From contig NZ_CP049298.1 in NCBI RefSeq assembly GCF_011058315.1, forward strand, positions 1,674,001-1,738,000: 64,000 nucleotides of DNA, written 5' to 3'. Position numbers and translations under genes: made by a program. The number at the start of each line of letters is the position of its first letter. Position 1 is the stretch's first letter. Shown piece after piece: positions 1-64,000 of this stretch. The notes under the pieces were generated by a model. The model did no database searches, had not been told where the DNA came from, and saw nothing but the letters and a program-made list of their open reading frames with translations. The DNA is from Chryseobacterium sp. POL2. Lineage in GTDB: Bacteria; Bacteroidota; Bacteroidia; Flavobacteriales; Weeksellaceae.

Positions 1-188
1 GCCGGTGAAGTACTTCTATTGAACTTTTGTGCAATGTTGAAGATTAGTAATTCTATTCAACATTTGTGCTAAAAGTCGGCTCCATCGCCAATTTGCCAGC
101 CGTTGGCGGCAAAGCTAACGGACGACCGTGCTAACATCAGCAGTCCGACAAAAATCCGTTTTGACTTTGTTGCCGTAACGGAACGGCA
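1..188. other. Leader of the truncated methylase gene with imperfect direct repeats
   Basis: No gene is supported here. Two 20-bp segments at 12-31 and 51-70 match at 17 of 20 positions (CTATT.AAC.TTTGTGC core), and 95-190 contains GC-rich short inverted segments unlike the AT-rich sequence that follows. It is probably the upstream region of the methylase remnant, and may include an IS or element edge that lies outside the window. Confidence 0.35.
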
Positions 189-1871
189 ATGGCAAAAAAA
201 GAAGTACTGACAGATTTTTGGGTAAGAGATATACTCAAAGAAGCAAACATAGATTTACATCCACAAGGAAGCAACATCAAAGAAATTGACGAAGCCCTAA
301 AAACCGCTTCAAAAGCAGGAACAGGCAAAGTCGGATTTCCTGAATATTGCGGAGTTGTCAAAGATTTTGTTCTCATCATTGAAAACAAAGCAGACGTTTC
401 GCAACACATCAAACGCAACGACAAAGACGTAATTTGTAGCGAAGTTGCAAACGTGAAAAACTATGCTGTAAACGGTGCGTTGTTTTACGGATTACACTTA
501 TCAAAAAACACATCTTACAAAAAAATCATTGCCTTTGGAATTTCGGGCAATGAAAAACGCCACAAAATCTCGCCTATTTTTATTGACGAAAGAGGCGGTT
601 ACAAAGAGTTGGAAGACGTTGAAACGTTTACACTTTTCAACGAAAAGAACATTGACGAATACTACACAAAAACCATTCTCAAAGAACAAACGCCAGACGA
701 AAAGACAACCGAAGAAATTCTGAAAGACGCAAAAAATCTTCACGAAGATTTGCGGAATTACGGCAGTATTCAAGACAAAGACAAACCTTTGATTGTTTCG
801 GGAATTTTGTTGGCATTGCGAGAAATGGAATACAAAGGTTTCAACATTGACAGCTTAACAGGCGACCAAACCACAACAGACGGAGAAAAAATTTACGAAG
901 CCATTGAGAAAAACCTGAAACGAGCCAACGTAGCACCGCAGGTAAAAAAAGACAAATTATTGAGCCAATTTTTGGTAATCAAAGATACGAAAGCGATTAA
1001 CGAAGTCAATGAATATTTAAAGAAAACGCCACTCAAACATTACACCGAATTTCTTTACGAGAACATTTACAAAAACATCAAATACATTCATTCGGCAGAG
1101 GATTATTTGGGGCGTTTTTATGGCGAATTTATGTCGTATTCGGGTGGAGACGGACAAAATTTAGGCATTGTATTGACACCAAAACACATAACCGAACTGT
1201 TTTGCGAGTTGGCAGAGTTAAAAACAACTGACGTTGTTTTTGACCCTTGTTGCGGAACAGCAGGTTTTTTGATTGCTTCAATGCACGATATGTTGCAGAA
1301 AACGGACAATCCGAAACAACAAGCCGACATTAGAAAAAATCAGTTGCACGGTTTGGAGTTACAGCCGTATATGTTCACGATTGCAACAACCAATATGATT
1401 TTGCGTGGAGACGGAAAAAGTAATTTGGAGCAAGAAGATTTTTTGAAACAAAATCCTGCACAATTACAGCTCAAAGGTTGCACCGTTGGAATGATGAACC
1501 CACCCTATTCAATGGGAAGCAAAAGCAATACGAGTTTATACGAAATCAATTTTACCGAGCATTTGCTCAATTCCATAACCCAAGACGGAAAAGTAATTGT
1601 AATCGTTCCTCAATCTTCAATGACAGGAAAATCCAAAGAAGAACAAGCGATAAAAGAAAACATTTTAAAACATCACACATTGGAAGGCGTGATAACGCTG
1701 AACAAAAACACATTTTACGGAGTTGGAACAAATCCGTGCATTGCGGTTTTTACAGCAGGAGTTCCGCACCACAGTGCAAAGTTCAGAAAAGTTTACTGTA
1801 ACGATGAAAACCTATTTATCAATAATTTTTGTTTTATTTTTTTCTATTTCTTTCGGACAAGGCATACTTGA
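189..1871 (+). pseudogene. 3'-truncated nuclease-N6 adenine methylase fusion (restriction-modification remnant)
   Basis: The first ~536 codons encode a restriction-modification protein. Residues 51-67 carry PEY, D59 and E65-N-K67, the D-x5-ExK pattern of a PD-(D/E)XK / HSDR_N-type nuclease. Residues ~330-530 are an N6 adenine methylase of the HsdM kind, with motif I DPCCGTAGF at 352 and motif IV NPPY at 437-440. The layout (nuclease first, then methylase) is that of a single-chain restriction enzyme-methylase; a target-recognition domain should follow but is missing. Similarity stops around base 1797, where the family continues into a conserved stretch that is absent; the last ~24 codons are an out-of-frame reading of the next gene's start. 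The methylase catalytic core is complete, but without the specificity region the protein is probably inactive. Domain assignment is from motifs only. Confidence 0.8.
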
Positions 1872-2580
1872 ACCCGGTGTGCGTTTAAGAGATGAAGGAA
1901 AATATGACGAATCTATTAGCTATTATCTTAACCAAAAGAAAAAGGGACATTGGGATTGGGGATTTAAGTATAATTATACAAAAGTTCTTGCGCTAGCAGG
2001 ACAAGTAGATAGTTGCTTTTTCTATTTAGAAGAAAATATTAATGAACGAATTGCAGTACAATCTTTAAGTGACATAGAATTTATTGGAATTAAAGAAGAT
2101 AAAAGATGGACAACTTATGAGGAAAGCGTAATTAATAAACATATTCCTTGTAAGGACGTAACTTTTAGTGCCGAGATCTTTAGAATTATAGCTTTATCAG
2201 AAAAAGAGAATACTAATATTAAATTACTTTTTGAGTTAATAAATAAAAAGGGATGGCCAAAAAAAAGTCAAGTAGGAGATGCCTCTAATTATATATTTGC
2301 TAGATTAAGATATGAAGATTTGTTTTTAGTACAAGCTAAGAAACACTTAAAAGAATTAGAAGAGTTGTGTATAAAAGGCGAGATTGACTGTAAGTATTTT
2401 GCCGATACATATGATTTAATACAAAAGAAGGCTAAGAAACCGCAAAAGTATGGGACGATTTTTAATATAGATTATGATAACGATTTTAAAAGAATCTATT
2501 ACAAATTTGTCGATGAAAAAAAAATTAATAAATGGAGAACTGAAATAGGACTAAAAAAATTGGAAGAATATAGTGGTTAA
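1804..2580 (+). CDS. Secreted DUF6624-like protein
   Basis: 258 residues. The ATG at 1804 is chosen because it begins a clear signal peptide (Lys, then ~14 hydrophobic residues, ending SFGQ); the frame is open further upstream, but only through the methylase remnant. A short TPR-like helical stretch follows (residues ~22-60). The C-terminal half, from GWPKKSQVG through a KGEID segment and KPQKYGT to the final EIGLKKLEEY, matches the DUF6624 pattern as I remember it. Function unknown; likely periplasmic or outer-membrane facing. The gene starts only ~7 bp after the methylase breakpoint, so it may have lost its own promoter in the rearrangement. A hairpin at 2800-2834 lies downstream. Confidence 0.72.
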   Translation: MKTYLSIIFVLFFSISFGQGILEPGVRLRDEGKYDESISYYLNQKKKGHWDWGFKYNYTKVLALAGQVDSCFFYLEENINERIAVQSLSDIEFIGIKEDKRWTTYEESVINKHIPCKDVTFSAEIFRIIALSEKENTNIKLLFELINKKGWPKKSQVGDASNYIFARLRYEDLFLVQAKKHLKELEELCIKGEIDCKYFADTYDLIQKKAKKPQKYGTIFNIDYDNDFKRIYYKFVDEKKINKWRTEIGLKKLEEYSG

Positions 2581-2799
2581 AGCAATTATGGCTAATATTG
2601 TATTGACGAAATGGAGATTTTAGAGATAAATTATCCCCCTTTTTTTTGTTGTAAAATTAATTCTTAACAGCTCTATGTTTACTATTGAATCCAAACAATC
2701 CTAAATCATATTCTAAAACTTTACTAATTAATAGTTTACTTTAATTTAAAAATGAACACCCTTATGAATAAAGTATACGGAATATAAAGACAATAAAGC

Positions 2800-2834
2800 A
2801 AAAGGAGTTATCTAAAAATCAGGTAACTCCTTTT
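2800..2834. terminator. Bidirectional terminator between the DUF6624 gene and ardA
   Basis: Inverted repeat AAAAGGAGTTA / TAACTCCTTTT with a 12-nt loop, flanked by A and T runs. It works on paper in both directions, ending the rightward gene at 2580 and the leftward ardA gene at 2858. Confidence 0.8.
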
Positions 2835-2857
2835 GTTATATATTAATCAAAAAATGA

Positions 2858-3385
2858 TTAGCTATTTCTAAATACATGACCATTTTCGTAAGTATAATCA
2901 CTAATAAAAAGGTCTCTAGCAAAGCTATCATAATCAAAGTATGATTTGACAAAATCAGAAAGATCATAACATTCATTAACTATCTGATAGGCGAAGTCTT
3001 CTTCACTACTATAATGTCCTTGATAATCCTCTTCAAATAGTTCAAATAAAGCATCTATATTCTCTGATGTAATATCATGATTGTCAATACTTATCCAAGC
3101 TGAAAAAGCCTCTAAAGTAGTATACTGTAAATCTGATACTTTTTCAATAATTGAAAAGATATTTTCTGAAAGGTTACTTTCTGAGATTAACTCAGATGGA
3201 ATATTTTCCCAATCTTGAAACATAAACTCTGGATCTGTTTCATCAGAATGAAGTTCTGAGCAAAACTCATAAAACTCTTCAATGGAGCTAAAGTTATTTA
3301 ATTCAATCCAATCTCCTTTAATTGAACCATTGTTATACTTAGCATAAGTACCAACATAAACTTTTGAGTGCATTAAATTTTCCAT
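2858..3385 (-). CDS. ardA: ArdA family antirestriction protein
   Basis: 175 residues, very acidic (Asp and Glu throughout, as expected for a DNA mimic). The N-terminus VYVGTYAKYNNGSIKGDWI and the following FxDWENIP segment are characteristic of ArdA (PF07275). Known family members bind type I restriction-modification enzymes as B-form DNA mimics and protect incoming plasmids and conjugative transposons. Length is close to the usual ~165-170 residues. Two in-frame ATGs lie at the start (Met1 and Met5). The gene stands alone on the minus strand between the truncated restriction enzyme and the efflux gene, with a terminator at 2800-2834. Its presence fits the mobilizable plasmid backbone further right. 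Confidence 0.9.
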   Translation of the reverse strand: MENLMHSKVYVGTYAKYNNGSIKGDWIELNNFSSIEEFYEFCSELHSDETDPEFMFQDWENIPSELISESNLSENIFSIIEKVSDLQYTTLEAFSAWISIDNHDITSENIDALFELFEEDYQGHYSSEEDFAYQIVNECYDLSDFVKSYFDYDSFARDLFISDYTYENGHVFRNS

Positions 3386-3744
3386 GATACATAGTATTAT
3401 GACCTTAGGGTCTGGTTAATTTCAAAGCACTTGAGTTTTGATTTTTAGATTACATCAAGTTTTATAAAATAAATACGCTCAAAGCTTGAGGAAGATTTAT
3501 TGAAGTAATTCAGAGGACTTGAACTTGTAAAGACTAAAAAGCTAAAAAACTTTGCCTATTGAAATACTAGAGCAAAGGCTCTTAACTATAGAAATTAAAT
3601 TTGAGTAAACGAATAGGCTAATTATTGAAGTTTGTAGTTGATAAAGTAATAAGAAAGATTAATGGGAGTTTGAAAAGGTTTTTTTTAAATGTTTTACACA
3701 TCCCCCCTCAAATATTTATGAATAGAGGATGTGTAATGATTAAG
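3386..3744. other. 359-bp AT-rich intergenic region with an inverted repeat
   Basis: No open reading frame worth calling. At 3694-3737, TTACACATCC and GGATGTGTAA form 10-bp arms around a 24-nt loop just past the stop of the efflux gene. On the minus strand it is followed by A-rich rather than T-rich sequence, so it is not a classic terminator. The ardA promoter should lie near 3386-3460. Confidence 0.45.
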
Positions 3745-4953
3745 TTATTTTCTACTGTACTGTATTATTAAATATAAACTAGTGCTAATTAATAGTGCTG
3801 ATAGTATAAAGGCAATACCTGGTAAGTATAATGGAGCATTGTCTTGTGTAAAAAAATAAAAACAATAGGTGAAAATAGGAGGACCTATTATAGTTGTTAA
3901 CCCGTTTAAGCTTCCCAATACTCCTTGTAATTCTCCTTGATATTGTTGATTAAGAGATTTAGACAGCATAGATTGAAAGCCTGTCTGATGAATACTTCCC
4001 AGTAAATAAAGTGTAATTCCTATCCATAGTTGTTGTACTGATGTACTAAATCCCAATAATATTAATCCTATACAACTTACAATTAACCCAATGTAGATAA
4101 GCTTCTGATCAGATAGTTTTTTTGAAAGGTATTGGAGAAAATAGGCTTGTACTACAAAACCTATAATTCCTATTATAGTTAGAGAAAATCCTACGTGTTG
4201 TTTACTCCAATCAAATTGCATCATAGTAAAAAATGACCAAGTACTCTCCATACTGTGTGAAGCCGTTGATAATAAAAAGAATACGAAAAATAAAACTGTA
4301 AGTTCTTTAAATTGTTTAATACTTTTCAAGGTTTGTAAAGGAGAGAGGCTAGCAAAGCTAATTTGTTTTTTAGTACGCAAGTTATTTGTCTCAGGAAAGT
4401 AAAAGTATCCATAAGTGACGTTTAATAAACCTAAGATTCCTGCAAAGTAAAAGGGGTAGGTTAGGTGGTACTCTCCTAATAACCCTCCTACTAAAGGTCC
4501 AATAATAAAGCCAATATTAAACGCCGCGTTTAAATAACCAAAATATTTGGTTCTGTTAGTACTAGTTGTGATATCCGTAATTGCAGCGGAAGCTACTGCG
4601 AATGTAGCTCCTGTAATACCGGCTATTAACCGACTAATAAACAACACCCAGTACTCAGTAGCTACAGCCATTATAAAGCAATCTATAGAGAATCCAAGTA
4701 AAGAAAGCAGTAATACATTTCTACGTCCATAATAATCACTTAGAATACCAAGAATAGGTGCAAATATAAATTGCATAAATGCATATGCAAGGGTAAGTAT
4801 TCCGCCATACTTGGCAGCTGTACTTAAATCAGCGTTTAAGACTTTTTCTAATAATTCGGGTAATACTGGAAAGATAATACCAAATCCAGCACTGTCTAAT
4901 ATAATAGTGATTGTAATGAATATTACAATACTGTTTGTTTTGTTTGATGTCAT
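3745..4953 (-). CDS. Tet-like MFS drug:H+ antiporter
   Basis: 402 residues, twelve predicted membrane segments, DHA1 class. Motif A reads GILSDYYGRRNVLL at 69-82 between TM2 and TM3, TM1 contains the DSAGFGIIFPVLP signature (Asp20) and TM5 holds motif C GFIIGPLVGG at 148-157. These features place it with the TCR/Tet tetracycline-efflux-like transporters rather than sugar porters; the actual substrate cannot be read from sequence. No TetR-type repressor lies next to it. Upstream are a ~115-nt leader with two hairpins and, immediately beyond the -7 box, the end of an IS3-family element. It is plausible resistance cargo of the island, but metabolite export is also possible. Confidence 0.82.
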   Translation of the reverse strand: MTSNKTNSIVIFITITIILDSAGFGIIFPVLPELLEKVLNADLSTAAKYGGILTLAYAFMQFIFAPILGILSDYYGRRNVLLLSLLGFSIDCFIMAVATEYWVLFISRLIAGITGATFAVASAAITDITTSTNRTKYFGYLNAAFNIGFIIGPLVGGLLGEYHLTYPFYFAGILGLLNVTYGYFYFPETNNLRTKKQISFASLSPLQTLKSIKQFKELTVLFFVFFLLSTASHSMESTWSFFTMMQFDWSKQHVGFSLTIIGIIGFVVQAYFLQYLSKKLSDQKLIYIGLIVSCIGLILLGFSTSVQQLWIGITLYLLGSIHQTGFQSMLSKSLNQQYQGELQGVLGSLNGLTTIIGPPIFTYCFYFFTQDNAPLYLPGIAFILSALLISTSLYLIIQYSRK

Positions 4954-4975
4954 GATTATATATAATAAAATAACT

Positions 4976-5083
4976 GTACCCTAAAGTTTAGGTACTATCT
5001 AAATTTTCTAAGTTTCCTTTTAAAAAAGGATAACTATAATTCTCAATGTTATTTTACTATTGCTGCATAATAGTGCAAATATA
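4976..5083 (-). promoter_or_regulatory. Promoter and structured leader of the MFS gene
   Basis: On the minus strand TATATTTG (plus 5076-5083) matches the Bacteroidota -7 box TAnnTTTG. No good -33 TTG is found, because the IS3-family element begins at about 5087. The leader contains TCCTTTT-AA-AAAAGGA arms (plus 5015-5030) and a GTACC..TAAA / TTTA.GGTAC hairpin (plus ~4977-4995), an arrangement that could attenuate translation. Confidence 0.5.
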
Positions 5084-5173
5084 ATGTATTAGCCCGTAAT
5101 AACCGAGCACATTAATTGTATTTAATCTTTTTTATTACTTTTGTATCGGACAAGCTGATCCGATGGTGATATA

Positions 5174-6223
5174 TTATACCGAAGGATTTATTGAAGGGGT
5201 GTTACTGTAAGTAATTGCCCCTTTTATCATTGACTGAAGAGCTATTTCATTTCTTCGTGGCATTGAGCCACTTGAAATGAGGACAAGCTGAACCTCAGGA
5301 TCCTTATTGCCCGATGGTATGTCATCATTTTCTTTTCGCTGGCTTTCGGCGTACTTTTCCCTGTATTCTACAGGAGAACAGTATTCCAGTCTATGAAATA
5401 TCCAATCCGTGTTGTAGTCATTAATAAATTGATTAATACTGTTATAAGCTTCCTCAAAGGAAGAAAATGTTTCTGTTTGCAACACCTGTTCTTCCAGGGT
5501 GCGGTGAAACCGCTCTATTATCCCGTTGCATTGCGGTGACCGTACAAACGCTTTGGACACCTCCAATCCCAGGAATTTCATTTCATTCATAAAATCAGCA
5601 GAGTCATACTGCGAGCCATGGTCGCTTCTTAATTGCAACTTCATTCCTTTACACACATCCTTACCTACCGAACCGAAAGTCTTCCGTACAGCGGCCCTAA
5701 CAGGCTCCATGGCGGCAAACCGGTTGCCTTTCCTTGCAATATGCCATGAGATAATCTCATCGTTAAAGTGATCGATCACACCAAAGAACCAATGCCAACC
5801 TGACCCATCAATCCAAAACCTCTTCCCGTCAGTGGCCCACATTACATTGGGTGCATCCGTGATTATAGTACCATCATGTTCGCGCTTATTCGTCTTCCCG
5901 GGCCTTCTGTAGGGGCTCAGCAGGTTGTTTTCCCGCATGATGCGGTTCACACGTGCCTTGCCGGCTACCAGAGCGTTTATCTTCCTTTTACCCATGCGCT
6001 TCTTCACTTTCAGATAACCTTCAGCGTTGAATGTACTCTTCTTAATTTCTTCCTTAATCTCCTGTAAAACCTCTTCATCGCTATGCTTGGGTTTTCTGCC
6101 CCGTTTCCCTGTTTTGGGAGTAGGGTTTTCATACCAGGTGCTGCTGCTGTAGCCGACTACCTTGAATATCAAACGCTTCGGATATGGTTTCCCGGTTAAT
6201 GGATAATGTTCCTCTATCAGCAT
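5174..6223 (-). CDS. IS3-family transposase OrfB (rve integrase core)
   Basis: 349 residues when started at its own ATG. HTH_21-like region at ~50-110, followed by an rve/DDE catalytic core: D132 in the WATDG motif, D201 in RSDHGSQ and E237 in IIERFHRTLEEQ, with the usual 35-residue D-E spacing of IS3 elements. The reading frame is open upstream of the ATG back to the A9 run inside orfA, so the active transposase is probably an OrfAB fusion made by -1 frameshifting, with this product made separately or not at all. The catalytic triad is intact and the gene could be functional. Its C-terminus ends 11 residues after a short SNTPSINPSV tail. Confidence 0.92.
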   Translation of the reverse strand: MLIEEHYPLTGKPYPKRLIFKVVGYSSSTWYENPTPKTGKRGRKPKHSDEEVLQEIKEEIKKSTFNAEGYLKVKKRMGKRKINALVAGKARVNRIMRENNLLSPYRRPGKTNKREHDGTIITDAPNVMWATDGKRFWIDGSGWHWFFGVIDHFNDEIISWHIARKGNRFAAMEPVRAAVRKTFGSVGKDVCKGMKLQLRSDHGSQYDSADFMNEMKFLGLEVSKAFVRSPQCNGIIERFHRTLEEQVLQTETFSSFEEAYNSINQFINDYNTDWIFHRLEYCSPVEYREKYAESQRKENDDIPSGNKDPEVQLVLISSGSMPRRNEIALQSMIKGAITYSNTPSINPSV

Positions 6224-6228
6224 GGAGA

Positions 6229-6510
6229 TTATTTCCTTTTTAGTTTTGCTGCCAATTCGTTCTTTTTTTTTGTGAGTTCGAGCTCCATCTGCAGTTGCCC
6301 GATCTTACGCTCGGCAGCACCCAGCCTCGAATCGTCGGGTTTACGTTTGAACCCGTCGGTACCACTCTCGATAAATTGATCCCGCCAAAGGTTGATATCA
6401 GCCAGAGTAACTCCGTATTCACGGCTAAGCAGCTCCGGATCCTCTCCACGCAACAAGGATAAAACTAATTCAGCCTTGATTTTCGATGTAAAATTTTTCC
6501 TCTTTTCCAT
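6229..6510 (-). CDS. IS3-family transposase OrfA (HTH domain)
   Basis: 93 residues with a helix-turn-helix of the HTH_Tnp_1 type at ~8-45 (KIKAELVLSLLRGEDPELLS.EYGVT) and a leucine-zipper-like coiled coil at the C-terminus. It ends 5 bp before the orfB ATG. Codons near residue 82 are formed by AC-A9-G, a slippery run; shifting back one base there leads into the open orfB frame. OrfA binds the inverted repeats in related elements, and the shifted fusion is the transposase. Start ATG at 6510 lies ~30 bp inside the right inverted repeat. Confidence 0.9.
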   Translation of the reverse strand: MEKRKNFTSKIKAELVLSLLRGEDPELLSREYGVTLADINLWRDQFIESGTDGFKRKPDDSRLGAAERKIGQLQMELELTKKKNELAAKLKRK

Positions 6511-6591
6511 AGCAGTTGTAAAAATAACTTTTATTTTTTACTGCTCGGTTTATTTGAGGGCTAATATAAATTTTAAAATCAACTATCCTAA

Positions 6592-6726
6592 ATCGTTATC
6601 TTAGAAAATCCGTTCATACCTATTCCTGATGAACTAAACACCGAACAAGAAGATGACATAGTGGGATTGTGGAGCTGGGATGGGAAAGGAAAAGTTGTTG
6701 TAAATTGTACATTTCATAATAAATGA
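6592..6726 (+). pseudogene. C-terminal remnant of a gene cut by the IS3-family element
   Basis: An open frame of ~44 codons with no start, beginning 25 bp after the IS end and closing with TGA at 6724. The readable part includes NPFIPIPDELNTEQEDD and ends in VVVNCTFHNK. Composition (acidic, low-complexity-free) looks like real protein. I do not recognise the family. The frame is closed by TAA at 6589 toward the IS, so the insertion probably deleted or displaced the 5' part; no matching 5' part is seen on the left side of the IS. Confidence 0.45.
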
Positions 6727-6747
6727 TTGCTAAATTAGATACACCAT

Positions 6748-7320
6748 ATGAATCAACTAATAAACTATATCAAAACCTATGTCGCATTATCAGATGAAGA
6801 GTGCGAAGTGCTCATGTCTTTATTTGAAATAAGGAAACTGCGAAATAATGAGGTGTTTTTTGAAGAAGGGCAAATAGCAAATGAACTCTATTTTGTAACG
6901 AAAGGCTGTATCCGATTATTTTACAAAGTGGATGTGGATGAGAAAACAGCTTTTTTCTATTCGCAAGGGCAATTTATATGTGCTGGAGAAAGCTATAATC
7001 TAGGTATTGCTGCTAAAGAGAATTATCAGTCTATGGGTCAATCTGAGATAGTTATATTGGATAAGAAGAAGGTAGAAACTTTGCTCCAAAAAGATTCCAA
7101 GTTTGAAGCAATAGGACGTATAGCTACCGAAAATGAATTGATTGCCAGTCAAAAGATAATTGCATCTTTTGTTACTCAAACAGCCGAAGAGCGATACCTT
7201 GAATTATTAGAAAGCAATAGCGAACTTTTTCAGAATGTGCCTCAACAATATATTGCATCTTTCCTCGGTGTATCACCTGAAACATTGAGCCGCATCAAAA
7301 GTCGCATTCTGAAACGATGA
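6748..7320 (+). CDS. Crp/Fnr family transcriptional regulator
   Basis: 190 residues: cyclic-nucleotide-binding-like beta roll at ~10-115 (the EVFFEEGQIANELYFVTKGCIRLFY segment is typical) and a short C-terminal winged HTH, where VPQQYIASFLGVSPETLSRI forms the recognition helix. No cysteine cluster of the FNR type and no arginine matching the cAMP phosphate contact, as usual for Bacteroidota homologues, so the effector is unknown. It is followed directly by a perfect palindrome CTTGACAATCGTCAAG and the SDR gene at 7383, which it very likely controls. In many flavobacteria such regulators control a neighbouring NAD(P)-binding or efflux gene. Confidence 0.92.
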   Translation: MNQLINYIKTYVALSDEECEVLMSLFEIRKLRNNEVFFEEGQIANELYFVTKGCIRLFYKVDVDEKTAFFYSQGQFICAGESYNLGIAAKENYQSMGQSEIVILDKKKVETLLQKDSKFEAIGRIATENELIASQKIIASFVTQTAEERYLELLESNSELFQNVPQQYIASFLGVSPETLSRIKSRILKR

Positions 7321-7323
7321 TTT

Positions 7324-7369
7324 CTTGACAATCGTCAAGTACAATAGCTAATTCATCACCCTATCTTTA
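7324..7369 (+). promoter_or_regulatory. Crp/Fnr-type operator and promoter of the SDR gene
   Basis: CTTGAC-AATC-GTCAAG (7324-7339) is a perfect palindrome of the TTGAc-N4-gTCAA class bound by Fnr/Dnr-like regulators. TATCTTTA at 7362-7369 resembles the Bacteroidota -7 box. The palindrome centre would sit roughly 43 bp before transcription start, the class II activator position. It starts 4 bp after the regulator gene's stop. Confidence 0.62.
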
Positions 7370-7382
7370 CAGCAAAAAGGAC

Positions 7383-8231
7383 ATGAAAAAAGTATTAGTT
7401 GCTGGAGCTACTGGTTATTTAGGGAAACACATTGTCAATGAGCTAAAAAGTAGAGGATACTGGGTAAGAGTATTAATCAGAAAAGAAAGCCAAAAGAAAT
7501 TGTTCAAAGATGTGGACGACTTTTTTGTAGGAGAAATAACCATGCCCAAAACACTTGTTAGTATTGCAGAAAATATAGATTGGGTGTTTTCTACCATTGG
7601 CATCACAAGGCAAAAAGAGGACTTGACTTACATGGATGTAGATTATCAAGGAAATGTGAACTTGTTATACGAAGCTAAAAAATCAGGAGTAGAGAAATTT
7701 GAATATATTTCTGCCATTAATGGAGATAAACAAAGACACTTAAAGATTTTTGAGGCAAAAGAACGTTTTGTAAATGAATTGAAATCGTCAGGTTTGGACT
7801 ATTGCATTATGCGTCCTAATGGTTTTTTCTCAGATATGAAGGACTTTTTAGAAATGGCTAAGAAGGGGCGAGTTTACTTGTTTGGTGATGGACAGTTTAA
7901 GCTCAACCCTATAGATGGTAAAGATCTAGCAGTTGTTTGCGTTGACAAAATGATTGCTGGCAACAGAGAGGAAACTGCTGGAGGACAAGAGATACTGACA
8001 CAAGAGGATATTGCCAAAATAGCATTGCGAGTTTTGAATAAACCTCTCAAGATTACTTTTCTGCCAGATTGGACTCGCAAACTCTCTATTTGGGTGTTGC
8101 GAACATTCACATCTTCCAAAGCATATGGTCCATTTGAATTTTTCCTTTCAGCTATGGCTCAGGATAATATTGCAAATCAATATGGCAAGTTAAAGTTGGA
8201 GGATTTTTATATGACGATTTTGAAGGAATAA
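7383..8231 (+). CDS. NmrA-like atypical SDR family NAD(P)-binding protein
   Basis: 282 residues. The N-terminal Rossmann motif GATGYLG at 8-14 and the VRVLIRKESQ segment that follows are those of atypical short-chain dehydrogenases (NmrA / YwnB group). No YxxxK catalytic pair at the classical spacing is evident, so it may sense redox state or reduce an unidentified quinone or carbonyl compound. No signal peptide; cytoplasmic. Its start is 63 bp after the Crp/Fnr gene, with the operator between them, which suggests regulation by that protein. Confidence 0.85.
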   Translation: MKKVLVAGATGYLGKHIVNELKSRGYWVRVLIRKESQKKLFKDVDDFFVGEITMPKTLVSIAENIDWVFSTIGITRQKEDLTYMDVDYQGNVNLLYEAKKSGVEKFEYISAINGDKQRHLKIFEAKERFVNELKSSGLDYCIMRPNGFFSDMKDFLEMAKKGRVYLFGDGQFKLNPIDGKDLAVVCVDKMIAGNREETAGGQEILTQEDIAKIALRVLNKPLKITFLPDWTRKLSIWVLRTFTSSKAYGPFEFFLSAMAQDNIANQYGKLKLEDFYMTILKE

Positions 8232-8255
8232 TTATTGCCAAATAGAATCTATCAA

Positions 8256-8282
8256 GAATAAAAATATTCTTTCCTACCTTTG
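8256..8282 (+). promoter_or_regulatory. Promoter of the umuD operon
   Basis: TACCTTTG at 8275-8282 matches TAnnTTTG. Immediately upstream GAATA-AAAA-TATTC (8256-8269) is a perfect palindrome overlapping the promoter spacer, placed where a repressor could block it. Whether this is an SOS operator is not known. Confidence 0.45.
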
Positions 8283-8286
8283 CTCC

Positions 8287-8727
8287 ATGAATAAAACAAA
8301 CCTCAAAATACATCCATCCGACCAAAGTCTAGAACTCTCTTTGCCCTATGCAGATGGAGGAATCAAGGCTGGGTTTCCTAGTCCAGCGCAAGACTATATT
8401 GAAAGTGCTATCGACTTGAATAAGGAGTTGATAAAACATCCTGCATCCACTTTCTATGGACGTGTAAAGGGTGATAGCATGATAGATGCTAATGTGCATG
8501 ATGGCGATATTCTAGTGATTGACAAATCGCTAGAGCTTCAGAACGGTGATATGGCCGTTTGCTTTATTGATGGTGAGTTCACTATCAAATACATCAAACT
8601 AGAAAAAGATGTTATTTGGCTAGAACCAGCCAACGAGAATTATGAACCAATAAAAGTGACAATCGAAAATGATTTCTTAATTTGGGGAATTGTAACGTAT
8701 TGTATTCAAAATAAGAGGAGGAGATGA
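8287..8727 (+). CDS. umuD: UmuD-like autoproteolytic subunit (Peptidase S24)
   Basis: 146 residues, the usual UmuD length, with no N-terminal DNA-binding domain as in LexA. Self-cleavage site Ala28-Gly29 followed by FPSPAQDY; catalytic Ser64 in GDSMIDA and Lys101 in FTIKYIK. In the known system RecA filaments trigger cleavage and the shortened UmuD' pairs with UmuC to form error-prone polymerase V. Here umuD opens an operon with a DUF1801 gene (4-bp overlap) and umuC. The promoter TACCTTTG lies just upstream. Carriage by the island fits the frequent finding of umuDC/rumAB/mucAB on plasmids. Confidence 0.93.
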   Translation: MNKTNLKIHPSDQSLELSLPYADGGIKAGFPSPAQDYIESAIDLNKELIKHPASTFYGRVKGDSMIDANVHDGDILVIDKSLELQNGDMAVCFIDGEFTIKYIKLEKDVIWLEPANENYEPIKVTIENDFLIWGIVTYCIQNKRRR

Positions 8728-9089
8728 AAGAAGAAACAATAGAAACATACATCCAAAAGTTTCCTGAAAATATTCAAGAGATTTTAAAGAGAGTGCGAGA
8801 AATAATTTTGTCGTGCAACACTGAATTAGAAGAAACTATAAAGTACGGAATACCAACTTTTATATTACATGGTAATTTGGTGCACTTTGCTGCATATAAG
8901 AAACATCTAGGCTTTTATCCAGATCCGTCAGGTGTTGAAGCTTTTAAAGATAAATTAGAAGGATATACCATATCTAAAGGAGGTATACAATTTCTATACA
9001 CTGAATCCATTCCTTACGACCTTATTGCTGAAATTACACTATTTCGTGTAAAAGAGAATATAGAAAAAGCACAAAAGAAGTCTGTTTAA
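8724..9089 (+). CDS. DUF1801 family protein
   Basis: 121 residues of the DUF1801 / YdhG-like fold (PF08818): ETIKYGIPTF, LVHFAAYKKHLGFYP and the GxIQFxYTESIPYDLI segment are the family landmarks. Members are small cytoplasmic proteins, sometimes called iron-chaperone-like; biochemical role uncertain. Its ATG overlaps the umuD stop (ATGA) and its stop is 1 bp before the umuC ATG, so the three genes are translationally coupled. Insertion of this gene between umuD and umuC is not the arrangement seen in enterobacterial operons and could mean a role in the polymerase system or simple hitch-hiking. Confidence 0.85.
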   Translation: MKEETIETYIQKFPENIQEILKRVREIILSCNTELEETIKYGIPTFILHGNLVHFAAYKKHLGFYPDPSGVEAFKDKLEGYTISKGGIQFLYTESIPYDLIAEITLFRVKENIEKAQKKSV

Positions 9090-9090
9090 T

Positions 9091-10347
9091 ATGATAGGAC
9101 TCATCGACTGTAATAATTTCTTCGCATCATGTGAGCGAGTTTTCAATCCAAATTTGGATGGAAAACCTATTGTTGTGCTTTCGAATAATGATGGAGCAAT
9201 AATTGCAAGAAGTGAAGAGGCTAAGAGGTTAGGTGTGAAGATGGGTGTGCCATTCTATCAAATCAAAGACTTAATAAGACAACAAAATATCAATGTATTC
9301 TCTTCAAATTATACACTTTATGGAGATTTATCAAGGCGAGTGATGTCCATTTTAGCTGAGCAAGTTCCCGAAATAGATGTGTATTCTATTGATGAAGCAT
9401 TCTTGGACTTGGCTGGTATCGAAAACTTTTCAGAATTTGGACAGAAACTAGTGAGAACAACTTGTCGAAGTTCTGGTATACCTGTCTCACTTGGTATTGC
9501 TCCAACACGCACTTTAGCCAAATTGGCTAATAGCTTTGCCAAACGATATCCTGCTTATAACAAAGTTTGTATAATGGATTCTGATGAAAAAAGAATTAAA
9601 GCTTTACAGAAGACTCCAGTAGGATACATTTGGGGCATAGGGAGGCAAACGACCAAGACTTTAGAATATTATGGAATCAAAACAGCTTACGATTTAACTC
9701 AAAAATCTCGTTCATGGGTGCGTAGCAAGATGACTGTTGTAGGTGAACGTACTTGGTTAGAACTACATGGAGAGCCTTGCATCACTTCTGATTCTGTAGT
9801 TGAAAAACAACAAATTTGCACCTCTCGCAGTTTTGGTGAAATGGTTACAGACTTCGATTCTTTACGAGAATCTATTGCTAACTTTGCATCAGCTTGTGCT
9901 GCGAAGTTGAGAAAACAAAATTCATTAACACAGGGCATGATTGTTTTTGCTTATACCAATCGCCACAGAGAAGATTTACAACAATATTTTCCATCTAAGG
10001 CAATGCAATTTTCTTTCCCTACTGCTGATACAATGGAGATAATCAAGCATGCTAGTTGTGCTCTGAAAGAGATTTACAGAGAGGGTTATGAATACAAAAA
10101 AGCTGGAGTTATACTTACGCATATCATCAGCGAAACCAATTATATGCACGACCTTTTTGACCCAAGAGATAGAGAAAAGCAAAAACGCATTTCGCAAATG
10201 ATAGATTCCATCAATCAGAAGAATGGCACAAACTGCATTAAACTAGCTGCTCAAGGCGTTGGAAAGGCTGATTGGAATCTGCGAAGAGATTTTCTATCAA
10301 AGTGTCCTAGTACGAAGATTGGGGATATAATAGAGATAAGAGGATAG
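9091..10347 (+). CDS. umuC: UmuC-like Y-family DNA polymerase
   Basis: 418 residues, full length. Y-family palm signature: Asp6 in GLIDCNNFFASCERVF and Asp101-Glu102 in VYSIDEAFLDL, the metal-binding carboxylates. Helix-hairpin-helix region at ~170-215 (VGYIWGIGRQTTKTLEYYGI), little-finger domain 240-350 and the C-terminal UmuC-specific region (DUF4113-like, ending KIGDIIEIRG). Performs translesion synthesis with processed UmuD. It is the third gene of the umuD operon, and the next gene starts 3 bp after its stop, so the immunity-like gene may share the transcript. Confidence 0.95.
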   Translation: MIGLIDCNNFFASCERVFNPNLDGKPIVVLSNNDGAIIARSEEAKRLGVKMGVPFYQIKDLIRQQNINVFSSNYTLYGDLSRRVMSILAEQVPEIDVYSIDEAFLDLAGIENFSEFGQKLVRTTCRSSGIPVSLGIAPTRTLAKLANSFAKRYPAYNKVCIMDSDEKRIKALQKTPVGYIWGIGRQTTKTLEYYGIKTAYDLTQKSRSWVRSKMTVVGERTWLELHGEPCITSDSVVEKQQICTSRSFGEMVTDFDSLRESIANFASACAAKLRKQNSLTQGMIVFAYTNRHREDLQQYFPSKAMQFSFPTADTMEIIKHASCALKEIYREGYEYKKAGVILTHIISETNYMHDLFDPRDREKQKRISQMIDSINQKNGTNCIKLAAQGVGKADWNLRRDFLSKCPSTKIGDIIEIRG

Positions 10348-10350
10348 AAA

Positions 10351-10677
10351 ATGGAACAAAGATCAAGATTACTAGACTATAAGCAAGATATAAGTAGAGG
10401 GTGTGTATTTCGCTGTAAAGCAAAATATCCCTATGAGGAGGTCGTAGACTTTATGGTTGCCGAGTCTTTTGATAATGGAGAATTACGTTATGTCTTGTAT
10501 GTTATATCTGGATATAAAGCAGGTTCTCTATTGGTAAGATTACCTAAAGATGCACTATCCACTAATTTCGGTCTAAATTGGAAGTGGGTTGTTGAGAACT
10601 GGAATGATTGGATTTACTTAGATTGTGGAGTTGAGGATGTTTGGGTAGTAGAAAAATCAGTTCCTACTCTTGATTAA
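10351..10677 (+). CDS. Imm45-like immunity protein
   Basis: 108 residues. The sequence pattern RGCVFRCKAKYPYEEVVDFMV, then SGYKAGSLLVRLP, then a WVVENWNDWIYLDCGVEDVWVVE finish agrees with my memory of the Imm45 family of polymorphic-toxin immunity proteins. No cognate toxin is seen in the window. The ATG is 3 bp after umuC, suggesting cotranscription, and the IS256-family element starts ~7 bp past its stop, so a partner gene downstream may have been displaced. If the family call is wrong it is a small cytoplasmic protein of unknown role. Confidence 0.6.
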   Translation: MEQRSRLLDYKQDISRGCVFRCKAKYPYEEVVDFMVAESFDNGELRYVLYVISGYKAGSLLVRLPKDALSTNFGLNWKWVVENWNDWIYLDCGVEDVWVVEKSVPTLD

Positions 10678-10749
10678 AGGAGACTGTAAAGTAAACTGTG
10701 TCAAATAATAAATTCATTTTTTTATTACTTTTACACAATAGTTTACATT

Positions 10750-11964
10750 ATGGAAGATTTTGATTACAAGTCCTTTCAAGCCAAGGCGCTGGAGCAGCTA
10801 AAAGCCGGCAAGCCTCTTTTAGGAAAAGACGGTGCATTTGCGCCATTACTGGAGAACCTTCTGAATGCAGCATTGGAGGGTGAGATGGATGTTCACATGG
10901 ATGAAGAGGAACGCTTATCGGGTAATCGCCGCAATGGATATAATCGCAAGCAAGTTCAGACTTCCCTGGGTGAGGTTACAGTTCACACGCCACGAGACAG
11001 GGATTCCCGGTTTGAACCGGAGTTTATCAAAAAGCGGGAGCGTATATTGGCCGAAGGTGTAGCTGACCGCATCATTGGCTTATACGCGTTAGGCAACAGT
11101 ACGCGGGAGATCAGCGACTGGATGGAGGAGAACCTGGGTAATCGGGTTTCAGCCGATACAATCAGCGCCATTACCGACAGGGTGCTGCCTGAACTTCAAT
11201 CCTGGCGTACCCGTCCCCTTGATTCAGTCTATCCCATAGTATGGATGGATGCCATCCACTACAAGGTCATGGATGATAAAAACCGACCGGTTACCCGCGC
11301 CATTTACAATGTGCTCGGCGTTGACCGCAACGGGCATAAGGATCTGCTGGGAATGTATATTTCCAGGAGTGAAGGTGCCAATTTCTGGCTCTCGGTACTG
11401 ACTGATTTACAAACACGGGGAGTACGGGATATTTTAATAGCCAGTGTGGATAATCTGGCCGGTTTCTCCGATGCGATCAATAGTGTGTTCCCGGAAACCA
11501 TCGTTCAGAGCTGCATTGTGCATCAGGTGCGCAACTCCCTTAAATATGTTGCCAGCAAGTATCAAAAAGCCTTCATGAAGGATCTCAAGCCCGTTTATCA
11601 GGCTGTAAGCAAGGAACAGGCAGAAGTGGAGCTGGACAATCTGGAGTTGAACTGGGGCGAACAATATCCACTGGTGATAAAATCCTGGCGGGACAACTGG
11701 CATAAACTATCAGCCTATTTCCAATATACTGACGCCATCCGGCGACTGATCTATACCACCAACACGGTGGAGGGATACCATCGTCAGATTCGCAAGGTGA
11801 CAAAAAACAAAGGGGTTTTCACAAACGACACGGCGTTGGAGAAACTGGTTTATCTGGCCTACCGTAATATACGTAAAAAGTGGACTATGCCCTTGAAAGA
11901 TTGGGGACAGACAGCCCAGCAACTGGCTATCCTTTTTCCGGATAGATTTAAACTTTTCGATTAA
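10750..11964 (+). CDS. IS256-family (mutator-type) transposase
   Basis: 404 residues, the normal length for IS256. N-terminal DNA-binding part followed by the RNase H-like DDE core: first Asp in VWMDAIHYKV (~161), second in IASVDNLAGFSDAI with the C-H signature CIVHQVRNSLKYV, and the catalytic Glu in TTNTVEGYHRQIRKVTKNKG, the hallmark of the mutator superfamily. All motifs are intact, so it may be active. Expression probably starts inside the left inverted repeat region (TTATTACTTTTACACAATAG). Confidence 0.96.
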   Translation: MEDFDYKSFQAKALEQLKAGKPLLGKDGAFAPLLENLLNAALEGEMDVHMDEEERLSGNRRNGYNRKQVQTSLGEVTVHTPRDRDSRFEPEFIKKRERILAEGVADRIIGLYALGNSTREISDWMEENLGNRVSADTISAITDRVLPELQSWRTRPLDSVYPIVWMDAIHYKVMDDKNRPVTRAIYNVLGVDRNGHKDLLGMYISRSEGANFWLSVLTDLQTRGVRDILIASVDNLAGFSDAINSVFPETIVQSCIVHQVRNSLKYVASKYQKAFMKDLKPVYQAVSKEQAEVELDNLELNWGEQYPLVIKSWRDNWHKLSAYFQYTDAIRRLIYTTNTVEGYHRQIRKVTKNKGVFTNDTALEKLVYLAYRNIRKKWTMPLKDWGQTAQQLAILFPDRFKLFD

Positions 11965-12052
11965 TTTATTGACAATAACAGGAATTCAATATTTTTCATT
12001 AGTTTTGTGGTGACCAACAAAACGATGGCGATGCTTTGCACCATTGGAACAT

Positions 12053-12086
12053 AAAAACGATTAGGGGGTCGACCCCTAACCGTTTT
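12053..12086 (+). terminator. Strong hairpin in the IS256-family element tail
   Basis: AAAACGATTAGGGG and CCCCTAACCGTTTT form 14-bp arms with one mismatch around GTCGAC-type loop bases, followed by T residues. It sits 90 bp after the transposase stop and inside the element, so it most likely ends the transposase transcript and shields against read-through. Confidence 0.75.
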
Positions 12087-12252
12087 TGACCAACTAAAAC
12101 TCAGGTCTCAGCATTACCCATTAGAAAAAAGGTGCCCAATTAACTATAAAAATAAAACCTGACACAGTTTAATTTACACAACCAGGATTTGGTTTTCGAG
12201 AATAGGAAAAAGGTAATTGACTATATTGTCAATTCTATGATTTAATTTAAGA

Positions 12253-12483
12253 TTATGACTTTGATGCGTTTTCAGTACAAAATTTATCCACCACCATTCC
12301 AAGCTGAAATATCGTTTTTACTTGGTGTCGTTTTTTCAGAGAATGAATAATTTTCTCAATAGAAGACTTTGAGTATATGGAGAAATTTTTTGTTTCTTTA
12401 AAATTTTCAGCTATCTCATTTTGACTGTAACCTTTCTTGAGTAACTCAATAATAGCTTTCTCTACATCGTTCATTTCGAGCAT
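12253..12483 (-). CDS. Small LuxR-type helix-turn-helix protein
   Basis: 76 residues consisting almost wholly of a GerE/LuxR-like HTH: KAIIELLKKGYSQNEIAENF, then the recognition region YSKSSIEKIIHSLKKRHQVKTIFQL. No receiver or sensor domain. Small stand-alone HTH proteins of this sort accompany mobilization genes in flavobacterial plasmids. It lies on the same strand as the mob-rep genes, 113 bp beyond the membrane protein, and could regulate them. A palindrome AATTGAC-TATATT-GTCAATT lies just past its stop (12215-12234). Confidence 0.65.
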   Translation of the reverse strand: MLEMNDVEKAIIELLKKGYSQNEIAENFKETKNFSIYSKSSIEKIIHSLKKRHQVKTIFQLGMVVDKFCTENASKS

Positions 12484-12596
12484 AATTTTTGGTAAAAATA
12501 CATTTTTATTTGAAAAATGAGTTTGTAGAGAAAGCTAATTTTTATTTAGGTAAATCTTTAACCAGCAACAATGAAGTTTTTGTAGTAATTTTAAAA

Positions 12597-13232
12597 CTAT
12601 TTTTCTAATCTCGCCTCAAAACCCTCCTTAAATCTCAAAAAATCTTCTGCTTTTTTAGGATTATTTTTAATCCAAAGTTGCATAATTTCAGTGTTTTCTT
12701 TTAGGATTTTTATTTCTTTTTCATCAATTATTCTTTTTCCTTCACCAGCAATTTCATTTAAAATATCTTGGCGAAGTACGGTTTTTGCTTTGATGCTTTC
12801 TTTATACCAAGTTGTTGCGGAATTAATGGAAAAAATCAAAGTGAAAATCCCCAAAATAAAAGTTCCAAATCCTCCCCAAATAAATTTCCCATTCCTTTTT
12901 ATTTTCCTTTCCAGGTTGCCATAAAAATCAATGGTTTCCTGAGAGAGTACTGTTTCTGTTTTGGTAGGAATATTGGCAAGAAATTCAACTCTTTTTATTT
13001 GTTCCAGCTCATAAAAACTCAATATTTCCTTATAGATTTCTTTCACTACTTCAAAATCTAATTGTTTTTGACCAATCGCCAAAACTAAATCTTCAATATC
13101 TGCACTCAATTTTGCATTAGATTTCAGATTTTCGATGTTGGATGTAACTGCTTTCTCGTTTGATTTTATCACATTTTCAAGCAATTCCATTCCATTGCTT
13201 TTCGTTTCTTCGTTTTGTTTTTGATTTTCCAT
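12597..13232 (-). CDS. Single-pass membrane protein beside the relaxase gene
   Basis: 211 residues. Residues ~1-120 are charged and helical (coiled-coil like), one membrane segment at ~140-158 (FGTFILGIFTLIFSINSA), and a charged C-terminal helix region. I recognise no domain. It begins 12 bp after the relaxase stop, in the same operon, and similar proteins sit in this position in mobilizable plasmids of the group, so a role in mobilization or plasmid maintenance is a fair guess but unproven. Confidence 0.6.
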   Translation of the reverse strand: MENQKQNEETKSNGMELLENVIKSNEKAVTSNIENLKSNAKLSADIEDLVLAIGQKQLDFEVVKEIYKEILSFYELEQIKRVEFLANIPTKTETVLSQETIDFYGNLERKIKRNGKFIWGGFGTFILGIFTLIFSINSATTWYKESIKAKTVLRQDILNEIAGEGKRIIDEKEIKILKENTEIMQLWIKNNPKKAEDFLRFKEGFEARLEK

Positions 13233-13244
13233 TTTTTGATTTTT

Positions 13245-14165
13245 TTATCTTGATTTTCTCTTCTTTTTCCTTAATAATTCGTCGTCTGAATTGAAGACAT
13301 AAGTTGGTTGTAAAAATTGCTCAATTGCTTTTCCAACTTCTTTAATTACGGAATTGCTTTTTAGTTCATTTCCATTAATTTCTTGGTTAGAATTTTCAGA
13401 AAAAATAGTTTCGTTATTTAATTTCTTCTCATTATTTTCATTCAGAATTGCTTTGATGTCTTTAATTTTCAACTTGTTGGTAATTTCAGAAAGTTTGTAC
13501 CCTGACTTATAAATCCTTTCTGTATTGGGATTTTTGTCTTTCTCCATCACAATTCGCATTCCCGAAACGCCAACTTTCGCATTCGTAGATAACTGAACTT
13601 CAAAACCTTTTGCCTTCATTTTTAGAATAAGTTCATCAAAGTTTTTCGCTGTTTTTAATGTTTCTTTTAAGTTTTTTAGCATCAATGCTTTTTTCTGAAT
13701 CCCTATTTCCACATCGGTTAACAACCCTTTTTCTTTGCAAACTGCTCGAACTGCTTCTCCAAATCTTCGTCCAATATCGTGTGATTTTACCGTACATTTC
13801 CCTGAAATGTCAATTCTGTTCACAATAAAATGAAGGTGTTTTTGTTTTGTGCTGTTATGAATATCCAATCGAAATTGGTTGTTTTCGGTCACTCCAATTT
13901 TTTCTAAAGCTTTGGTGGCAATTTCTGTAAATTCTTGATCCGTCAAATTTCTTCCGATTTCGTCTGGCTGAGAAATATATCCCGTTAAAGCCCATTTTTT
14001 CACGTTTGAATTTCTATCTGCGACGGTTTTCATTTCTTGAAATTGAGCTTCAGTCGTTGAACTCAAAATGCAATTAGAAGCCACCATTTCCGCAGTTCCT
14101 TTGTCGTTTCCGTTGTATTCTAAAGCGATTTTGGTGATGGTTCTTGTGGTCGCTGAATTATTCAT
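13245..14165 (-). CDS. Relaxase / mobilization nuclease (MobA-like)
   Basis: 306 residues. Relaxase core (PF03432) in the first ~170: the three-histidine metal site is visible as H103 and H110-L-H112 in KQKHLHFIVNRID with N116. The N-terminus contains candidate catalytic tyrosines (Y17, Y63); which one nicks oriT is not clear. The C-terminal third is a charged, variable tail. It would cut at oriT and carry the strand during conjugal transfer helped by another element. Its start overlaps the MobC-like gene by 8 bp, so the two are coupled. Confidence 0.9.
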   Translation of the reverse strand: MNNSATTRTITKIALEYNGNDKGTAEMVASNCILSSTTEAQFQEMKTVADRNSNVKKWALTGYISQPDEIGRNLTDQEFTEIATKALEKIGVTENNQFRLDIHNSTKQKHLHFIVNRIDISGKCTVKSHDIGRRFGEAVRAVCKEKGLLTDVEIGIQKKALMLKNLKETLKTAKNFDELILKMKAKGFEVQLSTNAKVGVSGMRIVMEKDKNPNTERIYKSGYKLSEITNKLKIKDIKAILNENNEKKLNNETIFSENSNQEINGNELKSNSVIKEVGKAIEQFLQPTYVFNSDDELLRKKKRKSR

Positions 14166-14607
14166 TTTTCTGAATTTTTGAATATAAATAGTGATGAATC
14201 AAATCGACTGTAGTTTCAATTTTTGCTAATATTTCTTTCTTATTTTCAAAAACAGTCCATTCTCGATTTCGCAACAAATTGGTTATTTTTTTGAAATTAT
14301 TACCAAATTGAAGTAATGTTTCATCGGTTTTAAATTCATTGATTTTTAATTCTTTTTCAAACAAAACATTTCGGATATAAGTTGATAGTTTTAGCGGAGA
14401 TTTTTCTTGTTTTTGAAGGAGTGTTTCATATTCAGAATGGGTCATTCGTATCGAAATCACTTTATCTAATTTTTTATTTTCTTTGGTTTTCAAACCACCT
14501 TTCCTACCTAATTCTTGGAAATGTTTTTTTCTTTTTTCCTGAGCAATTTTGACTTCATTTTCTTGGGTGGCTTGGTTGATAAATTCTTGTAAAAAATCGT
14601 TTTTCAT
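14158..14607 (-). CDS. MobC-like mobilization accessory protein
   Basis: 149 residues, basic. The central VISIRMTHSEYETLLQKQEKSPLK segment resembles the ribbon-helix-helix region of plasmid mobilization accessory proteins, followed by a helical domain (NNFKKITNLLR), the MobC-type core. Such proteins bind oriT and assist the relaxase encoded by the overlapping downstream gene. oriT is most often directly upstream of this gene, which would be the ~70 bp at 14608-14676, but no nic consensus could be recognised there. Confidence 0.8.
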   Translation of the reverse strand: MKNDFLQEFINQATQENEVKIAQEKRKKHFQELGRKGGLKTKENKKLDKVISIRMTHSEYETLLQKQEKSPLKLSTYIRNVLFEKELKINEFKTDETLLQFGNNFKKITNLLRNREWTVFENKKEILAKIETTVDLIHHYLYSKIQKNE

Positions 14608-14676
14608 TGCTTTAATTTCAGAGTTTTAAAAAATATTTCTGACGATAGGAAGAAATCAAAAATCCCAATTTTACAA

Positions 14677-15585
14677 TCAGCGACCACGCTTATTGTAAAC
14701 TTTGGGTACTTTTTGCACTAAAGAACCGCCGAGTTTTTCTTCTAAGTTTGGAGAAGACATTGCCCAATCATTCAAATCCTTGAAATCTTTGTACAAAATC
14801 CTGTCATCTTCCACATTTTCAAATTCCTTCTTAAGAGTTTCTATAGCTCTATTCCCTGCTTCGTCATTGTCAAAATAAAGCCCAATATTTTTGTGATTTT
14901 CGAGTAAACTTTTAATTTTAGAAATCATCGAAACTGAATTTAAAATGATGTAATCAGACTTTTCATCGCTCAAAGATTTTTCTATATTTTTAAAGGAGAG
15001 AAAATCAAAAAAACCTTCAAAGATTTTCAAATTTTCAGAACCATTTTTAATCATTGAAACATCTTTTTTTCCTAAACAAATTTTGGAATATTTATTGCGA
15101 ATTTCGTAACCTCCAGAATCGTTTTTAAAACCAATTCCGAAGTAATTTTTGTCATTCATTCGATAATGAATTTCTTTTAAAAATTTTCTTTGTTCCCAAA
15201 CTTTTCTATTTAATAAATATTGAATTAAAGCAGGGTGTGAAATTTCATCTTCTACCACTAAAATTTTATAATTTTTTTCTTCAATTTCTTCTAAATTCTC
15301 TTGCTTCTGAAAGGAAGATGAAAAATCCATTTCTGAAATGATTTTCAAAGCTTCTGAAACCGAACATTTTTTGATTTCTTGTACCAAAGAAATTGAATCA
15401 TAAACTTTACCTGTACCAAAATCTAGTGCCGTGTTTTTTTTCAAACTCACGGAAAGGCTCGGAACTATTTCTTCTCTATTAATGGCAAAATACATCGCTA
15501 AATCTCCAGAAATTTTGGCTGGAAAAACATTTAATCTTGCCAACAATTCTGTTAATAAAATATTCTTTGCTTGTTTAATATTCAT
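14677..15585 (-). CDS. Toprim-domain DNA primase of plasmid type
   Basis: 302 residues. N-terminal CHC2-type region (VPSLSVSLKKNTALDFGTGKVYDSISLV) that keeps the family shape but has lost the zinc-binding cysteines. The Toprim domain at ~185-280 has E190 (LKIFEGFFDFLSF) and D239-N-D241 (IGLYFDNDEAGN). The family is common on Bacteroidota plasmids and conjugative transposons, where it primes replication of the transferred strand. Located between the mob genes and the iteron origin, on the same strand. A basic KVYNKRGR tail ends the protein. Confidence 0.88.
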   Translation of the reverse strand: MNIKQAKNILLTELLARLNVFPAKISGDLAMYFAINREEIVPSLSVSLKKNTALDFGTGKVYDSISLVQEIKKCSVSEALKIISEMDFSSSFQKQENLEEIEEKNYKILVVEDEISHPALIQYLLNRKVWEQRKFLKEIHYRMNDKNYFGIGFKNDSGGYEIRNKYSKICLGKKDVSMIKNGSENLKIFEGFFDFLSFKNIEKSLSDEKSDYIILNSVSMISKIKSLLENHKNIGLYFDNDEAGNRAIETLKKEFENVEDDRILYKDFKDLNDWAMSSPNLEEKLGGSLVQKVPKVYNKRGR

Positions 15586-15623
15586 TTTTTTTGATTTTTT
15601 TTCTTTTCAAAAGCAAAAAATAT

Positions 15624-15949
15624 CGGAAACATTATCTTGCTTTATGGAGTTTTTTATTATTTTTAAATTATTGAAATTGAACATATTATAGTTTGTTCAT
15701 TTATCCACATTTATTATTTTTTTTATAGAAATTAAAAAATTAATAACATTAATATAATTAAGCATCAATCTATTAATGCTTAAAATCTTTGATAGATACT
15801 ATGAAATTGGATTTCTTTTTTTCAAAAAAACGGAAACATTATCCCTAATTGCGGAAACATTATCCAAAATCTCGGAGATAATATCTTTTATTACGGAAAT
15901 AAAATCCACTAATGCGGAAACAAAATCCCTATTTTCGGAAACATTATCC
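15624..15949. other. Candidate plasmid replication origin (iterons, AT-rich region, DnaA box)
   Basis: Between the primase gene and the end of rep: an outlying iteron CGGAAACATTATCT at 15624-15637, a perfect DnaA box TTATCCACA at 15701-15709, ~120 bp of very AT-rich DNA (15640-15830) that could melt, and six regularly spaced iterons at 15831-15949. This is the classical make-up of an iteron-controlled origin used by Rep_3 initiators, and the initiator is the next gene. Confidence 0.85.
15831..15949 (+). repeat. Six iterons, exact 21-bp period
   Basis: CGGAAACATTATCC or close variants start at 15831, 15852, 15873, 15894, 15915 and 15936, always 21 bp apart (two helical turns). Copies 1, 2 and 6 are identical; 3 (CGGAGATAATATCT), 4 (CGGAAATAAAATCC) and 5 (CGGAAACAAAATCC) differ at few positions. 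The last copy overlaps the rep stop codon. Likely binding sites for the Rep protein. Confidence 0.9.
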
Positions 15950-16936
15950 TTTTATTTCTTCTAAAAGTTTGAAAACCGCTTTTATATAATTTTCTCCATC
16001 CAAACCATTTTTAATTTTCCTTTTTAAAATTCTTGATAAGCTTTCATAATCTCTGATTTGATAAAGATTTTTCATTATTTTTACTTGATTATCATTAAGC
16101 TTTCTCTTTACTTTTAAATAGTTTAATGCGCGATTGATTTGTAAAGTTTCTAGTGTAGGAAACTCTATATTTCCAACAGATTCTTTAGTATGATAAATGA
16201 CAAACAGAAAAGTGTCTTTTGTTCGAGAATAGTTGAAACTTATGTCATTAAAGGTGTCCAAATCTGCCTTTACTCTTTTCAAAAAATCTCTATCAAAACG
16301 ATAGCTTCCTTCATATTTATTTGGTGGAATATTAAGCTCTTTCAAAATCTGTCCATACTCTTTTGTTACTTGTTTGATTTTTTTAAATTTTAAAATCCAC
16401 AAAAGGAATCTCAACGTGTTACTAACTGATGTTTCATAAGGTAAATCTTTAAGTAATGAAAAATAATGATTCATATTGAGCAAATTCTTCATCACCGCTT
16501 TATCCATCTTAAAATAGATATATTTGTGATTCCAACTCGGCTCTAAAATAAAGGGTACTGCCCTAAAACCATTGATTTTCTCATCTTTCAACCTCATCCA
16601 GTTTATATTTGTCATGCTTATTAAGGCTTCTTGTATAGTAGCATTTTTCATTATCTGTTTAGGATTAAGCTGATTCAAAGGAATTGCAAATTCAACAATA
16701 CTTTGATTAGTCCAGCCTTGGTGATAATCGTCAATGGACAACTGAAATTCTCTTTTAGTATCAAAAGATTTCACATTAATAAAAAGAGACTGCTGTTCTT
16801 TAATGGCTGACAAAATCATTACAATTATCCGTTGCTCAATAATTGAGGTATTCTGGGTAATCAAAATTTCCCTAAAATCATTGGAAATCAAAACTTTCTT
16901 TCGGGATTTTGGTACAAAGACTTTCTCCGACTTCAT
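15944..16936 (-). CDS. Rep_3 / RepB family replication initiator
   Basis: 330 residues. Two winged-helix domains expected for the Rep_3 superfamily (PF01051): N-terminal half from LITQNTSIIEQRIIVMILSAI to ~190, where ETSVSNTLRFLLWILKF marks the usual LYE-like helix region, then the C-terminal half with YEGSYRFDRDFLKRVKADLD and DTFLFVIYHTK. It should bind the 21-bp iterons directly downstream of its gene. The start codon overlaps the stop of the DUF3853 gene by one base (TAATG), so the two are coupled. An island with a complete Rep and origin suggests a plasmid that integrated. Confidence 0.9.
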   Translation of the reverse strand: MKSEKVFVPKSRKKVLISNDFREILITQNTSIIEQRIIVMILSAIKEQQSLFINVKSFDTKREFQLSIDDYHQGWTNQSIVEFAIPLNQLNPKQIMKNATIQEALISMTNINWMRLKDEKINGFRAVPFILEPSWNHKYIYFKMDKAVMKNLLNMNHYFSLLKDLPYETSVSNTLRFLLWILKFKKIKQVTKEYGQILKELNIPPNKYEGSYRFDRDFLKRVKADLDTFNDISFNYSRTKDTFLFVIYHTKESVGNIEFPTLETLQINRALNYLKVKRKLNDNQVKIMKNLYQIRDYESLSRILKRKIKNGLDGENYIKAVFKLLEEIKG

Positions 16937-17223
16937 TATCTGCCGATTTTTTGGTTTTTCTTTAAAAGTTCCAATGCTTTTTCTACATCGATGATTATTT
17001 TCCTTCCATTTTGAATGATTGCTTCATTTATTACACCGCTCTTTTTTAGTCTTTTTGCGGAAGATTCACTACAATTTAGAAGTTTTTGGATACCAGAAAT
17101 ACCATAAACATATTTCTTTTCAGTAGGTTCATTCGTTGTTGAAATTCCGGATATACTTGACTGGATGAGTTCCACTAACTCACTACCTTGCATCTGCCAT
17201 ATTGGCTTTTCTTTTAGGTTCAT
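16936..17223 (-). CDS. DUF3853 family protein (excisionase-like HTH)
   Basis: 95 residues. Pattern VYGISGIQKLLNCSESSAKRLKKSG followed by NGRKIIIDVEKALELL is a MerR/excisionase-type winged helix typical of DUF3853 (PF12964), found in Bacteroidota plasmids and integrative elements. It heads the rep gene with a 1-bp overlap, so it may control rep expression or act as recombination directionality factor for the tyrosine recombinase at 18387. A palindromic region upstream (17353-17379) may be its operator. Confidence 0.83.
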   Translation of the reverse strand: MNLKEKPIWQMQGSELVELIQSSISGISTTNEPTEKKYVYGISGIQKLLNCSESSAKRLKKSGVINEAIIQNGRKIIIDVEKALELLKKNQKIGR

Positions 17224-17352
17224 TTTTTGAAATTTTTCTGTTAAACAATAGCCGTGTACTTTGGCATTTCTATGCTCGAACAGGACAAATTTCTAAAGTT
17301 TTTTTGGTGGTATTTTGTGGTAAAAAGTATATTTTTTTTGTAAAATAAAATA

Positions 17353-17379
17353 GCAAATAATTGAAAATCAATCATTTGC
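17353..17379. promoter_or_regulatory. Imperfect palindrome upstream of the DUF3853-rep operon
   Basis: GCAAATaATTGA-aaa-TCAATcATTTGC, 27 bp, lies in the 243-bp spacer 130 bp before the DUF3853 start; a second short palindrome (AACATTTAATTAATGTT) lies near 17422. Position suggests an operator or promoter control site for the rep operon, or a recombinase arm site. No proof from sequence. Confidence 0.35.
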
Positions 17380-17466
17380 TTTAAAGTATTTATTTTGTTT
17401 TGTGGTTTTTCTCCAATATAACATTTAATTAATGTTATTTGGTATCAAATCTTTTAAAAACCATTG

Positions 17467-18390
17467 TTATTTGACACAAAAAAAATCGTAAAAAATTTTA
17501 TTTTCATCTTTTTTATAGCCATGTTTTGATATTGATCCTTTGTTTAAATCTAATAAACTGCAAACATGACTTACCCATTTATCTTTATTTAATTTTAAGC
17601 CTTTAACTTTTTTTGATAATTCATTCAAAGGAAAATTGATTAAAGTTCTATTTGTAACACTTTTTTTACAATCTGTTTTTGGGTTTCTATTATTGATTAT
17701 CAAATGAAAATTTTCTTTCGTAAGGATTTCTATATTAATAATTTCATTTTCAGCCAAAATTTTCCATAATTCATAAGTATAGTCAAACTTAAAAATATCT
17801 TCATCCATTTCTAAAACTTCCTCATTGGGAAAAGAATTTCTAATCTCTTTTAGTATTTCTGATGATGCATGATAAGCAAGTGTATAATAATCTTCCTTAA
17901 TCCATAAAAACACCTCCTTACCAATTTTAAATTCAGAATTTATTTTTACTATCTCAGTTTTGAAATAGTCACATTCCTTATCTTTTAGCCAATCAGGCAT
18001 TTTATTTTTTTCATCTCTAATTTCTCTAATATCATTTTCAAGGATAGAAATTTTATTTAAATATCTATATTCTAAAAATTTTATAAAGAGCATCTCTCTA
18101 TCAAAATTCTTAATTTTATTATAATTAGACTTATAATTTATTTTATATTCTTCAAGTGTTTTGATCAAACTATTTAATATGGCAGGATCAATTTTATTTT
18201 GAATGATAATCATAATCAATCTCTCAAAATCAATATTTTCTAATTTTGTAAAATCAAACTTGTTTTTCTTTACTATATTATATTCATTTTCATCATAGAT
18301 AAAAGTATCTAATAACAAAGATTGGTTTAAATTCTTAAAAATATCTTTGATTTCTCTTATTTGTGCTAAAATTTCTTCTGGAATTATCAT
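17467..18390 (-). CDS. Protein of unknown function coupled to the integrase
   Basis: 307 residues, rich in Lys, Glu, Ile and Asn; predicted cytoplasmic, mostly helical, no membrane segment. Its ATG overlaps the integrase stop by 4 bp (ATGA), so it is translated with the recombinase. The C-terminal part INFPLNELSKKVKGLKLNKDKW recalls C-terminal regions I have seen in proteins next to Bacteroidota integrases, but I cannot name a family. No catalytic motif is evident. Very low GC content, like the rest of the backbone. It could be an accessory recombination or regulatory factor. Confidence 0.65.
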   Translation of the reverse strand: MIIPEEILAQIREIKDIFKNLNQSLLLDTFIYDENEYNIVKKNKFDFTKLENIDFERLIMIIIQNKIDPAILNSLIKTLEEYKINYKSNYNKIKNFDREMLFIKFLEYRYLNKISILENDIREIRDEKNKMPDWLKDKECDYFKTEIVKINSEFKIGKEVFLWIKEDYYTLAYHASSEILKEIRNSFPNEEVLEMDEDIFKFDYTYELWKILAENEIINIEILTKENFHLIINNRNPKTDCKKSVTNRTLINFPLNELSKKVKGLKLNKDKWVSHVCSLLDLNKGSISKHGYKKDENKIFYDFFCVK

Positions 18391-19661
18391 ATTTTATCAA
18401 ATTTTTTCATAGCATTAGCCTTAATGTTATCAGCAATATCTATGTAAGGTTTCATAGATTTGTAGTCAGAATGTCCCGTCCATTTCATTACCACGTTTAC
18501 AGGTATTCCAAGTGAAAGAGCATTGCAGATAAAGGTTCTTCTTCCTGCATGAGTTCCTAGAAGTTTATATTTTGGTGTTACTTCGTCTATTCTATCATTT
18601 CCTTTGTAGAATGTAATTCTTATAGGTTCATCTATTCCTGCTAATTCTGCAAGTTCTTGCAAATAATCGTTCATTTTTTGGTTAGAAATTACTGGCAAGG
18701 CTTTATTTTTGGCAAAAGGAATTTTTTTATATTTTTCTAAAATTTCTTTAGTATTTTTATTAAGTTCAATTACTAAACTATCGCCAGTTTTAACGGTTGT
18801 GATTTCAAAATAATCTTCTTTTATGTCGGAACGCTTCAAATTATACGCATCACTGTATCTAATTCCGCTGTAGCAAAGGAAAATAAAGACATCTTTCACT
18901 CTTTCTAAATAAGTTTTATTGTTGGGTACTTTATATTCTTTCAGCTTTTTCAGTTCTTCTTGGTTTAGGAATATGATTTTCTTTTGAGTAGATTTTAATT
19001 TTGGTTTAAAGGTTTCGTAAGCAAAATTATTATTATATCCTTTAGATTTTGCCCATCTCAAAAACCATTTCAAAAATCCTATTTGTTTTTCGATGGTACT
19101 ATTTCTCATTTCGGGTACACTCCTTAAAAATTCCACATAATTCGTTAAGCCTTTCTCATTTAAATATGAAAAGGATAATTTAGGGTTGAAATCCCACAAA
19201 TGATTTTTTACTGTTCCAAATTTTTTGTAAGTAGAAGTAGTCCAATTTTTCAATCTACCATTTTCTTTTACAAATTCATCAAAATAGTCAAAAAACAGTT
19301 TCTCTTTAATTGGGCTTCCTTGATTTTCGATGGCTAAATTGAATAGATGCTTTATTTCCTCTTTATTTGGGATTCTTTCTTCAATTTCAAATCTCTTAAA
19401 AATATTTTGTATTTCAAGTTCGTATTCAGATAACTTTGCATTGATATCCGATGCAGATTGTTTGAGTTTATTTGTGCAGTTGTTTCTTACTTTTCTTTTA
19501 GAACTGTCCCATTTGTCCATATCTATTCTGATACCAGTAGAAAGTTCAATTCTATTTCCAGAATAAGTTAGTCGAATTCTTATTGGTACATTGTCAGAAA
19601 TTATTTTACCTTTATACTTTCTGTTCTCTAAATCAAAGACTATACTTCTTTTAATAATCAT
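18387..19661 (-). CDS. Tyrosine recombinase (site-specific integrase)
   Basis: 424 residues. Arm-type N-terminal domain (~1-95), SAM-like core-binding domain (~120-215) and catalytic domain with the full set R268 (CYSGIRYSDA), Lys in the TTVKTGD beta strand, H371-R374 (GTHAGRRTFI), H397 (WTGHSDYKSM) and nucleophile Y406 (PYIDIA). All residues are present, so it should be active. It is the last gene of the island, pointing inward, ~130 bp from the tRNA-like attachment sequence at 19794. It should catalyse integration and, with a directionality factor, excision of the element. Confidence 0.94.
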   Translation of the reverse strand: MIIKRSIVFDLENRKYKGKIISDNVPIRIRLTYSGNRIELSTGIRIDMDKWDSSKRKVRNNCTNKLKQSASDINAKLSEYELEIQNIFKRFEIEERIPNKEEIKHLFNLAIENQGSPIKEKLFFDYFDEFVKENGRLKNWTTSTYKKFGTVKNHLWDFNPKLSFSYLNEKGLTNYVEFLRSVPEMRNSTIEKQIGFLKWFLRWAKSKGYNNNFAYETFKPKLKSTQKKIIFLNQEELKKLKEYKVPNNKTYLERVKDVFIFLCYSGIRYSDAYNLKRSDIKEDYFEITTVKTGDSLVIELNKNTKEILEKYKKIPFAKNKALPVISNQKMNDYLQELAELAGIDEPIRITFYKGNDRIDEVTPKYKLLGTHAGRRTFICNALSLGIPVNVVMKWTGHSDYKSMKPYIDIADNIKANAMKKFDKI

Positions 19662-19662
19662 T

Positions 19663-19686
19663 TTTTTACACCCATTTTTACACCCA
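19663..19686. repeat. Tandem 12-bp repeat before the integrase start
   Basis: TTTTTACACCCA occurs twice in tandem (19663-19674, 19675-19686), overlapping the integrase translation start region. On the coding strand the second unit creates an ATG that reads M-G-V-K-K then stops on the integrase ATGA. Possible integrase arm-binding or translational control site. Confidence 0.4.
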
Positions 19687-19793
19687 CAAATGTATGAATT
19701 TTATGAACATTTAAGATACTAAAAGAAATGAAGTTTTTATAATCTATTGATTTTCAAATCAATTAAGTTTTAATGACACTTAAAGAAACTAAA

Positions 19794-19817
19794 GGTTAAA
19801 ATCCCTCCAACTCCACT
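19794..19817 (+). other. Candidate attachment site: 3' end of a tRNA or tmRNA gene
   Basis: GGTTAAAATCCCTCCAACTCCAC resembles the 3' part of a T arm plus acceptor strand (loop TTAAAAT, stem CCCTC, acceptor CAACTCC, discriminator A) as in tmRNA and some tRNAs, but no gene body precedes it. It sits between the integrase gene and a terminator hairpin that would belong to the RNA gene. The intact gene and second att copy should lie at the left end of the element, outside the window. Confidence 0.55.
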
Positions 19818-19818
19818 A

Positions 19819-19856
19819 GAATCCGCGCTAAACCAATGGCTTAACGCGGATTTTTA
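19819..19856 (+). terminator. Terminator behind the tRNA/tmRNA-like 3' end
   Basis: AATCCGCGcTAA / TTAaCGCGGATT with an accidental GC-rich stem followed by TTTTT. It directly follows the tRNA-like sequence and is the probable original terminator of that RNA gene; read leftward it would also lie beyond the stop of the gene at 19916. Confidence 0.7.
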
Positions 19857-19915
19857 GTTTTTGTCATAGCTATTCTCGTAGTAGCCTTTCCTAGTAGCCT
19901 CACGCAAACGGCTCA

Positions 19916-20860
19916 TTAATCCTTGATAAACCTCAAGATTTCATGTTTATTTTCTGTATAAATGTTAATGATATAAACACCTTTGTTCAATTGTCTTACA
20001 TCGACACTATTTAAGTTTTTGCTTTTTTTCTCAAAAACTTTTTCCCCATCAATAGATAAAATTACAACTTTGTGAATCTCTTTCTTTGAATTGATAAACA
20101 AAATATCTTTAACAGGATTTGGGTAAATTTTAATTTCGTGTGCAACTGAAGCATTCGTCGTGTGCAATGTTTTGGACTCTGTATATTCTACTGTATCAAT
20201 CCCTATAAAATCCGAGTTCATACCTTCTAAGCCAGCATTAGTAACATAATAACGAAAAGCAATGCGTCCCGAAGTAGGCTGGTCGAGATCCGAAATTGTA
20301 ACTGTGTACTTTTTCCAATCTGTAGGATAATCTGTTTTTGTAAGAGCCGGATTAATTGTAAGTAGGATTTTAGAAAAATCACCAACATCTGTCGCAGAAT
20401 TTCCTGTGTCTGTGCTAGCTCCATTATTACTAAAACGCACTTCTAAACGATCTGGAATCGTGTTCAGCCTTTTTCTCGTGTAAAAACTAAAAGTATCGCC
20501 ATTTCTAAAAATCCTGTTCGGCGTTATCAACCAATTGCTAATGTTATTATCGTTTCCAAAACCGCTTGCATTGTTATAATTGGCCGCAATATAATCTTTT
20601 GCGCCTCCTTCGTAGGCAGAAAAAACTTTAACATCGCCTTGCGACCAATCATTCTGTCCTAATGCAGAACTCTGATTTTTCATGTGCCAATCTTTGTACG
20701 CAAGATCCTGAATTTCGACAAAATTCTCGATATAAGATTGCGCTTGCATCTGAGCTCCAAAGCCCATGACAAGAAGAGATAAAATCAGGTTCGAAAATTT
20801 ATATTTTTTTTGGATTGTTTTTGCCTTGTTATTAAAAGACTTTGTGCATGTAGTGTTCAT
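19916..20860 (-). CDS. T9SS-sorted secreted protein with a choice-of-anchor J-like domain
   Basis: 314 residues. A basic N-terminus then a hydrophobic stretch ending MQAQS is a signal peptide (~residues 22-42). The region ~43-220 (a Trp-rich SNWLITPN, GDTFSFYTRKR, DWKKYTVTISDLDQ, GRIAFRYYVTN) follows the cleaved-adhesin / choice-of-anchor J jelly-roll pattern. Residues ~240-314 are a type A T9SS sorting domain: KIYPNPVKDILFI, then GVYIINI and a basic end. It would cross the outer membrane by type IX secretion and be attached or released at the cell surface. It is the first gene beyond the island and has no partner on its strand. Confidence 0.88.
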   Translation of the reverse strand: MNTTCTKSFNNKAKTIQKKYKFSNLILSLLVMGFGAQMQAQSYIENFVEIQDLAYKDWHMKNQSSALGQNDWSQGDVKVFSAYEGGAKDYIAANYNNASGFGNDNNISNWLITPNRIFRNGDTFSFYTRKRLNTIPDRLEVRFSNNGASTDTGNSATDVGDFSKILLTINPALTKTDYPTDWKKYTVTISDLDQPTSGRIAFRYYVTNAGLEGMNSDFIGIDTVEYTESKTLHTTNASVAHEIKIYPNPVKDILFINSKKEIHKVVILSIDGEKVFEKKSKNLNSVDVRQLNKGVYIINIYTENKHEILRFIKD

Positions 20861-21080
20861 AAATAATTGGAAAGCTCAAAAAAACAAAAAAATCGATGAT
20901 AAGATAAAAATTTGAGCGTTACAAAAGCGCTACAATTAACTTAAAACAATCAAATCTTTTAACAATCAAGCAATTGCGTATTTAATAATTTTATTTAGAA
21001 TTATTAATAATTTGATTAAAATAATCCAATATGAACAATTTTATGCCTACAATAATCAATTATGACAATAAATTCAATTG

Positions 21081-21107
21081 TTGAAAAATCAAAATTAGTT
21101 ATCTTTG
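21081..21107 (+). promoter_or_regulatory. Promoter of the TPR/LuxR-type regulator
   Basis: TTG (21078-21083, two overlapping) and TATCTTTG at 21100-21107 match TTG-N16-19-TAnnTTTG. It ends 23 bp before the ATG at 21131, which rules out the in-frame ATG at 21062 as the natural start. Confidence 0.75.
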
Positions 21108-21130
21108 ACAGTTATTCTACTATACTTTCC

Positions 21131-22882
21131 ATGAAGAGGTTTTTACTATTTTTTTATCTTATCAGTATTTCATTTTCCAAAGCGCAATCTTTAACTTCTG
21201 AAGAACTAATAGAAGCTTGGTCCGACTCTTCTCTGTATCAAACAATTTCCTATCATAAAACCGAACAAGATCTCTATAAAAATTTTAACAACAAAAACGC
21301 GCTTGACATGGTTAAGAAAATTGAGTTGCACTTGCGCGAAAAGCCAGACATTCGTATTTCTTTAAGATTATTGATGTATAGTGAGGCCATATTCTATATG
21401 TTGAACATGAAAACTGACCAGTATTCTATGAATAAATTAAAAAAAGCCATAGAAGAAGATGTTAAAAAAATTGGAGACGAACAGTTGTCACTTGAACTGC
21501 AAAGTGTTTACAATGAAAAAGACTACACCTACGATACTATAAAAAACCTAGACGACAAATACAAAGTTATTTATCAGCAAGAAAAAATTGGTGAAAAATA
21601 TTTCCCAACATTATACAGGAGGCATTTTTATTTATCTTATAGATATTATGGAAGACAAGATTTTAACAAAACTATTTCTCATGCAAAAAAAGGCCTTGTG
21701 CTTTTAGAAAAGGATAAAAACATTGTAGACTATAAGGTCTATTTTAGACTTTTGGATCTCTTAGGCGCTTGTTATAACGAAATAAACCAACCCGAAAAGG
21801 GTCTATATTATTATACAAAACTAGATCAAGTTTCTAATGATTTTTTTAAAAATAATAGAAAACCAATCTATTATTTCCCGGGAGACCACAATACGTTTGA
21901 CTGGTCTATAGTAGCCAAAGGAGGAATAGGTCAAGCTTTGATATTACAGAACAAATGCAACGATGCAAAGCCTTTACTTACAGAAAGCTACATAAAATCT
22001 CACGAACAAAAAGAATATTACAACGAGGGGAAAGTCTTAGCATTACTTGCACAATGTGATTTTAACGAAGGAAAATACAAAGAAGCACTTACTAATTATG
22101 ATAAAGCCTTAACTGCAACCAACCTGACTGGCGCTGACAAGAACACAAGATTAAAAACACTTCTTGGCTTGTCCAAAACCTACAAAGCATTAGGAAAAAA
22201 AAATGCATCTGAGAAGTATTTCACTAAATATATTGATGAAAAAAATGCGCTTAAAACCAATCAAGACAATCCTAACGAAACCAGACAGTCAGAAATTAAC
22301 AAAGCTATTAAGACAAAAAGTATTGTTAGGCTTTTAGGAATTTTCGTGGTTGTAGGTTTGATAATTATTTTTCTCTTGGTGTACTTGTTTCGTCGGTACA
22401 AAAAAGGTGCGAAATTATCGCTAAGAGAAAAAGAACGAAAGCTCAAACAGAAAGACATCTTAATTGAGAAAACCAAAGAAGAGCAGATCAAAGTACAAAC
22501 ACAGATTAAAGAATTTAAAAATAAACTGGAGGAAAAGTCCAAATTAATAGAAGCCATTGAAAGCCAACAAGTGGACTCAGAAGAACTGAAAGCGCTAAAA
22601 AGCTCTACTATTTTGACCAACGAAGAGTGGGAAATTTTTAAACAAAAATTCATAAAATTCTACCCCTATTTTATCCTAAAATTAATACAAAAATATCCAC
22701 AACTTACCACCGCAGAAATAAGATACCTTTGCTTGATAAAGCTAAATATGTCAAGCTCACAAATAGCTTCTACTTTGGGAATTTCACCTTCATCTTTACG
22801 CGTTACGTGGTATCGAATAAAGAAAAAAATAGAGCTTTCAGAACAAATTCAGGCCTATGAGTTTGTAGAAAAAAATATTTAA
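21131..22882 (+). CDS. Membrane TPR protein with C-terminal LuxR-like HTH
   Basis: 583 residues from the ATG at 21131, which gives a proper signal peptide (KRFLLFFYLISISFSKAQS) and lies right after a promoter; an upstream in-frame ATG at 21062 is inside the promoter. Extracytoplasmic region ~20-390 with TPR-like repeats, one membrane segment at ~397-418, a long cytoplasmic coiled coil ~430-490, and a C-terminal GerE-like HTH at ~520-565 (AEIRYLCLIKLNMSSSQIASTLGISP). This design occurs widely in Flavobacteriia as a one-component membrane-bound regulator. The neighbouring T9SS protein genes on both sides are natural candidates for its targets. Confidence 0.88.
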   Translation: MKRFLLFFYLISISFSKAQSLTSEELIEAWSDSSLYQTISYHKTEQDLYKNFNNKNALDMVKKIELHLREKPDIRISLRLLMYSEAIFYMLNMKTDQYSMNKLKKAIEEDVKKIGDEQLSLELQSVYNEKDYTYDTIKNLDDKYKVIYQQEKIGEKYFPTLYRRHFYLSYRYYGRQDFNKTISHAKKGLVLLEKDKNIVDYKVYFRLLDLLGACYNEINQPEKGLYYYTKLDQVSNDFFKNNRKPIYYFPGDHNTFDWSIVAKGGIGQALILQNKCNDAKPLLTESYIKSHEQKEYYNEGKVLALLAQCDFNEGKYKEALTNYDKALTATNLTGADKNTRLKTLLGLSKTYKALGKKNASEKYFTKYIDEKNALKTNQDNPNETRQSEINKAIKTKSIVRLLGIFVVVGLIIIFLLVYLFRRYKKGAKLSLREKERKLKQKDILIEKTKEEQIKVQTQIKEFKNKLEEKSKLIEAIESQQVDSEELKALKSSTILTNEEWEIFKQKFIKFYPYFILKLIQKYPQLTTAEIRYLCLIKLNMSSSQIASTLGISPSSLRVTWYRIKKKIELSEQIQAYEFVEKNI

Positions 22883-23134
22883 TCAAACTCTCAAAACTAA
22901 AAACCCGCATAAAACCGCCCAAAACAACCAACTGACTAACAGTAACTTAAACTTTGTAACGAATTTGTAACTCAAAATTACACAAAGAGGTTTACTGATT
23001 ATTTGATATTTGTTGCGGATACCGATAGTATCCAAAAACTTTAATAACTGTTCTATTCTACCTTGTAGTGATAGGAAAATGATACTCGGAGAAATATCTT
23101 AAATAATCAACCTTTTTAAATTAATTTTTTAAAC

Positions 23135-26100
23135 ATGAAAAGACAAATCTTTACATTGGGTTTGCTGTTAACAGTTGGGCTAATTAATGCTCAAACAGCA
23201 AATAGCAACAATGTATTTTATGTGAAGCAAGGGGCTTCTACAGCAAATAGCGCAGGTAATTCTTGGGAGAATGCCCATGGTGACCTTGGTGCAGTGCTTG
23301 CAAAAGCTAAGCAAAATGGTACTGTCGCTAAAATATATGTTGCAAAAGGGACGTATAGCCCTACAAGAGACAAGACTTACAATGTTCAAAATGCAAACAA
23401 TAGAGATTTAAGCTTTAGAATCCCTCATGACGTGTCTGTATATGGTGGCTTTAATCCTGAGAAGGGTATTGTAACAGAATCTCAGAGAAATTTTTCAAAA
23501 GACAATGAAACTATTTTATCGGGTGCATACAATAATGCTGCATATTATTACAATGTTGTTGTTGTGCAAGAAACAGATTTTGGAACCTTAGATGGAGTTA
23601 GCATTGTCAATGGTAAGGCTGATGGTACCAATTCTGCTAACGGGTTGTTCAGAGGCTTTGGTGGAGCTGTACATGTTAAAGATGCTACTTTGAACATACT
23701 CAACTCACGTTTTTATAATAATTATGCCGTTGACCGTGGTGGTGCTATATATGCGGAGAGATCAAATGCTAAAATCACATTGATTAACACCGAGATCTAC
23801 AACAATAAGGCTAATGGTGACGGTAGTGCGGTTTATCTTAGTGAACAAGCAAAAGCATATATTGTAAACTCTACGATTGTTAAAAATGCTTCAGAAAATA
23901 CTAGTAACGGAGGTGCATTACATGTAAGACGAAGTGGTAAGTTTTATGTTTACAATACTATCCTTTGGAATAATACCAAAGGAGGCGGAGGTCTTTCTGG
24001 GATGTCTGGAGGATCGGCTTCAGATTTTGTGATGAGAAATTCTATTGTTAATAACAACACTGCGAACTATTACGGTGAGCAATATAGAAATTTGGTATAT
24101 CATGAATATCCTCAGTTTACTGATTATGCGAATAATGATTTTAGTCTAAAAAGTACAAGTTATGCAATCGATAAAGGTAAAGTTTCTTATCTCGATGAAA
24201 ACGGAGGAGGCAATACTCGAGACCTTAATGGTAATCCTAGAAAAAATGGAACTCGTCTAGATATTGGTGCATATCAAAATCAAAAACCATTTACATTTGG
24301 TAGCATAGTCTATGTTAACCCCAACGCAACTGGAGGGAATGGCTCTGGCAACAGTTGGGAAAATGCATTGCCTAATCTTGCTGATTTATTACAATTAGTA
24401 AATTTTAGAACAGAGAAATCAGCTACATTAATACCGGGTAGTACAAATTATCAAGATAATTTCGCTGGGACGACAATATATGTAGCAAAGGGTCAATATC
24501 AACCTATATACAACGCATTTGATTTTAATCTAGATGCTGATCCTAAAAAAACGAGCTTCTTACTATCTAAAAATGTTAAAATATACGGAAGTTTTGATCC
24601 AGAAAATGGCATTATAACATTAGCTCAGAGAAATATGAACTCTAGTTTATCCGAGCTATATGGACCTAATAGAAAACATGTCGTTATAGCGGCAGGAGCA
24701 AAATCTACTGGCGCTGTATTGGATGGCTTCAAAATCAGAGGTGGTAACGCTGATGGTGGCGATAACATGGATGTCAATGGACAGTCTCTAAGTAGTAAAT
24801 TTGGAGGTGGTCTAATGATCCAAGGCGCTAAAATAAAAACAAATAAATTAATATTCACAGGTAACAAAGCATTAGAACGTGGAAGCGCAATATATGTTGA
24901 AAAATCTGATGGTGAACTAGTTATTTCTAATAGCTTATTACATAATAACGAACCATCAAAATTTGATACAACATTAGAGGGTAGTGCAATTTATCTAAAC
25001 GATAATGCTGTTGCGAAAGTTATAAATACTACGGTAGCGAATAACCTTTCTAACAGTGACAGCGGTGGTGCTCTGCATGTAAAAGCAGGTGGTAAGTTTT
25101 ATATTTACAATACTATTTCCTGGAACAATATCAACACTTCGCAAAAATTATTGAATCTTACGGGTGGTTCTAGTAATAGTTCCAATTTTGAAGTTTACAA
25201 TTCTATAATTAATGCCAATAGCAACCCAGATGGTGAAGGAGGAAATGGTCACAATAATGGTGATAATGCTGGAAAAATCAATTTCAGATCTTTCAATCCT
25301 TTATTTGTAAATTCCCTAGGAGGTAATTATACTTTACAACAACTAAGTTCAGCAATTAATCAAGGTGATAATAATTATTACACTACTTATGTGGGCAGTA
25401 TTCCTGACCAAGACATATTTGGTAAGTCAAGAGTCGTAGATGGTACAATTGATATTGGAGCATTCGAGAACGAAGCACCTATTAAACCAGACGTAGCCAA
25501 TACTTTATATGTTAAAAAAGACGCTACTGGAACAGGAAATGGAAGTAATTGGATCAATGCATTTAATGAACTAGCCGATGCTTTAAAATGGGCTAACCAA
25601 CAAAGCAGCTTCAAATCCTTTACAGCTGAAAATCCTTTAAAAATTAAAGTTGCATCTGGCACATATGAGCCTTTATATAATCCAGCTAATTTAGAACGTG
25701 AGACAGATACAAAAAATCGTTCTTTTGTAATGGTTAAGAATGTTCATGTTTCTGGAAGTTATGATCCAACTACAGGCAAGCAAACTAGCGTTTTAGGAGA
25801 TAAGAAAACTGTCCTTAATGGAACTAATAGTTATCACCTAGTAATTGCTGCTGGAGAAAATTCTAACAATTCTGTTTTAGAAAGTTTCCAACTTCAGAAT
25901 TCTACTGCAAATGGAACTAATAGCTACAATGTTAATGGCCATGATATTAATAGAGATAAAGGCGCAGGTGTATATGTGGTAGCAGAAAACTCTAGCAAAC
26001 CTGTTCATTTATATTTAAAAAATATAGTAGCTAATAATAACAAAGCTAACGAAAGAGGTGGATTTGTATACGCAGACAGAGATGGATCCAATCTTTACAT

Positions 26101-29100
26101 GTTCAATACTTTAGCATATGATAACGTTGTAGCTAATGGTACAGAAGGTGGTAGTGTTGTCTTTTCTAATAATAAGGCGAAAGTAAATATTATTAATTCA
26201 ACCATCGCAGATAACAAATCTAATAATGCTGGAGGTGGCGCATTACACGTAGCAGACAATGGAACTTTTAATATCCAAAACAGTATTATTTGGAATAATA
26301 AAAACAAGTCTAATGTAAACGCCAATATGACTGGTGGTATCGATGCCAATTTTGTAGTTAATCGTAGTATTATGAACAAAGATGGTAACCATGGTAATGA
26401 TTCTCATGATAATGGAGAAAATAATGGAAAAATCAACTTTTTGATTTACGATCCAGAATTCAAAGATGCCATTAATAGAGATTACTCGTTAGATTCGACA
26501 AACGCTAGTCCTGCTTTAGACCAAGGTGACTACGAAATTTATAAAAGTTTAGCAAAACCTTTCACTGGAGAGGATTACGATATAGCAGCTAACCCAAGAC
26601 TTTTTGGTAAACTAGATTTAGGAGCTATCGAAAATCAATCAGAAAATGTAATAAAACCAAGTGCAGACAATACACTTTATGTAAAGAAAGGAGCAACTGG
26701 TAATGGATCAGACTGGAACAATCCTGTAGGAGAACTTGCAGATGCTTTAAAATGGATAAACCAAAGAATTGATCCTGTTGGAAAATTAACAATAAAAGTT
26801 GCAAAAGGTACTTATACTCCAAAATATAATGCTGTAGATTTTAACAAATATTCTGCAGAAGTTGATAAGACCTTCTTAATGGTAAAAAATGTTCATATCT
26901 ATGGTGGCTATGATCCTGACAACGGTTCACAGAGAAATACACAAACTGCACAAACCATTTTATCGGGTAATGATAAAAGTTATCACGTTGTGGTATCTGC
27001 AGGAGATAAAGATGCTGATGTAAATGTTTTCAGTAAACTTGATGGTGTAACCATTACAGGAGGTAAAGCTAACGGATTAGGTGGTGCTACAATCAATGGT
27101 GAAGGCATTAACCAACATTATGGAGCTGGTATCTATGCTGATAATACCCGTCTGAAAATTCATAGTTCTATTTTCAAAAACAATGAAAGTATTACTGGAT
27201 CTAACGGAAATTATGGTAGAGCAGCTGCTCTGTATGCGGAAGGCAATAGTGATATTGTACTATCTAACTCTTTACTATTTAAAAATAAGATAGACGGAGA
27301 AGGAAGTGCAATATATGCAAACGACGGTGATACCTCTGTTAAGATTGTAAATACAACAATTGTAGACAACCTTACTACATCTAGTGGTCCTACAGGCGCT
27401 GTACATATCGCCAATGGTGCAGATTATTACATTCAAAACTGTATTGTTTGGAACAATAGAAACAAGAATGGTTTTGCAAACCTTACAGGAGGTGATAGTA
27501 ATGATTATGGATGGAATGTTAACAATTCTATTATCAACAGAAAAAGTAACCTTGTGGGAGATGGAGATGGTCACAATGACGGCGAAAATGGAGGTAGAAT
27601 CAACTTCAAAAGCTATGATCCAAAATTTGTAGACGCTGCAAACGAAGATTATTCATTGCAACCAACAAGTTCTGCTATTAATGCTGGTGATAAAAACTAT
27701 TATCTAGCAGTAGGCTCGGCAACTGACTTGGATGTCTATGGCAATACCAGAATTAAAGAAAATTCTATCGATATTGGCGCTATTGAAAGTATCAAATCTG
27801 TAGCAAAAAATCCAATAGCACTTTATGTTGACTCTAATGTATCATCTACTAGTGACAAAACAGGAGACACTTGGGCTAATGCAATGCCAAACCTTGCAGA
27901 TGCGTTACAATGGGTAAGCAGAATGAATAATACATATACTGCACAAAACCCATTAAAAATCTATGTCGCTAAAGGTACACAAAAACCAATGTATAGTTAT
28001 AATACTAAAACTTACAGAAATGACCAAGGTAGACCTTCTAGTGATGACGATAATGAAAAAATCGATTCTGATTTCGAAGTTGATATTAATGGTGACAAGA
28101 AAAAACATGCATTCTTTATTCCTAACAATGTAATTGTATATGGTAACTACAATCCAGTAACTGGTATTCAGGAAAAAGGAGATGCAATTCCAGGAACAAT
28201 CCTATCTGGTGCTGTTGATAAAAACCATCATATCATTGTAACATCAAAAAGCAACGGAAAAAATGTAGTAGCTTCGTTAGAGAATGTTATTATAGAAGGA
28301 GCTGACGCAGTGGGAGAAGGCAATGTTAATGGTATTGCACATTATTATGGCGGTGGCGTTTATGCAGAAGACGCAACGATTAATCTTAAAAATGTTGTCG
28401 TAAGAAACAATAAAAGTGACGAGCGCGGAGCTGGGTTATATGCCGAGAAAAATGCCAAAATCAATGTAGTAAACTCAATTTTACACAATAACGTGAGCAA
28501 TGGAGATGGTAGCGCAATGTACTCTAATGACTATGCATTAATTAAAGTTGTTAATTCAACAATCGTTAATAATACTAGTAACACAAACGAGAACGGCGGT
28601 GCACTACATGTTAAAGCTAAAGGAAAATTCGAAGTCTATAACAGCATCCTATGGAACAATAAGCGCAAGGGAGGTGTTATTACTAACCTTACAGGTGGTA
28701 ACGAAACCTATTTCACCATTGCTAATACAGTGATGAATCCAGGAAGTACACCACATTTAAGTAACAACATCAACTACTTTACATTCGATCCAGAATTTGA
28801 AGATGTTGACAACAATGATTTTAGATTAAAATCTACAAGTGAGGCTATCGACCGAGGTAACAATGATGATTATATCGCTTCAGGAAATGACATCAATATT
28901 GACCTTGATGTATTAGGCAATAAGAGATTAGAAAATCTGGTTATTGATCTTGGCGCATACGAGTACTTTAAAGACAGTAGTTTATCAACTGTCGACAACA
29001 ATACTCACGCCACGGCTAAGGTATATCCAAATCCAACATCTGGTGTTTTCATTATCGATTCTCCACAACAGGAAACGGTTGCCATCTACAACATCACAGG

Positions 29101-29221
29101 ACAGTTTATTAAAACCATCAATGTGAAAGTAGGTAAAAATCAAATTGATATTACGGGATTACCAGCGGGTCTTTATATCATTAAAGCCCAAAAATCAAGT
29201 CATAAAATTATTAAGAAATAA
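23135..29221 (+). CDS. Giant T9SS-sorted parallel beta-helix protein, five modules
   Basis: 2028 residues with a 19-residue signal peptide ending INAQ. Five tandem modules of ~370-400 residues begin at about residues 25, 388, 788, 1177 and 1561, each opening with a strand like LYVKKxATGxGxxW and an alanine-rich ELADALKW helix, followed by a right-handed beta helix (NNKA..GSAIYxND, INSTIVNN, GGALHV repeats) and closing with a D(I/L)GAYEN motif. Residues ~1950-2028 are a type A sorting domain (AKVYPNPTSGVFII ... GLPAGLYIIKA). Such proteins (PF13229/choice-of-anchor Q-like) are surface adhesins or polysaccharide-active proteins; no catalytic residues could be picked. Stands alone between its own upstream region and a terminator at 29250. 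Confidence 0.92.
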   Translation: MKRQIFTLGLLLTVGLINAQTANSNNVFYVKQGASTANSAGNSWENAHGDLGAVLAKAKQNGTVAKIYVAKGTYSPTRDKTYNVQNANNRDLSFRIPHDVSVYGGFNPEKGIVTESQRNFSKDNETILSGAYNNAAYYYNVVVVQETDFGTLDGVSIVNGKADGTNSANGLFRGFGGAVHVKDATLNILNSRFYNNYAVDRGGAIYAERSNAKITLINTEIYNNKANGDGSAVYLSEQAKAYIVNSTIVKNASENTSNGGALHVRRSGKFYVYNTILWNNTKGGGGLSGMSGGSASDFVMRNSIVNNNTANYYGEQYRNLVYHEYPQFTDYANNDFSLKSTSYAIDKGKVSYLDENGGGNTRDLNGNPRKNGTRLDIGAYQNQKPFTFGSIVYVNPNATGGNGSGNSWENALPNLADLLQLVNFRTEKSATLIPGSTNYQDNFAGTTIYVAKGQYQPIYNAFDFNLDADPKKTSFLLSKNVKIYGSFDPENGIITLAQRNMNSSLSELYGPNRKHVVIAAGAKSTGAVLDGFKIRGGNADGGDNMDVNGQSLSSKFGGGLMIQGAKIKTNKLIFTGNKALERGSAIYVEKSDGELVISNSLLHNNEPSKFDTTLEGSAIYLNDNAVAKVINTTVANNLSNSDSGGALHVKAGGKFYIYNTISWNNINTSQKLLNLTGGSSNSSNFEVYNSIINANSNPDGEGGNGHNNGDNAGKINFRSFNPLFVNSLGGNYTLQQLSSAINQGDNNYYTTYVGSIPDQDIFGKSRVVDGTIDIGAFENEAPIKPDVANTLYVKKDATGTGNGSNWINAFNELADALKWANQQSSFKSFTAENPLKIKVASGTYEPLYNPANLERETDTKNRSFVMVKNVHVSGSYDPTTGKQTSVLGDKKTVLNGTNSYHLVIAAGENSNNSVLESFQLQNSTANGTNSYNVNGHDINRDKGAGVYVVAENSSKPVHLYLKNIVANNNKANERGGFVYADRDGSNLYMFNTLAYDNVVANGTEGGSVVFSNNKAKVNIINSTIADNKSNNAGGGALHVADNGTFNIQNSIIWNNKNKSNVNANMTGGIDANFVVNRSIMNKDGNHGNDSHDNGENNGKINFLIYDPEFKDAINRDYSLDSTNASPALDQGDYEIYKSLAKPFTGEDYDIAANPRLFGKLDLGAIENQSENVIKPSADNTLYVKKGATGNGSDWNNPVGELADALKWINQRIDPVGKLTIKVAKGTYTPKYNAVDFNKYSAEVDKTFLMVKNVHIYGGYDPDNGSQRNTQTAQTILSGNDKSYHVVVSAGDKDADVNVFSKLDGVTITGGKANGLGGATINGEGINQHYGAGIYADNTRLKIHSSIFKNNESITGSNGNYGRAAALYAEGNSDIVLSNSLLFKNKIDGEGSAIYANDGDTSVKIVNTTIVDNLTTSSGPTGAVHIANGADYYIQNCIVWNNRNKNGFANLTGGDSNDYGWNVNNSIINRKSNLVGDGDGHNDGENGGRINFKSYDPKFVDAANEDYSLQPTSSAINAGDKNYYLAVGSATDLDVYGNTRIKENSIDIGAIESIKSVAKNPIALYVDSNVSSTSDKTGDTWANAMPNLADALQWVSRMNNTYTAQNPLKIYVAKGTQKPMYSYNTKTYRNDQGRPSSDDDNEKIDSDFEVDINGDKKKHAFFIPNNVIVYGNYNPVTGIQEKGDAIPGTILSGAVDKNHHIIVTSKSNGKNVVASLENVIIEGADAVGEGNVNGIAHYYGGGVYAEDATINLKNVVVRNNKSDERGAGLYAEKNAKINVVNSILHNNVSNGDGSAMYSNDYALIKVVNSTIVNNTSNTNENGGALHVKAKGKFEVYNSILWNNKRKGGVITNLTGGNETYFTIANTVMNPGSTPHLSNNINYFTFDPEFEDVDNNDFRLKSTSEAIDRGNNDDYIASGNDINIDLDVLGNKRLENLVIDLGAYEYFKDSSLSTVDNNTHATAKVYPNPTSGVFIIDSPQQETVAIYNITGQFIKTINVKVGKNQIDITGLPAGLYIIKAQKSSHKIIKK

Positions 29222-29249
29222 TATGACAATTCATCAATAATTGAATATT

Positions 29250-29284
29250 TAGCAGCACGAACTACGTTTTGTGCTGCTATTTTT
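29250..29284 (+). terminator. Terminator of the giant beta-helix gene
   Basis: TAGCAGCAC / GTGCTGCTA with a 12-nt loop and five T residues. The GTG in the descending arm is an in-frame start for the next gene on paper, but lies inside the terminator. Confidence 0.9.
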
Positions 29285-29300
29285 AAAAAAAATAGTCATT

Positions 29301-30260
29301 ATGAAAATAAATAAAATTTACTTTTTGTTACTTTTCTCCATATTACCTCTTTTGTCATTTCATACAACTGACAAAAAGATTACAACAACGCCACAGGCTA
29401 ATAACTGGATGAGTTTTTTTGGAGATAACAGACCTTTACATTTTATTTCTATACCTGGCACCCATGATTCTGGCGCACTCCATGATGGCAACACTTTGGG
29501 ATTTACCACGTATGCGAAAACCCAAGACTACTCCATCGCAGACCAGCTCAATTTTGGTATTCGGTATTTAGATATTAGATGTAATTATAAAGATGGCGAG
29601 TTTAAAATATACCATGGCTCTGTGGACCAAAAACAAGATTTTGATGATGTGCTAAAGACATGTCGATCTTTTCTTGCCGCTAATCCATCAGAAACGATCA
29701 TTATGAGTGTTAAACAAGAAAAATCAAACATTACTAACAATACCTACTCACAGCGCTTCTATCAATATACACAAGCTTATCCTAATTTGTTTTATCTGGG
29801 CAATAAGATTCCGAATTTGGGGAAAGTAAGGGGGAAAATTGTTCTGGTAAGACGCTTTATATCAGGAGATAATTTTGGAATCAATACTTATTCTAATTGG
29901 CCAGATAATGCAATAGCCGACGTGACCAACGCCGACAAAGTGAATTACTATTTTCAAGATGTCTATAAAGTGCAATCTAATACTACTAAATTTAATCAGA
30001 TAAAAGAAGTTAACGACCTCAGTAAAAAAGAACAAAGCATGAGCAGAGACAATAGAAAATTCTATTTTAACTTTACCAGTGGACAATTGCAAGGTTCTTC
30101 GGGAAACAAAATAAAAAATGTCTCCAACGTTATCAATCCAAAAATACTTGACTATTATGCCGAAAGTGAAAATCAAAACAATTACTTAGGAATGGTCATT
30201 GTCGATTTTGCAACAGCCAATTTGGCCAGAACAATTTATATGACAAATTTTAATCAATAG
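29301..30260 (+). CDS. Phosphatidylinositol-specific phospholipase C-like protein
   Basis: 319 residues from the ATG at 29301; a GTG 30 bp upstream sits inside the terminator stem and is rejected. Signal peptide ~1-20. PI-PLC X domain at ~35-200 with the two catalytic histidines H55 (IPGTHDSG) and H105 (FKIYHGSV) and the LDIRCNYKDGEF strand between them. Bacterial members cleave phosphatidylinositol or GPI anchors without calcium; the substrate here is unknown, as flavobacteria have little phosphatidylinositol. No T9SS domain; likely periplasmic or secreted. Ends against a convergent gene with a shared terminator. Confidence 0.88.
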   Translation: MKINKIYFLLLFSILPLLSFHTTDKKITTTPQANNWMSFFGDNRPLHFISIPGTHDSGALHDGNTLGFTTYAKTQDYSIADQLNFGIRYLDIRCNYKDGEFKIYHGSVDQKQDFDDVLKTCRSFLAANPSETIIMSVKQEKSNITNNTYSQRFYQYTQAYPNLFYLGNKIPNLGKVRGKIVLVRRFISGDNFGINTYSNWPDNAIADVTNADKVNYYFQDVYKVQSNTTKFNQIKEVNDLSKKEQSMSRDNRKFYFNFTSGQLQGSSGNKIKNVSNVINPKILDYYAESENQNNYLGMVIVDFATANLARTIYMTNFNQ

Positions 30261-30285
30261 TATTTTTTTTTAAGTATTATCTAAC

Positions 30286-30318
30286 AAAAAAGTTCTGAAA
30301 TTATTCAGAACTTTTTTT
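30286..30318. terminator. Bidirectional terminator between convergent genes
   Basis: AAAAAAGTTCTGAA-ATTA-TTCAGAACTTTTTT serves the rightward PI-PLC gene and the leftward gene at 30301; it covers the last codons of the latter. Confidence 0.9.
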
Positions 30319-30987
30319 ATTGAGAATCATAATGATTTGCTTCATGGTATTAAAATCAAAATCATTGGTCTTTATATTTTTATTAATGGTTTCTCCTTTA
30401 TCTGGAAAAAGAGCAATAAGTTTCTTTTTATTCTTAGGAAATTCAACAAATTTACCATCTGCTAGTCTAAGATAATATACATCTGGTTCTTCTATGAAAC
30501 GGTTTGGCATATCTTTATCAAAAGACGAAGCAGCATATTCTCCTTTCTTAAATTTTCTCGAAATCCTTCTATATGCGCTAACATCTTGTCCATTAATATA
30601 TTCAAACAAGTAGCCTTTAATTTTCTTTCCTTTATACGTGTATTCCGCAAGTATGACCGTATTTTTTAAATCTGGAAAATATATTGGGCTGTACCAATCC
30701 TCTTTTCCCATAAGCAGCATTTGTCCGTTTTGTAGAAATTCAAAAGCATCCAAAGATGCATTATACCGCACACTTGTCAACTTTTCATTATTACCGATTT
30801 TGGCTTCTCTGAAGCTGTCATTTCCCAAATAAGGATTTCCTTCGGTTTCCAAATTAGCTTTGTACCCATCTTTCAATAATAAACTTCTCGCATCATTACT
30901 CATATTCTGAATATGCATAGGCGCACTTTCTTGTGCAAAGGCAAATGCTGAGATTAAAACACTAAAACAAATTGATTTTATTTTCAT
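30301..30987 (-). CDS. Secreted protein of unknown function
   Basis: 228 residues. Signal peptide with cleavage after FAFAQ (~18). The mature part has two short tyrosine-rich beta stretches (SPIYFPDLKNTVILAEY, KKIKGYLFEY) and a conserved-looking AYRRISRKFKKGEYAASSFDKDMPN block; the end is basic and helical. No known domain is recognised, though the pattern is common in Chryseobacterium-type genomes. Located just downstream of the DUF4403 gene on the same strand (18 bp), so probably cotranscribed with it. Confidence 0.72.
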   Translation of the reverse strand: MKIKSICFSVLISAFAFAQESAPMHIQNMSNDARSLLLKDGYKANLETEGNPYLGNDSFREAKIGNNEKLTSVRYNASLDAFEFLQNGQMLLMGKEDWYSPIYFPDLKNTVILAEYTYKGKKIKGYLFEYINGQDVSAYRRISRKFKKGEYAASSFDKDMPNRFIEEPDVYYLRLADGKFVEFPKNKKKLIALFPDKGETINKNIKTNDFDFNTMKQIIMILNKKSSE

Positions 30988-31005
30988 ATTTTTTCTTTAA
31001 ATATA

Positions 31006-32376
31006 CTAAAAATTCAGTCCAGAAATTACCAATTGTAATTTCGCTTTGGTATCAACCACAGCGGTAATGTAGGTAAGTGTTAAGATAAATTGACTTGGTT
31101 TCAGATCCACAACTTGTCCCGCTAATTTCAAACCTGGAAAATACTCTTTATTAAAGCTTTCCTTAATACTTTCTTTAGAAGACGCAATCATATCCTGCAT
31201 CGGGATACCATATTCTTGTTCAAGCATTTTTCGAATTTTACCCTCGAACAAGACAGTAACTGCTTTTTGAAAAACATTTTTGGTTTTAAGATTAAAATCG
31301 GTATCGGATAATACTATTTTTTGATTCGCTTCATCATAAGCTGGTTTTCCTTTGACAGTTGACGTCCCATTGACATAACCCGATGTCCGGATCTCAAGGA
31401 CTATCTCATCTTTATCCGGAAAAACCGAAATCGCTTCTACTTTAACTTTTCTAGAAGGACTTCCTAGTTCTATTTCTTTATTCAAAAACTGTTGTTCTGC
31501 CAAAATTGTGGCCTGGTGAAAACTGATATTCGTTGTTGTCTGCAACACAAAATCATCCGAAATGTCGCTTTTAGAAATATAATTAGGGACTTGTTTTACC
31601 AAAGCAGAAGCGGACGGTACTAGCCCAACAAAAGTCTCAGAAACCAAAGCCAGCCCAACATTCGTTTTTATTTTATCGGCAAAAACTTCGATAGGTTTAA
31701 GATAAGTTTTTTGTGGTGTTATTTTCAACCACGTATTATATTCTTGCGAAATGTTAATCGGCTTTGCAAATTGATTCCATGCCAAAACCAAGTAAGGTTG
31801 TAGCTTAAACGAACTTTTAATTTGTGTATCTATCACAGAAGTGAATTTGTTTTGTTGTTCCTTTAAAGTCGATTCTACAAAACTTGCAATGGGTATCTTT
31901 ACTTTTCCATAATCCAATACAGGCTTGTCTTTCCACACAAATCCTGCACTTTGCGTCGAGGTTGTTAGCGTCCAATCTGGATTGGTAGAAATGCTGGAAA
32001 TAAAATTCATCACCAGATTAAAACTCGTGTCTTTGTAAACATACACGCCCATTGTGCCATAACCTTTTTCTGCCCAAATCTGTAAAGGGACAGAAATCAT
32101 CAACCGATTATTCGTCAAAGCTTTTATTCTAATATTTGATTGCTTGTTAACCTTAACTTTGAACTGATCGTTGTTGTTATCTGTGAAAGATTTGTCTTCA
32201 TAAATAGTCCCTGTAACCGATTGGTTAACAAGGTGTTCAATTTCTGAAATAGGAATCTCAATGGGAAGGCTGATATTGGAAGGAATTTTTGGGAGATCTA
32301 TCGCATTTACCTCGCTATTTTGGTTAAAAGCCCATAAAAAACTTAGGCTAAATAACCAACTAAAAAAATACTTCAT
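31006..32376 (-). CDS. DUF4403 family protein
   Basis: 456 residues from the ATG at 32376, which begins a signal peptide (KYFFSWLFSLSFLWAFN). The frame is open 165 bp further up but runs into the rplQ terminator and the rplQ gene, so that extension is not natural. Mature protein of mixed beta strands matches DUF4403 (PF14356): LPIEIPISEIEHLVNQ, LMISVPLQIWAEKGYG and FVWKDKPVLDYGKVKIPIA. Related to lipid-binding tubular folds by family lore; role not established. Probably periplasmic or outer membrane-associated. Downstream gene at 30301 follows by 18 bp. Confidence 0.82.
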   Translation of the reverse strand: MKYFFSWLFSLSFLWAFNQNSEVNAIDLPKIPSNISLPIEIPISEIEHLVNQSVTGTIYEDKSFTDNNNDQFKVKVNKQSNIRIKALTNNRLMISVPLQIWAEKGYGTMGVYVYKDTSFNLVMNFISSISTNPDWTLTTSTQSAGFVWKDKPVLDYGKVKIPIASFVESTLKEQQNKFTSVIDTQIKSSFKLQPYLVLAWNQFAKPINISQEYNTWLKITPQKTYLKPIEVFADKIKTNVGLALVSETFVGLVPSASALVKQVPNYISKSDISDDFVLQTTTNISFHQATILAEQQFLNKEIELGSPSRKVKVEAISVFPDKDEIVLEIRTSGYVNGTSTVKGKPAYDEANQKIVLSDTDFNLKTKNVFQKAVTVLFEGKIRKMLEQEYGIPMQDMIASSKESIKESFNKEYFPGLKLAGQVVDLKPSQFILTLTYITAVVDTKAKLQLVISGLNF

Positions 32377-32423
32377 ACTGCATATTTCGACAAATGTAAT
32401 AGATTTCTGCCAAGTATAAAAAT

Positions 32424-32454
32424 AAAAACGCCTTACAAATTGTAAGGCGTTTTT
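32424..32454 (-). terminator. Terminator of the ribosomal protein transcription unit
   Basis: AAAAACGCCTTACA-AAT-TGTAAGGCGTTTTT lies 20 bp beyond the rplQ stop. It ends the 28-gene operon and separates it from the DUF4403 gene. Confidence 0.92.
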
Positions 32455-32473
32455 GGTATCGGTAAAAACTGAA

Positions 32474-32983
32474 TTATTCTTCAGTTTTTTCTTCTGTAGA
32501 AGTTTCTGCAGCTGGCGTTTCTTCAACTTTCGTTTCAGCAACTGGAGCTGTTTCCTCTTTTTTAGTAGCAGGTTTTCTACTTCTTCTTGTTGTTTTCTTC
32601 TCTTCTGCTTTAGGGTTGTAAAGCTCGTTGAAGTCCACCAACTCGATCATAGCCATATCTGCTGCATCACCAAGTCTGAAACCAGTTTTGATGATTCTTG
32701 TATAACCGCCGTTTCTTTCAGCGATTTTTGGTGCTACAGTTCTGAAAAGTTCTGTAACAGCTTCTTTACTTTGTAGGTAAGAGAATACAGTTCTTCTGTT
32801 ATGAGTTGTATCTTCTTTAGCTTTAGTAAGAAGAGGTTCAACATAGGTTCTTAAAGCTTTTGCTTTAGCAACTGTAGTGTTGATTCTTTTATGTTCAATT
32901 AGGGAACAAGCCATGTTAGACAGCATTGCTTTTCTGTGCGGCGCCGTTCTACCTAAGTGATTGATTTTCTTTCCGTGTCTCAT
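32474..32983 (-). CDS. rplQ: 50S ribosomal protein L17
   Basis: 169 residues; the L17 core ([17 protein letters not shown] at the start, [29 protein letters not shown]) fills the first ~120, followed by a ~45-residue tail alternating Lys/Arg-rich then Glu/Thr/Ala-rich sequence ([16 protein letters not shown]). The tail is longer than in E. coli L17 (127 residues) and is typical for Bacteroidota. L17 sits near the exit tunnel of the large subunit. Last gene of the operon, 8 bp after rpoA. Confidence 0.98.
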
Positions 32984-32991
32984 TGTAAGGA

Positions 32992-33987
32992 TTATTTATC
33001 AGCGTCTAACTTATATTTTGCAACATCAAACCCGAAATTTAGTCCTTTTGCGTGAACCAATTCTTCAAGTTCTGTTAAAGATTTTTTACCAAAATTTCTG
33101 AATTTCATCAAATCAGACTTACTGAAAGCTACAAGTTCTCCAAGCGTTTCTACTTCTGCAGCTTTTAGACAGTTAAGGGCTCTTACAGAAAGATCCATAT
33201 CTGCTAATTTTGACTTAAGTAGTTGTCTTGTATGAAGTGTTTCTTCGTCGTATTGGATAGATGCTTTAACCGCTTCTGTCTCCAAGGTAATTCTCTCATC
33301 AGAGAATAACATGAAGTGGTAGATCAAGATCTTAGAAGCTTCTGTTAATGCGTTTTGAGGACTGATAGAACCATCTGTCTCAATATCCAAAACAAGTTTT
33401 TCGTAGTCTGTTTTTTGCTCTACACGATAGTTTTCAACACTATATTGCACTTTTTTAATTGGGGTAAAGATAGAGTCAATCGCAATAGTACCGATAGGTG
33501 CATTGTTTGACTTGTTTTGTTCCGATGGAACGTAGCCTCTACCTTTTTCAATATTGAAAGTAATCTCAAAGTTTACATCTTTAGTAACATTACAGATAAC
33601 TAGGTCATGGTTAAGAACTTCAAAATTGTTCATCCCTTTTCCTAAGTCACCAGCAGTAATTACTTCTTGTCCAGAAATTTTCACATTAACTTGCTCGTTA
33701 GTTGCATTTTCTGTTGTAGCTTTTAGACGTAGTTGTTTAAGATTAAGTATGATTTCCGTAACATCTTCAATCACACCTGGAATAGTTGAAAATTCGTGCT
33801 CTACGCCTTCTATTTTGATAGATGAAATAGCATATCCTTCCAGAGAAGAAAGCAAAACTCTTCTCAATGCATTACCGATTGTTAATCCAAATCCTGGCTC
33901 AAGAGGTCTAAACTCGAATTGACCTTTGAACTCTGTAGAATTAAGTAGGATTACTTTATCTGGTTTTATAAATGTTAAAATTGCCAT
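32992..33987 (-). CDS. rpoA: RNA polymerase subunit alpha
   Basis: 331 residues from the ATG at 33987 ([12 protein letters not shown]); an upstream codon adds five residues but has no support. N-terminal dimerization domain with [23 protein letters not shown], linker, and a C-terminal domain ([22 protein letters not shown] ... [13 protein letters not shown]) that contacts UP elements and activators. Assembles with beta and beta' into core polymerase. Position after rpsD and before rplQ is the standard alpha-operon order. Confidence 0.99.
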
Positions 33988-34019
33988 AGTTTGGTTGAGC
34001 AAAAATTTGAAAAAAATTA

Positions 34020-34628
34020 TTATTTAGAGTATAATTCGACGATTAACTGTTCCTTGATGTCTTCCGGAATTTGGATTCTTTCAGGAGCAGAAACGAAAGT
34101 ACCTTCTTTCTTCTCGTCATTGAATTGTAACCACTCGTAATTTGCTTTTGATGCTAATGCATTAGCTACTACTTCTAGTGATTTTGATTTTTCTCTTACA
34201 GCAATTACATCACCAGCTTTTAATAAATAAGAAGGAATGTTTACCAACTCACCATTAACAGTGATATGTTTGTGAGAAACTAATTGTCTTGCAGCAGATC
34301 TCGTTTTTGCGAAACCTAATCTGTACACAACGTTGTCTAGTCTAGACTCACATAGTTGTAAAAGAACTTCACCTGTTACTCCTTTGCTTCTATCAGCCTT
34401 TTCAAAAAGGTTAGCAAATTGTCTTTCTAAAATACCGTAAGTATATTTAGCTTTTTGCTTTTCAGCTAACTGAATTGCATATTCAGACTTTTTAGCACCT
34501 CTTCTTTTGTTAGGTCCGTGTTGTCCAGGAGGTTGGTTTTTTCTTTTTTCGAAATTTTTATCGTCTCCGTAAATTGCTTGACCAAATTTTCTAGCAATTT
34601 TAGTTTTAGGTCCAATATATCTTGCCAT
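34020..34628 (-). CDS. rpsD: 30S ribosomal protein S4
   Basis: 202 residues with RNA-binding S4 domain ([32 protein letters not shown]). The N-terminal region reads [16 protein letters not shown] with no zinc-binding cysteines. Binds 16S rRNA early in 30S assembly; in E. coli it also represses its own operon. 32 bp before rpoA and 19 bp after rpsK. Confidence 0.99.
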
Positions 34629-34647
34629 AATGGGGTAATTCTAAAAA

Positions 34648-35037
34648 TTAAACTCTTCTTCTTTTAGGTGGTCTACATCCATTGTGCGGCATTGGCGTAA
34701 TATCTACAATTTCGCTAACTTCAATACCTGAGTTGTGGATAGTTCTGATAGCAGACTCTCTACCTGCACCTGGACCTTTTACAAATACCTTAACTCTTCT
34801 AAGACCAGCTTCGTAAGCTACTTGAGAACAGTTTTCCGCTGCCATTTGTGCTGCGAAAGGCGTATTCTTTTTAGAACCTCTGAATCCCATTTTACCGGCA
34901 GATGCCCAAGAGATTACTTCTCCGTTTTTATTTGTTAAAGAAATGATGATGTTATTGAAAGATGCTTGGATATGCGCCTCACCAATAGCTTCAACTTTTA
35001 CTTTTCTTTTCTTAACAACTTTAGTTTGTTTTGCCAT
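34648..35037 (-). CDS. rpsK: 30S ribosomal protein S11
   Basis: 129 residues. Signature [43 protein letters not shown] region covers the conserved C-terminus that lines the mRNA exit of the platform with S7. The Asn in PHNG is the residue that is converted to isoaspartate in E. coli; whether that happens here is unknown. 15 bp after rpsM. Confidence 0.99.
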
Positions 35038-35052
35038 AATAAATTCTACAGA

Positions 35053-35430
35053 TTATTTACTTGCCTTTTTCTTGTTAGCAACAGTTTTTCTCTTTCCTTT
35101 ACGGGTTCTAGAATTATTTTTAGTCCTTTGGCCTCTTAAAGGTAATCCCAGTCTGTGACGTATTCCTCGTTGGCATCCTATATCCATTAATCGCTTAATG
35201 TTCAATTGCACTTCAGAACGTAATTCTCCTTCAACTTTGATGTTGTCTGAGATAAAACCTCTGATGGCAGCCAATTCATCGTCATTCCATTCGTTGACTT
35301 TCTTGTCTTCGCTGATTCCAGCGTTCTTCAAAATTTCTGAAGCTGTACTTCTTCCTATACCGTAGATATAAGTAAGACCGATAACGCCTCTTTTGTTCTT
35401 TGGTAAATCAATACCTGCAATTCTCGCCAT
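35053..35430 (-). CDS. rpsM: 30S ribosomal protein S13
   Basis: 125 residues. Starts [20 protein letters not shown] and contains the helix-two-turn-helix [30 protein letters not shown]. The Lys-rich C-terminal tail ([15 protein letters not shown]) reaches the P site. Follows rpmJ by 16 bp. Confidence 0.99.
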
Positions 35431-35446
35431 AATTTAATAGTGGTTG

Positions 35447-35563
35447 TTAACCTTGTCTTTGTTTAAATTTAGGGTTCTTCTTGTTGATTACGAACAATAC
35501 GCCTTTTCTACGTACAATTTTGCAATCAGCACTTCTTTTTTTAATAGATGCTCTAACTTTCAT
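35447..35563 (-). CDS. rpmJ: 50S ribosomal protein L36 (zinc-free form)
   Basis: 38 residues starting [20 protein letters not shown] and ending FKQRQG; too short for length-filtered gene lists. Of the four zinc ligands in the C+ form (C11, C14, C27, H33) only C14 remains (Ser, Cys, Asn, Phe at those positions), so this is the C- paralogue type that needs no zinc. It lies between infA and rpsM, the conserved place for rpmJ. Confidence 0.96.
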
Positions 35564-35609
35564 TTGAGAGTAATTTTCTTAATTTTATTCTATTATTACA
35601 TTTAGACAA

Positions 35610-35825
35610 CTAGTATCTAAAAGTGATCCTTCCTTTTGACAAGTCGTATGGAGACATCTCCAGTCTAACCTTATCTCCGGGAAGCAATTTGATGTAATGC
35701 ATTCTCATCTTACCAGAAATATGGGCAATAAGTACATGCCCATTTTCAAGTTCTACACGGAACATTGCATTGGACAACGCCTCAACAATTACTCCGTCTT
35801 GTTCTATATGCTTTTGTTTTGCCAT
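35610..35825 (-). CDS. infA: Translation initiation factor IF-1
   Basis: 71 residues, single S1-like OB fold ([56 protein letters not shown] in outline). Binds the 30S A site during initiation. Between secY (7 bp) and rpmJ (46 bp), as in most Bacteroidota. Confidence 0.99.
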
Positions 35826-35832
35826 ACAATTC

Positions 35833-37215
35833 TTATACGTCGTTAGATGATCTTGATAATTTAGATTGCATCAACCCGTCATAATGATGGTTCAGCAGAT
35901 ATGTATTAATTTGTTGTACGGTATCTAAGATAACCCCAACCATAATCAATAAGGATGTCCCGCCGAAAAACAGGGCAAATCTATCTGTCTGAACAAACGC
36001 TCCGTGCACTATTGCCGGAAGGACTGCAAAGATAGATAAAAAAATCGCACCTGGCAAGGTTATTTTTGACAAAATATCATCCAAGTAATCTGCGGTTTCT
36101 TTCCCTGGTCTTACCTTAGGAATTAGACCTCCATTACGTTTTAGATCATCAGCCATCTGATTAACTGGAATTGTAATCGCAGTATAAAAGAATGAGAATA
36201 TGATAATCAATAATGCGAACAATACGTTGTATTGCCAGCTGAAAACATTTTTGAAGCCTGCCAAAAATGTATTAGACTCATCTACTTTCGTTAACAATCC
36301 TGGTACGAACATCAATGCTTGTGCAAAGATAATTGGCATAACTCCCGAAGCATTCACCTTCAATGGAATCCATTGTCTGGCACCTTGCATCAGATTTCTG
36401 TTAACACCACCTCTTGCCTGCGCACGACTCACATACTGAATCGGAATCTTTCTTACTGCAACTGATAAAATAATAGCTAATAATACTACTAATAACCAGA
36501 ACAATATTTCTACTAGAATCATGATAGTTCCAAAACCACCTTTACCCGTCTGCGTTGTAAACTCTTGGATAAATGCTGTTGGAAGATCCGCTAAGATACC
36601 TACCATGATAAGGATAGAGATACCGTTACCAATACCTTTATCAGTAATCTTTTCACCCAACCACATTGCAAATACAGATCCTGCTACTAGAATAACAATA
36701 CTCGGTAGCCAGAACATGATAGAATTTGGGTCAATGTAATATGCGGACTGGAATTGTCCGTAAGGTAAAAAGAACTGCGTCACCGATGTTAAATATGAAG
36801 GTGCTTGCACCAAACATACTGCTATCGTTAACCATCTCGTGATTTGGTTTAGTGTATTTCTACCACTTTCACCGTCTTTCTGTAATTTTTGCAAATAAGG
36901 AATTGCCATACCCATCAACTGCACAATAATCGATGCGGAGATGTAAGGCATAATCCCTAATGCCATGATAGAAGCTCTTGAGAAAGCTCCACCTGTAAAT
37001 GACGAAAGTAAACCCAAAAGGCCGGCCCCTTGTTGGTTCCCGCCTTGGTTTTGGTAATGTTGTAGAAGGTTCCCTACTTCCGCCATGTTAATAGCAGGAA
37101 GAGAGATATAAGATGCGAATCTATACACTAGGACTAAGGATAGCGTTAATATAATTTTATCGCGCAATTCCTTAAGGTTCCAAATGTTTTTAAGTGTTTG
37201 TATAAATTCTTTCAT
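35833..37215 (-). CDS. secY: Preprotein translocase subunit SecY
   Basis: 460 residues, ten membrane helices in the inner membrane. TM2 plug region ([31 protein letters not shown]), the cytosolic loop [16 protein letters not shown] between TM6 and TM7 and the loop after TM8 (GLIPKVRPG) that contacts ribosome and SecA are all visible. Forms the Sec channel with SecE and SecG. Follows rplO by 10 bp, the universal arrangement, and would supply the Sec step needed by the secreted T9SS proteins. Confidence 0.99.
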
Positions 37216-37225
37216 TAGATCTTAA

Positions 37226-37675
37226 TTAAAGAGTGATTGCTTTACCTCCAGCTTTAGTGATAGCTTCTTCTGCAGATTTTGTAAACTTGTTAGCAGAGAT
37301 AGAAACATTTGCTTTAAGCTCTCCTCTGCCTAAAATTTTGATTAAATCATTTTTAGAAGCTAATCCGTTAGCAACCAATACATCTTTAGTAATCTCACCA
37401 GAGATCGATTGTGTATCGATAAGAGTTTGGATACTATCTAGGTTGATAGCTCTATATTCTTTTCTGTTAACGTTTTTAAAACCAAATTTTGGCAATCTTC
37501 TTTGTAAAGGCATTTGACCACCTTCAAATCCGATCTTCTCAGAATAACCAGCTCTAGATTTTTGACCTTTGTGACCTTTAGTAGATGTACCACCTTTTCC
37601 ACTTCCTTGTCCTCTACCAATTCTTTTAGAATTGTGAGTAGCTCCTGATGCTGGTTGTATGTTATTTAAATTCAT
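37226..37675 (-). CDS. rplO: 50S ribosomal protein L15
   Basis: 149 residues from the ATG at 37675 (MNLNNIQPASGATHNSKRIG); 17 upstream codons are open but cross a hairpin and are not family-like. Glycine/arginine-rich N-terminal half (GRGQGSGKGGTSTKGHKGQKSR) threads into 23S rRNA. Preceded by an unusual 70-bp spacer with a long hairpin. Confidence 0.98.
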   Translation of the reverse strand: MNLNNIQPASGATHNSKRIGRGQGSGKGGTSTKGHKGQKSRAGYSEKIGFEGGQMPLQRRLPKFGFKNVNRKEYRAINLDSIQTLIDTQSISGEITKDVLVANGLASKNDLIKILGRGELKANVSISANKFTKSAEEAITKAGGKAITL

Positions 37676-37697
37676 TACGATTATGATTTTTAAAATT

Positions 37698-37734
37698 ATA
37701 ATGTAATGATCTTTAGAAAAGACCATTACATTAT
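37698..37734 (-). other. Long hairpin in the rpmD-rplO spacer
   Basis: ATAATGTAATGATCTTT and AAAGACCATTACATTAT are 17-bp arms with a single mismatch around a 3-nt loop. It lies inside the operon, 22 bp before the rplO start, on the transcript. No strong T tail follows, so it may be an RNA processing or stability element, or an inserted small palindrome, rather than a terminator. Confidence 0.6.
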
Positions 37735-37745
37735 GTATACATTTA

Positions 37746-37928
37746 TTATTTCTCTTCTTGAACTTCTAGTAAGTGGCTAACTGCAGCAACCATACCTAAG
37801 ATAGCAGGTGTTGCTTCGTGTTCAACTACTTGGTGAAGTTTTCTTAATCCTAAAGCTTCTAGCGTTCTTTTTTGGGTTTTAGTTCTACCAATAGCGCTTC
37901 TTACTTGTTTTACTTTAATCTTTGCCAT
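37746..37928 (-). CDS. rpmD: 50S ribosomal protein L30
   Basis: 60 residues of the ferredoxin-like L30 fold: IKVKQVRSAIGRTKTQKRTLEALGLRKLHQ. Full length for the family. 10 bp after rpsE. Confidence 0.98.
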   Translation of the reverse strand: MAKIKVKQVRSAIGRTKTQKRTLEALGLRKLHQVVEHEATPAILGMVAAVSHLLEVQEEK

Positions 37929-37938
37929 TGTTTTTATA

Positions 37939-38454
37939 TTAACCGTTAAACACTTTACTTAGGGAAACACCACGCATTCTAGCGATTTCTTCTGGTCTTC
38001 TGATATCCAATAATGCTTTGAAAGTTGCCTTTACAACATTATGTGGGTTAGAAGAACCTTTAGACTTAGATAATACGTCTTGTACACCAGCAGATTCTAG
38101 TACTGCACGTACTGCACCACCAGCGATAAGTCCTGTACCGTGAGAAGCTGGTCTCAAGAAGATATCAGCACCACCATATCTAGCAGTAGTCTGGTGAGGA
38201 ATCGTTTTGTTAATAACAGGTACTTTTACTAAGTTTTTCTTAGCGTCCTCAACAGCTTTAGAGATTGCAGAAGCAACTTCTTTAGATTTACCTAAACCGT
38301 AACCAATAACGCCATCTTCGTTACCAACAACCACGATAGCAGAAAATCCGAAAGCTCTACCACCTTTAGTTACTTTAGTTACTCTGTTAACAGCAACCAG
38401 ACGATCTTTTAATTCTAATCCTCCAGGTTTTACTCTTTCTATATTGTCTAACAT
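37939..38454 (-). CDS. rpsE: 30S ribosomal protein S5
   Basis: 171 residues. Double-stranded-RNA-like N-terminal domain ([38 protein letters not shown]) and the C-terminal S5 domain ([26 protein letters not shown]). Located at the mRNA entry and important for decoding accuracy. Starts 20 bp after rplR. Confidence 0.99.
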
Positions 38455-38474
38455 ATTATTTCTGAATTTAAAAA

Positions 38475-38825
38475 TTAGAATTTAAGACCTGCTTCTCTAG
38501 CGCCATCAGCCAAAGCTTTAATTCTACCGTGGAATACGAAACCGTTTCTATCGAAAACGATAGTCTCAATACCTGCCGCGATAGCTTTCTCAGCGATTTT
38601 CTTACCAACTGCAGCAGCAGCTTCCGTCTTAGTACCATTAGCAACACCTTTCTCACGAGAAGAAGCGAATACTAAAGTTTTACCCTCTTTATCATCTACA
38701 ATTTGAGCGTAGATTTCTTTATTACTCTTATAAACAGATAATCTTGGTTTCTCAGCAGATCCTGAAATCTTACCTCTAACTCTTCTTTTGATTCTGTTTC
38801 TCTTTTCAACTTTTGTTAATGCCAT
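38475..38825 (-). CDS. rplR: 50S ribosomal protein L18
   Basis: 116 residues: basic N-terminus [24 protein letters not shown] binds 5S rRNA, followed by the C-terminal domain [24 protein letters not shown]. Forms the 5S particle with L5 (rplE in this operon). Spacer to rplF 17 bp. Confidence 0.99.
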
Positions 38826-38842
38826 TTTCTTAAATTTTAAAA

Positions 38843-39388
38843 TTAAGCAGATTTACCGGCTTTTCTTCTGATGATTTCACCTACGAATTTCACACCTTTT
38901 CCTTTATAAGGTTCAGGTTTTCTGAAAGATCTGATCTTTGCAGCCACCATCCCAAGAAGTTGCTTATCGTGAGAAGATAGAGTAATAATAGGGTTCTTAC
39001 CTTTTTCTGTCAATGTATCTACAGTAACTTCTTTTGGAAGTTCTACAACGATACCGTGAGAGAAACCTAGAGCCAACTCTAATTTTTGACCAGAGTGTGA
39101 TGCTCTATAACCAACCCCTACAAGTTCTAATTGCTTAGTAAATCCTGTAGAAGCACCAACAATCATATTGTTGATAAGCGCTCTGTATAGACCATGAAGC
39201 GCTTTGTGTTGCTTAGAATCTGATGGACGAGATACTGTGATTTGTCCATCTTTTTCTTCAATCGAAATTCCTTCTGTTAACTCTTGAGAAAGTTCTCCTT
39301 TCGGTCCTTTAACTGTAACGATACCATTTGTATTGGAAATCGTAATACCAGCGGGAATTTCTATAATTGCTTTACCAATTCTTGACAT
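38843..39388 (-). CDS. rplF: 50S ribosomal protein L6
   Basis: 181 residues: two repeated L6 domains, the second holding the conserved [22 protein letters not shown] end. Sits near the sarcin-ricin loop and factor-binding site. Spacers of 17-19 bp on each side. Confidence 0.99.
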
Positions 39389-39407
39389 TATTTCCTAGTA
39401 TTAAAAA

Positions 39408-39806
39408 TTAATAAACGTAGCAAATTACTTCGCCTCCTACTTTTTCTTCTCTTGCTTTCTTGTCTGTCATCAAACCTTTTGAAGTAGAGATGATAGCGAT
39501 ACCTAAGCCGTTAAGAACTCTTGGAAGTTCTGCAGTACCTTTGTACTGACGTAGACCAGGTCTAGAAGCTCTTTGGATAGATTTGATAGCGGGCTTGCTA
39601 GTTTGTTTGTCGTACTTTAAAGCGATTTTGATAGCTCCTTGAACACTGTTGTCTTCAAACTTGTAGTTTAAGATATAACCTTGGTCAAAAAGAATTTTCG
39701 TAATCTCTTTTTTGATTTTCGATGCAGGAATTTCCACCACTTTGTGGCCTGCGCTTTGTGCGTTCCTTACTCTAGTTAGGAAATCTGAAATTGGATCTGT
39801 TACCAT
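39408..39806 (-). CDS. rpsH: 30S ribosomal protein S8
   Basis: 132 residues: TDPISDFLTRVRNAQSAGHKVVEIPASKIK at the N-terminus and the C-terminal RNA-binding core LNGLGIAIISTSKGLMTDKKAREEKVGGEVICYVY in outline. Central assembly protein of 16S rRNA domain II. In E. coli S8 represses the spc operon by binding a leader mimic; here a 150-bp hairpin-bearing spacer lies just upstream, which is worth testing as a regulatory site. Confidence 0.99.
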   Translation of the reverse strand: MVTDPISDFLTRVRNAQSAGHKVVEIPASKIKKEITKILFDQGYILNYKFEDNSVQGAIKIALKYDKQTSKPAIKSIQRASRPGLRQYKGTAELPRVLNGLGIAIISTSKGLMTDKKAREEKVGGEVICYVY

Positions 39807-39956
39807 TTCTTTATTATTATTTGGTTAAGGATAGCTAGTTTTGACCTCTGATGTCAGATTTCGGACATCGGATTACAAATTTGACTTTGTAATCTGATGC
39901 CGTCTATCTTATATCTAAGAGTGCCAACTTGACTATCTAGATTAATTTTGTGTTGA
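39807..39956 (-). other. Unusually long, structured spacer between rpsN and rpsH
   Basis: 150 bp in an operon where most gaps are under 25 bp. It contains GATGTC / GACATC (39850-39869) and GATTACAAA / TTTGTAATC (39871-39894) inverted repeats and repeated CT-ATCT motifs. It holds no ORF. Candidates are an S8-binding control element or an inserted intergenic repeat. Confidence 0.55.
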
Positions 39957-40226
39957 CTACCAACTTGCTTTTTTAACTCCAGGGATTAAACCTGCATTGG
40001 CCATTTCTCTGAAAGTTACTCTCGAGATCCCGAAAGTTCTCATGTAACCTCTTGGACGACCTGTAAGTTTGCAACGGTTGTGTAATCTTACTGGTGAAGC
40101 ATTTTTTGGAAGTTTTTGTAGCGCTTCATAATCTCCAGCTTCTTTAAGAGCTTGTCTTTTTGCTGCGTACTTAGCTACTGTAGCTTCTCTCTTGCGCTCA
40201 CGCGCTTTCATTGATTCTTTAGCCAT
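39957..40226 (-). CDS. rpsN: 30S ribosomal protein S14 (zinc-free, long form)
   Basis: 89 residues, the long form lacking the CxxC...CxxC zinc finger: [20 protein letters not shown], ending [21 protein letters not shown]. Only one cysteine is present ([13 protein letters not shown]). Binds in the 30S head. 4 bp after rplE. Together with L36 it shows that the ribosome here uses zinc-independent versions. Confidence 0.99.
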
Positions 40227-40230
40227 TTCC

Positions 40231-40782
40231 TTAGTTCTTTTTGAACGGTAAACCGAAGTGAGTTAATAATGCTTTAGCTTCTTTATCTGTCTTTGCAGTT
40301 GTCACGAATGTAATGTCCATCCCTTGGATTTTCTTTACTTTATCGATAACGATTTCTGGGAAGATAATTTGTTCGGTAATACCTAAGTTATAGTTACCTC
40401 TACCATCGAAACCTTCTGCTTTGATCCCAGAAAAATCTCTAATACGCGGAAGCGCAGAAGAAGTTAATCTGTCTAAGAACTCATACATTTGGTTTGCTCT
40501 TAGTGTTACCATAGCACCAATCGGCATACCTTTTCTAAGTTTGAAATAAGCTTCGTCTTTTTTAGACACAGTACCCACTGCTTTTTGTCCAGTGATAGTT
40601 GTTAATTCTTCTACAGCATAGTCAACAATTTTTTTGTCTTGTGTAGCTGCACCAAGTCCTTGGCTCACAACTATCTTCACTAATTTAGGCACTTGCATTA
40701 CTGATTTGTACCCAAATTCTTCCATCATTGCAGGAACAATTTTGTCTTTATATGCTTGTTTGGGTCTTGCGATATATTCCAT
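40231..40782 (-). CDS. rplE: 50S ribosomal protein L5
   Basis: 183 residues: [14 protein letters not shown] at the start of the fold, [16 protein letters not shown]-like core and [18 protein letters not shown]. Binds 5S rRNA and contacts the P-site tRNA and S13 across the subunit bridge. 10 bp after rplX. Confidence 0.99.
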
Positions 40783-40792
40783 TGTAATCTAA

Positions 40793-41122
40793 TTATAAAG
40801 TTTCACCAGATTGTTTTGCAAATCTTACTTTCTTGTCACCGTCTACTTTGTAACCAACTTTAGTAGCTTTTCCTGTTTTAGGATCAACTAACATCACGTT
40901 AGAAATGTGGATAGATGCTTCTTTTTCAACAATCCCACCTTGAGGGTTTTGTGCAGATGGCTTAACGTGTTTTTTCACGATGTTAAGACCTGCTATTATA
41001 ACTCTGGCGTCTTTACCTTCTTTCTTTATCACTTCAATAACTTCACCAGTTTTACCTTTGATTTCTTTTCTTCCAGTAGTGATGATGACGTTATCTCCTC
41101 TTTTGATTTTTAACTTTGTCAT
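40793..41122 (-). CDS. rplX: 50S ribosomal protein L24
   Basis: 109 residues with a KOW motif ([27 protein letters not shown]). An assembly initiator of the large subunit, near the tunnel exit. Slightly longer than E. coli L24 at the C-terminus ([18 protein letters not shown]). 19 bp after rplN. Confidence 0.99.
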
Positions 41123-41141
41123 TTTCTTAAAATTTTAAAAA

Positions 41142-41510
41142 TTAAAGTACTTCAGGAGCTAATGAAATGACTTTCATATATTCTTTATCTCTAAGCTCAC
41201 GAGCAACTGGTCCGAAAACACGTGTTCCTCTCATTTCTCCAGATGCGTTAAGTAATACACAAGCATTATCTTCGAACTTGATGTAAGATCCATCTTTTCT
41301 ACGAACTGCTTTTTTTGTTCTTACTACGACTGCTTTAGAAACTTGTCCTTTTTTTGCATTCCCTGACGGAGTAGAATCTTTGATAGTCACTACGATTTTG
41401 TCTCCTACAGATGCATATCTTCTTCTGGTACCTCCCAGAACTCTGATAACCAATACTTCTTTAGCACCAGTATTATCAGCTACTTTTAATCTTGATTCTG
41501 TTTGTAACAT
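41142..41510 (-). CDS. rplN: 50S ribosomal protein L14
   Basis: 122 residues starting [19 protein letters not shown] and containing the [14 protein letters not shown] signature. Binds 23S rRNA and forms intersubunit bridge B8; RsfS target. Its start overlaps the rpsQ stop by one base, so both are coupled. Confidence 0.99.
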
Positions 41511-41764
41511 TACTTAGCTCTTTCTATGATTCTTACTAATCTCCATCTTTTGCTCTTGCTCAAAGGTCTTGTTTCAGAAATTAAAACAGTGTCCCCTTCG
41601 TTGCACTCGTTGTTCTCGTCGTGTGCGGTATATTTTTTCGTTTTCAAAACGAATTTACCGTACATCGGGTGCTTCATTTTCATGGTCTCACTAACAACAA
41701 TGGTTTTTTCCATTTTGTTGCTGGAAACAACTCCGATTCTTTCTTTTCTTAAATTTCTTTCCAT
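41510..41764 (-). CDS. rpsQ: 30S ribosomal protein S17
   Basis: 84 residues: OB-fold with [19 protein letters not shown] and the [22 protein letters not shown]-terminal signature. Early binder of 16S rRNA 5' domain. Overlaps rplN by one base and follows rpmC by 14 bp. Confidence 0.99.
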
Positions 41765-41778
41765 TGTAAAATGAAATA

Positions 41779-41964
41779 TTATTGTTTGTTAGTTAACTCA
41801 GTATTAAGTCTAGCGATTGTTTTTCTTAAATCTCTGATCTGAATTGGATTTTCAATCGGACTGATTTTATGTGCTAAAGTTAATTTGTTAAGGTTAGCTT
41901 TAGCTTCAGCTAGTTGATTATTCAAATCCTCAACGCTTAAGTTTTTGATGTCAGCTTTTTTCAT
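41779..41964 (-). CDS. rpmC: 50S ribosomal protein L29
   Basis: 61 residues from the ATG at 41964 ([18 protein letters not shown]); another ATG two codons up is possible. Helical hairpin protein with [21 protein letters not shown]. Sits at the tunnel exit next to L23 where trigger factor (tig, at 57280) docks. Confidence 0.97.
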
Positions 41965-41977
41965 TGTCATTCAGATA

Positions 41978-42403
41978 TTAAAGAGGTTTAACAAAATCGT
42001 TAGCAACTACAAATTTGGTAACTACTGGTAGTTTTTGAGCTGCTAATCTCAAGGCTTCTTTTGCTACGTCGTAAGGTACACCACCTACTTCGAACATAAT
42101 TTTACCAGGTTTAACTACAGCTACCCAATATTCCACAGCACCCTTACCTTTACCCATACGTACTTCCGCTGGTTTTTTAGTAATTGGCTTATCTGGGAAA
42201 ATTTTGATCCATAGTTGACCTTCTCTTTTCATATATCTTGTTGCAGCGATACGTGCAGCTTCGATTTGTCTTGCAGTGATCCAAGCGCCTTCTGTAGCTT
42301 TGATCCCGAACGTTCCGTATGCAAGTTGACTACCTCTTTGGGCAATCCCCTTCATTTTCATTTTATGAACTTTACGGAATTTGGTTCTTCTTGGTTGTAA
42401 CAT
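41978..42403 (-). CDS. rplP: 50S ribosomal protein L16
   Basis: 141 residues: [19 protein letters not shown] start, [29 protein letters not shown] core and [20 protein letters not shown]. Contacts the A-site tRNA elbow. An 85-bp AT-rich spacer separates it from rpsC. Confidence 0.99.
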
Positions 42404-42488
42404 AATTTAAATTTTAGATTTTGGATTTTAGATGTTGGATTTTAAAAAAGTAACGGTAATTTAAAATTTAATGGTCTAAAATTTTGAA
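42404..42488 (-). repeat. ATTTTAGATTTTGGATTTT repeat-bearing spacer inside the operon
   Basis: The 85-bp gap between rpsC and rplP contains near-tandem units AATTTTAGATTTTGGATTTTAGATGTTGGATTTT at about 42411-42444 and a partly complementary TTTAAAATTTAATGGTCTAAAATTTTGAATT. Such TTTTAGA/TTTTGGA runs recur in intergenic regions of flavobacterial genomes from what I remember. No coding potential. Confidence 0.55.
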
Positions 42489-43208
42489 TTATTTTTTATC
42501 TCTTGAAGGTCTTCTGTTATCTCGGTCACCTCTAGATGGTCCTCCTTTTTTAGGTTGTCCCACTAGTGGAGAAAGATCTCTCTTACCATATACTTCGCCT
42601 TTCATGATCCACACTTTTACACCTAGTTTACCATATTGTGTAAGTGCTTCTCCGATGTGATAGTCAATATCTGCACGGAAAGTTGACAATGGGATTCTTC
42701 CGTCTTTGAAAGATTCTGATCTTGCCATTTCTGCACCGTTCAATCTACCAGAGATTTGAACTTTGATACCTTCTGCTCCCATTCTCATTGTAGAAGCGAT
42801 TGCCATTTTCACAGCTCTTCTATAAGAGATACGGTTTTCGATCTGCTTAGCGATGCTGTCTGCTACTAGTACTGCGTCTAGTTCTGGTCTTTTGATTTCG
42901 AAGATGTTGATTTGGATATCTTTTCCTGTCAACTTCTTCAATTCTTCTTTTAGTTTGTCAACTTCTTGACCTCCTTTACCGATGATAAGACCTGGTCTTG
43001 CTGTTGTAATAGTTACAGTAACTAATTTAAGCGTTCTTTCAATAAAGATTCTTGAAATTCCACCTTTAGATAATCTTGCTTCAAGGTATCTTCTGATTTT
43101 GTAGTCTTCAGCGATTCTGTCACCGTAGTTTTTTCCACCAAACCAGTTTGAATCCCATCCTCTGATGATACCTAATCTGTTACCAATTGGATTTGTCTTC
43201 TGTCCCAT
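42489..43208 (-). CDS. rpsC: 30S ribosomal protein S3
   Basis: 239 residues: [20 protein letters not shown] at the start, KH domain with [18 protein letters not shown], and the C-terminal domain [30 protein letters not shown]. At the mRNA entry channel, with helicase activity together with S4 and S5. Ends in a basic [11 protein letters not shown] tail. 8 bp after rplV. Confidence 0.99.
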
Positions 43209-43216
43209 ACCTTGAA

Positions 43217-43615
43217 TTAGTTTTCTTTATTACCTAAGATTAATGTAACGTGGTTAGATCTTTTTCTGATTCTGTAACCTCTACCTTGCGGTGCCGGTCT
43301 TAGTCTCTTTAATTGTCTTGCACTATCCACAAATATTTCTTTCACGATAAGGTTAGCTTCTTCGATATCAGCACCTTCGTTTTTCGCTTGCCAGTTGGCC
43401 ATAGCTGAAAGAAGTAACTTTTCTAATTTGTTAGAAGCTTCTTTCTTTGAGAATTTAAGGATATAAAGAGCTTTGTCAACATTCTCTCCTCTGATGATAT
43501 CAGCAACTAATCTCATTTTTCTTGGAGAAGAAGGACAGTCGTTCAAACTAGCTTTTACCACATCTTGGTTAGCTGCTTTTCTTGCTAATGCGCTATCTTG
43601 CTTTCTTTTTCCCAT
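43217..43615 (-). CDS. rplV: 50S ribosomal protein L22
   Basis: 132 residues. L22 core from [18 protein letters not shown] to the beta hairpin [28 protein letters not shown], whose tip lines the peptide tunnel next to L4. The N-terminal ~15 residues ([17 protein letters not shown]) are an extension over E. coli L22. 2 bp after rpsS. Confidence 0.99.
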
Positions 43616-43617
43616 GA

Positions 43618-43896
43618 TTATCTGCTACCTTTATTTTTGTTACCACCGTGACCTCTAAAAGATCTTGTCGGAGAAAATTCACCTAACTTGTGTCCTACCA
43701 TGTTTTCAGTAACGTAAACTGGAACAAAAGTTTTCCCGTTGTGTACTGCGATGGTTTGACCTACCATGTCTGGAGAAATCATAGATGCTCTAGACCATGT
43801 TTTAATTACAGTCTTTTTGTTAGACTCGATGTTTGCTTGTACTTTCTTCTCTAATGTATGATGAATGAAAGGTCCTTTCTTAAGTGATCTTGCCAT
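43618..43896 (-). CDS. rpsS: 30S ribosomal protein S19
   Basis: 92 residues: [19 protein letters not shown] start, and the [20 protein letters not shown] signature. Binds S13 in the 30S head. Spacers of 2 bp on both sides show tight packing. Confidence 0.99.
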
Positions 43897-43898
43897 AA

Positions 43899-44720
43899 TT
43901 ATTTTCTTTTAGATACGATGTAACGGTTAGACACTTTGTTTTTCTTTCTAGTTTTGTAACCTTTAGCTGGCATACCGTTTCTAGATCTTGGGTGACCTCC
44001 TGAAGAACGTCCTTCACCACCACCCATTGGGTGATCAACAGGGTTCATAACAACCGCTCTTGTTCTTGGTCTTCTACCTAACCATCTGCTTCTACCAGCT
44101 TTACCAGATACAGTAAGTTGGTGATCTGAGTTAGATACAGATCCAATCATTGCGAAACATTCAGTAAGGATCATTCTAGATTCTCCTGAAGGCAATTTGA
44201 TGATTGCATACTTACCATCTCTTGATGTTAACTGAGCTGAAGATCCAGCAGAACGAGCTAATGTAGCACCTTGACCTGGTTTCAATTCGATACAAGAAAT
44301 AACTGTACCTAATGGAATGTTTTTCAATTTCATTGCGTTACCGATGTTCGGTTCTACGCTTTCTCCTGAAATGATTTTTTGATCAACTTTAATTCCGTTT
44401 GGAGCGATAATATATCTTTTCTCTCCGTCTGCGTATTCAACTAATGCGATGAAAGCAGTTCTGTTCGGATCATACTCTACAGTTTTTACCGTAGCTTCAA
44501 CATCGAATTTGTTTCTTTTGAAGTCGATAATTCTGTATTTCTTTTTGTGTCCACCGCCGGTGTAACGCATGGTCATTTTACCAGTTTGGTTACGTCCACC
44601 TGACTTTTTAATACCAACTGTTAGAGATTTCTCTGGTTTGTTGGTAGTAATTTCCTCAAAATTGTTAACAACTCTGAATCTCTGTCCCGGGGTGATAGGT
44701 TTTAATTTTCTAACAGACAT
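43899..44720 (-). CDS. rplB: 50S ribosomal protein L2
   Basis: 273 residues. OB and SH3-like domains, C-terminal [20 protein letters not shown], which carries the universally conserved histidine close to the peptidyl transferase center. Ends [20 protein letters not shown]. 23 bp after rplW. Confidence 0.99.
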
Positions 44721-44743
44721 TACTATTATTTATGATTAATAAA

Positions 44744-45034
44744 TTAATTTACTGCAAAAATATCGATTACTTCTCCAGCTGCTAAAGTGATAACAGCTTT
44801 CTTCAATTTGTTGGTTTTACCAACTTGTAATCCTTTTTTTGTATATTTTGAAGAGACTTTAGGCGCATAAATCATGGTTCTAACGTCTGCCACTTTAACA
44901 CCGTAAGCTGCTTCTACCGCTGCTTTGATTTGGATTTTATTCGCTCTAGTATCAACTAGGAAAGAATAAGCACCTCTCAAATCTGTAAGATAGTTCGCTT
45001 TTTCTGAGATAATTGGTTTAATTATAACTGACAT
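44744..45034 (-). CDS. rplW: 50S ribosomal protein L23
   Basis: 96 residues: IIKPIISEKANYLTDLRGAYSF and NKIQIKAAVEAAYGVKVADV match the L23 fold. Located at the tunnel exit, docking site for trigger factor and SRP. 6 bp after rplD. Confidence 0.99.
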   Translation of the reverse strand: MSVIIKPIISEKANYLTDLRGAYSFLVDTRANKIQIKAAVEAAYGVKVADVRTMIYAPKVSSKYTKKGLQVGKTNKLKKAVITLAAGEVIDIFAVN

Positions 45035-45040
45035 GATTTC

Positions 45041-45670
45041 TTATTTCTTTAAGTTTTCTTGAAATTTTTCTACTGCACCTTCTAAGAACACAATCTCTCC
45101 TGCGTTAACTAAGTCATAAGAGCTGATCTCGTTATAAGTCATCACTTTTGTCTTAGGTAAGTTTCTTGAAGATAGATACACATTCTTATTAGCTTCTGCT
45201 AAAATGTAAAGAGATTTTTTTCCTTCAAAACCTAATGCATTGTTCAAGTTGATAAACTCTTTAGTTTTAGGCGTTTCGAAGTTGAAAGCTTCTAATACTT
45301 TAATAGAGTTATCTCTCATTTTTTGAGACAATACAGATTTTTTAGCCAATCTCTTAAGCGCTTTGTTCAATTTAAAACGGTAATCTCTTGGTTTTGGACC
45401 AAAAACTCTACCCCCACCTTTGAAAGTTGGCGATTTGATATCACCATATCTCGCAGATCCTGAACCTTTTTGCTTTTTAAGTTTTCTTGTAGAAGCCGTA
45501 ATTTCGCTTCTTTCTTTTGATTTATGAGTACCTTGACGCTGAGCAGCAAGATATTGTTTCACTTCTAAGTAAACCGCATGCTGATTTGGCTCGATACCGA
45601 AGATTGCTTCGTCTAGAGTTACTTTTCTTCCGGTTTCCTTTCCTGATGTATTTAATACTACTAGTTCCAT
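45041..45670 (-). CDS. rplD: 50S ribosomal protein L4
   Basis: 209 residues. Extended loop at ~45-95 ([40 protein letters not shown]) reaches the tunnel constriction; mutations there give macrolide resistance in other bacteria. In E. coli L4 also represses the S10 operon by attenuation; no matching leader structure is obvious here. Start overlaps the rplC stop by 10 bp. Confidence 0.99.
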
Positions 45671-46284
45671 TTTCTGATAATTACATAAGAATTTTTAGCT
45701 CCCGGAACAGCACCTTTTACTACTAAAAGATTTTGCTCTTCATCTACTTTTAACACTTGAAGGTTCTGTACAGTCACCTGCTTGCCTCCCATTCTTCCAG
45801 CCATTCTCATCCCCTTGAATACTCTTGAAGGATCTGATCCCGCACCGATAGAACCTGGAGCTCTAAGTCTGTTGTGCTGACCATGAGTCGCCTGCATTAC
45901 ACCTCCAAAGTTGTGTCTTTTAACAACCCCTTGGAAACCTTTACCTTTTGAAGTCCCTGTTACATCAACATACTCACCTTCAGTAAATAAGTTAACTTTA
46001 ACTTCTTCTCCTACTTTTGCATCAGCGAATCCATTATGGAATTCAACCAATTTCGCTTTAGGAGCTGAACCAGCCTTTTTAAAATGACCAGCTAACGCTT
46101 TTCCAACGTTCTTCTCACTCTTGTCATCGAAACCTAACTGCACAGCCTCGTAGCCGTCGTTCTCAATGGTTCTGACCTGTAAAATCGAGCATGGACCAGC
46201 TTGAATAACTGTACAAGGAATGTTTTTTCCTTCTTCGTTAAACAAAGATGTCATACCGACTTTTTTACCAATAATACCTGACAT
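45661..46284 (-). CDS. rplC: 50S ribosomal protein L3
   Basis: 207 residues: [20 protein letters not shown] start and the central loop [38 protein letters not shown] in outline, which approaches the peptidyl transferase center. First gene of the transcription unit, with a promoter match 107 bp upstream. rpsJ (S10), which normally precedes rplC, is absent from this place. Confidence 0.99.
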
Positions 46285-46390
46285 TGTTTAATATTATATT
46301 CTTAATTCTTGTATTAACACTCAGCATTTTACGGGTTTTTGTAATGTTCTATGTCTGAAATAGGCATACTCCTTCCCTAAAATGAGTGTG

Positions 46391-46420
46391 CAAATGTATG
46401 AATATTTTAATAAACTCCAA
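46391..46420 (-). promoter_or_regulatory. Promoter of the ribosomal protein operon
   Basis: On the minus strand TTG-N19-TACATTTG (plus 46391-46420) fits the Bacteroidota consensus exactly. A ~100-nt leader precedes rplC; no second promoter or gene lies between it and the divergent region. Confidence 0.82.
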
Positions 46421-46495
46421 AAAAAATTTAAGAAATTATTTGATTTTTTGATAGTTAGCCTATTTTGAACAAACTTTACAGTCAAAGGCTTGCGA

Positions 46496-46936
46496 TTAAG
46501 TATTTTTAAGTTTTGCTGAATGATTTTTCACAGCTGCATCTATCGAATGTGATTTATGAATATCGGATTCTTTCTTTGCTAATTCTGCTAATTTCACAAA
46601 ATAAGTATGCAGCTGATCCAGATCCTTCTCCGTGAGATCTTCTATATCCACCATACGATTGCTAGCCTCTTTGCTAGCTGCTATCAATTCATTAAGTTTA
46701 ATTTGTAAAGCTTTAGAATCTTTGTTCTGTGCTTTTTGGATAAGAAACACCATAAGAAAAGTAACAATTGTCGTTCCCGTATTAATTACCAATTGCCAAG
46801 TATCAGAATAATGGAAGAAAGGGCCAGAAGCCACCCAAATTAAAACAATAAGTAAAGCGCCCAAAAAAGCATTGGAACTTCCAGTGAAAAAAGTCGCCCA
46901 ATTCGCAAAACGTTCAAAAAAACTTTTAGATCTCAT
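46496..46936 (-). CDS. Low-affinity iron permease family protein
   Basis: 146 residues with two to three membrane helices at ~22-42 and ~50-68 (FLGALLIVLIWVASGPFFHY, TGTTIVTFLMVFLIQKAQNKD), the pattern of PF04120; the C-terminal half is a soluble helical tail. The name derives from yeast Fet4, but bacterial members are much shorter and transport by them is not shown. It stands alone upstream of the ribosomal operon on the same strand. Confidence 0.85.
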   Translation of the reverse strand: MRSKSFFERFANWATFFTGSSNAFLGALLIVLIWVASGPFFHYSDTWQLVINTGTTIVTFLMVFLIQKAQNKDSKALQIKLNELIAASKEASNRMVDIEDLTEKDLDQLHTYFVKLAELAKKESDIHKSHSIDAAVKNHSAKLKNT

Positions 46937-47085
46937 AATTTCATCGATATAATTAGCAAAACGTCGTCCAGCAAAGCAAGACTTTATTATCTTCGTAAGT
47001 TAAACAAAACTACAAAATGTTTTGACCAATTTTCATAATTAAATCCTTAACATTTTGAAAGTTGAGTCAAGAAACAAATAAAAAA

Positions 47086-48066
47086 ATGAAACATATATAT
47101 TGGTTTTTCTTACTAATCATTTTTAGTTCTTGTCAAAAAGAAGTGCAGCACGACTACGGATTTTACTATTGGCGAAGCAATTTTGATCTGAGTAAAGACG
47201 AAACAAGACTTCTTAACCAATCGAAAGTTCCGGTCTTATATACGCGTTTTTTTGACGTGCAGAAAAAAGGCAATGCTTACGAAGCAGTAGGCGTTCTTCA
47301 GAAAAAGCATGAAAATTCGGTTTCAAAGAAAATTGTCCCCGTCATTTTTATAACGAACGAAACTTGGTACAAAATTTCAAAAAAAGACATTACATTCCTT
47401 GCTCAGAAAACTACAGATCATATTAATAATCTTGCGAAAAAATTTGATTTTAAATTGGAAAACGAAATCCAAATTGACAGCGACTGGACAAAAAGCACAA
47501 AAGACGATTATTTTTTATTTTTGAACGAATTAAAACGGATTTCAAAAAAAGACATAACATCAACGCTACGACTTCATCAAGTGCGGGACAAAAAAACAAT
47601 GGGTATTCCGCCAGTTAAGAAAATGTATTTGATGTGTTACTCAACCTCTTCGCCTTTGGAAAACTCGGATAAGAACTCCATTTTAGATTTAACATTATTG
47701 AAAGCCTATCTCCGCGACCTTGAAAATTATCCTGTAAAACTAGACATCGCTTTACCAATTTATTCTTGGGGAATCGTCACCAACCATCTTGGAAAACACA
47801 AATTGATAAATGCCATAAAAACTTCAGATTTAGAAAATAAAAATTTTGAGAAAATAAATGATAACATGTACAAAGTTGTAAAAGATGATTTCTATTTTGG
47901 CATGTATCTCAACAAAGGCTTCGAGATAAAAGTTGAAGAAGTCCCAGAGTCTGATATTTTAGAAAGCATTAACTTTATCGATACAAAACTGAACTATCCC
48001 TATCATATTATATATTACCATCTGGACAATCAGTTTACACAACATTATAAAAACCTAATAAAATAA
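47086..48066 (+). CDS. Lipoprotein of unknown function
   Basis: 326 residues from the ATG at 47086, which places a lipobox directly behind a hydrophobic stretch (YWFFLLIIFSSC, Cys ~17). The mature protein has alternating beta and helical segments (GFYYWRSNF, KVPVLYTRFFDV, TEIQIDSDWT-like, KLDIALPIYSWG); the DSDWT motif and the repeated question of reading a fragment of a TIM-barrel-like fold suggest a glycosidase-related barrel, but no family is recognised. 3 bp separate its stop from the next gene, so the pair is an operon. Confidence 0.75.
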   Translation: MKHIYWFFLLIIFSSCQKEVQHDYGFYYWRSNFDLSKDETRLLNQSKVPVLYTRFFDVQKKGNAYEAVGVLQKKHENSVSKKIVPVIFITNETWYKISKKDITFLAQKTTDHINNLAKKFDFKLENEIQIDSDWTKSTKDDYFLFLNELKRISKKDITSTLRLHQVRDKKTMGIPPVKKMYLMCYSTSSPLENSDKNSILDLTLLKAYLRDLENYPVKLDIALPIYSWGIVTNHLGKHKLINAIKTSDLENKNFEKINDNMYKVVKDDFYFGMYLNKGFEIKVEEVPESDILESINFIDTKLNYPYHIIYYHLDNQFTQHYKNLIK

Positions 48067-48069
48067 CCT

Positions 48070-50748
48070 ATGAAAAAAATTGGAATTGGCGTTCTTTTAA
48101 GCTTCGCACTTCACCAACAGTCGCAAGCTTGCTCTTGGTACGATCCAGACTACGAATATTTCAACATTTTCACGCAGAGCATTATTAAAGACAAATCATA
48201 TTTACCTTTTTTACTCACCTACTCCAATCGTTTTTATGAAGGCTCAACGCATGTACATGACGAAAATATTGAAGCTTGGCAAAAATTCTTTGGAAACAAA
48301 TTCAATTATGCGGAGACAGAATATCTGGTAAACAAAATCTCTTATGCAGAACTTAACCAATTCAAAAAAGGAACTGGCAACAATCCTTTTTTATCAAAAT
48401 TGGGTTCTAATTTTTACAAGCAATATCAGGAAGCCATCGACTATCTTTTGGAAGCCAAATATCTGGAACCTTATATGCAGATCAAATATGTTGAGAGCCC
48501 GAACAGTTTTTACTATCGAGAAAATGATAATCCTGTAAATGCTACCAATCTGGATTATGCCAAAACAATTTTAGCATTAACCAATCTTTATAATGCCGCA
48601 AAAAATCCCGAAATAAAACTAAGATACGGCTATCAACTTGTAAGGTTTAACCATTATACACAAAACTATCAACAGGCGATTGACAGTTTTAAAAAATATG
48701 TTGAGCCTTTAAAATTAAAAACAGCACCTTATTTTTTAGCATTGGATCAAATGGCTGGCGCGCAACGTGGTCTCGGAAATGGACAAGAAGCCAACTGGAA
48801 TTTCTTCAAAGTTTTTTCTTTTTCAAAATCGAGAAAAGAGTCGGCTTTTGTATCGATGAAATTATCGGACAGCGCTTCTTTCAAAAACATTATGAACCGC
48901 GCGCAATCGCCAGAAGAAAAAAACATGGCCTATTTTCTTTTGGCTTATCAAGAGTATAACAACCCGATTCCTGCTATGGAAAAGATGTACGACATCGATC
49001 CCAATTCGGAAATCCTGAAAGTTCTGGCAGCACGAAGCATTAATGATCTCGAACGCAGTTATCTTCCTACCTACTATAATACAACTTTAGAAGAAAACAA
49101 TACAAGCACAGAAAACAAAACTGATAATAAAGAAACGTCTTCTACAACAAGAGAAACCAAGAAAACCGACGTTTCGTTTTGGGACAAAATTGTCAACTTT
49201 TTCAAAAACCTATTTGGAGGAAATAGCGACAATCCAACCGAAAGAAGTAGCGACCAAAGCGACAAATCTTATCTGAATAACCCTAACAGAATTCCGTTTT
49301 TCTCGGCTAATGACAATTTGTGGAGCGACAACGATAAAGTCCTCAACTACATCGACGATTTGGATAAATTTATCAATAAAACAAAAGACAAATCCAATGA
49401 CGAATATTGGAAAATTGCTTCGGCATATCTCAAATTTTTGAAAAAGGATTATGATGAAAGCATGGACATCCTCGGTTCCATTAAAACAAACAATCCAGAA
49501 TACATTCAGGAAATCAATAAAATGAAAGCCTTGAACACGATTGTCTCGCAACCGAAAATAGATGCGGCTTTCGAAGACAAATTAATGTCTGAGTATAAAG
49601 ACTTCTTTGTAAAACCCGAAAAAAAGAAAGACAGCGTGGATTATTACGACTATCCTACACCTTCGACTTCGGATTTCTTAGTGGACATTTTAGCAAATCG
49701 ATATTTTCTGCAAGGTGAAGATGGCAAAGCCTTTTTGATGAACAACAGGCTTTCGGATTTGCAATTCAGTCCCAACTTAGAACTTGCCAAAAAATTGGAA
49801 GCTTTCATTAAAAAAGACAACAAAACCGCTTTCGAGAAAACAGTCATCGAAAAAAACATTGACATCAAAGGAAGTCCAGAAGCCTTCTTCAATCTTATCT
49901 ATGGCGATCAAGAAATGCGAAATGCCAACTTTGTAAAAGCCAAAGATTATTATTCAAAAATTAAAAACTTTGGCGGACTCCACGCAATTAGCTCATTTTA
50001 TTACGACGAAGAAGAAGCGCCAAAAGTTGACCCAACCGCTTACGATGGTTTTAGCAATATTTCGTCTTTGGTCTTTGGACACAACATTTGGGAAAGCTTT
50101 AGCAGTTCTGAATCTGAAAGTATGAAAGCCGAAAATTACATCTCAGAATTCCCAATGATAAAATCCAATATGAACAAATTGGAATTGGCAACAACATTGG
50201 TTGAGCTACAAAAATTAGGTTCAGCAAATGGCCAAAAAGCGGCCAACGCCAATCAACTTATTGGTAATATGTTGTACAATACTTCTATTTTGGGATATTT
50301 CCGTCAATTGTTTGTGATGGATTCTAACAATGCTGGTTGGAGCAAGTATGATTTTTGGAAAACCGATACGCCGTACAAATATTACTATAAAAACTATTCG
50401 TACACGAGTTACATCAAACCAGAGAATTTTGATTTGTCGATTAATTATTACAAAAAAGCTTTAGACCAAACAACTGATAAAGAACAAAAAGCAAGAATCC
50501 TTTTCCAAATGGCAAGTGCTGAACAAGGAAAATATTACCAATGGGAAAACAAACAGGATAGCAACCTGAAATGGGATGATCCAAGTTACGAGCAAAAACA
50601 AAAGACCTTTGATAGCATGCTTAACAAAACCAAAAATGACAAATACAGAACTTACTTCGCACAGTTAAAACAAAACTATGCTGACACACAATCCTTCAAA
50701 GATTTGCAAAGCAGTTGTCTTTATTTTAAATATTATACCACGAAGTAA
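48070..50748 (+). CDS. Large exported TPR-like protein of unknown function
   Basis: 892 residues. Signal peptide ~1-20 (IGIGVLLSFALHQQSQA followed by Cys). Mostly helical with TPR-like segments (KLRYGYQLVRFNHYTQNYQQAIDSF, AYLKFLKKDYDESMDIL, ILFQMASAEQGKYYQW). Residues ~335-395 are a low-complexity Asn/Thr/Ser/Glu linker that contains a WDKIVNFFKNLFGG amphipathic helix. Translation follows the lipoprotein gene by 3 bp, so both probably work together at the outer membrane or periplasm. Seen often as a pair in this group of bacteria; no function known to me. Confidence 0.78.
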   Translation: MKKIGIGVLLSFALHQQSQACSWYDPDYEYFNIFTQSIIKDKSYLPFLLTYSNRFYEGSTHVHDENIEAWQKFFGNKFNYAETEYLVNKISYAELNQFKKGTGNNPFLSKLGSNFYKQYQEAIDYLLEAKYLEPYMQIKYVESPNSFYYRENDNPVNATNLDYAKTILALTNLYNAAKNPEIKLRYGYQLVRFNHYTQNYQQAIDSFKKYVEPLKLKTAPYFLALDQMAGAQRGLGNGQEANWNFFKVFSFSKSRKESAFVSMKLSDSASFKNIMNRAQSPEEKNMAYFLLAYQEYNNPIPAMEKMYDIDPNSEILKVLAARSINDLERSYLPTYYNTTLEENNTSTENKTDNKETSSTTRETKKTDVSFWDKIVNFFKNLFGGNSDNPTERSSDQSDKSYLNNPNRIPFFSANDNLWSDNDKVLNYIDDLDKFINKTKDKSNDEYWKIASAYLKFLKKDYDESMDILGSIKTNNPEYIQEINKMKALNTIVSQPKIDAAFEDKLMSEYKDFFVKPEKKKDSVDYYDYPTPSTSDFLVDILANRYFLQGEDGKAFLMNNRLSDLQFSPNLELAKKLEAFIKKDNKTAFEKTVIEKNIDIKGSPEAFFNLIYGDQEMRNANFVKAKDYYSKIKNFGGLHAISSFYYDEEEAPKVDPTAYDGFSNISSLVFGHNIWESFSSSESESMKAENYISEFPMIKSNMNKLELATTLVELQKLGSANGQKAANANQLIGNMLYNTSILGYFRQLFVMDSNNAGWSKYDFWKTDTPYKYYYKNYSYTSYIKPENFDLSINYYKKALDQTTDKEQKARILFQMASAEQGKYYQWENKQDSNLKWDDPSYEQKQKTFDSMLNKTKNDKYRTYFAQLKQNYADTQSFKDLQSSCLYFKYYTTK

Positions 50749-50758
50749 ACTTAACATT

Positions 50759-50797
50759 AAAAAAAGCGGTCGCTCTATTCTGAGGCCGCTTTTTTTA
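50759..50797 (+). terminator. Terminator after the TPR-like gene
   Basis: AAAAAAAGCGG ... CCGCTTTTTTT hairpin 10 bp after the stop, with T run in the rightward direction; the A run on the other side makes it usable for the convergent gene at 50828 too. Confidence 0.85.
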
Positions 50798-50827
50798 TGG
50801 GACATCGAAAGTAAAAGAATTTCTCTT

Positions 50828-51573
50828 CTAGCTTCTGGACTTTATAAAGCCCAGTATTAATCCAAAAAGAATTGAAAAAAGCATATACGAAACGATAACA
50901 CCAAGACTTCTCAATATTAATGAGGTTTTTGAATAATGATATGCCGAAAAAAATTGTTTGTAAAACCAAAATGCATACACCAACAAAAGAATATTGATAA
51001 GACTAAAAATAATCGTCAATACATATATATTGCTATAAAAAATTGTCAACAGCACAAACAACAAATTCATCAAAGATTCGACAACGGTTTTATAAGAGTT
51101 TAAAACAAAATGTTCTGTGAGATTGAGTTTTGCTTTTCGAAACCATAAAAAACTAAAAACCGAATAAAGCGGAATTGTTAAAAGCAAAAGTGTTTTGGGA
51201 TATTTTTTCGCAAATTCTTCAAGTCCGCTCACAGCATCTTTCCCACCTTCGGGCATCAGGTCGGCTTGACTTACCAAAGCATATTCTCCAAAAAAATGTA
51301 TCATTGCCAGAATAATCAGCAGCAAACTTACAAAACTGAAATAGCCTACCCTTTTACCATTAATAAACTCCCGAACGCTGTGTCCCGGTCGTGTGAACAA
51401 TTCTTTGATTGTGAAAAAGATGCCATTGTCAACATGCCAAATACCGTGAATTAAATCATGCGTAACAAAATGCTTGAGCGAATACCGGTGGATATTTGCC
51501 TTTTGTCCACAGTTTGGGCAAAAATTTTCAGAAATTGTACGACACAATTAAGGCAATTACTAGAGTTTCCCAT
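50828..51573 (-). CDS. DUF3667 zinc-ribbon membrane protein, apparent frameshift near the N-terminus
   Basis: The main frame (50828-51547) encodes a protein with a FCPNCGQK zinc-ribbon half, the segment HGIWHVDNGIFFTIKELFTRPGHSVREFINGKR typical of DUF3667 (PF12412), then four to five membrane helices. The other half of the ribbon is missing in that frame but is present in the next one: ATG at 51573 reads MGNSSNCLNCVVQ. Adding one base at about 51529-51540 (AATTTCTG) would join both into the expected CxxC ... CxxC family N-terminus. Either a real frameshift mutation or a sequencing error; the coordinates given assume the joined protein of ~248 residues. Function of the family unknown. Confidence 0.8.
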
Positions 51574-51629
51574 CAAATTTTGAGACTCGGATTTTTAGTT
51601 CGTAATATGTCTGCGCAATCTTAATTGTT

Positions 51630-52430
51630 TTATTTCTTTTCTGCAAGGATAGAATACAGAATCGGAATCTTTTCTCCGAGATGTTTGACTCTATATTGTT
51701 TCGGTGCGACTTCTATTGAGTTGTTAAAAATATTGTAAGGCGAATAATCATATTCTTGAAAGTCAGATAGTGTCAGTCCATTTTTTAGCAAGCTGCTGAC
51801 CACTTCGCTCATGCTATGATTCCAAGTCACGTAAGATTGTGAAATACTCGCATTTTTGTCGGCATAAGTTCCGTTTTCTGTTTCGACAATCGGTGCTACA
51901 TTAAAATAATTGTAGGCAACTTTTGTAAAATCATCATCAAACATCCAAACGAGAGGATGAAACTCAACCATCACAAATTTCCCATTTGGTTTTAAAAATT
52001 TTGAAATCAGATTTCCCCATTTATCCAAATCTGGAAGCCACATAATCGTACCATAACTTGTAAATACAATATCGAATTGTTGATCCAAATAATTTTCTAA
52101 ATTATACAAATCACAACAAATAAACTTTGCATCGGAGTTGCTTTGTTTTGCAATTTCCCGAGCGCTTTCAATGGCTTTGTCTGACAAATCCACGCCCGTA
52201 ACTTTGGCACCAAGGCGGCTCAGCGATATCGTGTCTTGACCAAAATGACATTGCAAATGCAAAATAGACTTCCCTTGAAGATGACCCAGCAGTTCCAATT
52301 CGATTGGATTTAATGAGCTTTCACCTTTCAAAAACCCTTTAAGATTATAGAACTCCGATTTCAAATGTGTATCCAAACGATTGTTCCAAGAGGCCTTATT
52401 AATTTCTATGTAATTATTGTCTGTTGTCAT
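51630..52430 (-). CDS. Class I SAM-dependent methyltransferase
   Basis: 266 residues from the ATG at 52430 (MTTDNNYIEINKASWN); a longer start at 52466 has no support. Rossmann-like fold with motif I ILHLQCHFGQDTISLSRLGAKVTGVDLS, acidic Asp at the end of strand 2 and FDIVFTSYGTIMWLPDL as motif post II. The WNNRLDTHLKSEFY start resembles small-molecule methyltransferases of the Methyltransf_11/25 group; substrate unknown. Cytoplasmic. It has its own transcription unit between two unrelated genes. Confidence 0.87.
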   Translation of the reverse strand: MTTDNNYIEINKASWNNRLDTHLKSEFYNLKGFLKGESSLNPIELELLGHLQGKSILHLQCHFGQDTISLSRLGAKVTGVDLSDKAIESAREIAKQSNSDAKFICCDLYNLENYLDQQFDIVFTSYGTIMWLPDLDKWGNLISKFLKPNGKFVMVEFHPLVWMFDDDFTKVAYNYFNVAPIVETENGTYADKNASISQSYVTWNHSMSEVVSSLLKNGLTLSDFQEYDYSPYNIFNNSIEVAPKQYRVKHLGEKIPILYSILAEKK

Positions 52431-52592
52431 ATTAATTAATGTATTAGAATGATTGGGCAGAATCAAATATAAACATTAGTAAAACCTGCTTAAACTATTT
52501 TTAAATAAATTTTAAACTTTCCAATCGATACTTTACAAATAAAATATAAAAAGACTTGCATTTTTTGCTATGGAATGTTAACTGCCGTTTCC

Positions 52593-52600
52593 TATCTTTG
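52593..52600 (+). promoter_or_regulatory. -7 box of the nucleoid-associated protein gene
   Basis: TATCTTTG at 52593-52600 matches TAnnTTTG, ~20 bp before the ATG at 52620. This argues against the longer start at 52575. Confidence 0.6.
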
Positions 52601-52619
52601 CAATCCAAAATCAAAACCA

Positions 52620-53636
52620 ATGTTCTCAAAAATAGTTGTACACAAAGTCGGTAACAAAATCAATGGTGATGCGTTAATTCTTTCTCAGGACGAGTTGGAT
52701 CTTCACGAAGACATGAAGGAATTGCTCGGAACTATTTTCCTCAGCGCTTTCAAGTCGGAAGAGCAGTTTCATTTTTACAGCGATTCTTATTTGGTGAACA
52801 ATCCTGTGTACAGCTCTGTTACAGAGATTTTTGAAGACAAAAACAAATTCCTCTGGGAGTCCGAAAATATTGCAAAACACCTTTATGAAGCTGCAGAAAA
52901 TCCGCGTATTATGAACGGTGAATTGTTCATAGTTTATTTCGATGCAGAAGAAAATCCTGAAGGTGGAAAGATTGACAAAATAGGAATCTTCAAAACAGAA
53001 AAGAAAGAAGCTTTCCTAAAAATCCAACAAAAAAACGAGAATTTTGAAATCGAAAAAGACTTCGGAATCGGGCTTTCAAAAATTGATAAAGCCGCTTTAA
53101 TTTATAATAACGATAAAGAATCTGGCTACATCTTGTCCGTTGTGGACAACAACAAAAATGGCGACATGTATTATTGGTTCGAAGATTTTTTAAAAGTAAA
53201 GCAACGCGACAACGACTATTTTCACACCCAAGAAACTTTGTCGGTTTACAAAGATTACATTACGACACAATTGCCACAGGAATTCGAGGTTTCCAAAGCA
53301 GATCAAGCGGATTTCTTGAACAAATCCATCAATTTTTTTAAAGAAAAAGAAGAATTCAAATACGATGATTTTGTCAACGAAGTTTTGGTTGACGAGCATG
53401 TTATAGAAAGTTTTTCCAACTTCAAAACCGATTACGAAAACGATATGCAGATGAGCATTTCTGAGGATTTCCCAATAAGCACAGCAGCGGTTAAAAAACA
53501 GCAAAGACACTTCAAATCTGTTATTAAATTAGATAAAAATTTCCACATCTATATCCACGGCGATCGTCAAAAAATTGAGCAAGACCAAGATGAGAAAGGT
53601 CGTTTCTACAGACTTTATTACGATGCAGAAAACTAA
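52620..53636 (+). CDS. Nucleoid-associated protein (NdpA/YejK family)
   Basis: 338 residues from the ATG at 52620 (MFSKIVVHKVGNKINGDALIL), whose promoter lies just upstream; 15 more codons are open but unsupported. FHFYSDSYLVNNPVYSSV and IGIFKTEKKEAFLKIQQ recall the NdpA family (PF04245), as do the helical and beta segments down to the C-terminal YIHGDRQKIEQDQDEKGRFYRLYY. In E. coli YejK is a spermidine-nucleoid component of unclear role. Cytoplasmic. Confidence 0.86.
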   Translation: MFSKIVVHKVGNKINGDALILSQDELDLHEDMKELLGTIFLSAFKSEEQFHFYSDSYLVNNPVYSSVTEIFEDKNKFLWESENIAKHLYEAAENPRIMNGELFIVYFDAEENPEGGKIDKIGIFKTEKKEAFLKIQQKNENFEIEKDFGIGLSKIDKAALIYNNDKESGYILSVVDNNKNGDMYYWFEDFLKVKQRDNDYFHTQETLSVYKDYITTQLPQEFEVSKADQADFLNKSINFFKEKEEFKYDDFVNEVLVDEHVIESFSNFKTDYENDMQMSISEDFPISTAAVKKQQRHFKSVIKLDKNFHIYIHGDRQKIEQDQDEKGRFYRLYYDAEN

Positions 53637-53700
53637 TTCGTAACAAAATCCGTTAACAATAGACCAATCAGAAAGACTTAAAAAAGTTTCGTTTTGTAAA

Positions 53701-54060
53701 ATGATTAAAACCCAACAACATCAAAAAGCGATAATTTCTGGCTTTATAGCGGGATTATATCTGTTGTTGCTTGTGTTTTCTCCGTACTTGCATCAACATA
53801 ATGCAGATCCTTATTTTGGTTTTTCAAACACCAAAAACCCAAAGTTTGAAAATATTTCTCAGGAAAAAATAGGTAGTGCAAACGATTGTTTGGCATGTCA
53901 TTTTTCAACGACCAACCACAGTATTGCACCGAAAACTTTTGAATTTAAGATTTATAATTCATTTTCTGAAAAACCAGAATTTTCTCATCTTAAAGAAAAT
54001 TTCTTAAGTTTTGAAACCACACGTCTTTACCTTCGTGGTCCTCCTGTTTATCAGCTTTAA
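53701..54060 (+). CDS. Small membrane protein with a CxxCH motif
   Basis: 119 residues. One N-terminal membrane segment at ~12-31 (ISGFIAGLYLLLLVFSPYLHQH), then a periplasmic domain with NDCLACHFSTTNH at ~61-73. CLACH fits CxxCH, the covalent heme attachment signature, or a metal site with the two following histidines. Resembles DUF2946-like metal-related small proteins in size and layout, but the family is not certain. It starts an apparent operon (77 bp before the TonB receptor). Confidence 0.62.
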   Translation: MIKTQQHQKAIISGFIAGLYLLLLVFSPYLHQHNADPYFGFSNTKNPKFENISQEKIGSANDCLACHFSTTNHSIAPKTFEFKIYNSFSEKPEFSHLKENFLSFETTRLYLRGPPVYQL

Positions 54061-54137
54061 TTCGATTTTATTAAAAAAATCTGTAATTCTCAATTACAGA
54101 AATTTCGTGTATTAAACTGATATTCAATTCAAATAAA

Positions 54138-56519
54138 ATGAATAAAATTTTAAAACTTCTACTCTTTTTGGTAGGAGTCACCCACCATGCCCAACAATAT
54201 AATATTGCTGGCGTGGTAAAGGATTTCCATGACAAAACGGCTCTAAGAAATGCTAAAATTGTTATCGGAACATCAACGGCAACAACCGACAACAATGGAA
54301 AGTTTGAGATAAAAAATCTAAAATCCGATGTATATACTATAATTGTTACACATCCAGATTGTGATGCTTATCAATCCAACATTGAGCTTAGCAAAAGTCT
54401 AAATCTCGAAATCCTTTTAGAACATCACAGCAATGAGATTGAGTCCATAACCATACATGCTGCGCACAAATCCAAAGGCGCCATTATTGTAAAAACTTTG
54501 GACCAATCGACTATTGAGAAAAATGCCACCGAAAATCTAGGAAATCTGTTGACCAAAATATCTGGCGTCAGCACTTTGAAAACGGGTAACAGCATTGCAA
54601 AACCTGTAATCCACGGAATGTATGGCAGCCGAATTTCGATTATCAACAATGGTGTGAAATTGGCCGAACAAGAATGGGGCGTAGAGCATGCGCCCAATGT
54701 TGACATCAACAATTTTGAACACATCGACGTCATCAAAGGAGCATCTGCTCTAAAGTATGGTACCGATGCTGTTGGCGGTGTGATCGTCCTAGAACCTGAA
54801 ATTTTCAAAAAGAAAGACAGTCTAACGGGATCAACCAATATTTCGGGAATTTCTAACGGGCGAGGATTAGGATTAGATTTAAAACTTTTAAAAACATGGC
54901 AAAATGCTTGGGCTATAAAAGTAAATGGAAGCTTCAAAAAACTTGGCGATTTATCGACACCCGATTATAATCTGATGAACACTGGAATGGATTTTTCGTC
55001 ATTTAATATAAGTGTTCAGAAGAACGAGTTCAAGCAAGGGATTTCTTTTGATTATTATGTCACTAATCAGAATTTAGGTATCTTCCGTGGTTCTCATGTG
55101 GGCAACGACAAAGATTTTTATCTTGCTATGACGACGCCACAACCTATCTACATGAGAGATTTTAGTTATTCTATCGACAATCCACGTCAGGAAATAGCAC
55201 ATCATATTGCTAAAGTTTCGGCTTTCAAGCGTTTTGAGCATTTTGGTAAAGTATCGGCAACCTATAGTTTCCAATACAATCATCGACAAGAATTCGATAT
55301 CCGTCGTGGAGATCTTAAGAATACGCCGAGTATGGATTTGGAATTGATAACCCATCAATTAAATCTAAACGATTTGCTGGAACGCGAAAAATGGTCTTTA
55401 GAAACTGGCATCGACTTGATATATCAGAACAACTATTCGAATCCGAAAACCCAAAGTCGTCGTTTGGTTCCTAATTATGATAAATATTCGGGAGGCCTAT
55501 ATTCAATTTTTAAATATAAAATCGCAAATAACTTTCAAGCGGAAATCGGTGCACGTTATGATGTAACACATTATAATGTAACGAAATGGTATGACATCAA
55601 AGATTGGACAACTAACTATGCTAAAGATTTTTCGGAATTTTATGTAAGAACCAATCAAAACAGAGTTTTGACCAATCCTATCCTCAATTATCACAATTTG
55701 TCTTATAATGCAGGATTAGACTGGAAAATTTCTCCAGAATTCAGCATCAAATTCAACTATGCAAGAGTGGAAAGAACGCCTAATATTGCAGAACTTTTCG
55801 CCGAGGGTCTTCACCACTCTGCTGCTATTATTGAAAAAGGAAATATGCGCTTGCAAAATGAGAAAGGTAATCAGCTCAATCTTTTGATAGACGGAAAACT
55901 TCATCTGCTTGGCGGTTTAGACTTTAGTATTAATTCTTATTATTTTGCTACGAACAATTTCATCAACCAAATTCCGACAGGCATTCAGCAAGCGACACAG
56001 GTTGGGCCTTTCCCTGTTTGGGAGTATCAACAAATTAATGCTAAAATGTATGGCGTTGACTTGGACATCAATTGGAAACTGACAGACAATTTAACGTATC
56101 GCGGACGCGGCGCTTATCTTTATGGACAAGATACTACACACGATGAGCCACTTATTTTGATGATGCCAACCAATTTCAGCAACAATTTAGAATTTCATAA
56201 AAAAGAATGGAAAAACTTTAGTTTAAGTCTAGAAAACAAAACGGTGTTACGACAAAATCGTTTTCCAATACATAACTCTGAAATCGTATTTTATGAAGAT
56301 GGCGAGGAAATTACGAAAACTGTGGATTTTAGCACACCGCCTGACGGATATAGCCTTTGGAATGTACAAGCTGGATTCAATTTAGCCAAAAATTTATACA
56401 CTGGCGTAAGCATTCAAAATCTATTTAATAAAAGTTACCGCGATTATCTCAACCGACTCAGATATTTCTCGGACGACTTAGGACGTAACTTTATCTTCAA
56501 TATTCGGTACAATTTTTAG
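54138..56519 (+). CDS. TonB-dependent receptor
   Basis: 793 residues. Signal peptide ~1-18. Carboxypeptidase-regulatory-like domain ~20-100 (NIAGVVKDFHDKTALRNAKIVIG), plug domain ~115-220 with the conserved GxxGSRISIINNGV and HIDVIKGASALKYGTDAVGGVIVLEP, then a 22-strand barrel ending in a terminal Phe (NIRYNF), as needed for BAM insertion. Plug sequence is of the ZnuD/metal-receptor-like type rather than SusC. Neighbours with a CxxCH protein and a lipoprotein suggest uptake of a metal ion or metallophore; substrate not established. Confidence 0.92.
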   Translation: MNKILKLLLFLVGVTHHAQQYNIAGVVKDFHDKTALRNAKIVIGTSTATTDNNGKFEIKNLKSDVYTIIVTHPDCDAYQSNIELSKSLNLEILLEHHSNEIESITIHAAHKSKGAIIVKTLDQSTIEKNATENLGNLLTKISGVSTLKTGNSIAKPVIHGMYGSRISIINNGVKLAEQEWGVEHAPNVDINNFEHIDVIKGASALKYGTDAVGGVIVLEPEIFKKKDSLTGSTNISGISNGRGLGLDLKLLKTWQNAWAIKVNGSFKKLGDLSTPDYNLMNTGMDFSSFNISVQKNEFKQGISFDYYVTNQNLGIFRGSHVGNDKDFYLAMTTPQPIYMRDFSYSIDNPRQEIAHHIAKVSAFKRFEHFGKVSATYSFQYNHRQEFDIRRGDLKNTPSMDLELITHQLNLNDLLEREKWSLETGIDLIYQNNYSNPKTQSRRLVPNYDKYSGGLYSIFKYKIANNFQAEIGARYDVTHYNVTKWYDIKDWTTNYAKDFSEFYVRTNQNRVLTNPILNYHNLSYNAGLDWKISPEFSIKFNYARVERTPNIAELFAEGLHHSAAIIEKGNMRLQNEKGNQLNLLIDGKLHLLGGLDFSINSYYFATNNFINQIPTGIQQATQVGPFPVWEYQQINAKMYGVDLDINWKLTDNLTYRGRGAYLYGQDTTHDEPLILMMPTNFSNNLEFHKKEWKNFSLSLENKTVLRQNRFPIHNSEIVFYEDGEEITKTVDFSTPPDGYSLWNVQAGFNLAKNLYTGVSIQNLFNKSYRDYLNRLRYFSDDLGRNFIFNIRYNF

Positions 56520-56557
56520 TACAATCAAAACAATTCAAAATCAAAACTTTAAAAAAA

Positions 56558-57118
56558 ATGAAAAATATAATTTCAATCCAAAAACTAAGTTTATTATTAA
56601 TAATTTCCATCTTCACAATCCTAGTTATATCATGCAACCGGGACAACGATATAGAAGATGATTTTCCACAAGAAGAAATTACAAATATCATCTTACACAT
56701 TACCCATGACGCAACAGGAACTACACAAAACTACAATTACAGTGTTGGCTCTGGATCTGCTCCGGCAATTAAACTGGAAGACGGTGCAACATACATTGTT
56801 AATGCACAATTTATGAATGGGAACGAAGATGTAACTAATGAAATTAATCTTGCCAAAGACGAACACTTTTTAATTTATGATTTCCCAAGATCCACGATTA
56901 ACCTTGAACGTCTTGACATCCCAAATAAAGATGGAATAAAAATCGGTTTAAAAACAAAATGGACTGTTGTAAAAGCGGTGAAAGACTCTTCACCAAAATT
57001 AATTATGACTTTGATTCATGATCCATTATCTTCGAGCGAGGCACAAAACGGCAGCGCATGGGGAAGCATCTCAGGTGGCGAAACCGACTCGGAAGCAACA
57101 TACGGTATTACGAACTAA
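56558..57118 (+). CDS. Surface lipoprotein partner of the TonB receptor
   Basis: 186 residues. Lipobox ILVISC (Cys ~27) followed by an acidic stretch NRDNDIEDDFPQEEIT typical for lipoproteins exported to the surface in Flavobacteriia. Mature part: beta-rich domain with LHITHDATGTTQNYNY and ATYIVNAQFMNG, and a Gly/Ser-rich SLIH end. I know this kind of protein next to TonB receptors under the name type 1 periplasmic binding fold superfamily; function unproven. 38 bp after the receptor gene, so cotranscribed. Confidence 0.72.
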   Translation: MKNIISIQKLSLLLIISIFTILVISCNRDNDIEDDFPQEEITNIILHITHDATGTTQNYNYSVGSGSAPAIKLEDGATYIVNAQFMNGNEDVTNEINLAKDEHFLIYDFPRSTINLERLDIPNKDGIKIGLKTKWTVVKAVKDSSPKLIMTLIHDPLSSSEAQNGSAWGSISGGETDSEATYGITN

Positions 57119-57190
57119 GCGATTAATAATCAGAATTTTTGCTAAGATGAATTCAATTTAAACCAAAAAATTAAAATTAACATATTTTAT

Positions 57191-57243
57191 GAGCGATTTG
57201 CTGACATTAGACCCAAGTTTAATTTTGCGAATCGCTCTTTTTT
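57191..57243 (+). terminator. Terminator of the TonB receptor operon
   Basis: GAGCGATTTGC / GCGAATCGCTC with a 25-nt loop and six T residues. Its descending arm contains the -33 element of the tig promoter. Confidence 0.78.
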
Positions 57244-57254
57244 GACTATTTTTG
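57225..57254 (+). promoter_or_regulatory. Promoter of tig
   Basis: TTG (57225-57227), 19 bp, TATTTTTG (57247-57254): full match to the Bacteroidota consensus, 26 bp before the start codon. Confidence 0.82.
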
Positions 57255-57279
57255 CAAACTAAAATTTCAATTATTAAAC

Positions 57280-58614
57280 ATGAACGTTACAGCACAAAAT
57301 CACGATGAAGTAAGTGCATTACTTACTGTAACATTGGATAAATCAGACTACAAAGAAAAAGTTGAAAAAACATTGATTAACTACGCTAAAAATGCGCAAG
57401 TTCCTGGATTCAGAAAAGGAAAAGTGCCATTAAGCATGGTTAAAAGACAATACGAAGCTGGTATCGCTTTTGAAGAAATCAACAAACAAGTTTCTGAAGC
57501 GTTAAACAACTATGTTAACGACAACAAACTAAGACTAGTTGGTCAACCAGTCCCTCAACCAATGAACGAGTTCGATTACAACGCAGACCAACTATCTGTA
57601 GGATTCGAGATTGGTTACGAACCAGAATTCACTATCGATCTTTCGAAATACGAAGCACCACACTTCCAAGTGGAAGCTTCTGATAAAGAAATCAACACAA
57701 GTGTAGAAAATATGCAAAAGCGTTTCGCGGAGCGTATCGCACAAGACAAAATCGGTAAAGACTCTTACGTAGCTCTAGAAGTTAAGCAAGTTGTAGAAGA
57801 AGGAGCAGAGGGCGAACACAACCACGCACCAAAACAAGTTACAGCTAGCAAAGAAACTAAAGAAGCTTACACCCTAGTAAAATCTTTGAAAAAAGACGAA
57901 TCTGTAAAAGTTTCTAAAGAAGACCTTATCGCTAAAGAAGACCTTGCTAAAGAACTAGGAATTTCTAAAGACGAAGCTGAAAACATGCACCACAACGAGG
58001 TTGAAGTAACTGTTAAAGACATCTACGGTCTAGACTTAGCAGAACTTAACCAAGACATGTTTGACAAAGTTTACGGTAAAGACGAAATCAAGTCTGAAGA
58101 AGAACTTAGAGAGCGTGTTAAAAAAGAATTAGACGAGTATTTCCAACAAAACGCTGACGTATACTTCGTTAACAAAGTCTTGGAACAAATCACGGAGAAA
58201 GAAGAAATCCAACTTCCAGAAGCATTCTTGGTAAAATGGTTAATGTTCTCTAACCAAAATATCCAGTCTGAAGAGCAGGCTAAAGAAATCTTGGAAAACG
58301 AGAAAAGCCAAATCAAATACCAAATCTTGGAAGGTAAATTGATGACACAAAACGAAATCAATTTAGAATACAACGACATCTTAGCACAAGCTGAGCAATT
58401 GGTAAGAAACCAGTTAGCAATCTACGGTATCCACCACCTTTCTGACGAAGAAATCCAAAAGTACGCAGTTGAAATGCTGAAAGACGAAAACCAAATCCGT
58501 CAAATTTCCTCAGAAGTGGCAATGGCTAAGTTGAAAGACGCGATCCTTGACAAAGCTTCGAAAAAAGAAACAAAAATTTCTCACGATGAGTTTCTTGAAG
58601 AACTTAAGAAATAA
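57280..58614 (+). CDS. tig: Trigger factor
   Basis: 444 residues. N-terminal ribosome-binding domain with GFRKGKVPLSMVKRQYE, the signature that contacts L23 at the tunnel exit; a middle domain of FKBP type that is strongly diverged and contains a HNHAPK histidine patch; and the C-terminal chaperone domain (ELRERVKKELDEYFQQ, LAQAEQLVRNQL). Folds nascent chains as they leave the ribosome. High use of preferred codons (AAA, GAA, AAC), as in strongly expressed genes. Monocistronic between its promoter and a terminator at 58631. Confidence 0.97.
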   Translation: MNVTAQNHDEVSALLTVTLDKSDYKEKVEKTLINYAKNAQVPGFRKGKVPLSMVKRQYEAGIAFEEINKQVSEALNNYVNDNKLRLVGQPVPQPMNEFDYNADQLSVGFEIGYEPEFTIDLSKYEAPHFQVEASDKEINTSVENMQKRFAERIAQDKIGKDSYVALEVKQVVEEGAEGEHNHAPKQVTASKETKEAYTLVKSLKKDESVKVSKEDLIAKEDLAKELGISKDEAENMHHNEVEVTVKDIYGLDLAELNQDMFDKVYGKDEIKSEEELRERVKKELDEYFQQNADVYFVNKVLEQITEKEEIQLPEAFLVKWLMFSNQNIQSEEQAKEILENEKSQIKYQILEGKLMTQNEINLEYNDILAQAEQLVRNQLAIYGIHHLSDEEIQKYAVEMLKDENQIRQISSEVAMAKLKDAILDKASKKETKISHDEFLEELKK

Positions 58615-58630
58615 TTAAACTTATATTACA

Positions 58631-58665
58631 AAGTCCCGACACTAAATTAGTATCGGGACTTTTTT
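58631..58665 (+). terminator. Terminator of tig
   Basis: AAGTCCCGA / TCGGGACTT stem with a 13-nt loop and T run, 17 bp after the stop. Confidence 0.9.
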
Positions 58666-58669
58666 ATTT

Positions 58670-58815
58670 GGGGCGTGCCCCGTTGTTTTCCCCTAAGCGA
58701 AGCCTTGCAAAAACAAGCGGGTCGGTCTACGCGCAGTTGCTGTTTTTGTTCGGGGCTTCCACTCCGCTCCGCCACCTCACAAAAACGAGCTCCAACAATG
58801 CGCTCCCCCCTCACG
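58670..58815. repeat. GC-rich structured intergenic repeat
   Basis: 146 bp much richer in GC than its surroundings. It includes the palindrome GGGGCGTGCCCC, a GCAAAAACAAGC / GCTGTTTTTG hairpin (58707-58748) and GGGCTTCCACTCCGCTCCGCC. From memory such gGGCGTGCCCC ... GGGCTtcCgCTcC elements are dispersed repeats in Flavobacteriia genomes. No coding potential on either strand is credible. Confidence 0.6.
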
Positions 58816-58857
58816 CAAATTCAGCATCAATAGAAAGATTCTCATTCTTTAGTTCAT

Positions 58858-58880
58858 AAAAAAAACCTCTAAAAAGAGGC
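58858..58880 (-). terminator. Terminator of the M23 peptidase gene
   Basis: On the minus strand GCCTC-TTTTT-AGAGG is followed by eight T residues, 11 bp past the stop of the gene at 58891. Confidence 0.82.
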
Positions 58881-58890
58881 TTAATATAAT

Positions 58891-59763
58891 TTATAAATTC
58901 ATGAACAGTTTTGGATTAACCGGCGTATTATTTCTGTGAACTTCATAATGCAGATGTGGCCCTGTTGAACGTCCAGAATTTCCAGATTTGGCAATAACCT
59001 CACCAACCTTCACTTCTTGGTTGGCAGACACAGAAATGCTCGACAAATGTCCATACAGTGTCGCTAGACCATTGGCATGCGAAACAATCACACAGTTACC
59101 ATAGCCGCCTTTTTGTCCAGCAAACAAAACCTTACCAGCCGCCGCAGCGACAACATCCGTTCCGTAAGCTACCGCGACATCAATCCCCTTATGGAACTGC
59201 ATTTGGTCTTTTTCAGCAAGCGCATTTTGATCCGCTTTTGAATCGTCTTTCAAAGCAGAATTATTTGCCAAAGAAGTACTATCATTAGCTGGTTTCAATG
59301 TTTTAACAGAAGCAAAAACAGTTTTGAAAGGAATTGGATTTTTTCTAATCCCGAAGTTAGAAGAAATATAACCTGAAGTTGGAACGCCTAGCGGCACTTG
59401 TTGCAGCTTCTTCTCTAGATCCACCAAATATTGGCTATAACGATTGGACTGTTTGGAAAGGTAAACTTCGTTGGCTAAGCTATCTTTGGCAAGACTTTCA
59501 ATTCTTAAATCAGACGCATTTTTTGACACCAAAAAAGCATTGATATTGCGAACCACTTGGTCCACACTTAATAGATTTTCCTTGAGCTCGCGGTGGTCAA
59601 TACTATCTTTAGTAGTATTAATTTTCACGAGGTTAACTTGATAATTTTTATCATCTCTATCTGCATACAACTTACCAATAACAAAAGATTGTCCAAAAAC
59701 AATCAGCAGCAAAGCCGCCAAAATAATATTTGTTTTTTTGTTACTTCTAAAAAATCTCTTCAT
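58891..59763 (-). CDS. M23 family metallopeptidase (peptidoglycan endopeptidase-like)
   Basis: 290 residues. N-terminal membrane anchor at ~12-32, a coiled coil ~60-120, and a LytM domain at ~150-290: zinc ligands in FHKGIDVA (H~191, D~195) and GPHLHYEVH (H~269/271), with the AAAAGKVLFAGQKGGYGNCVIVSHANG strand pair. Such proteins cut peptide crosslinks during cell-wall growth or activate amidases. All metal ligands are visible, so active. Terminates at 58858; own promoter expected upstream of 59763. Confidence 0.93.
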   Translation of the reverse strand: MKRFFRSNKKTNIILAALLLIVFGQSFVIGKLYADRDDKNYQVNLVKINTTKDSIDHRELKENLLSVDQVVRNINAFLVSKNASDLRIESLAKDSLANEVYLSKQSNRYSQYLVDLEKKLQQVPLGVPTSGYISSNFGIRKNPIPFKTVFASVKTLKPANDSTSLANNSALKDDSKADQNALAEKDQMQFHKGIDVAVAYGTDVVAAAAGKVLFAGQKGGYGNCVIVSHANGLATLYGHLSSISVSANQEVKVGEVIAKSGNSGRSTGPHLHYEVHRNNTPVNPKLFMNL

Positions 59764-59942
59764 ATTTTCTATGCTTAGTATATAACTTAATAACGACCTG
59801 CAAAATTAAATATTTTTTGTAACATATAGATTTACAATATTATGTTTAACAAATTTTAATTATTTTTTAAGACTATTAAACACGGAACCCGTTATAACTA
59901 TTGATTTGATATTGATTAATTTTCTTTTTAATATTATAATTG

Positions 59943-59950
59943 TAGCTTTG
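59943..59950 (+). promoter_or_regulatory. -7 box of gpsA
   Basis: TAGCTTTG matches TAnnTTTG, 30 bp before the ATG at 59980; a good -33 TTG at the usual distance is not seen. It makes the longer start at 59959 unlikely. Confidence 0.5.
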
Positions 59951-59979
59951 CATTATTAGTGAATTTAAGTGAATTAAAA

Positions 59980-60990
59980 ATGGCTAAATCAAAACCATCG
60001 CAGTTGCCGATAGTCGGTGTTGTAGGAAGTGGAAGCTTTGCAACGGCAATTGTTAAAATGCTTACCGAAAACTGTAAAACGGTGCATTGGCACGTCCGAA
60101 ACGAATTTGTAAAAGGTGCCATCCAATTGCGGGGACACAACCCAACTTACCTTCCAATGGTAAGCTTCAATCTTAAACAATTAAAACTAACGACCGACAT
60201 CAATGAGTTGGTGGAATCTTGTGATATTATTGTTCTAGCAACGCCTTCGATTTATCTAGCTGCGACTTTAGAACATCTTAACTGCAATTATAAAGACAAG
60301 TTATTCTGTTCTGCCATCAAAGGTATTGTCCCAGAATATAATGATATTGTTGCCAATTATCTTCGTGATAAATTCCAGATTGGTTATCGCAATCAAGCTG
60401 TAATTGCTGGACCTTGTCATGCTGAAGAAGTTGCTATGGAACGTTTGTCTTATTTAACGATAGCTGCCGCAGAAGCTCAGGATTCTGAAACATTGGCTAA
60501 AATATTTTCATCGTTCTATATTAAAGTTAACCAAAGCTGCGATATTCTTGGCAATGAGTACAGTGCCATTCTAAAAAACATCTACGCCATCGGCGCTGGT
60601 ATTGCAAGCGGCTTAGGCTACGGCGACAACTTCATTGCGGTGTATGTTTCGAATGCCATTCGCGAGATGGAAACTTTTTTGGAAGCCATTTATCCAGAAC
60701 CGCGAGATGTTAACGAAAGCGCTTATCTTGGCGACCTTTTGGTAACAGCATACTCGTTGTTCTCGCGTAACCGAAATCTTGGAAATCTTATCGGAAAAGG
60801 CTACACCATAAAATCGGCCATCCAATCTATGAACATGGTTGCAGAAGGCTATTATGCTACCAATGGTATCTATAGCATTTGTAAAGAAAAGAAACTAAAA
60901 CTTCCGATTATCAATACAATTTTCGCTGTTCTTTATGAAGAAAAAAATGCGGAAAAACAGTTTGCTAAATTAACAGACAAATTGACCTAA
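59980..60990 (+). CDS. gpsA: Glycerol-3-phosphate dehydrogenase [NAD(P)+]
   Basis: 336 residues from ATG 59980 (MAKSKPSQLPIVGVVGSGSFATAI). Nucleotide-binding GSGSFATAI motif at ~14-22, a conserved Lys in FCSAIKGIVPEYND, GPCHAEEV and the C-terminal domain with YSAILKNIYAIGAGIASGLGYGDN, where the catalytic Lys lies. Reduces dihydroxyacetone phosphate to glycerol-3-phosphate for phospholipid synthesis. Cytoplasmic. Ends before a structured repeat and a bidirectional terminator with asnS. Confidence 0.97.
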   Translation: MAKSKPSQLPIVGVVGSGSFATAIVKMLTENCKTVHWHVRNEFVKGAIQLRGHNPTYLPMVSFNLKQLKLTTDINELVESCDIIVLATPSIYLAATLEHLNCNYKDKLFCSAIKGIVPEYNDIVANYLRDKFQIGYRNQAVIAGPCHAEEVAMERLSYLTIAAAEAQDSETLAKIFSSFYIKVNQSCDILGNEYSAILKNIYAIGAGIASGLGYGDNFIAVYVSNAIREMETFLEAIYPEPRDVNESAYLGDLLVTAYSLFSRNRNLGNLIGKGYTIKSAIQSMNMVAEGYYATNGIYSICKEKKLKLPIINTIFAVLYEEKNAEKQFAKLTDKLT

Positions 60991-61003
60991 TAATGACAAA
61001 CTT

Positions 61004-61135
61004 CTAGCCCCGATGGCAACGGCATCCTTTGTGGTTGGCGCGAGATGACAACTAGGACTTTTGTCCAAAAGCCTTCTATCGAGCGACAAGTACAAAGATA
61101 TAGTGGACAGCGGGAAAAAGCTCCTAATAATAGCG
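61004..61135. repeat. Flavobacterial intergenic repeat (TAGCCCCGAT... element)
   Basis: Begins TAGCCCCGATGGCAACGGCATCC, ends GGACAGCGGGAAAAAGCTCCTAATAATAGCG. The two ends and the CAAAGATATAGTGGACAGCGGG part recur, as I remember, after genes in many Flavobacteriia. Its middle contains ACTAGGACTTTTGTCCAAAAG hairpin bases. Noncoding; a short ORF would be accidental. Confidence 0.65.
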
Positions 61136-61142
61136 ATAAATA

Positions 61143-61178
61143 AAATCCGCCTTTCAAAAATTTGAAAGGCGGATTTTT
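61143..61178. terminator. Bidirectional terminator of gpsA and asnS
   Basis: AAATCCGCCTTTCAAA-AA-TTTGAAAGGCGGATTT: 16-bp perfect arms with A and T runs, between convergent gpsA and asnS. Confidence 0.93.
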
Positions 61179-61195
61179 GTATTTTAAAAACTGAA

Positions 61196-62644
61196 TTAAA
61201 ATTCAGCGCTTTTGGGCGTTCTTGGGAAAGGGATAACGTCGCGAATATTGGTCATACCTGTGATAAACAAGACCAAACGCTCTAATCCTAAACCGAATCC
61301 TGCATGCGGCACAGACCCGAACTTGCGCGTATCGAGGTACCACCAAAGCTCTTGCTCGTCAACATGCATATCTGTCATTTTTTGTTTTAGAACATCATAA
61401 CGCGCTTCACGTTCTGACCCACCGATAATCTCGCCAATGCCTGGGAACAATACGTCCATCGCGGCTACGGTTTTGTTATCTTCGTTCAACTTCATGTAAA
61501 AAGCTTTGATTTCTTTTGGATAATCGAACAATACAACTGGACTTTCGAAGTGTTTTTCAACTAAGAAACGCTCGTGCTCCGATTGTAGATCTGCGCCCCA
61601 CTCTTCGATTGGATATTGGAATTTACCTTTTTTGTTTTCTTTAGAATTTAATAAAATGTCAATAGCTTCTGTGTAAGAAACTCGCTTGAAACGCTTAGAT
61701 ACAACATTTTGTAATTTCTCAATAAGACCTTCTTTTGCTCTTTCTTTCTCGGGTTTTGTTTTTTGTTCTTCTGCAAAACGCTTATCCAAAAATTCTAAAT
61801 CATCTTTACAATTTTCAAGACAATAATTAATGACATATTTCAAGAAATCTTCTGCTAAGTCGATATTATCTTCCAAATTATTGAAAGCCACTTCTGGCTC
61901 TATCATCCAAAACTCTGCTAGGTGACGCGTTGTATTAGAATTTTCTGCACGGAAAGTAGGCCCGAATGTATAAATCCTTCCCAAGCCCATTGCAGCAGTT
62001 TCGCCCTCCAACTGACCAGAAACCGTAAGGTTAGTCTTTCTACCAAAGAAGTCCTGGCTATAGTCGATCGCGCCGTCTTCGTCTCTCGGAATATTATTTA
62101 GATCAAAATTAGTTACGCCAAACATTTCTCCCGCTCCTTCTGCATCGGCTCCCGTAACAATGGGTGTGTTGATATAGAAAAATTGGTTTTGGTTAAAATA
62201 CTGGTGAATTGCAAAACTAATAGCATGACGAATTCTGAAAACGGCTCCAAACAAATTGGTTCTGAATCTAAGATGCGCTTGCTCGCGTAGTTTTTCTAAA
62301 CTATGTTTTTTAGGTTGCAAAATTGTCGATTGCAATTCCTCGGTAAAGTTTTCTCCAAGAATTGTAATTTTTTTCGCAATGAGTTCTACAGTTTGCCCAG
62401 CACCTTGACTTTCTACCACTTCACCAGTTATTTTCAGAGAGGCTGCTGTATTGATATTTTTGATAATGTTTTCATCAAAATTTTCGAAGTCTACTACCAC
62501 CTGCAAATTATTGATGGTAGAACCGTCGTTAAGTGCAATAAAACGATTAGAACGGAATGCTCTAACCCAACCGTAAACTGTAATGTCGTGATGTAAAACT
62601 TTCTTGTAATCTGTTAAAAGATCTTTAATTGTTTGCTTTTTCAT
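61196..62644 (-). CDS. asnS: Asparaginyl-tRNA synthetase
   Basis: 482 residues from the ATG at 62644 ([15 protein letters not shown]). N-terminal OB anticodon-binding domain ([22 protein letters not shown]), then the class II core: motif 2 ([22 protein letters not shown]) and motif 3 ([18 protein letters not shown]). The presence of asnS means direct Asn-tRNA charging. The C-terminus [17 protein letters not shown] is the family standard. Confidence 0.98.
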
Positions 62645-62959
62645 TATCAAAAATTAATGTCCACAAAGTTATGAAATTAATATGCTTCTGCCCATTAACT
62701 ATTGCAGTAAATATTTTTTTTAAGAGATTTTTCTTGTCGAATTTTTCTTGCGTGGTAACAACTAAAGTATCGTAATGCAATTTTGGAAAAAATAACAATG
62801 AAAACTCATCTTAAAAATAAACTTTAAAAATCTTTAGTAATAATTCCTAACAATTGAAATTTCAAAATCTCTAAAATAACGCAAGAAATCGCGATAGAGT
62901 TTTGTTTTTTAACACGATGAAAGAAAATAAATATTTCGAGAAACGAGATAATTTAGAAA
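62645..62959. other. 315-bp AT-rich intergenic region between asnS and rimM
   Basis: No gene. TAACTTTG on the minus strand (plus 62664-62671) is a possible -7 box for asnS, 20 bp before its start. A weak CTCTA...TAGAG repeat near 62870-62905 could be part of a rimM terminator, but has no clear T tail. Nothing else is seen. Confidence 0.5.
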
Positions 62960-63502
62960 TTACTCATCTTTTTTGGAATCCGTTAAAAAAACATCCATCA
63001 AACCATCTGGCAATTGCATTTGGATATATTTTTCGTCACGGTTAACTTCAAGAATCCAATCTTTGATAATCGGAATAACAACATCACGATCTGCCAATTT
63101 TAACATAAAATAATGTTGAGCCGTTTGGTCATTCACAGATTGAATTATTCCACAAGATTTTCCATCTTCTTCGCGAATCTCGAAGCCGACAATCTCGTGA
63201 TAATAAAATTGTTTACCGGACAGTTTCGGTAAAGTAGAAAGAGGAAGATAGACATCTTTCCCAAGAACCTGTTCTGCTAAAGCTTCGGTAACATTTTTGA
63301 ACAAAATATTAAGCGCATCAGTCTTGCTCCAAGATGTTTTTTCAATAAAAAAAGGAACCAATAATCCGTTGATTTCAACGAATATTGATTCCAATTTATT
63401 GTAAAGTTCGGGTTGATCGGTATCCAATTTCAGGATCACGTTACCCGCTAATCCGTGCTTACGCGTAATTTTTCCTAAAAAGTAACAGTCTTCCTTACGC
63501 AT
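62960..63502 (-). CDS. rimM: Ribosome maturation factor RimM
   Basis: 180 residues. N-terminal RimM domain (YFLGKITRKHGLAGNVILKLDTDQPELYNKLESIFVEINGL in outline) and C-terminal PRC-barrel (YYHEIVGFEIREEDGKSCGIIQSV ... RDVVIPIIKDWILEVNRDEKYIQMQLPDGLMDV). Assists maturation of the 30S head by binding S19. Located 12 bp after rpsP, the standard pair; trmD and rplS, which often follow, are not here. Confidence 0.96.
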   Translation of the reverse strand: MRKEDCYFLGKITRKHGLAGNVILKLDTDQPELYNKLESIFVEINGLLVPFFIEKTSWSKTDALNILFKNVTEALAEQVLGKDVYLPLSTLPKLSGKQFYYHEIVGFEIREEDGKSCGIIQSVNDQTAQHYFMLKLADRDVVIPIIKDWILEVNRDEKYIQMQLPDGLMDVFLTDSKKDE

Positions 63503-63514
63503 AATATCAGATTA

Positions 63515-64000
63515 TTAAGCTTCTGTATTTTCTTCAGCAGCAGCTTCTCCTTCTGCAGGGGCTTCTGTAGTTTCTTCAACTGGTGCGTTAGCAGCTTCTT
63601 CAGCAGCTTTTGCGTCAGCCTCAGCTTGTGCAACTGCAGCCAATCTAGCTTCGTTTACTTTAGCTTCAGCTTCCAAAGCAGCTTTTTTAGCATCGGCTTT
63701 TGCTTTAGCCAAACCTTCAGCTTTACCTTGTACTTTTGATTCTTTACCTTCTACCCAAGCAGCGAATCTCTTCTCAGCTTCAGCTTCATCGAAAGCACCT
63801 TTAGCAACACCACCTTGTAAGTGTTTTTTGTAAAGAGCTCCTTTGTAAGATAAAATTGCTCTAGCAGTATCAGACGGTTGAGCACCTTTGTTTAACCACT
63901 CTACAGCAGCATCAACATCCAAATTGATAGTTGCAGGGTTAGTAATAGGATTGTAAGTACCGATTTTCTCGATGAATTTACCATCTCTCTTAGCTCTTGA
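63515..64000 (-). CDS. rpsP: 30S ribosomal protein S16, 5' end outside the window
   Basis: At least 161 codons seen; the frame is open to the window edge and the N-terminal ~12 residues are missing. Readable S16 parts: SRAKRDGKFIEKIGTYNPITNPATINLD and AAVEWLNKGAQPSDTARAIL. A ~75-residue Ala/Glu/Lys-rich C-terminal extension (AEEAANAPVEETTEAPAEGE) follows, common in Bacteroidota S16. Followed by rimM at 12 bp. Confidence 0.96.
   Translation of the reverse strand, partial: SRAKRDGKFIEKIGTYNPITNPATINLDVDAAVEWLNKGAQPSDTARAILSYKGALYKKHLQGGVAKGAFDEAEAEKRFAAWVEGKESKVQGKAEGLAKAKADAKKAALEAEAKVNEARLAAVAQAEADAKAAEEAANAPVEETTEAPAEGEAAAEENTEA

Follow-up and report, generated by a model that had tools for sequence, protein, structure and literature searches.

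The block of window positions 15624-15949 is best explained as the replication module of an integrative mobilizable element (IME) that resides at the 3' end of the tmRNA gene of Chryseobacterium sp. POL2 and that would replicate transiently in theta mode after its excision, a reading to which we assign a probability of roughly 0.8. The window, i.e. the whole stretch of 64,000 nucleotides analysed here, comprises bases 1,674,001-1,738,000 of the 3.24-Mb single-contig genome.

The six iterons at 21-bp period, the outlying iteron copy, the perfect DnaA box and the AT-rich stretch that had been named in the preliminary description were all found where it had placed them (Table 1). On the plus strand the iterons start at 15831, 15852, 15873, 15894, 15915 and 15936, i.e. 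with a period of exactly 21 bp. Three of the six are exactly CGGAAACATTATCC, the other three being the variants CGGAGATAATATCT, CGGAAATAAAATCC and CGGAAACAAAATCC, and the self-similarity score of the array is 175, whereas 50 shuffled versions gave 80 +/- 5 with a maximum of 92. The stop codon of rep (15944-15946) is overlapped by the last iteron (15936-15949) and, as rep is encoded on the minus strand, the array is located downstream of its own initiator gene, just as had been proposed. The block is positioned between this gene, whose product is predicted to have a RepE/pi fold, and the gene of a Toprim primase. Thus, the features that characterize an iteron replicon, i.e. an in-phase iteron array, an AT-rich region and a DnaA box, are all present, with the AT-rich stretch being the likely melting region. 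We refer to this origin as two-sided, meaning that the six-iteron array lies on one side of the melting region and the distal (outlying) iteron on the other.

Table 1. Features of the island and its origin in window coordinates.
Feature	Position	Strand	Basis or remark
Island part within the window	1..19818		ends mapped
Right attachment site (tmRNA 3' end repeated)	19803..19818	+	left copy G000:C1:1658833-1658848, outside the window
Two TTACACCC repeats	19666..19685	+	candidate recombinase arm sites
Tyrosine recombinase (integrase)	18387..19661	-	domain matches
orf307	17467..18390	-	common to the elements of G184 and G232
DUF3853, small DNA-binding-type protein	16936..17223	-	stop overlaps rep start (TAATG)
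rep, 330-aa initiator, RepE/pi fold (predicted)	15944..16936	-	frame, profile search, predicted structure
Six-iteron array	15831..15949	-	21-bp period, rep-sense core GGATAATGTTTCCG and variants; kept in relatives
AT-rich stretch	about 15710..15775		conserved CTTAATTATATTAATGTTATTAAT-type sequence
DnaA box, exact TTATCCACA	15701..15709	+	most relatives have a DnaA-box-like site here
Distal (outlying) iteron	15624..15637	-	CGGAAACATTATCT; matches own array across relatives
Toprim/DnaG-like primase	14677..15585	-	profile matches
NikA/MbpA-like mobilization protein (PF21983)	14158..14607	-	profile matches
Relaxase (PF03432, MbpB-like)	13245..14165	-	profile matches
orf211	12597..13232	-	conserved after the relaxase in related elements

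The island that harbours this origin starts at G000:C1:1658849, directly at the 3' end of the tmRNA gene (1,658,450-1,658,848), which was found by searching for a tmRNA-like sequence beside the recombinase gene. The tmRNA 3' end is repeated, with one mismatch in 16 bases, at the right attachment site, 35.0 kb from the tmRNA gene, resulting in an island length of 34,970 bp, of which about 15 kb (the left part) are located outside the window. When the recombinase side was compared with window 10.5-12.8 kb for direct repeats, no ends were revealed, the true left end being outside the window. The TTACACCC repeats occur close to both ends of the island and are likely recombinase arm sites, and a terminator-like hairpin just beyond the right end (19820-19853) is presumably the terminator of tmRNA. 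The earlier claim of a complete origin inside an integrated element that encodes both a relaxase and a tyrosine recombinase is thus confirmed, now with both ends of the element located.

On the minus strand the order is tyrosine recombinase, orf307, DUF3853, rep, origin, Toprim primase, NikA-like protein, relaxase and orf211. The island has the hallmarks of an IME, i.e. a site-specific integrase with attachment repeats at both ends, as also found in the elements of two related genomes (G184 and G232), and its own relaxase and NikA-like protein without, as judged by TraG-type genes, a complete conjugation apparatus. The only two TraG-type genes found in the genome are situated outside the island, at 1.787-1.815 Mb (G000:C1:1786660-1815004), and could belong to one or more helper elements, so a helper may be present.

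The elements of G184 and G232, with recombinases 73% identical, have two copies of the tmRNA end each, 39.5 and 23.1 kb apart, respectively, and they resemble the window's island in their left end and in having arm sites in pairs next to the recombinase gene. A single copy is present in G074, G122, G133 and G316, i.e. in genomes without such a recombinase. In G074 and G122 a terminator-like hairpin directly follows the tmRNA gene, representing the unoccupied site. G316, the other species of the genus, had been expected to provide an empty site, but its right flank is unlike and its tmRNA gene is followed by the apparent left end of another element, so the unoccupied sites were taken from G074 and G122. 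A different, tRNA-like sequence is located at the attachment place of L051, whose recombinase is 72% identical. At L089 (G316), L102 (G133) and L092 (G243) the tmRNA is followed by a hairpin and paired GGTGCTA-type motifs, an arrangement that resembles the left end of a different type of element at the same site.

On the level of sequence profiles Rep matches Pfam Rep3_C only below the cut-off, and its profile yielded no relevant match among the sequences of solved structures, whereas a fold search did. The AlphaFold2 model of Rep (pLDDT 77.5) aligns in VIA-align with 1rep at a Z score of 16.0 and with 2nra at 15.7, both far higher than the scores of unrelated rows. In this model residues 11-252 resemble the two winged helices of RepE from plasmid F and pi from R6K (Z ~16), although the sequence identity is only 12-15%; the C-terminal ~75 residues are outside the match. 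According to the predicted structure Rep is thus a member of the RepE/pi fold, and the earlier name 'Rep_3 initiator' is correct at the fold level. The stop codon of DUF3853 and the start codon of rep share one base, so both proteins are probably co-produced and excision would be coupled to replication.

Relatives of Rep are encoded in 100 of 320 genomes of the Weeksellaceae, close ones (42-64% identity) in about two dozen, and none was detected outside the family at E 1e-15 in samples of 395 genomes of the phylum and 396 of the order. The layout of the window recurs in 16 further integrated Weeksellaceae elements and in seven plasmid-type relatives, and the array and the outlying copy have nearly equal spacing in 23 relatives. 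In both groups the rep stop codon is followed by six iterons (five in L049), ~60-70 bp, an AT-rich stretch, and a DnaA-box-like site at about +220 to +246 from the stop; several plasmids have this site in degenerate form. A single distal iteron then lies at +303 to +336. In the non-plasmid loci a tyrosine recombinase is present in all regions compared except L042, where the contig ends, and L058, a distant relative with a fragment only, and in most of them the primase gene directly follows the origin. At two loci, L057 and L058, a related primase is accompanied by a distant Rep with 22-24% identity; in L057 rep is followed by different repeats (CGGAATTGGACTCA).

The seven plasmid-type relatives (L002-L007 and L059) are found on plasmids or plasmid-like contigs. 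Three of them are complete circular plasmids, with L004 corresponding to L008, and we infer the plasmid state of the others from the shared backbone. In all these loci rep is preceded by ParA with its partner gene and by a Toprim gene unlike that of the window; ParA is full length in six, whereas the seventh locus is truncated and retains just the end of the gene. Close Rep relatives were found in PLSDB, a search of plasmid databases having been proposed in the preliminary description. The Rep proteins of the Chryseobacterium plasmids NZ_CP033919, NZ_CP094531 and NZ_CP033935 are 61-63% identical to that of the window, and six-iteron array and distal iteron are located at nearly the same positions. 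Unlike the window, however, these plasmids have the backbone ParA - orf - Toprim - rep and, in the compared regions, neither a related recombinase nor a relaxase nor a downstream primase. Moreover, the seven plasmid-type proteins form one branch of the Rep tree (support 100/99), with the window protein placed beside this branch with moderate support (88/89) on a long branch of its own. The iterons of the window are of the plasmid type (GGATAATGTTTCCG) whereas for the recombinase and the relaxase the closest counterparts are in G184, G232 and G133, a pattern suggesting that the rep-origin block has likely been swapped between plasmids and islands.

The preliminary description had suggested a plasmid that can live both free and integrated, i.e. 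a replicon stably inherited as a low-copy plasmid or as part of the chromosome. The complete origin, the intact Rep and the proximity of both Rep and the GGATAATGTTTCCG-type iterons to the plasmid-type relatives are compatible with this, and the conserved distal iteron could serve copy control. Nevertheless, we consider two stable states unlikely: neither the island nor any integrated element contains a match to ParA or its partner gene, i.e. judged by these two genes the island has no partition system of its own; no related recombinase occurs in the compared regions of the seven plasmid-type relatives; and the close Rep relatives in PLSDB sit in plasmids of another backbone. Thus, the integrated element and its complete origin stand, whereas the stable free form does not find support. 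As a plasmid-type partition gene is lacking, brief rather than stable replication is favoured, and by analogy excision with short-lived replication as in Salmonella genomic island 1 (SGI1) would fit better.

The distal iteron was compared with the arrays of 24 origins (window, 16 integrated and seven plasmid-type). It scores on average 20.9 bits against its own array and 14.3 bits against the arrays of others, with 0 of 20,000 permutations being as high, a result that is inflated by kinship; the own array is best or tied-best in 18 of the 24 origins. Arrays of the TTATCTCAA, TTTATCTCCC and TTATCTCCA type are each paired with a distal iteron of the same type, which is visible by eye. This matching indirectly supports the idea that Rep may bind to the iterons and drive replication. 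Since in most integrated elements the primase gene starts a short way downstream of the distal iteron, Rep might instead have been kept as a transcription regulator, repressing e.g. the primase and mobilization genes via the distal iteron, with replication being lost. This scenario is very improbable, as plasmid-type relatives without a downstream primase have the distal iteron at a similar distance, +324 to +336 from the rep stop, which argues for a part of the origin and not merely a primase operator; moreover, the AT-rich stretch is kept throughout and the DnaA box in most relatives, and regulation would need neither.

Among four close integrated elements 3 of 98 bases are variable in the iterons as compared to 48 of 196 elsewhere in the region (p = 1e-6 in Fisher's test, again inflated by kinship), i.e. 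variation in the iterons is ~eightfold lower than in the surrounding bases. The dN/dS ratio of rep is 0.035-0.22 between integrated copies, and judged from these values rep genes of the window's type are under purifying selection; as the window Rep is on a long branch, this selection is measured on the relatives and not on the window copy. Loss of Rep activity by mutation, which had been put forward as an observation that would speak against the earlier reading, is not observed, rep being full length and of a type under such selection. A natural example of decay is L055 (G231), where the recombinase gene is frameshifted, the iterons are degraded and no distal iteron can be recognised, a single case that probably illustrates the expected look of function loss. 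That the window copy is likewise a relic, i.e. a plasmid once trapped in the chromosome and now decaying, could be suggested by its load of insertion sequences, the split restriction gene and the existence of the decayed relative, but is hardly credible given an intact module in many integrated elements of several genera, rep dN/dS values well below 1, and full-length integrase, rep, primase and relaxase frames together with both attachment ends in the window's island.

Based on these findings we propose that the IME module would function as follows. The tyrosine recombinase would excise a circle, aided by DUF3853 as putative excisionase or regulator. Rep would bind the six iterons and the distal iteron and, together with DnaA, open the AT-rich stretch, leading to theta replication, with priming possibly being carried out by the element's own Toprim primase. 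The own relaxase and the NikA-like protein could then mobilize the circle via a conjugation system supplied in trans, and the circle would reintegrate after transfer. Since the chromosome apparently tolerates the origin in its integrated form, Rep must be kept silent or at a limited level in this state. Due to its several insertion sequences and the split restriction gene, this copy of the island might no longer move.

A direct precedent is SGI1, which replicates from iterons downstream of rep and in which a small helix-turn-helix gene, S004, is translationally coupled ahead of rep (S003) (PMC7826253, PMC7433901). Expression of SGI1 RepA in a cell with an integrated origin gave no transformants, implying that such an origin must stay silent while integrated. 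Like the window's island, SGI1 is an integrative mobilizable element with a plasmid-type initiator, multiresistance cargo, and iterons and a DnaA box directly downstream of rep, and its S004-rep coupling resembles that of DUF3853 and rep. The two systems differ, however, in that SGI1 has four GC-rich iterons of 16-17 bp instead of six at 21 bp plus a conserved distal iteron, an IncN2/N3-type RepA instead of a Rep type so far found only in Weeksellaceae, and trmE as target with an IncC helper instead of a tmRNA target. Furthermore, in the window, unlike in SGI1, the origin is immediately followed by the gene of a Toprim primase.

Three Bacteroidales elements, L109 (carrying cfxA), L112 and L113, share with the window the order recombinase - DUF3853/HTH gene - replication gene - Toprim primase; prompted by cfxA in L109 we take them to be related to Tn4555/NBU. 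In L109 MobC and relaxase follow, and the window's recombinase shares 62-64% identity with those of L112 and L113. In contrast to the window, where rep and iterons occupy the slot between DUF3853/HTH and primase, the Bacteroidales elements, e.g. L109 and L112, have an AAA_25 ATPase there, and 21-bp iterons are absent from this slot in all three elements. Conversely, an AAA ATPase at this place, the mark of the Tn4555/NBU type, is not found in the window's island. Before the primase L112 and L113 contain AATAAAGTGAAGTG-type repeats in both orientations, perhaps another type of origin. The circular Bacteroides 'plasmid' records OY725908 and OY725823 of PLSDB, which contain a related recombinase, were rejected as excised circles as they hold corA and lepA and are probably chromosome pieces; OY726019 (34 kb) was a further record considered among the circle candidates.

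According to a review from 2017 (PMC5704250), how mobilizable elements are maintained once excised is an 'unexplored world', and we found no description of the window's element family in the open-access literature. The kind of element is known from SGI1, but three aspects appear to be without precedent in that literature, namely the family in Bacteroidota, its two-sided origin and the presence of another replication gene in the common slot. For a broader view the arguments are about evenly balanced: in a family of Bacteroidota islands a plasmid initiator with a two-sided iteron origin would replace the AAA-ATPase gene of the Bacteroidales elements and, having several iteron specificities, the various island types could coexist as replicating units within a single cell. 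The proposed replication module of the island would be a second lineage, in Bacteroidota, beside SGI1 of the Gammaproteobacteria, the worked-out iteron example, it would offer about two dozen natural initiator/iteron variants for tests of specificity and incompatibility, and such an origin would ride on an island with Tet(X), Ere(D), CatB and other resistance genes.

The resistance genes of the island are located in G000:C1:1655001-1674500 (L070) and at window 3745-4953. Apart from Tet(X), Ere(D) and CatB, the cargo comprises a Tet(Q)-like tetracycline ribosomal protection protein below the Tet(Q)-specific cut-off, and a DfrA36-like reductase and a Tet-type efflux protein, both below the curated cut-offs. 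The island also carries several insertion sequences, UmuC-like genes and a split restriction gene. The same IS3-type transposase occurs twice in the same orientation (window 5174-6223 and G000:C1:1666522-1667571), bracketing dfr, catB, ere(D), tet(X) and the efflux gene, which possibly form a composite unit. Judged from the translations, UmuD- and UmuC-like genes are located inside the island at window 8287-10347, and the flank encodes a repetitive, probably secreted protein of 2028 residues (window 23135-29221).
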